DNA from: Micrococcaceae bacterium UBA6021
GTDB taxonomy: Bacteria > Actinomycetota > Actinomycetes > Actinomycetales > Micrococcaceae
Direction of reading: 5' to 3'
DNA: 14,358 bases
NCBI GenBank assembly: GCA_002427975.1
Contig: DIZT01000014.1
Coordinates: forward strand, 1-14,358
The notes beneath the pieces are model-generated. The model did no database searches, was not told the DNA's origin, and saw only the letters and a list, made by a program, of their open reading frames with translations. Positions 1 through 14,358 of the stretch are shown here, piece after piece. A program made the translations under genes and the position numbers. The first letter of the stretch is position 1. Every line of letters begins with the position of its first letter.

Positions 1-1165
1 CGAACTGCGGCTCGGCCAGCTTCACCGAAATGACCGCCGTGAGGCCTTCGCGGATATCGTCACCGGTGAGGTTGTCGTCCTTTTCCTTGATGATGCTCTT
101 CTCCCGCGCGTAGCGGTTGATGAGGGATGTCATCGCAGCGCGGAAACCCTCTTCATGGGTGCCGCCCTCGTGGGTGTTGATGGTGTTGGCGTAGGTGTGG
201 ACGCTCTCGGAATATGCGTTGGTCCACTGCATCGCCATTTCCAGCGCGATGTGCCGTTCCGTGTCCTCGGTTTCGAAGGAAATGACGTCCTCGTGGACAA
301 CATCAACCTTCTTGCCCGAGTTCAGGTGCTTCACATAGTCCAGCAGCCCGTCGTCGTACTGGTACACCACGGTGCGGTGCTCAGCGGTGACTTCACCTTC
401 GGTGACCACCGTATCAAGGTCAAGATCCTCGCTGGCGTCCGTGTGCGCCTCTGCGGTGCGCTCGTCCGTGAGGGTGATCCGCAGTCCCTTGTTCAGGAAA
501 GCCATCTGCTGGAAGCGGGCGCGGAGCGTCTCGAAATCAAACTCCGTGGATTCGAAGATACCCTCGTCCGGGTAGAACGTCTGGGTGGTGCCGGTGGTGC
601 CGCTCTCTTCACCTTTGACCAGGCCGCCCTGCGGCTTGCCGCCGTCGGCGAAAGACATCCGCCAGACGTTGCCCTGGCGCCGGACCTCGGTGTCCACCCG
701 GCTGGAGAGGGCGTTAACCACGGAGATACCCACACCGTGGAGGCCGCCGGAGACTGCATAACCGCCGCCGCCGAACTTGCCGCCGGCGTGCAGGATAGTC
801 ATGACCACTTCGACGGTGGGCTTGTGCTCGGTGGGATGCATGTCCACCGGGATTCCGCGGCCATCATCAACAACTTTGACGCCGCCGTCGGCCTGCAGGA
901 GTATTTCGATGTGCGTGCAGTACCCGGCCAGCGCCTCGTCAACAGAGTTGTCCACCACTTCATAGACCAGGTGGTGCAGGCCGCGCAGCCCGGTGGAACC
1001 GATGTACATGCCGGGGCGTTTCCGCACGGCCTCGAGACCCTCGAGTACAGTAATGTCGCTTGCACCGTATTCCCGCGGTGTCACTGCCTCCGCGGGCGTA
1101 CCGGGGGTAGGTACATCCTCCGCTGCGCGTTCCACTGCCTGGGTATCTGTATTGTCGTTAGCCAC
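1..1165 (-). CDS. gyrB: DNA gyrase subunit B, N-terminal part (runs off the left edge)
   Basis: This is the ATPase subunit of DNA gyrase, which with GyrA introduces negative supercoils ahead of replication forks. About 388 residues are present, covering the GHKL ATPase domain and most of the transducer domain. Visible motifs are [14 protein letters not shown] with the metal-binding Asn, DDGRGIPVD, the lid glycines [25 protein letters not shown], and [16 protein letters not shown] at the window edge. The TOPRIM domain and C-terminus lie outside the window. I place the start at a GTG at 1163-1165 (VANDNTDTQ); a GAGGAG lies 12 bases upstream, a slightly long spacing. The reading frame stays open further upstream but has no better start with a ribosome site. 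The gene is the distal member of the leftward dnaA-dnaN-gnd-recF-dciA-gyrB series, but the 374-bp gap before it suggests its own promoter. The identification is certain; the start is likely. Confidence 0.97.
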
Positions 1166-1539
1166 AGGTGCTGTCGACTCCTCTTTTTCGATGATGGCCG
1201 GCGGCGGCCTTCCCGAGGGAAAGCAGCAGCCAACAGGCACAAGCTGATGGCGCTGATGAGCAGGTCATCCTGCAGAACCGAAGTCCGCCTGCGGAGAGCG
1301 AGCGGAAAACGGACTCAGTCAACGTTTCACCGGCGCCCAGTTATCTGCTGTGATTCTATCGTGAAATGGGCTACAAACCCGCATTCCGGGGGCCTCGCGG
1401 AACCCCGATATGCCCGCGTGAGGCCATTGGCCGCGCCTTGGGCGCCCTCGCGGTCCCGCCTCCGGGTGCCTATACACTCCAAGGGCGTTGGACCGCCGTA
1501 CACGCCGTCGGACGAATATTCAAGGGCCAACGGCGGCGG
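1166..1539. other. Intergenic region between dciA and gyrB; gyrB leader
   Basis: These 374 bp hold no gene I can support. Frames that stay open here are Arg/Pro/Gly-rich and run into neighbouring genes in the wrong phase. The only promoter-like strings on the gyrB strand are TAGAAT (complement of 1353-1358) and GATAAC (complement of 1340-1345). Neither has a recognisable -35 hexamer at 16-18 bp. The length and the downstream gyrB suggest a regulated leader, since supercoiling-controlled gyrase promoters are known in actinobacteria, but that is inference. No convincing terminator hairpin follows dciA. Confidence 0.4.
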
Positions 1540-2097
1540 CTAACCGTAAGTATCGCGCGGCCCGCGCCCGTTGACGGTCCGTCCGCCCTTGCGCCAGCTG
1601 GGTGCCGACGGTCCGAGCACCTGGATGCTGGTGACCACGCCGTCGCCCAGTTCGGTGCGGAATTTTTCCAGCAGGCTGATGCTCAGGAGCCGCAGCTGCG
1701 TGGCCCAGGCCGTCGAATCGCAGCGCACGTGAAGGGTAGTATCCGTAAAGCTCTCCGGGGTGCAGTGCGCTGAAATTTCCGGGCCAACCAGCGTGGCCCA
1801 CTCCGCCATGACAGAACCCACCGCTACCGGCGAGCTCCAGCCACGTTCGGCTACGAGTCGTCCCACGACTTTGCCCAGTCCCAGGGGATCACGGCCGGTC
1901 GAATGGAACTGGCTGAAGCCGCGGGTGTCCCTGATCCCGCGCTTTGTCTTGGCGGCGCCGGCCTTGGGGAGTGCCTTTCGGCGGATTTCGCCGCGCGCTG
2001 CCGCTGCCTCCCGCATGCGGTTCAGGGCCGCCTGGGGCGCATCGATGGTGTCAGGATCGCGGCCGGGCTGCAGCCCGCCGTTTTCATCCTTATTCAT
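1540..2097 (-). CDS. dciA: DUF721 / DciA-family helicase-loading protein
   Basis: This 185-residue protein belongs to the DUF721 (DciA) family. Members interact with the replicative helicase DnaB and help load it in bacteria that lack DnaC or DnaI. The N-terminal ~65 residues are charged and probably flexible. The family core starts near residue 70 (DPLGLGKVVGRLVAERGW). It carries the typical pattern W100-ATLVGPEISAHCTPESF and then LHVRCDSTAWATQLRLL (about 122-138), including the conserved Trp131. The ATG at 2095-2097 lies inside the 3' end of recF with an 8-nt overlap, which implies translational coupling. Position after recF and before gyrB is usual for actinobacteria. The stop is TAG. The family assignment is strong; the helicase-loader role rests on work on family members, not on this sequence. 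Confidence 0.9.
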   Translation of the reverse strand: MNKDENGGLQPGRDPDTIDAPQAALNRMREAAAARGEIRRKALPKAGAAKTKRGIRDTRGFSQFHSTGRDPLGLGKVVGRLVAERGWSSPVAVGSVMAEWATLVGPEISAHCTPESFTDTTLHVRCDSTAWATQLRLLSISLLEKFRTELGDGVVTSIQVLGPSAPSWRKGGRTVNGRGPRDTYG

Positions 2098-3292
2098 CGA
2101 TTCCTCCCGGAATGACCTTCACCCGCCGGCCGGACAGTTCCTCCGGGATATCGGCGTCGACGGCGGCGGTCACCAGGACCTGTTCCGCGCCGGAGACTAT
2201 TGCCGCCAGTTTACGCCTGCGTTGGACATCCAGCTCGGCGAACACGTCGTCGAGGATGAGGATCGGGGCGGACCCGCCGGTCCTGGCGTCATCAAGCATG
2301 ACGTAATAGGAGGCGAGCCGGAGCGAAAGGCACATCGACCAGGTTTCGCCGTGTGAGGCATAGCCCTTGGCGGGCGCCTCGCCGAGGATCAGTTCCAGCT
2401 CATCCCGGTGCGGCCCCACCAGCGAAATTCCGCGTTCAAGCTCCTTGCGGCGCGACGCCGCGAAGGCCTGCACGTAGCGCCCGGTGAGCTCCTCAACGGT
2501 GAGATACCGCAGGTCTTCGGCAGCGGCGGAGCCAGCCACCGTCAAACCGCCGCCTGCACTCGGCGCCGCGCCGCCGTCGTCGTCCATCAGGTTTTGCAGT
2601 GTGGACCGGTACATGGCGCTGGCTTCCTTGGAGCCGTCTGTGAGCTGGGCATATGCCTTGGCCAGATGTGGGCGCAGCAGTTCAACCAATTCCAGCCGGG
2701 CGTGCAGCAGCTCGGCTCCCGCCCGGGCCATGTGCTGGTCCCAGACATCGAGGGTGGCAACGTGCCCCGCGGTGAACTTTCCGGCCCGCGCGGATTTGAG
2801 CAGGGCGTTGCGCTGCTTCAGGACCCGGTCGTAGTCCGTTCGCGTCGCCGAGTGCCGGGGAATGAGGCTAACCAGGAGCTCGTCAAGGAAACGGCGGCGG
2901 TTTGAGGGGTCTCCCTTGACCAAGGCCAGGTCCTCGGGTGCGAACAGTACGGTCTGGCAGATTCCGAGGAGGTCCCGGGCCCGGACGGGGTTGCTGCGGT
3001 TGATCCGTCCGCGGTTGGCACGGCTGGCGTTGATCTCAAGTTCCAGCACCGTGGTCTGCCCGCCGCGGACCACGCGGGCCCGTACCAACGCGCGGTCAGT
3101 ACCGAACCGCAACAGCGGAGCGTCGGAGCTGACCCGGTGCGAGCTGAGTGTGGCCAGGTATCCGATGGCCTCCACGAGGTTGGTTTTGCCGATCCCGTTT
3201 GCCCCCACCAGGACCGTGACGCCGGGCTCGAGGGCAAGGTCAACCTGGGCGTAGCTGCGGAAGTCAGTCAGCGAAAGGTGTTCTAGGTACAC
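2090..3292 (-). CDS. recF: DNA replication/repair protein RecF
   Basis: RecF is an SMC-like ATPase that, with RecO and RecR, helps RecA load at single-strand gaps and stalled forks. At 400 residues it has full family length. The Walker A motif GANGIGKT is at residues 30-37. The signature LVGPHRDELEL lies in the C-terminal half and Walker B is ILILDDVFAELD. The frame begins with GTG at 3290-3292 (GTG TAC CTA), giving the family-typical opening MYLEHLSLTDFRSY. The ribosome site is weak (GAAG about 6 bases upstream). An ATG 11 bases upstream is out of frame. The 3' end overlaps dciA by 8 nt. A hairpin at 3310-3328 separates it from gnd, so it may be partly uncoupled from upstream transcription. 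Confidence 0.97.
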   Translation of the reverse strand: MYLEHLSLTDFRSYAQVDLALEPGVTVLVGANGIGKTNLVEAIGYLATLSSHRVSSDAPLLRFGTDRALVRARVVRGGQTTVLELEINASRANRGRINRSNPVRARDLLGICQTVLFAPEDLALVKGDPSNRRRFLDELLVSLIPRHSATRTDYDRVLKQRNALLKSARAGKFTAGHVATLDVWDQHMARAGAELLHARLELVELLRPHLAKAYAQLTDGSKEASAMYRSTLQNLMDDDGGAAPSAGGGLTVAGSAAAEDLRYLTVEELTGRYVQAFAASRRKELERGISLVGPHRDELELILGEAPAKGYASHGETWSMCLSLRLASYYVMLDDARTGGSAPILILDDVFAELDVQRRRKLAAIVSGAEQVLVTAAVDADIPEELSGRRVKVIPGGIDE

Positions 3293-3309
3293 GCGGTCTT
3301 CATAATTCT

Positions 3310-3328
3310 CGGAACCCCGAGGGTTCCG
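3310..3328 (-). terminator. Hairpin between gnd and recF (possible U-less terminator or attenuator)
   Basis: CGGAACCC, a 3-base loop, then GGGTTCCG form a perfect 8-bp GC-rich stem. It sits 9 bp after the gnd stop and 17 bp before the recF start. Read on the transcribed minus strand it is followed by AGAATTATG, which is not a real T run. It resembles the U-poor hairpins common downstream of actinobacterial genes, so partial termination or an mRNA end stabiliser are both possible. Confidence 0.4.
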
Positions 3329-3337
3329 GGGTGGATC

Positions 3338-4222
3338 TTACTTGGCGGGACGGGTGGCATGCCCGCCGAACTGGTGACGCAAAGCGGAAACCATCTTCAT
3401 CGCCGGCGAATTCTCTTCGCGGGAGGAAAAGCGTGCGAAGAGTGCAGCCGTGATGGCCGGGGCCGGAACAGCGTTGGCGATGGCTTCTTCGACCGTCCAG
3501 CGTCCTTCGCCCGAGTCCTCGACATAGTCATCAATGGATTCCAGCCCCGGATCCTCGTCCAGCGCTTTGACCATCAGGTCCAGCAACCAGGACCGGACCA
3601 CAGTGCCCTTTTGCCAGGCGCGGAATGTTCCGGGAAGATCATCGACGATGTCTTTGGCGGCCAGCAGTTCATAGCCTTCTGCGTAGGCCTGCATCAGGCC
3701 GTACTCGATACCGTTGTGGACCATTTTTGCGTAGTGGCCTGCACCGATTACACCCACGTGGACAAAGCTGTCGGCGCGCTCCCCTTCGGGACGGAGGACA
3801 TCAAAAACAGGCAGTGCGCGCTCAATATCGGCGGCGTCGCCGCCGGCCATCAGGCCGTAACCGTTCTGGAGGCCCCACACACCGCCGGAAACCCCGCAGT
3901 CGGCGAAACCGATGCCCCTTTCAGCCAGCGCGGCACCATGTTTCTGGTCCTCGGTGAAGCGGGAGTTGCCGCCGTCGATCACCAGGTCGCCGGCGTCGAG
4001 CTTGTTCCCCAGCTCGGTGATGACGGCATCCGTGACGTCGCCGGACGGGACCATGACCCAGACCAGCCGCGGCGCTGGAACGGCCGCAATGAGCTCATCC
4101 ACGGAGGCAACGTCGGTGACGTCGGGGTTTCGGTCAAAACCCGTGACCTCGATGCCACCCTTGCGCAGGCGTTCGCGCATGTTGAAACCCATTTTGCCGA
4201 GGCCGATCAGTCCGATATGCAC
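3338..4222 (-). CDS. gnd: 6-phosphogluconate dehydrogenase, decarboxylating (short YqeC/GntZ-like form)
   Basis: This enzyme oxidatively decarboxylates 6-phosphogluconate to ribulose 5-phosphate with NAD(P)+ in the pentose phosphate pathway. The N-terminal Rossmann motif is GLIGLGKMG. It is followed by VIDGGNSRF, the substrate-binding DCGVSGGVWGLQNGYGLM and the catalytic-region GAGHYAKMVHNGIEYGLMQ. The 294-residue length matches the short ~300-residue class, not the ~470-residue dimeric class. I prefer the GTG at 4220-4222 (VHIGLIGLG) because the family begins at the first Rossmann strand and AAAAGAG lies 8 bases upstream. An ATG at 4268-4270 would add 16 non-family residues and lies directly against the large palindrome, with no ribosome site. 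A metabolic gene here, between dnaN and recF, is usual for actinobacteria as I recall. The NAD versus NADP preference cannot be read from the sequence with confidence. Confidence 0.92.
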   Translation of the reverse strand: MHIGLIGLGKMGFNMRERLRKGGIEVTGFDRNPDVTDVASVDELIAAVPAPRLVWVMVPSGDVTDAVITELGNKLDAGDLVIDGGNSRFTEDQKHGAALAERGIGFADCGVSGGVWGLQNGYGLMAGGDAADIERALPVFDVLRPEGERADSFVHVGVIGAGHYAKMVHNGIEYGLMQAYAEGYELLAAKDIVDDLPGTFRAWQKGTVVRSWLLDLMVKALDEDPGLESIDDYVEDSGEGRWTVEEAIANAVPAPAITAALFARFSSREENSPAMKMVSALRHQFGGHATRPAK

Positions 4223-4270
4223 GCTTGAGACTCTTTTCTGCGCTGGGGTGGCGGTTTCGTGACGGGTCAT

Positions 4271-4336
4271 CCCAACTAGGTCGCATTAGATGTCGTTATG
4301 GGCGCCCATAACGACATCAACTGCTACCTAGTTGGG
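4271..4336. repeat. 66-bp near-perfect palindrome at the dnaN-gnd junction
   Basis: The inner 30 bp (4289-4318) is a perfect loop-free palindrome: GATGTCGTTATGGGC followed by its exact complement. The outer arms are CCCAACTAGGT (4271-4281) and ACCTAGTTGGG (4326-4336), also perfect. Across the full 66 bp, 30 of 33 positions pair; the mismatches are 4282/4325, 4286/4321 and 4288/4319. The dnaN stop codon (complement of 4328-4330) and the preceding Asn codon lie inside the right arm. It ends one base before an unused ATG at 4270. No T run follows on the minus strand. It may be a dnaN 3'-end hairpin or terminator, a dispersed palindromic repeat, or a site for a dimeric protein. Confidence 0.9.
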
Positions 4337-5452
4337 GAGGCGGACGGGCATGACCAGGTAACGGTAGTCATCCTGGTCCTCACCGTCGGCGTCGCCCTGG
4401 GCCGTGATCATGGCGGGCTTCGGCGCGGTGGTAAAGGAGAACCTGACGTACTTCGTTTCGATGACGCTGAGCCCCTCCACCAGGTAATGCGGGTTGAAGG
4501 CAACGGTGATGTCCTCGCCGGAGAGCTGGGCTTCGAGCTCTTCGGAAGCCTGGGCGTCCTCGCCGGTGCCGGCGTCCAGGTGCAGCAGTCCTTCGGTGAA
4601 AGCCAGCCGGACCGGGGTGTTCCGCTCGGCCACCAGGGACACACGGCGCACGGCTTCCACGAGTTCCTGGGTCTGGACTGTGGCGTGGATCGGGGTGGAG
4701 TCGGGGAACAGCGAGCGGATCTTGGGGTAGTCACCGTCCACGAGCAGCGATGTGGTGGTGCGGCCGCCGCTCTCGAAACCGATCAGACGGCTGTCATCGT
4801 CAGCCAGGGCAAGGTTGATGTCGCCGCTGTTGCCAAGAGTCTTCGCTACTTCGTTGAGGGTTTTTGCCTTGACCAATGCACTGGTGGAAATTCCCGGGGT
4901 GGTGGGCTTCCACGGCACTTCGCGCATAGCCAGGCGGTACCGGTCCGTGGCCAGGAGCGTGATGAGGTCATCCTCGATCTCCATGCGGACGCCGGTGAGG
5001 ATGGGGAGGGTGTCATCCTTGCTGGCCGCAATGATCACCTGGGACACGGCCTGGGCGAACGCGTCACCCGGGACAGTGCCGCTGATGGCGGGCAAAGCAG
5101 GCAGCGGCGGGTATTCAGCCTCGGGCATGGTGGCCAGGTGGAAGCTGCTGCGGCGGCAGGTCAGCGTGACTTTGTTGCCGTCGGTCTCCACGTCCACCGG
5201 AGCCGAAGGAAGGCTCCGGCAAATGTCGGCAAGAAGGCGGCCGGAGACGAGGATGGTCCCTTCAGCGGTGATATCCGCCGGGATTTCCAGCCGTGCGGAG
5301 GTCTCGTAGTCAAAACTCGAGAGGCTGACCGTTCCGGCTTCAGCCTTCAGGAGCAGGCCCGACAACACTGGAACTGGCGGCCGCGGAGACAACGACCGGG
5401 CTGTCCAGGTGACGGCTTCTGCCAGGACGTCCCGTTCGACTCTGAACTTCAC
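4328..5452 (-). CDS. dnaN: DNA polymerase III subunit beta (sliding clamp)
   Basis: The beta clamp forms a ring dimer around DNA and tethers the replicative polymerase and many repair partners. The 374 residues fit the three-domain clamp fold. The opening VKFRVERDVLAEAVTWTARS, the segment RPPVPVLSGLLL and the C-terminal YRYLVMPVRLPN (the MPxRL end near the partner-binding pocket) are family features. I start at GTG 5450-5452: AAAGGCGG is 9 bases upstream and the protein then begins exactly at the conserved MKFRVER position. The frame remains open to an ATG at 5548, but the extra 32 residues have no family character. The stop codon lies within the 66-bp palindrome. The gene lies downstream of dnaA across the origin spacer. 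Confidence 0.97.
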   Translation of the reverse strand: MKFRVERDVLAEAVTWTARSLSPRPPVPVLSGLLLKAEAGTVSLSSFDYETSARLEIPADITAEGTILVSGRLLADICRSLPSAPVDVETDGNKVTLTCRRSSFHLATMPEAEYPPLPALPAISGTVPGDAFAQAVSQVIIAASKDDTLPILTGVRMEIEDDLITLLATDRYRLAMREVPWKPTTPGISTSALVKAKTLNEVAKTLGNSGDINLALADDDSRLIGFESGGRTTTSLLVDGDYPKIRSLFPDSTPIHATVQTQELVEAVRRVSLVAERNTPVRLAFTEGLLHLDAGTGEDAQASEELEAQLSGEDITVAFNPHYLVEGLSVIETKYVRFSFTTAPKPAMITAQGDADGEDQDDYRYLVMPVRLPN

Positions 5453-5698
5453 GGAAGGGTGCCGCCTTTCATTGCTGCTGCCATGTCTGAACCGGAAACT
5501 CCCACAGGGAGCCCAAAAGTAGTGGCGCCCCAACAACGGAACCTGCATGGTTCATCGGTTGCTGAACCACAAAGAAACCCGAGGATGGGAGCGCTGCTGA
5601 CAGCTTAGCCGGAAGACCGCTGATTAACCCATCCCCGGCCAGCACGCCCGGCATGCGGGGGGCCCTTGGGCCTGGGTCGGTTCGGGGCGCGGATCGAG
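5453..5698. other. dnaN leader and GC-rich flank of oriC
   Basis: This non-coding stretch lies between the dnaN start and the AT-rich part of the origin. A 7-bp inverted repeat (TGGTTCA at 5548-5554 with TGAACCA at 5563-5569, 8-base loop) could be an operator or leader hairpin. The part at 5641-5695 is very GC-rich with short GGGCCC-type repeats. I see no clear -35/-10 pair for dnaN and no supported gene. Confidence 0.5.
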
Positions 5699-5759
5699 AT
5701 TGTTATTTGAGGGAAATCAATTTCTTGGGATTAGTAGTGTTAATAACTGCTGTGGATAC

Positions 5760-5768
5760 TGTGGATAA
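5760..5768 (-). promoter_or_regulatory. DnaA box, perfect TTATCCACA
   Basis: This is an exact consensus box on the minus strand. It is directly abutted by a one-mismatch box at 5751-5759, forming a head-to-tail tandem pair next to the AT-rich stretch. Confidence 0.85.
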
Positions 5769-5939
5769 CTCGATCCGGCCGCAGGATCCAGCGGTTAAGC
5801 CCTGTTCACGGATTGTGGGCGACGCAGTTTTAAACAGGCTGTGGATGGGGATAACAACTTTTGCGTTTTCGCTGATCCACAGGCGCCTTAAGGGTTTTAA
5901 GCCCATTAACCGCGGTTGTCCCCTTAAGTATCCACAGGG

Positions 5940-5948
5940 TTATCCACA
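5940..5948 (+). promoter_or_regulatory. DnaA box, perfect TTATCCACA
   Basis: This is an exact consensus box on the plus strand. A GTATCCACA box at 5928-5936 precedes it with a 3-bp gap, so this is a second tandem pair, near the dnaA 3' end and oriented opposite to the 5751-5768 pair. Confidence 0.85.
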
Positions 5949-5980
5949 TGCACCTGTTAATAAGGTATAGAGGCGACGGC

Positions 5981-7402
5981 TCAGGAGTTGCGCTGCTGCT
6001 GCTTGATCCTGTTGGTGAGCTCAGTGACCTGGTTGTAGATCACACGGCGCTCAGCCATCAGCTCACGGATTTTGCGGTCGGCATGGATCACCGTGGTGTG
6101 GTCGCGGCCGCCGAGTTCCTGGCCGATCTTGGGCAGTGACATGTCCGTGAGCTCGCGGCAGAGGTACATGGCGATCTGCCGGGCGGTCACCAGCGTGCGC
6201 GTACGCGACTTGCTGCAGAGTTCTTCCATGCTGAGCTTGAAATACTCAGCCGTCTGGACGAGGATCTGGCTCGAGGTGATTTCCTGGGCGCCGTCGTCGG
6301 TGATGAGGTCCTTCAGGACCATCTCCGCCAGGGCCACATCGACCGGCTGCCGGTTCAGGCTGGCGAAGGCCGTCACCCGGATCAGCGCGCCTTCGAGTTC
6401 GCGGATGTTGCTGGAAATTTTGGAGGCGATGTATTCCAGGGCGTCGTCCGGGGCGGAGAGGCCTTCGCTGAGGGCCTTTTTCCGCAGGATGGCGATGCGG
6501 GTCTCCAGTTCGGGCGGCTGGATGTCGGTCAGGAGGCCCCACTCGAAGCGTGACTTCATCCTGTCCTCGAAACCTGCCAGCTGCTTGGGCGGCAGATCGG
6601 AGGTGATGACCACCTGTTTGTTGTTGTTGTGCAGGGAGTTGAAGGTGTGGAAGAACTCCTCCAGCGTCCGGTCCTTGCCGGCCAGGAACTGGATGTCATC
6701 GATCAGCAGCACGTCCACGTTGCGGTACGTGGTCTTGAAGCTGGCGCCTTCGTCGTCGCGGATGGAGTTGATGAAGTCGTTGGTGAACTCCTCGGAATTC
6801 ACGTACCGGACGCGGATTCCGCTGTACAGGCGGCGGGCATAGTGGCCGATGGCGTGCAGGAGGTGGGTTTTGCCCAGCCCGGAATCACCGTAGATGAACA
6901 GCGGGTTGTAGGCCTTGGCCGGTGCTTCGGCTACCGCCACCGCGGCTGCATGGGCAAAACGGTTGGACGAGCCGATCACGAACGTATCGAAGACGTACTT
7001 GGGATTCAGCCGGCCGAATTCGTGGGAAGTGCTCGGCAGCATCGGCTGCGGCTTCTGTTCGATCAGCTGGTCCGGGGAGTAGGAAGGCTCGACGACGGGT
7101 TCCGGCTCTACGTGGATGGGCACCAGGTCGGTGTCCACGTCGATCGCGCAGCGGATGTCTTCGGAAAAAACGCTGTGCAGGGCGTCGTCCAGGGCGTCCT
7201 TGACCTGGGTCTGAAGGACTTCGCGGGTCAGCTCATTGGGAACGGCCACCAGGAGGGTGGAACCGATCAGGCCCTGGGCCTGCGCCAGGATGACAAAGCC
7301 CCGCTGCCGTGGTGAAACGCGGTCGTCCTGTTCGAGCAGGCTCACAACGCGACGCCAGGAACTTCCGACAGTATTGGCGTGGTTGGCTTCGTCTACTGTC
7401 AT
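5981..7402 (-). CDS. dnaA: Chromosomal replication initiator protein DnaA
   Basis: DnaA is the AAA+ initiator that binds DnaA boxes, opens the origin and recruits helicase. From the ATG at 7400-7402 it has 473 residues. Domain I spans about 1-90 ([10 protein letters not shown]...). A short linker of about 40 residues follows, much shorter than the long domain II of Streptomyces. The AAA+ domain begins near 134 ([23 protein letters not shown]), with Walker A GDSGLGKT at 172-179, Walker B LLIDDI at 232-237, and ITSD...[10 protein letters not shown] with sensor and arginine-finger residues. Domain IV ends in the DNA-binding signature [14 protein letters not shown] (431-444). A TTG immediately upstream could also initiate, but GAGGAA is 7 bases from the ATG, which decides for it. 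DnaA boxes on both sides of the gene suggest autoregulation. Confidence 0.98.
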
Positions 7403-7870
7403 CAATCAGTTCCTCAAAACTTGCGTGCCTGCATTACGTGCAGCCCCAAGTCCGGAACCAGGATGCTGGTCCAGGTTCATCCACAGGGTTATGCACAGTC
7501 CGTGGATAATCGGCTACTGAGTCACTCTAGGGGATCAAAACGCCAGAAGATAGCTGGGAAGTAGCTTGTGGATAATTACACCGTTGTGGTTCGAAAACAG
7601 GCCCTGTGAGCCACTTCATCCACAGGCTGACCGCGGAAGTTAACCACAGCCGGAGGCAGGGACCCAGGGGTGGCCCGGTTTGACTCTGGGGCGTATTTGG
7701 CCCTAACGTTGTGATGTCCTTTGTGTACGCTTTTTGGCCCCATCTGAATCTCTCCGACGCAGCGCGTTTGAGCAGCCGGGGGAAGCGTACATATACAAAA
7801 CTTAGCGTCGGCCAGTTCTTCTCATTTACTGATCGGGTGGGCGCACCTTTGATCCACTGGAGTAACTAAC
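7403..7870. promoter_or_regulatory. dnaA-rpmH divergent intergenic region with a second DnaA-box cluster
   Basis: This 468-bp spacer holds promoters for both divergent gene sets and a second group of boxes. A perfect TTATCCACA is at 7567-7575 (minus). One-mismatch boxes are TCATCCACA at 7477-7485 and 7616-7624, TTATGCACA at 7489-7497, TTATCCACG at 7501-7509 (minus) and TTAACCACA at 7640-7648. The three boxes at 7477-7509 are packed within 33 bp, 75 bp upstream of the dnaA start, where bound DnaA could repress dnaA. I could not assign a dnaA promoter with confidence. No small gene is visible here. Confidence 0.75.
7768..7797 (+). promoter_or_regulatory. Candidate promoter for rpmH-rnpA
   Basis: TTGAGC (7768-7773), an 18-bp spacer and TATACA (7792-7797) give 4/6 matches each to the -35 and -10 consensus. 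Transcription would start near 7804, leaving a leader of about 67 nt before rpmH. It is the best pair I see in this stretch, but the match is moderate. Confidence 0.35.
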
Positions 7871-8008
7871 GTGAGCAAGCGGACTTTTCAGCCGAATAAC
7901 CGCCGTCGAGCCAAGAAGCACGGCTTCCGCCTTCGTATGCGTACCCGTGCCGGCCGTGCCATCCTGGCAGCCCGTCGTGGCAAGGGCCGCACCGAACTGT
8001 CGGCCTAG
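7871..8008 (+). CDS. rpmH: 50S ribosomal protein L34
   Basis: This 45-residue, strongly basic protein is a component of the large ribosomal subunit. The sequence shows the family pattern: [18 protein letters not shown], then [21 protein letters not shown], ending ELSA. Length is normal for L34 (44-47). The start is GTG at 7871-7873 with GGAG 8 bases upstream; the stop is TAG. It is the first gene of the rightward block and is followed after 40 bp by rnpA, the near-universal rpmH-rnpA pairing. Confidence 0.97.
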
Positions 8009-8048
8009 ATAACTGACTCGTCGGTTAACTTTTCTTTGCGAGTTTAAG

Positions 8049-8459
8049 GTGCTGGCCACCCGTAACCGTTTGAGGACTGCAACCGATTTTTCAACAACTG
8101 TACGTTCCGGTGTCCGCAATGGACGCCGGAACGTAGTGTTATATGCGGCAGCTATAGCTGCCGAGGAACCCAGCCGGATCGGGTTCATCGTTTCCAAAGG
8201 TGTCGGGAACGCTGTGGTCAGGAACCTCGTTAAGAGAAGACTGAGAGAAGCCGGTGCTGCCTCGCTGCGCGAGTACGGTACCGGGTTCGCCATAGTGGTC
8301 CGGGCGCTGCCTGCGTCCGCGGCCGCCAGCTGGGATCAGCTGTTGGCGGACTACAACGCCGCACTGGAATCAACTACGAACCGGTTGGGCAGCCGCCTTC
8401 CGCGGGCTGCTGTAAACGGTTCAGCCGGTACAACACAGGAGGGGACAGAGCGTGCGTAA
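8049..8459 (+). CDS. rnpA: Ribonuclease P protein component
   Basis: RnpA is the small basic protein subunit that supports the RNase P RNA in cleaving tRNA 5' leaders. It has 136 residues. The opening LATRNRLRTATDFSTTVRSG and the central signature GNAVVRNLVKRRLREA (about 53-68), with the Arg/Lys-rich helix that contacts RNA, define the family. The C-terminal ~30 residues are Ser/Thr/Gly-rich and poorly conserved. The start is GTG at 8049-8051, giving the family-typical MLATRNRL; the ribosome site before it is weak. Its end overlaps the yidD start by 8 nt, implying coupled translation. L34, RnpA, YidD and YidC are commonly encoded together. Confidence 0.96.
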   Translation: MLATRNRLRTATDFSTTVRSGVRNGRRNVVLYAAAIAAEEPSRIGFIVSKGVGNAVVRNLVKRRLREAGAASLREYGTGFAIVVRALPASAAASWDQLLADYNAALESTTNRLGSRLPRAAVNGSAGTTQEGTERA

Positions 8460-8847
8460 GGTAACTGCCGCCGTCGTCCACTACCTGCAGCCTGTTGCTG
8501 CCGCTGTGGGCGCCTTCCTCTGGAACCTGCCCAGAAACATTCTTATTCTGCTGCTGATGGCCTACCGCAAGGTGATTTCCCCCTTGTACGGCCAGGTCTG
8601 CCGCTTCTTTCCTTCCTGCTCGGCGTATGCCCTCGAGGCAATCACCGTCCATGGCGCAGTGAAGGGCAGCTGGCTTGCGGCCCGCCGCCTTGTGCGCTGC
8701 CATCCGTGGAATGCCGGCGGTGTGGACCATGTCCCCGCCGGCCACCGCCACTGGCCCGATCACCGGACCCCCACAATTGTTGTGCTGAACAACCCGGACA
8801 AATACCTGGCTGCTCAGACTGATGGAGAAGGCCGCTTTGCGGCCTGA
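8452..8847 (+). CDS. yidD: Membrane protein insertion efficiency factor YidD
   Basis: YidD is a small membrane-associated protein that assists insertion of inner-membrane proteins in concert with YidC. The domain at about 37-95 is diagnostic: AYRKVISPLYGQVCRFFPSCSAYALEAI followed by GAVKGSWLAARRLVRCHPWNAGGVDHVP, with Cys50, Cys56 and Cys83. A hydrophobic segment at about 17-38 likely associates with the membrane. The 131-residue length is longer than the 70-90 residues of many homologues because of an N-terminal ~30-residue extension and a C-terminal ~35-residue tail. The GTG start at 8452-8454 has an excellent ribosome site (AGGAGGGG, 6 bases away) located inside rnpA, so it should be translated well. 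A hairpin straddles its stop codon. Confidence 0.95.
   Translation: MRKVTAAVVHYLQPVAAAVGAFLWNLPRNILILLLMAYRKVISPLYGQVCRFFPSCSAYALEAITVHGAVKGSWLAARRLVRCHPWNAGGVDHVPAGHRHWPDHRTPTIVVLNNPDKYLAAQTDGEGRFAA
8829..8845 (+). repeat. Hairpin over the yidD stop codon
   Basis: AGGCCGC, a TTT loop and GCGGCCT form a perfect 7-bp GC stem whose last base is the first base of the yidD TGA. It lies 18 bp before the yidC start with no T run. It may temper readthrough or protect mRNA between yidD and yidC, or be a by-product of GC-rich coding sequence. Confidence 0.5.
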
Positions 8848-8863
8848 CGAATAGGGATAACGT

Positions 8864-9838
8864 ATGGACATCTTTGGAACAATTCTGGCCCCGTTCAAGT
8901 GGCTTGTGTCCGCCATCATGATCGGTTTCCACGACGGACTGAGCTTCATGGGCTTACCGCCGGCGAACGGCTGGACCTGGACGGTGTCCATCATCGGTCT
9001 TGTGCTGGTGATCCGGGCGGCCCTGATCCCGGTCTTCGTCAAGCAGATCAAGGCCCAGCGCGGTATGCAGCTGCTGCAGCCGGACCTGAAGAAGCTCCAG
9101 GACAAGTACAAGGGAAAGACTGACCAGCTCTCCCGCCAGGCCATGGCTCAGGAACAGATGGCCATGTACAAGAAGCACGGTACGAACCCGTTCTCGGCCT
9201 GCTTGCCGATGGTGATCCAGATGCCGTTCTTCTTCGCGCTGTTCCAGGTGCTCTCCGGTATCACGGCTGCACGCCAGACGGGCATCGGGATAGGGGCGAT
9301 GAGCCACGAACAAGTGGTGCAGTTCGATGAATCCAGCATTTTCGGCGCCCCACTGTCAGCATCCCTCTTGCATGGCGGCGGCGGCGACCAGGTGGTTGTG
9401 TGGGTCCTGTCTATCGTGATGATCCTTGCCATGACGGCCTCGCAGTTCATCACCCAGAAGCAGATCATGGCCAAGAACATGTCCGAAGAGGCCATGGCCA
9501 GCCCGTTCATGCGCCAGCAGAAAATGATGCTGTACATCCTGCCGCTGGTGTTCGGTGTGGGTGGCATTAACTTCCCCATCGGTGTGCTCATCTACTGGAC
9601 CACCACCAACCTGTGGACCATGGGGCAGCAGTTCTTTGTCATCCGCCGCATGCCGACGCCGGGATCCCCTGCCGCCAAGGCACTTGCCGAACGCCGGGCG
9701 GCCAAGGGCCTGCCGGCCCTGCCCATTCTGGGCGGGAAGAAGGCCGACGCCGAAGCGGAGGCGGCTGCCGCAGCCGCGGTCATCGAGCAAAAGGGACAGC
9801 GCCCCCAGCCACAACGTAAGAACAGGAAGAAGAAGTAA
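8864..9838 (+). CDS. yidC: Membrane protein insertase YidC/Oxa1 family
   Basis: YidC inserts and folds membrane proteins, alone or with SecYEG. The 324-residue protein lacks the large periplasmic domain of Proteobacterial YidC, as expected for Gram-positive types. Hydrophobic segments lie at about 8-25, 38-58, 112-132, 177-196 and 223-248. Arg51 in VIRAALIPVFVKQ corresponds to the conserved groove arginine. The cytoplasmic hairpin (about 60-105) is highly charged and followed by NPFSACLPMVIQMPFFFALFQVL. The C-terminus has an Ala/Glu-rich stretch (295-310) and a basic tail ending RKNRKKK, which in related proteins contacts ribosomes. The ATG at 8864-8866 has AGGGA 7 bases upstream. Its TAA shares one base with the jag ATG (TAATG), a tight translational coupling. 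Confidence 0.97.
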   Translation: MDIFGTILAPFKWLVSAIMIGFHDGLSFMGLPPANGWTWTVSIIGLVLVIRAALIPVFVKQIKAQRGMQLLQPDLKKLQDKYKGKTDQLSRQAMAQEQMAMYKKHGTNPFSACLPMVIQMPFFFALFQVLSGITAARQTGIGIGAMSHEQVVQFDESSIFGAPLSASLLHGGGGDQVVVWVLSIVMILAMTASQFITQKQIMAKNMSEEAMASPFMRQQKMMLYILPLVFGVGGINFPIGVLIYWTTTNLWTMGQQFFVIRRMPTPGSPAAKALAERRAAKGLPALPILGGKKADAEAEAAAAAAVIEQKGQRPQPQRKNRKKK

Positions 9839-10404
9839 TGTCAGCCGAGAGCACCGAAAAGGCCGTTTCCGACGAGGTCATTGAGGATCAGGACGAATCC
9901 TCGACGGACGCCGATGCTTCCCCCAAGGGATCTGCTGCCAGCCGCCTCGAAGAAGAAGGCGACGTTGCTGCCGATTACCTGGAGGAACTCCTGGACATCG
10001 CCGACATCGATGGCGACATTGACATCGAAGTCCGGAACGGACGCACGTACATTTCCATCGTTGCCGAGGAAGACTCCGATGGCCTCGACAGCCTCGTAGG
10101 CGAAGACGGCGAAGTCCTGGAAGCTCTTCAGGAGCTGACCCGGCTCTCTGTTCTCTCCGCGACGGAGAACCGCTCACGCCTGGTGCTGGACATCAACGGC
10201 TACCGTCAGCAGCGTGCCGGCCACCTCCAGAAGATTGCCGAGGACGCCGCAGCGTCGGTCCAGGAGACCGGCAAGGCCGTGGCGCTGGAGCCGATGAGTG
10301 CCTACGAACGCAAGATCGTTCACGACGCTGTCGCAGACCTGGGCCTCGTCAGCGAGTCCGAGGGCGAAGGCGCCGGACGCCACATCGTTGTATCCGCAGA
10401 CTAG
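9838..10404 (+). CDS. khpB: KH-R3H RNA-binding protein (Jag/KhpB-like)
   Basis: This 188-residue protein matches the Jag/KhpB family of RNA-binding proteins linked to cell-envelope and division control and usually encoded after yidC. The N-terminal ~45 residues are acidic and disordered-looking. A KH domain (about 50-120) carries the GxxG loop in LVGEDGEVLEALQELTRLSV. The C-terminal R3H domain (about 125-188) contains MSAYERKIVHDAVADL, with the Arg158-x3-His162 motif. The Jag_N domain found in Firmicutes is absent, as is usual for actinobacterial members. It starts with the ATG of TAATG at the yidC stop, with GGAAGAAG upstream. Specific RNA targets cannot be predicted. Confidence 0.9.
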   Translation: MSAESTEKAVSDEVIEDQDESSTDADASPKGSAASRLEEEGDVAADYLEELLDIADIDGDIDIEVRNGRTYISIVAEEDSDGLDSLVGEDGEVLEALQELTRLSVLSATENRSRLVLDINGYRQQRAGHLQKIAEDAAASVQETGKAVALEPMSAYERKIVHDAVADLGLVSESEGEGAGRHIVVSAD

Positions 10405-10424
10405 AGAATGCTGATCCGCTAATC

Positions 10425-11075
10425 ATGGTTGACATCACGGCAGCTGAATTGCTGGCAGCTGAGAAGATTTTCGGCGACCGCCTGGATCTGGCCAAACGCT
10501 ACGTAGAGCACTTGGCTACGTCCGGGACGGAACGCGGGCTGATTGGGCCGCGCGAGATTCCTCGGCTGTGGAGCCGGCACGTTCTCAATTGTGCCGTCAT
10601 CGAGAGCGAGATCGCCCACGGCAGCCATGTTGCCGACGTTGGTAGCGGAGCCGGACTCCCCGGACTTTGCCTGGCCATCGCGAGGCCGGACCTCGAGCTC
10701 ACTCTGATTGAGCCGTTGGAACGCCGGGTGATCTGGCTCCAGGAAGTGGTGGACGATCTGGGCCTGACTAACGTCACAGTGATGCGTACCCGCGCGGAAC
10801 TGGCGGTAGGAATGGTTGACGCTGATGTTGTCACTGCCCGGGCGGTGTCCGCGCTGAGCAACCTGGCTGGTCTGACCATCCCTTTGCTCGCCGGCAAGGG
10901 TGAGGTTGTGGCCATTAAGGGACGCAGCGCGGGTGAGGAAATAGAAAAGGCCGCGAAGGTCATCCGGAAGCTCGGGGGCGTTCAGACTTCCGTGGTGACT
11001 GTTGGGGAAAACCTTCTGGAAGAGCCCACCACGGTGGTGCGGATTATCGTGAACAAGTCCCGAAAGATCTCCTAG
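10425..11075 (+). CDS. rsmG: 16S rRNA (guanine527-N7)-methyltransferase RsmG
   Basis: RsmG (GidB) transfers a methyl group from S-adenosylmethionine to N7 of 16S rRNA G527; in several bacteria its loss gives low-level streptomycin resistance. The 216-residue protein shows EIPRLWSRHVLNC (45-56), the SAM-binding VADVGSGAGLPGLCLAI (69-85), TLIEPLERRVIWLQ (motif II region) and VTARAVSAL. Length is normal. The ATG at 10425-10427 lies 20 bp after the jag stop and lacks a clear ribosome site. A five-codon reading frame (ATG CTG ATC CGC TAA, 10408-10422) ends two bases before it and could couple translation. It is the usual gene between jag and parA in actinobacteria. Confidence 0.95.
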   Translation: MVDITAAELLAAEKIFGDRLDLAKRYVEHLATSGTERGLIGPREIPRLWSRHVLNCAVIESEIAHGSHVADVGSGAGLPGLCLAIARPDLELTLIEPLERRVIWLQEVVDDLGLTNVTVMRTRAELAVGMVDADVVTARAVSALSNLAGLTIPLLAGKGEVVAIKGRSAGEEIEKAAKVIRKLGGVQTSVVTVGENLLEEPTTVVRIIVNKSRKIS

Positions 11076-11091
11076 TCCGGGCCCGGTAGCC

Positions 11092-11119
11092 TTGGTCTGC
11101 GGGGCGAAGCGGTTAGGCT
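11092..11119 (+). promoter_or_regulatory. Candidate parAB promoter
   Basis: TAGGCT (11114-11119) is a good actinobacterial -10, with TTGGTC (11092-11097) 16 bp upstream as a weak -35. A start near 11126 would give a ~38-nt leader before the parA GTG and would include the parS at 11307 in the transcript. Confidence 0.4.
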
Positions 11120-11163
11120 AGACAACGGCAGCAAAAAAGCCGAACGAGAGTGAGTGTGTCCCA

Positions 11164-12231
11164 GTGACCAGTAGCGAAGCCTCCACACAACGGATTCCCC
11201 CGTTTGTGTCTTTGGGGTCAGCACGATCAGTTGCTGGCATGGGTTCGGCGCCGGGCCGAGGGGATATTCACCCCACTCCGGTTGCGGATATGGCGATTCT
11301 TGCCTCTGTTTCACGTGAAACAGCAATAGGTGGCCGAATCAGCGTTATGGACACCATGGACGACTCCAGTCCGATCGCCCGGGAGCTCGCACACGAGACC
11401 AGACGCCGGGAACGCCTCGTTGGCCGCAATCTGCCCAAGCCCGAGAAAACCCGGATCTTCACGGTGTCCAACCAAAAGGGCGGGGTCGGCAAGACCACCA
11501 CTACAGTGAATATCGCTGCCGCCCTGGCCGCTGCCGGCTTGAATGTCCTGGTCATTGACATTGATCCCCAGGGCAACGCCTCCACTGCGCTGGGTGTTGA
11601 GCACCATGCCGATGTGGACAGCATCTACGACGTCCTGATCAACGATTTCCCCCTGGCTGACGTTGTGGCGCCATGCCCGGACATCAGCAACCTCATCTGT
11701 GCTCCGGCCACCATTCACCTGGCCGGTGCGGAGATTGAGCTTGTCTCGCTTGTGGCCCGTGAACAGCGGCTGCGCAGGGCGATCGACGTCTATGCCAAGA
11801 CCCGGGCCAAGAACGGCGAAGTACGCCTCGACTACATCTTCATTGACTGCCCGCCGAGCCTCGGGCTGCTCACGGTTAATGCTTTCTGCGCTGCCGGAGA
11901 AGTGCTCATCCCCATCCAGTGTGAGTACTATGCCCTGGAAGGCCTGAGCCAGCTCCTCAAGAACATTGAAATGATCCAGAAGCACCTGAACGCTGATCTG
12001 GTAGTCTCCACCATTCTCCTTACGATGTACGACGGCCGAACCAACCTTGCAGCCCAGGTGGCAGCGGAGGTGCGCCTGCACTTCCCCGATCAGGTCCTGG
12101 GTGCTGTGGTTCCCCGTTCGGTGCGAATTTCTGAGGCCCCGAGCTACCAGCAGACTGTTATGACGTACGATCCTTCCTCCAGTGGAGCCCTGTCTTACCT
12201 GGAAGCCGCAGCCGAAATCGCTGAACGCTAG
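11164..12231 (+). CDS. parA: Chromosome partitioning ATPase ParA (Soj)
   Basis: ParA is a Walker-type ATPase that binds DNA non-specifically and moves ParB-parS complexes to segregate origins. The deviant Walker A KGGVGKTTTT is at 105-114, with the signature Lys105. DIDPQGNAS (132-140) is the switch I/A' motif and YIFIDCPPSLGLLTVNA is Walker B. The end, PRSVRISEAPSYQQTVMTYDPSSSGA, is family-typical. The frame starts with GTG at 11164-11166 (355 residues), but residues 1-61 are low in conserved features, and ATGs at 11347 (Met62) and 11356 (Met65, MDDSSPIARELA) are credible starts. A perfect parS at 11307-11322 encodes Val-Ser-Arg-Glu-Thr at 49-53. I retain the long form because other actinobacterial ParA sequences I recall show VSRET at a similar place and a promoter fits upstream. 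The start is uncertain. Confidence 0.93.
   Translation: MTSSEASTQRIPPFVSLGSARSVAGMGSAPGRGDIHPTPVADMAILASVSRETAIGGRISVMDTMDDSSPIARELAHETRRRERLVGRNLPKPEKTRIFTVSNQKGGVGKTTTTVNIAAALAAAGLNVLVIDIDPQGNASTALGVEHHADVDSIYDVLINDFPLADVVAPCPDISNLICAPATIHLAGAEIELVSLVAREQRLRRAIDVYAKTRAKNGEVRLDYIFIDCPPSLGLLTVNAFCAAGEVLIPIQCEYYALEGLSQLLKNIEMIQKHLNADLVVSTILLTMYDGRTNLAAQVAAEVRLHFPDQVLGAVVPRSVRISEAPSYQQTVMTYDPSSSGALSYLEAAAEIAER
11307..11322. promoter_or_regulatory. parS: parS site within the parA 5' coding region
   Basis: TGTTTCACGTGAAACA is a perfect 16-bp palindrome equal to the bacterial parS consensus recognised by ParB. It lies 144 bp into the long parA frame and is read as Val-Ser-Arg-Glu-Thr. ParB bound here could nucleate spreading and affect parAB transcription. 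Confidence 0.95.
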
Positions 12232-12297
12232 AATCTTCAAGAACTGCAACAACCGGAGTCCGGCAAGGTCTGGCTCTTCCATCGGAGGGATTTATCC

Positions 12298-13584
12298 ATG
12301 AGCGAAAAGCGACGGGGCCTAGGCCGCGGTCTTGGCGCACTCATTCCAAGTTCCGCCGGTAGTGCGTCGGGCAACGGCAGCGCTGTGTCGCGGCCTGTGG
12401 ATCTCTTCTTTCCGGAAGGCCGTAAGAAAGTCGAACGCTCTGACGACGCCGCAGAGAATGGCACGTCAGCGTCCACCCCTTCCGCTTCGGCCGCGCAGGC
12501 GTCGGCCACGGACGCCGCGGTAACGAAGGATGATGCCACGCCGGGAACCGCCTCCCCCGCGAAGCCGGCTGCCAAGACAGTCGAGAAGTCGCCTGCAGCG
12601 AAAGCCCCGGCCAATGCTCCCGCCAAAGCGCCGACAAAAAGCCGTGTGCCCGCGAATTCCGCGGACAGTGCGTCCGTTCCGGTTGAATCCGCTCCTGACG
12701 TCTCTGTCCGCGGGGCAGCTGAAACCCAGAGCAGCAACACTGATAACGGCGTGGACCTGATAGAGGTCCCCGGAGTCCGCTTCGCCGAGATTCCGGTCAC
12801 GGACATCCACCCCAACCGCAAACAGCCCCGCTCAGTCTTCGATGAAGATGACATGGCGGAGCTTATCCACTCCGTGCGCGAAATCGGCGTCCTCCAGCCA
12901 ATTGTGGTTCGTACTTCAACCGAAAAGGGTGGAGAACCTTACGAGCTGGTCATGGGTGAGCGTCGCTGGAGGGCGGTGCAAGCGGCAGGGATGGAAACCA
13001 TCCCCGCCATTGTCCGGGACACCACCGATGATGACCTGCTCCGCGATGCACTCTTGGAAAACCTGCATCGCAGCCAGTTGAACCCGCTCGAAGAGGCAGC
13101 GGCCTACCAGCAGCTGCTTGAAGACTTCGGGACCACACACGAACAGCTTGCCGACCGTATTGGACGTTCACGTCCCCAGGTAACGAACACGCTGCGCCTG
13201 CTCAAGCTTCCGCCCCTGGTCCAGCGCCGGGTGGCAGCCAGTGTTCTTTCCGCTGGTCACGCCCGTGCACTGCTCGCTCTGCCGGATGCCGCGGCCATGG
13301 AACGCCTCGCCCAGAAGATCGTTGCCGAGGGCATGTCGGTTCGGGCAACCGAAGAAGCCGTGACGCTATACCAGGATCCCGCGAAGCCTGCCAAAAACAA
13401 CATCCCGCGACCCGGAGCCCGCCATGAGCGTCTGGACTATCTGGCGTCATCCCTGTCGGACCGCCTGGACACCAGTGTCAAGATTTCGCTTGGTGTCCGC
13501 AAGGGACGGGTCAGCATTGAATTTGCCAGTGTTGAGGATCTGAACCGCATCATGGAAGTTCTTGCGCCAGGTTCAGAGAACTAG
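12298..13584 (+). CDS. parB: Chromosome partitioning protein ParB (Spo0J)
   Basis: ParB is a CTP-dependent clamp that loads at parS, spreads and is moved by ParA. The N-terminus [14 protein letters not shown] (4-17) is the family motif that stimulates ParA. Residues ~45-150 form a long Ala/Pro/Ser/Lys-rich linker. The ParB/Srx nucleotide domain begins near 160, with GVLQP (197-201), [12 protein letters not shown] (220-231) and [14 protein letters not shown] (254-267), which contribute to CTP binding. A helix-turn-helix for parS lies at about 281-303 ([23 protein letters not shown]). The C-terminal dimerisation domain ends in APGSEN. The 428-residue length is large because of the linker. The ATG at 12298-12300 has GGAGGG 8 bases upstream; parA ends 66 bp before it. 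The gene is followed by a terminator that contains parS. Confidence 0.97.
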
Positions 13585-13597
13585 CGTTTCTCCATTC

Positions 13598-13639
13598 AAG
13601 GAAGGTCCTGTTTCACGTGAAACAGGACCTTCCTTTTTT
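13598..13639 (+). terminator. Intrinsic terminator after parB with parS at its centre
   Basis: A perfect 38-bp palindrome (13598-13635; 19-base arms, no unpaired loop bases by sequence) begins AAGGAAGG and ends CCTTCCTT. It is followed by more T, giving T6 at 13634-13639. It starts 13 bp after the parB stop. The central 16 bp are the parS sequence, so in RNA the upper stem and loop come from parS. This is an unusually strong stem for this GC-rich window and a classical hairpin-plus-U terminator. Confidence 0.85.
13609..13624. promoter_or_regulatory. parS: parS site in the parB terminator
   Basis: A second perfect TGTTTCACGTGAAACA, 24 bp after the parB stop and 2.3 kb from the first. Both lie about 5.5-8 kb from the dnaA-dnaN origin spacer, the expected location of parS clusters. 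The flanking bases GGTCC and GGACC extend its symmetry. Confidence 0.96.
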
Positions 13640-14358
13640 GTACAGGGTTCAGTCCATGCTTCGTTTCTGCGGGCGTTGTCGGGTTGAGCATGGGTGTCTT
13701 TGGATCCAGCATGGCGCATCAGGCTTCCATCGCCGGACATTCTTGGGTCCTTGGACTACCTCGGCCACGATTGGGAGGTCGTTCCCGTAACCTTGCCGGT
13801 ATCGGAGTGCGCGTCTCCTCGATTCCAGGGGTCGGATGAACGCTCCTGTCGGGTAATGCTCGCTTCTACTGGACATGCCTCGGCACGCAGGGCAGCCTTC
13901 AGCAGACAGGGCGGCCTTCAGCACGCAGGACTGCGGGTTTGTCAGATGTATTGGTACCGGAATGGCACTTCCGGGTGCATTCCAGACGTTCCCTGGGCTA
14001 CATTGGCGACGCAACCGGCAGATATGGGTAGACGTGGCGCAGTGTGCAGCCGTCGCTGAAGCCCTAGTGGGTCTCACCGGACCAACCTTCGGTGCAACAC
14101 CTCGCGCCAACATCGCAGTTCCGCAAACGCCGGAGCGTTTAGTATCGTCACCTAAGGCGACGGCCGCGGGTGCCGCGGTTGGGATAGCGGGCAATCTTAT
14201 GCGCTGGATCCGTGTTCGTTCGACCGGAGTCAAGGCTCCTTGCATACCAATATCCAGACTCCTTTCACACGTATCCAGTCTCCTGCTGTACTTCAGAAGC
14301 CGCATGGCACCACGTCACGGCGCAGCCGAGTGGTGCGCCCGTATGGTGATTTGAGACA
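13640..14358. other. Distal ~0.7 kb with no supported gene
   Basis: Frames stay open on both strands here (minus 14305-13649, 218 codons; plus 13694-14059 and 13875-14354). Their translations are rich in Arg, Cys, Ser and Trp, lack recognisable motifs and have no clear ribosome sites, unlike the genes to the left. A 17-bp unit CAGGGCAGCCTTCAGCA at 13888-13904 recurs with one change at 13907-13923. TATCCAGACTCCT (14251-14263) recurs with one change at 14272-14284. It could be a decayed gene, foreign DNA or an intergenic spacer; nothing identifies it. Confidence 0.45.
13888..13923. repeat. Short tandem repeat, two copies of a 19-bp period
   Basis: CAGGGCAGCCTTCAGCA (13888-13904) and CAGGGCGGCCTTCAGCA (13907-13923) differ at one of 17 positions and are separated by GA. 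A further partial GCACGCAGG flanks each side. It lies inside the region lacking any supported gene. Confidence 0.7.

Follow-up and report, generated by a model that had tools for sequence, protein, structure and literature searches.

The 66-bp palindrome that encloses the dnaN stop codon in Micrococcaceae bacterium UBA6021 is one complete unit of a dispersed family found in Arthrobacter, Pseudarthrobacter and a few related genera. Membership of this family, the length of the unit, its placement at the 3' ends of genes, its species-specific palindromic cores, some orthologous inheritance and occasional replacement of the interior are established by the comparisons given below. The copy was analyzed within a 14,358-nucleotide stretch of contig DIZT01000014.1 (forward strand, positions 1 to 14,358), referred to here as the window.

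The palindrome occupies positions 4271-4336 and was the longest of 8 inverted repeats recovered from the window by a repeat search (maximum distance 200). The dimensions given in a preliminary description of this DNA were reproduced by script: 30 of 33 pairs are matched, with a loop-free core of 15 pairs (30 bp, 4289-4318) flanked by perfect 11-bp outer arms and mismatches at unit pairs 12/55, 16/51 and 18/49. The dnaN stop codon, described as enclosed by the palindrome, was confirmed to lie inside its right arm (CTA on the + strand, 4328-4330). The mismatches had been read as a possible joint of two nested signals; this reading was abandoned, as a single repeat unit spans all 66 bp and each of its arms represents a different arm variant of the family, GGTCGCATTAGA (shared with G237) and GGTAGCAGTTGA (shared with L031). 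Searches against Rfam returned nothing in the window at gathering scores. The parts of the unit are:

4271-4336, no strand: complete 66-bp palindromic unit, family type A
4271-4277, + strand: outer arm CCCAACT, conserved family-wide (in loci picked by core, not by arm)
4278-4290, + strand: variable arm AGGTCGCATTAGA, which varies among copies and is mostly still paired
4291-4300, + strand: core half TGTCGTTATG, a word present in the window's own genome and in many related Arthrobacter genomes
4301-4306, no strand: variable centre GGCGCC, self-complementary in the window copy
4307-4316, + strand: core half CATAACGACA, the reverse complement of 4291-4300
4317-4329, + strand: variable arm, a variant other than that of the left arm (three mismatches)
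4328-4330, - strand: dnaN stop codon TAG, at unit positions 7-9 (CCC AAC TAG)
4330-4336, + strand: outer arm AGTTGGG

The window copy is loop-free because its centre, GGCGCC, is self-complementary.

Dispersal within the window's own genome, a draft estimated at 83% completeness, was measured in two ways. The search for the 15-base arm proposed in the preliminary description, in which up to 2 mismatches were allowed, returned 32 matches (counting both arms of the window copy), versus 7 for the reversed pattern. A covariance model, with 150 of 706 candidates scored, gave at least 76 both-strand matches at no fewer than 39 places on many contigs; 37 of the 39 places are 66 bp long, one is 61 bp and one is truncated where a contig ends. 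By a rough word rule, 14 of 36 full-length units in this genome are of type A, 14 are of type B (core ACGTCGTSA...) and 8 are of other types, one of the latter having arms ATCGATTGCTCCG. In a scan of a genome contig collection, the core TGTCGTTATGN6CATAACGACA was present in 106 stretches, all titled Arthrobacter or Pseudarthrobacter. With the covariance model, 60 of the 61 genomes from the genus were positive (matches on both strands counted, no more than 85 candidates scored for each genome), and the covariance counts, for the genus as for the own genome, are lower bounds. The pattern CCCAACTN{38,68}AGTTGGG matched 51 of the 61 genomes, with a maximum of 81 units (G012) and 0-2 matches for the reversed control; G005 gave 0 both with this pattern and with the covariance model. 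A pattern with a fixed 52-bp interior matched 18 of 197 genomes from the taxonomic family, representing 4 of 32 genera; across the order it matched 4 of 198 genomes (15 of the 198 from the family), all of the window's own genus. Among plasmids, a single Arthrobacter record (1.35 Mb) was hit, at 11 weak places.

Related palindromes of 60-66 bp, with arms ATCGATTGCTCCG... and TGCCGTT- or TGCCCTT-like cores, make up a sister family whose ends differ; examples lie at positions 231085 and 392579 of the G006 stretch and at L284 of the own genome. In the open-access literature, judged by title and the opening of the abstract, no description of a 66-bp Arthrobacter palindrome family was found. In the portion of PMC12306157 available, a row of the RepRanger table lists Arthrobacter livingstonensis with palindrome-type counts, and single units may be contained in that output.

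In the flanks of 107 copies (the 106 stretches and the window), conservation and pairing have sharp limits 33 bp from the centre in both directions, beyond which just a weak preference for C/G is seen some bases further out; therefore 66 bp is the unit. The ends CCCAACT...AGTTGGG are common to these 107 copies, which were picked by core. When outer arms were searched in the retrieved DNA at any spacing from 40 to 100 bp with no pairing rule, 116 of 124 perfect-arm places were 66 bp long, 3 were 65 and 1 was 64, and the reversed control gave 0; with one mismatch allowed per arm, 172 of 409 places were 66 bp, as against 1 of 300 in the reversed control. Hand counting of the listed outer-arm pattern units (52-82 bp allowed) gave 70 of 75 at exactly 66 bp, the others being 64, 65, 74, 78 and 80 bp. 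A finder based on ungapped pairing placed 198 of 228 units at 66 bp and none at that length in the reversed control; this finder overlooks units with an off-centre single-base gap, and 4 of 26 pattern loci are 64-65 bp long.

Because selection of many loci relied on the outer arms or on the type-A core, these parts are conserved in part through the selection itself; claims about the core accordingly rest on seven genomes whose units were picked by outer arm, claims about the ends on the 107 core-picked copies, and claims about length on the listed outer-arm pattern units and the 40-100-bp arm search. In the seven genomes, identity within and between genomes was 0.84 and 0.45 for columns 21-30, 0.85 and 0.62 for columns 8-14, 0.62 and 0.46 for columns 15-20, and 0.62 and 0.58 for columns 31-33. 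Consensus cores are plainly unlike among genomes (e.g. GCGCGTTTTG, GGCCGTTTTG, GGGCGTTC and GCACTCAAA), and an average of 25.6 to 29.0 of 30 pairs per genome were Watson-Crick, with 24.4 in the own genome. The core of the unit is thus species-specific yet palindromic. In an alignment of 50 of the 107 units, 94.3% of cells were paired versus 86.0% after shuffling, and the covariation score was 0.264, compared with 0.115 after shuffling and no more than 0.055 when the structure was slid. Neither the pairs changed on both sides (12 of 30 versus 10.8 shuffled) nor the number of pair types (27 versus 27.4) exceeded shuffles in these 50 units, whose ten core pairs are invariant owing to selection of the loci by those pairs.

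Placement relative to genes was determined with our own codon-usage gene caller and without annotation, and orthologous units were counted separately. Among 198 units, 70 lie between convergent genes, 110 between tandem genes (57 and 53), 10 between divergent genes, 7 at edges and 1 inside a gene; the baseline in 1.6 Mb from four genomes is 188 convergent and 186 divergent gaps. Over 250 gene ends, the median distance from the upstream stop to the unit is 13 nt, with 117 ends within 0-20 nt, 44 overlapping the unit and 32 more than 150 nt away. Between tandem genes the median distance is 14 nt on the side of the upstream stop and 71 nt on the side of the next gene. The stop codon falls at unit positions 7-9, as in the window, in 37 of the 250 ends (19 gene families) and at positions 11-13 in 5.

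A species-specific core in a constant frame, with symmetry that carries no RNA-strand bias, is what would be expected if the unit were a site on DNA whose core is read by a species-specific dyad-binding protein (nucleoid- or chromosome-organizing), the outer arms serving as spacers. Such strong proximity to stop codons is unexpected for a site acting on DNA only, however, and cores vary within one genome, types A and B occurring together in the own genome; we consider this reading improbable.

A stable hairpin just past the stop is predicted by folding for the window unit, and units generally lie close to stops. The minus-strand RNA of the window unit with 20-nt flanks folded at -52.8 kcal/mol versus a shuffled mean of -27.7 (z -7.9), and 0 of 200 shuffles were as low. 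The minus strand carries no T-run after the palindrome, as had been reported, and among units at large just 12 of 218 were followed by 5 or more T within 10 nt. Hairpins with a U-tract are rare in convergent gaps of both classes (3 of 58 with a unit versus 8 of 115 unit-free). A canonical intrinsic terminator was rejected on account of the missing U-tract. Mismatches in 100 tandem units showed no G.U excess on the transcribed strand (64 G.U versus 74 A.C, p 0.44), and thus give no sign of selection on RNA pairing; because the hairpin is so stable, this test is low in power.

Elsewhere in the window, a perfect 38-bp palindrome behind parB (13598-13635) is followed by a T-run and has at its centre TGTTTCACGTGAAACA, which we take to be the ParB-binding consensus, parS; the whole resembles a canonical terminator that incorporates a parS site. 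The parA-like ORF, in its listed extent, contains a second copy of this 16-mer at 11307.

The dnaN locus was compared in 30 loci from 61 genomes (the own genome included) and in Arthrobacter sp. B6; the compared dnaN genes end MPVRLPN. The 66-bp unit lies directly behind dnaN in the window and in L120, L121, L126, L138, L050 and L326 of G012. A second repeat, starting TCCCC (TTCCC in L134), takes this place in L116-L119, L123, L127, L128, L130, L132-L136, L139, L140 and L144; in G056, G015 and G004 remnants of a unit can be seen behind it. L129 has a degraded unit, and other or only short sequence follows dnaN in L122, L124, L125, L131, L137 and L141-L143. The unit is therefore not essential behind dnaN. 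Relatives without it also end dnaN in CCCAAC plus a stop (the same Pro-Asn codons), so the match between the end of dnaN and the end of the unit is either older than the unit or an old scar. The dispersed family accounts for dnaN as a recurrent insertion place. The proposal in the preliminary description that a mobile unit had landed at the 3' end of dnaN held in that the unit is dispersed, biased to 3' ends and carried by some relatives but not others; no actual movement was observed.

The second repeat was also found interrupting 66-bp units after CCCAACTRR at L066, L106 and L333 of G012. It stands directly after CAACTAG, CAACTGA or CAAG, and in L066 it is nested in itself; behind dnaN in L144 (G011) there are three head-to-tail starts of it, each after a CAACTAG-like word. 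One form contains CGCAAGCTCGGCCAGGGAACCCTGGC, for which an exact 26-mer match was present in 18 of 61 genomes of the genus. As regards the neighbouring gene, the gnd-like ORF at 3338-4270 is listed from an ATG at 4270, and relatives begin at a GTG or ATG before HIGLIGLGKMG; its start is therefore probably the GTG at 4222, which makes the gap to dnaN 105 bp.

A stable hairpin does stand behind dnaN, as it would if the palindrome were a private dnaN terminator or a cruciform site linked to oriC. The occurrence of the unit at 39 places in its own genome, the other elements or short sequence behind dnaN in many relatives and the missing U-tract make such an account very improbable, and as a sufficient explanation it is refuted by the dispersed family. 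The suggested role in replication near oriC likewise found no support, since copies lie on many contigs and many relatives have other or short sequence behind dnaN.

Descent of units was followed in 145 ortholog pairs with units on both sides, of which 112 had junctions aligned within 6 nt and 107 allowed a comparison with paralogues. In the 56 pairs with flanks at least 85% identical, flanks averaged 91.0% identity and the unit 90.0%, and 160 of 368 differences were symmetric; the closest ortholog pairs show mostly few, unsymmetric differences, i.e. ordinary drift. In 83 of 102 ortholog pairs, which are not independent of one another, the unit was conserved above the intergenic bases beside it. 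The best paralogue was closer than the ortholog in 66 of 107 pairs, a count biased toward that outcome by taking the best of many paralogues. The picture is mixed, with both inheritance and homogenization.

At two loci, both involving the window's own draft genome, the type of the unit is switched in place. L285 (own genome, type B or B-like) and L060/L077 (type A) have flanks 92% identical and a unit 59% identical, with both junctions within 1 nt and 20 of 27 differences symmetric. L276 (own genome, type B or B-like) compared with L309 and others (type A) likewise has flanks at 92% and a unit at 62%, with junctions 19 and 6 nt off and 16 of 25 differences symmetric. Because the flanks are 92% identical, both cases look like an exchange of the interior and not like stepwise divergence. 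A palindrome that overwrites itself might produce them: an enzyme other than a RAYT would read the outer arms and the length and swap interiors in place, the current core of the species replacing an old one. We regard this as rather unlikely. At a place where G043 has a whole unit, only the two outer ends survive in G006. At L318 (G066) and L319 (G069), unit pairs 1-1.7 kb apart differ at 1 and 3 positions and have unusual centres in common; these two loci were picked for likeness, and local copying is possible there. Five neighbour pairs in the own genome were not unusually alike and gave no sign of local spread.

Candidate mobilizing functions were sought in the same genomes. The RAYT family (Y1_Tnp, PF01797) was matched in 1 of 61 genomes of the genus and in 5 of 14 controls, and mobilization by RAYT was rejected on this basis. 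In the Actinobacteridae, according to the part of PMC6006769 consulted, tnpA-Y1 genes are of subclass 1.1 only. A MITE of a DDE transposon would be expected to show a target-site duplication and to have an autonomous parent with the same ends. Of 198 units, no more than 1 at any repeat length had exact flank repeats of 4 nt or more; base matches between flanks exceeded shuffles by up to 2.3 sd (k=5), which leaves room for very old duplications. Inspection by eye of the 14 largest flanking-gene clusters revealed no obvious transposase beside units, and the ORFs between the close unit pairs of L318 and L319 also looked ordinary by eye.

The consensus of integron attC sites has YYYAAC/GTTRRR ends on a hairpin behind a gene, and the unit resembles it in these ends and in its place behind stop codons. 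Unlike attC sites, the units are dispersed with no arrays seen, and their symmetry is near-perfect. AAC is replaced by AAG in one arm of about a fifth of the 107 copies, and no purine rule holds before YYY. An integron integrase was found over the cut-off in 0 of 61 genomes, with sub-cut-off matches in 61 of 61; none of the 14 control genomes passed the cut-off either, so this search had no positive control. An integron-type attC site is hardly credible as an explanation of the unit.

We incline, with a little better than even confidence, to a REP-like palindrome of nearly fixed length that settles behind stop codons, spreads by a route other than RAYT and is kept as a two-way hairpin at 3' ends. 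Units would spread as a mobile palindrome by some mechanism other than RAYT. Transcribed from either side, a unit would yield a very stable hairpin, which, needing no U-tract, could close or protect upstream mRNAs at their 3' ends in both directions, and copies would persist owing to this role. Judged from sequence, the two-way hairpin function is the best account of why units are kept, at about an even chance.

The main rival, possible but clearly less probable, holds that the units are selfish or passive palindromes with no host function that insert into non-coding DNA and survive only where they are harmless, behind genes, their pairing being maintained by template switching in replication, which copies one arm onto the other. 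It would fit a sense strand with no preference for G.U, the switch of type by 27 changes (20 symmetric) between flanks 92% identical, the outer ends left alone in G006 and the interruption of units by the second repeat at several loci. The near-identical neighbours in G066 and G069, picked for likeness, are in keeping with it, although own-genome neighbours are not unusually alike. Against it, tandem units adjoin the upstream stop rather than the middle of the gap, and the unit is conserved above neighbouring intergenic bases in most ortholog pairs, as described above; the hairpin kept at 3' ends remains our preferred reading.

Several known systems resemble the family in part. DNA uptake sequences of Neisseria and Haemophilus occur as inverted pairs at gene ends, and the unit shares with them a species-specific ten-base core, inverted and placed behind genes; it differs in its 66-bp frame with conserved outer arms. 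In 1.6 Mb from four relatives, the core 10-mer was absent and the 7-mer occurred 137 times versus 113 for the reversed word. No enrichment outside units was thus seen in this weak test, the units of these relatives having mostly cores spelled otherwise, and an uptake sequence was regarded as less likely.

In E. coli, cruciform-capable inverted repeats and intrinsic terminators lie behind stop codons, as described in the abstract of PMC6060812, and the Arthrobacter unit likewise places a stable hairpin in the first tens of bases past the stop. In contrast to intrinsic terminators, it has no U-tract and forms one sequence family of nearly fixed length, and the window copy needs no loop. With this family it becomes testable whether mRNAs of high-GC actinobacteria are ended or protected by 3'-end palindromes that lack a U-tract, and for annotation the family accounts for a class of hairpins behind Arthrobacter genes.

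REP spread is usually ascribed to RAYT transposases. According to passages of PMC3733652, REPs are short dispersed extragenic palindromes that lie mostly between convergent or tandem genes and near stops; the words Arthrobacter and Actinobacteria are absent from its main text. The same passages say of CGTC-tagged REPs (dRS3 and the rickettsial RPE) that they are dispersed palindromes without a dedicated transposase; the Arthrobacter unit is a dispersed palindrome too, but lacks the unpaired CGTC tag and the CCA tail. With REPs accompanied by a RAYT it shares dispersal, extragenic position (1 of 198 units inside a gene), many copies per genome and the preference for convergent and tandem gaps. 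It differs in length (66 bp, against 20-40 bp for REPs in the part of the literature consulted), in having symmetric ends CCCAACT/AGTTGGG in place of an unpaired GTAG/CGTC tag, and in that the Y1 transposase family was matched in only 1 of the 61 genomes of the genus. Because tag and transposase, two features that define the RAYT class, are respectively missing and mostly missing, the family is filed outside that class, as a variant dispersed palindromic repeat. REP-like behaviour in a genus where one genome in 61 carries the RAYT family raises the question of what moves RAYT-free REP-like elements.
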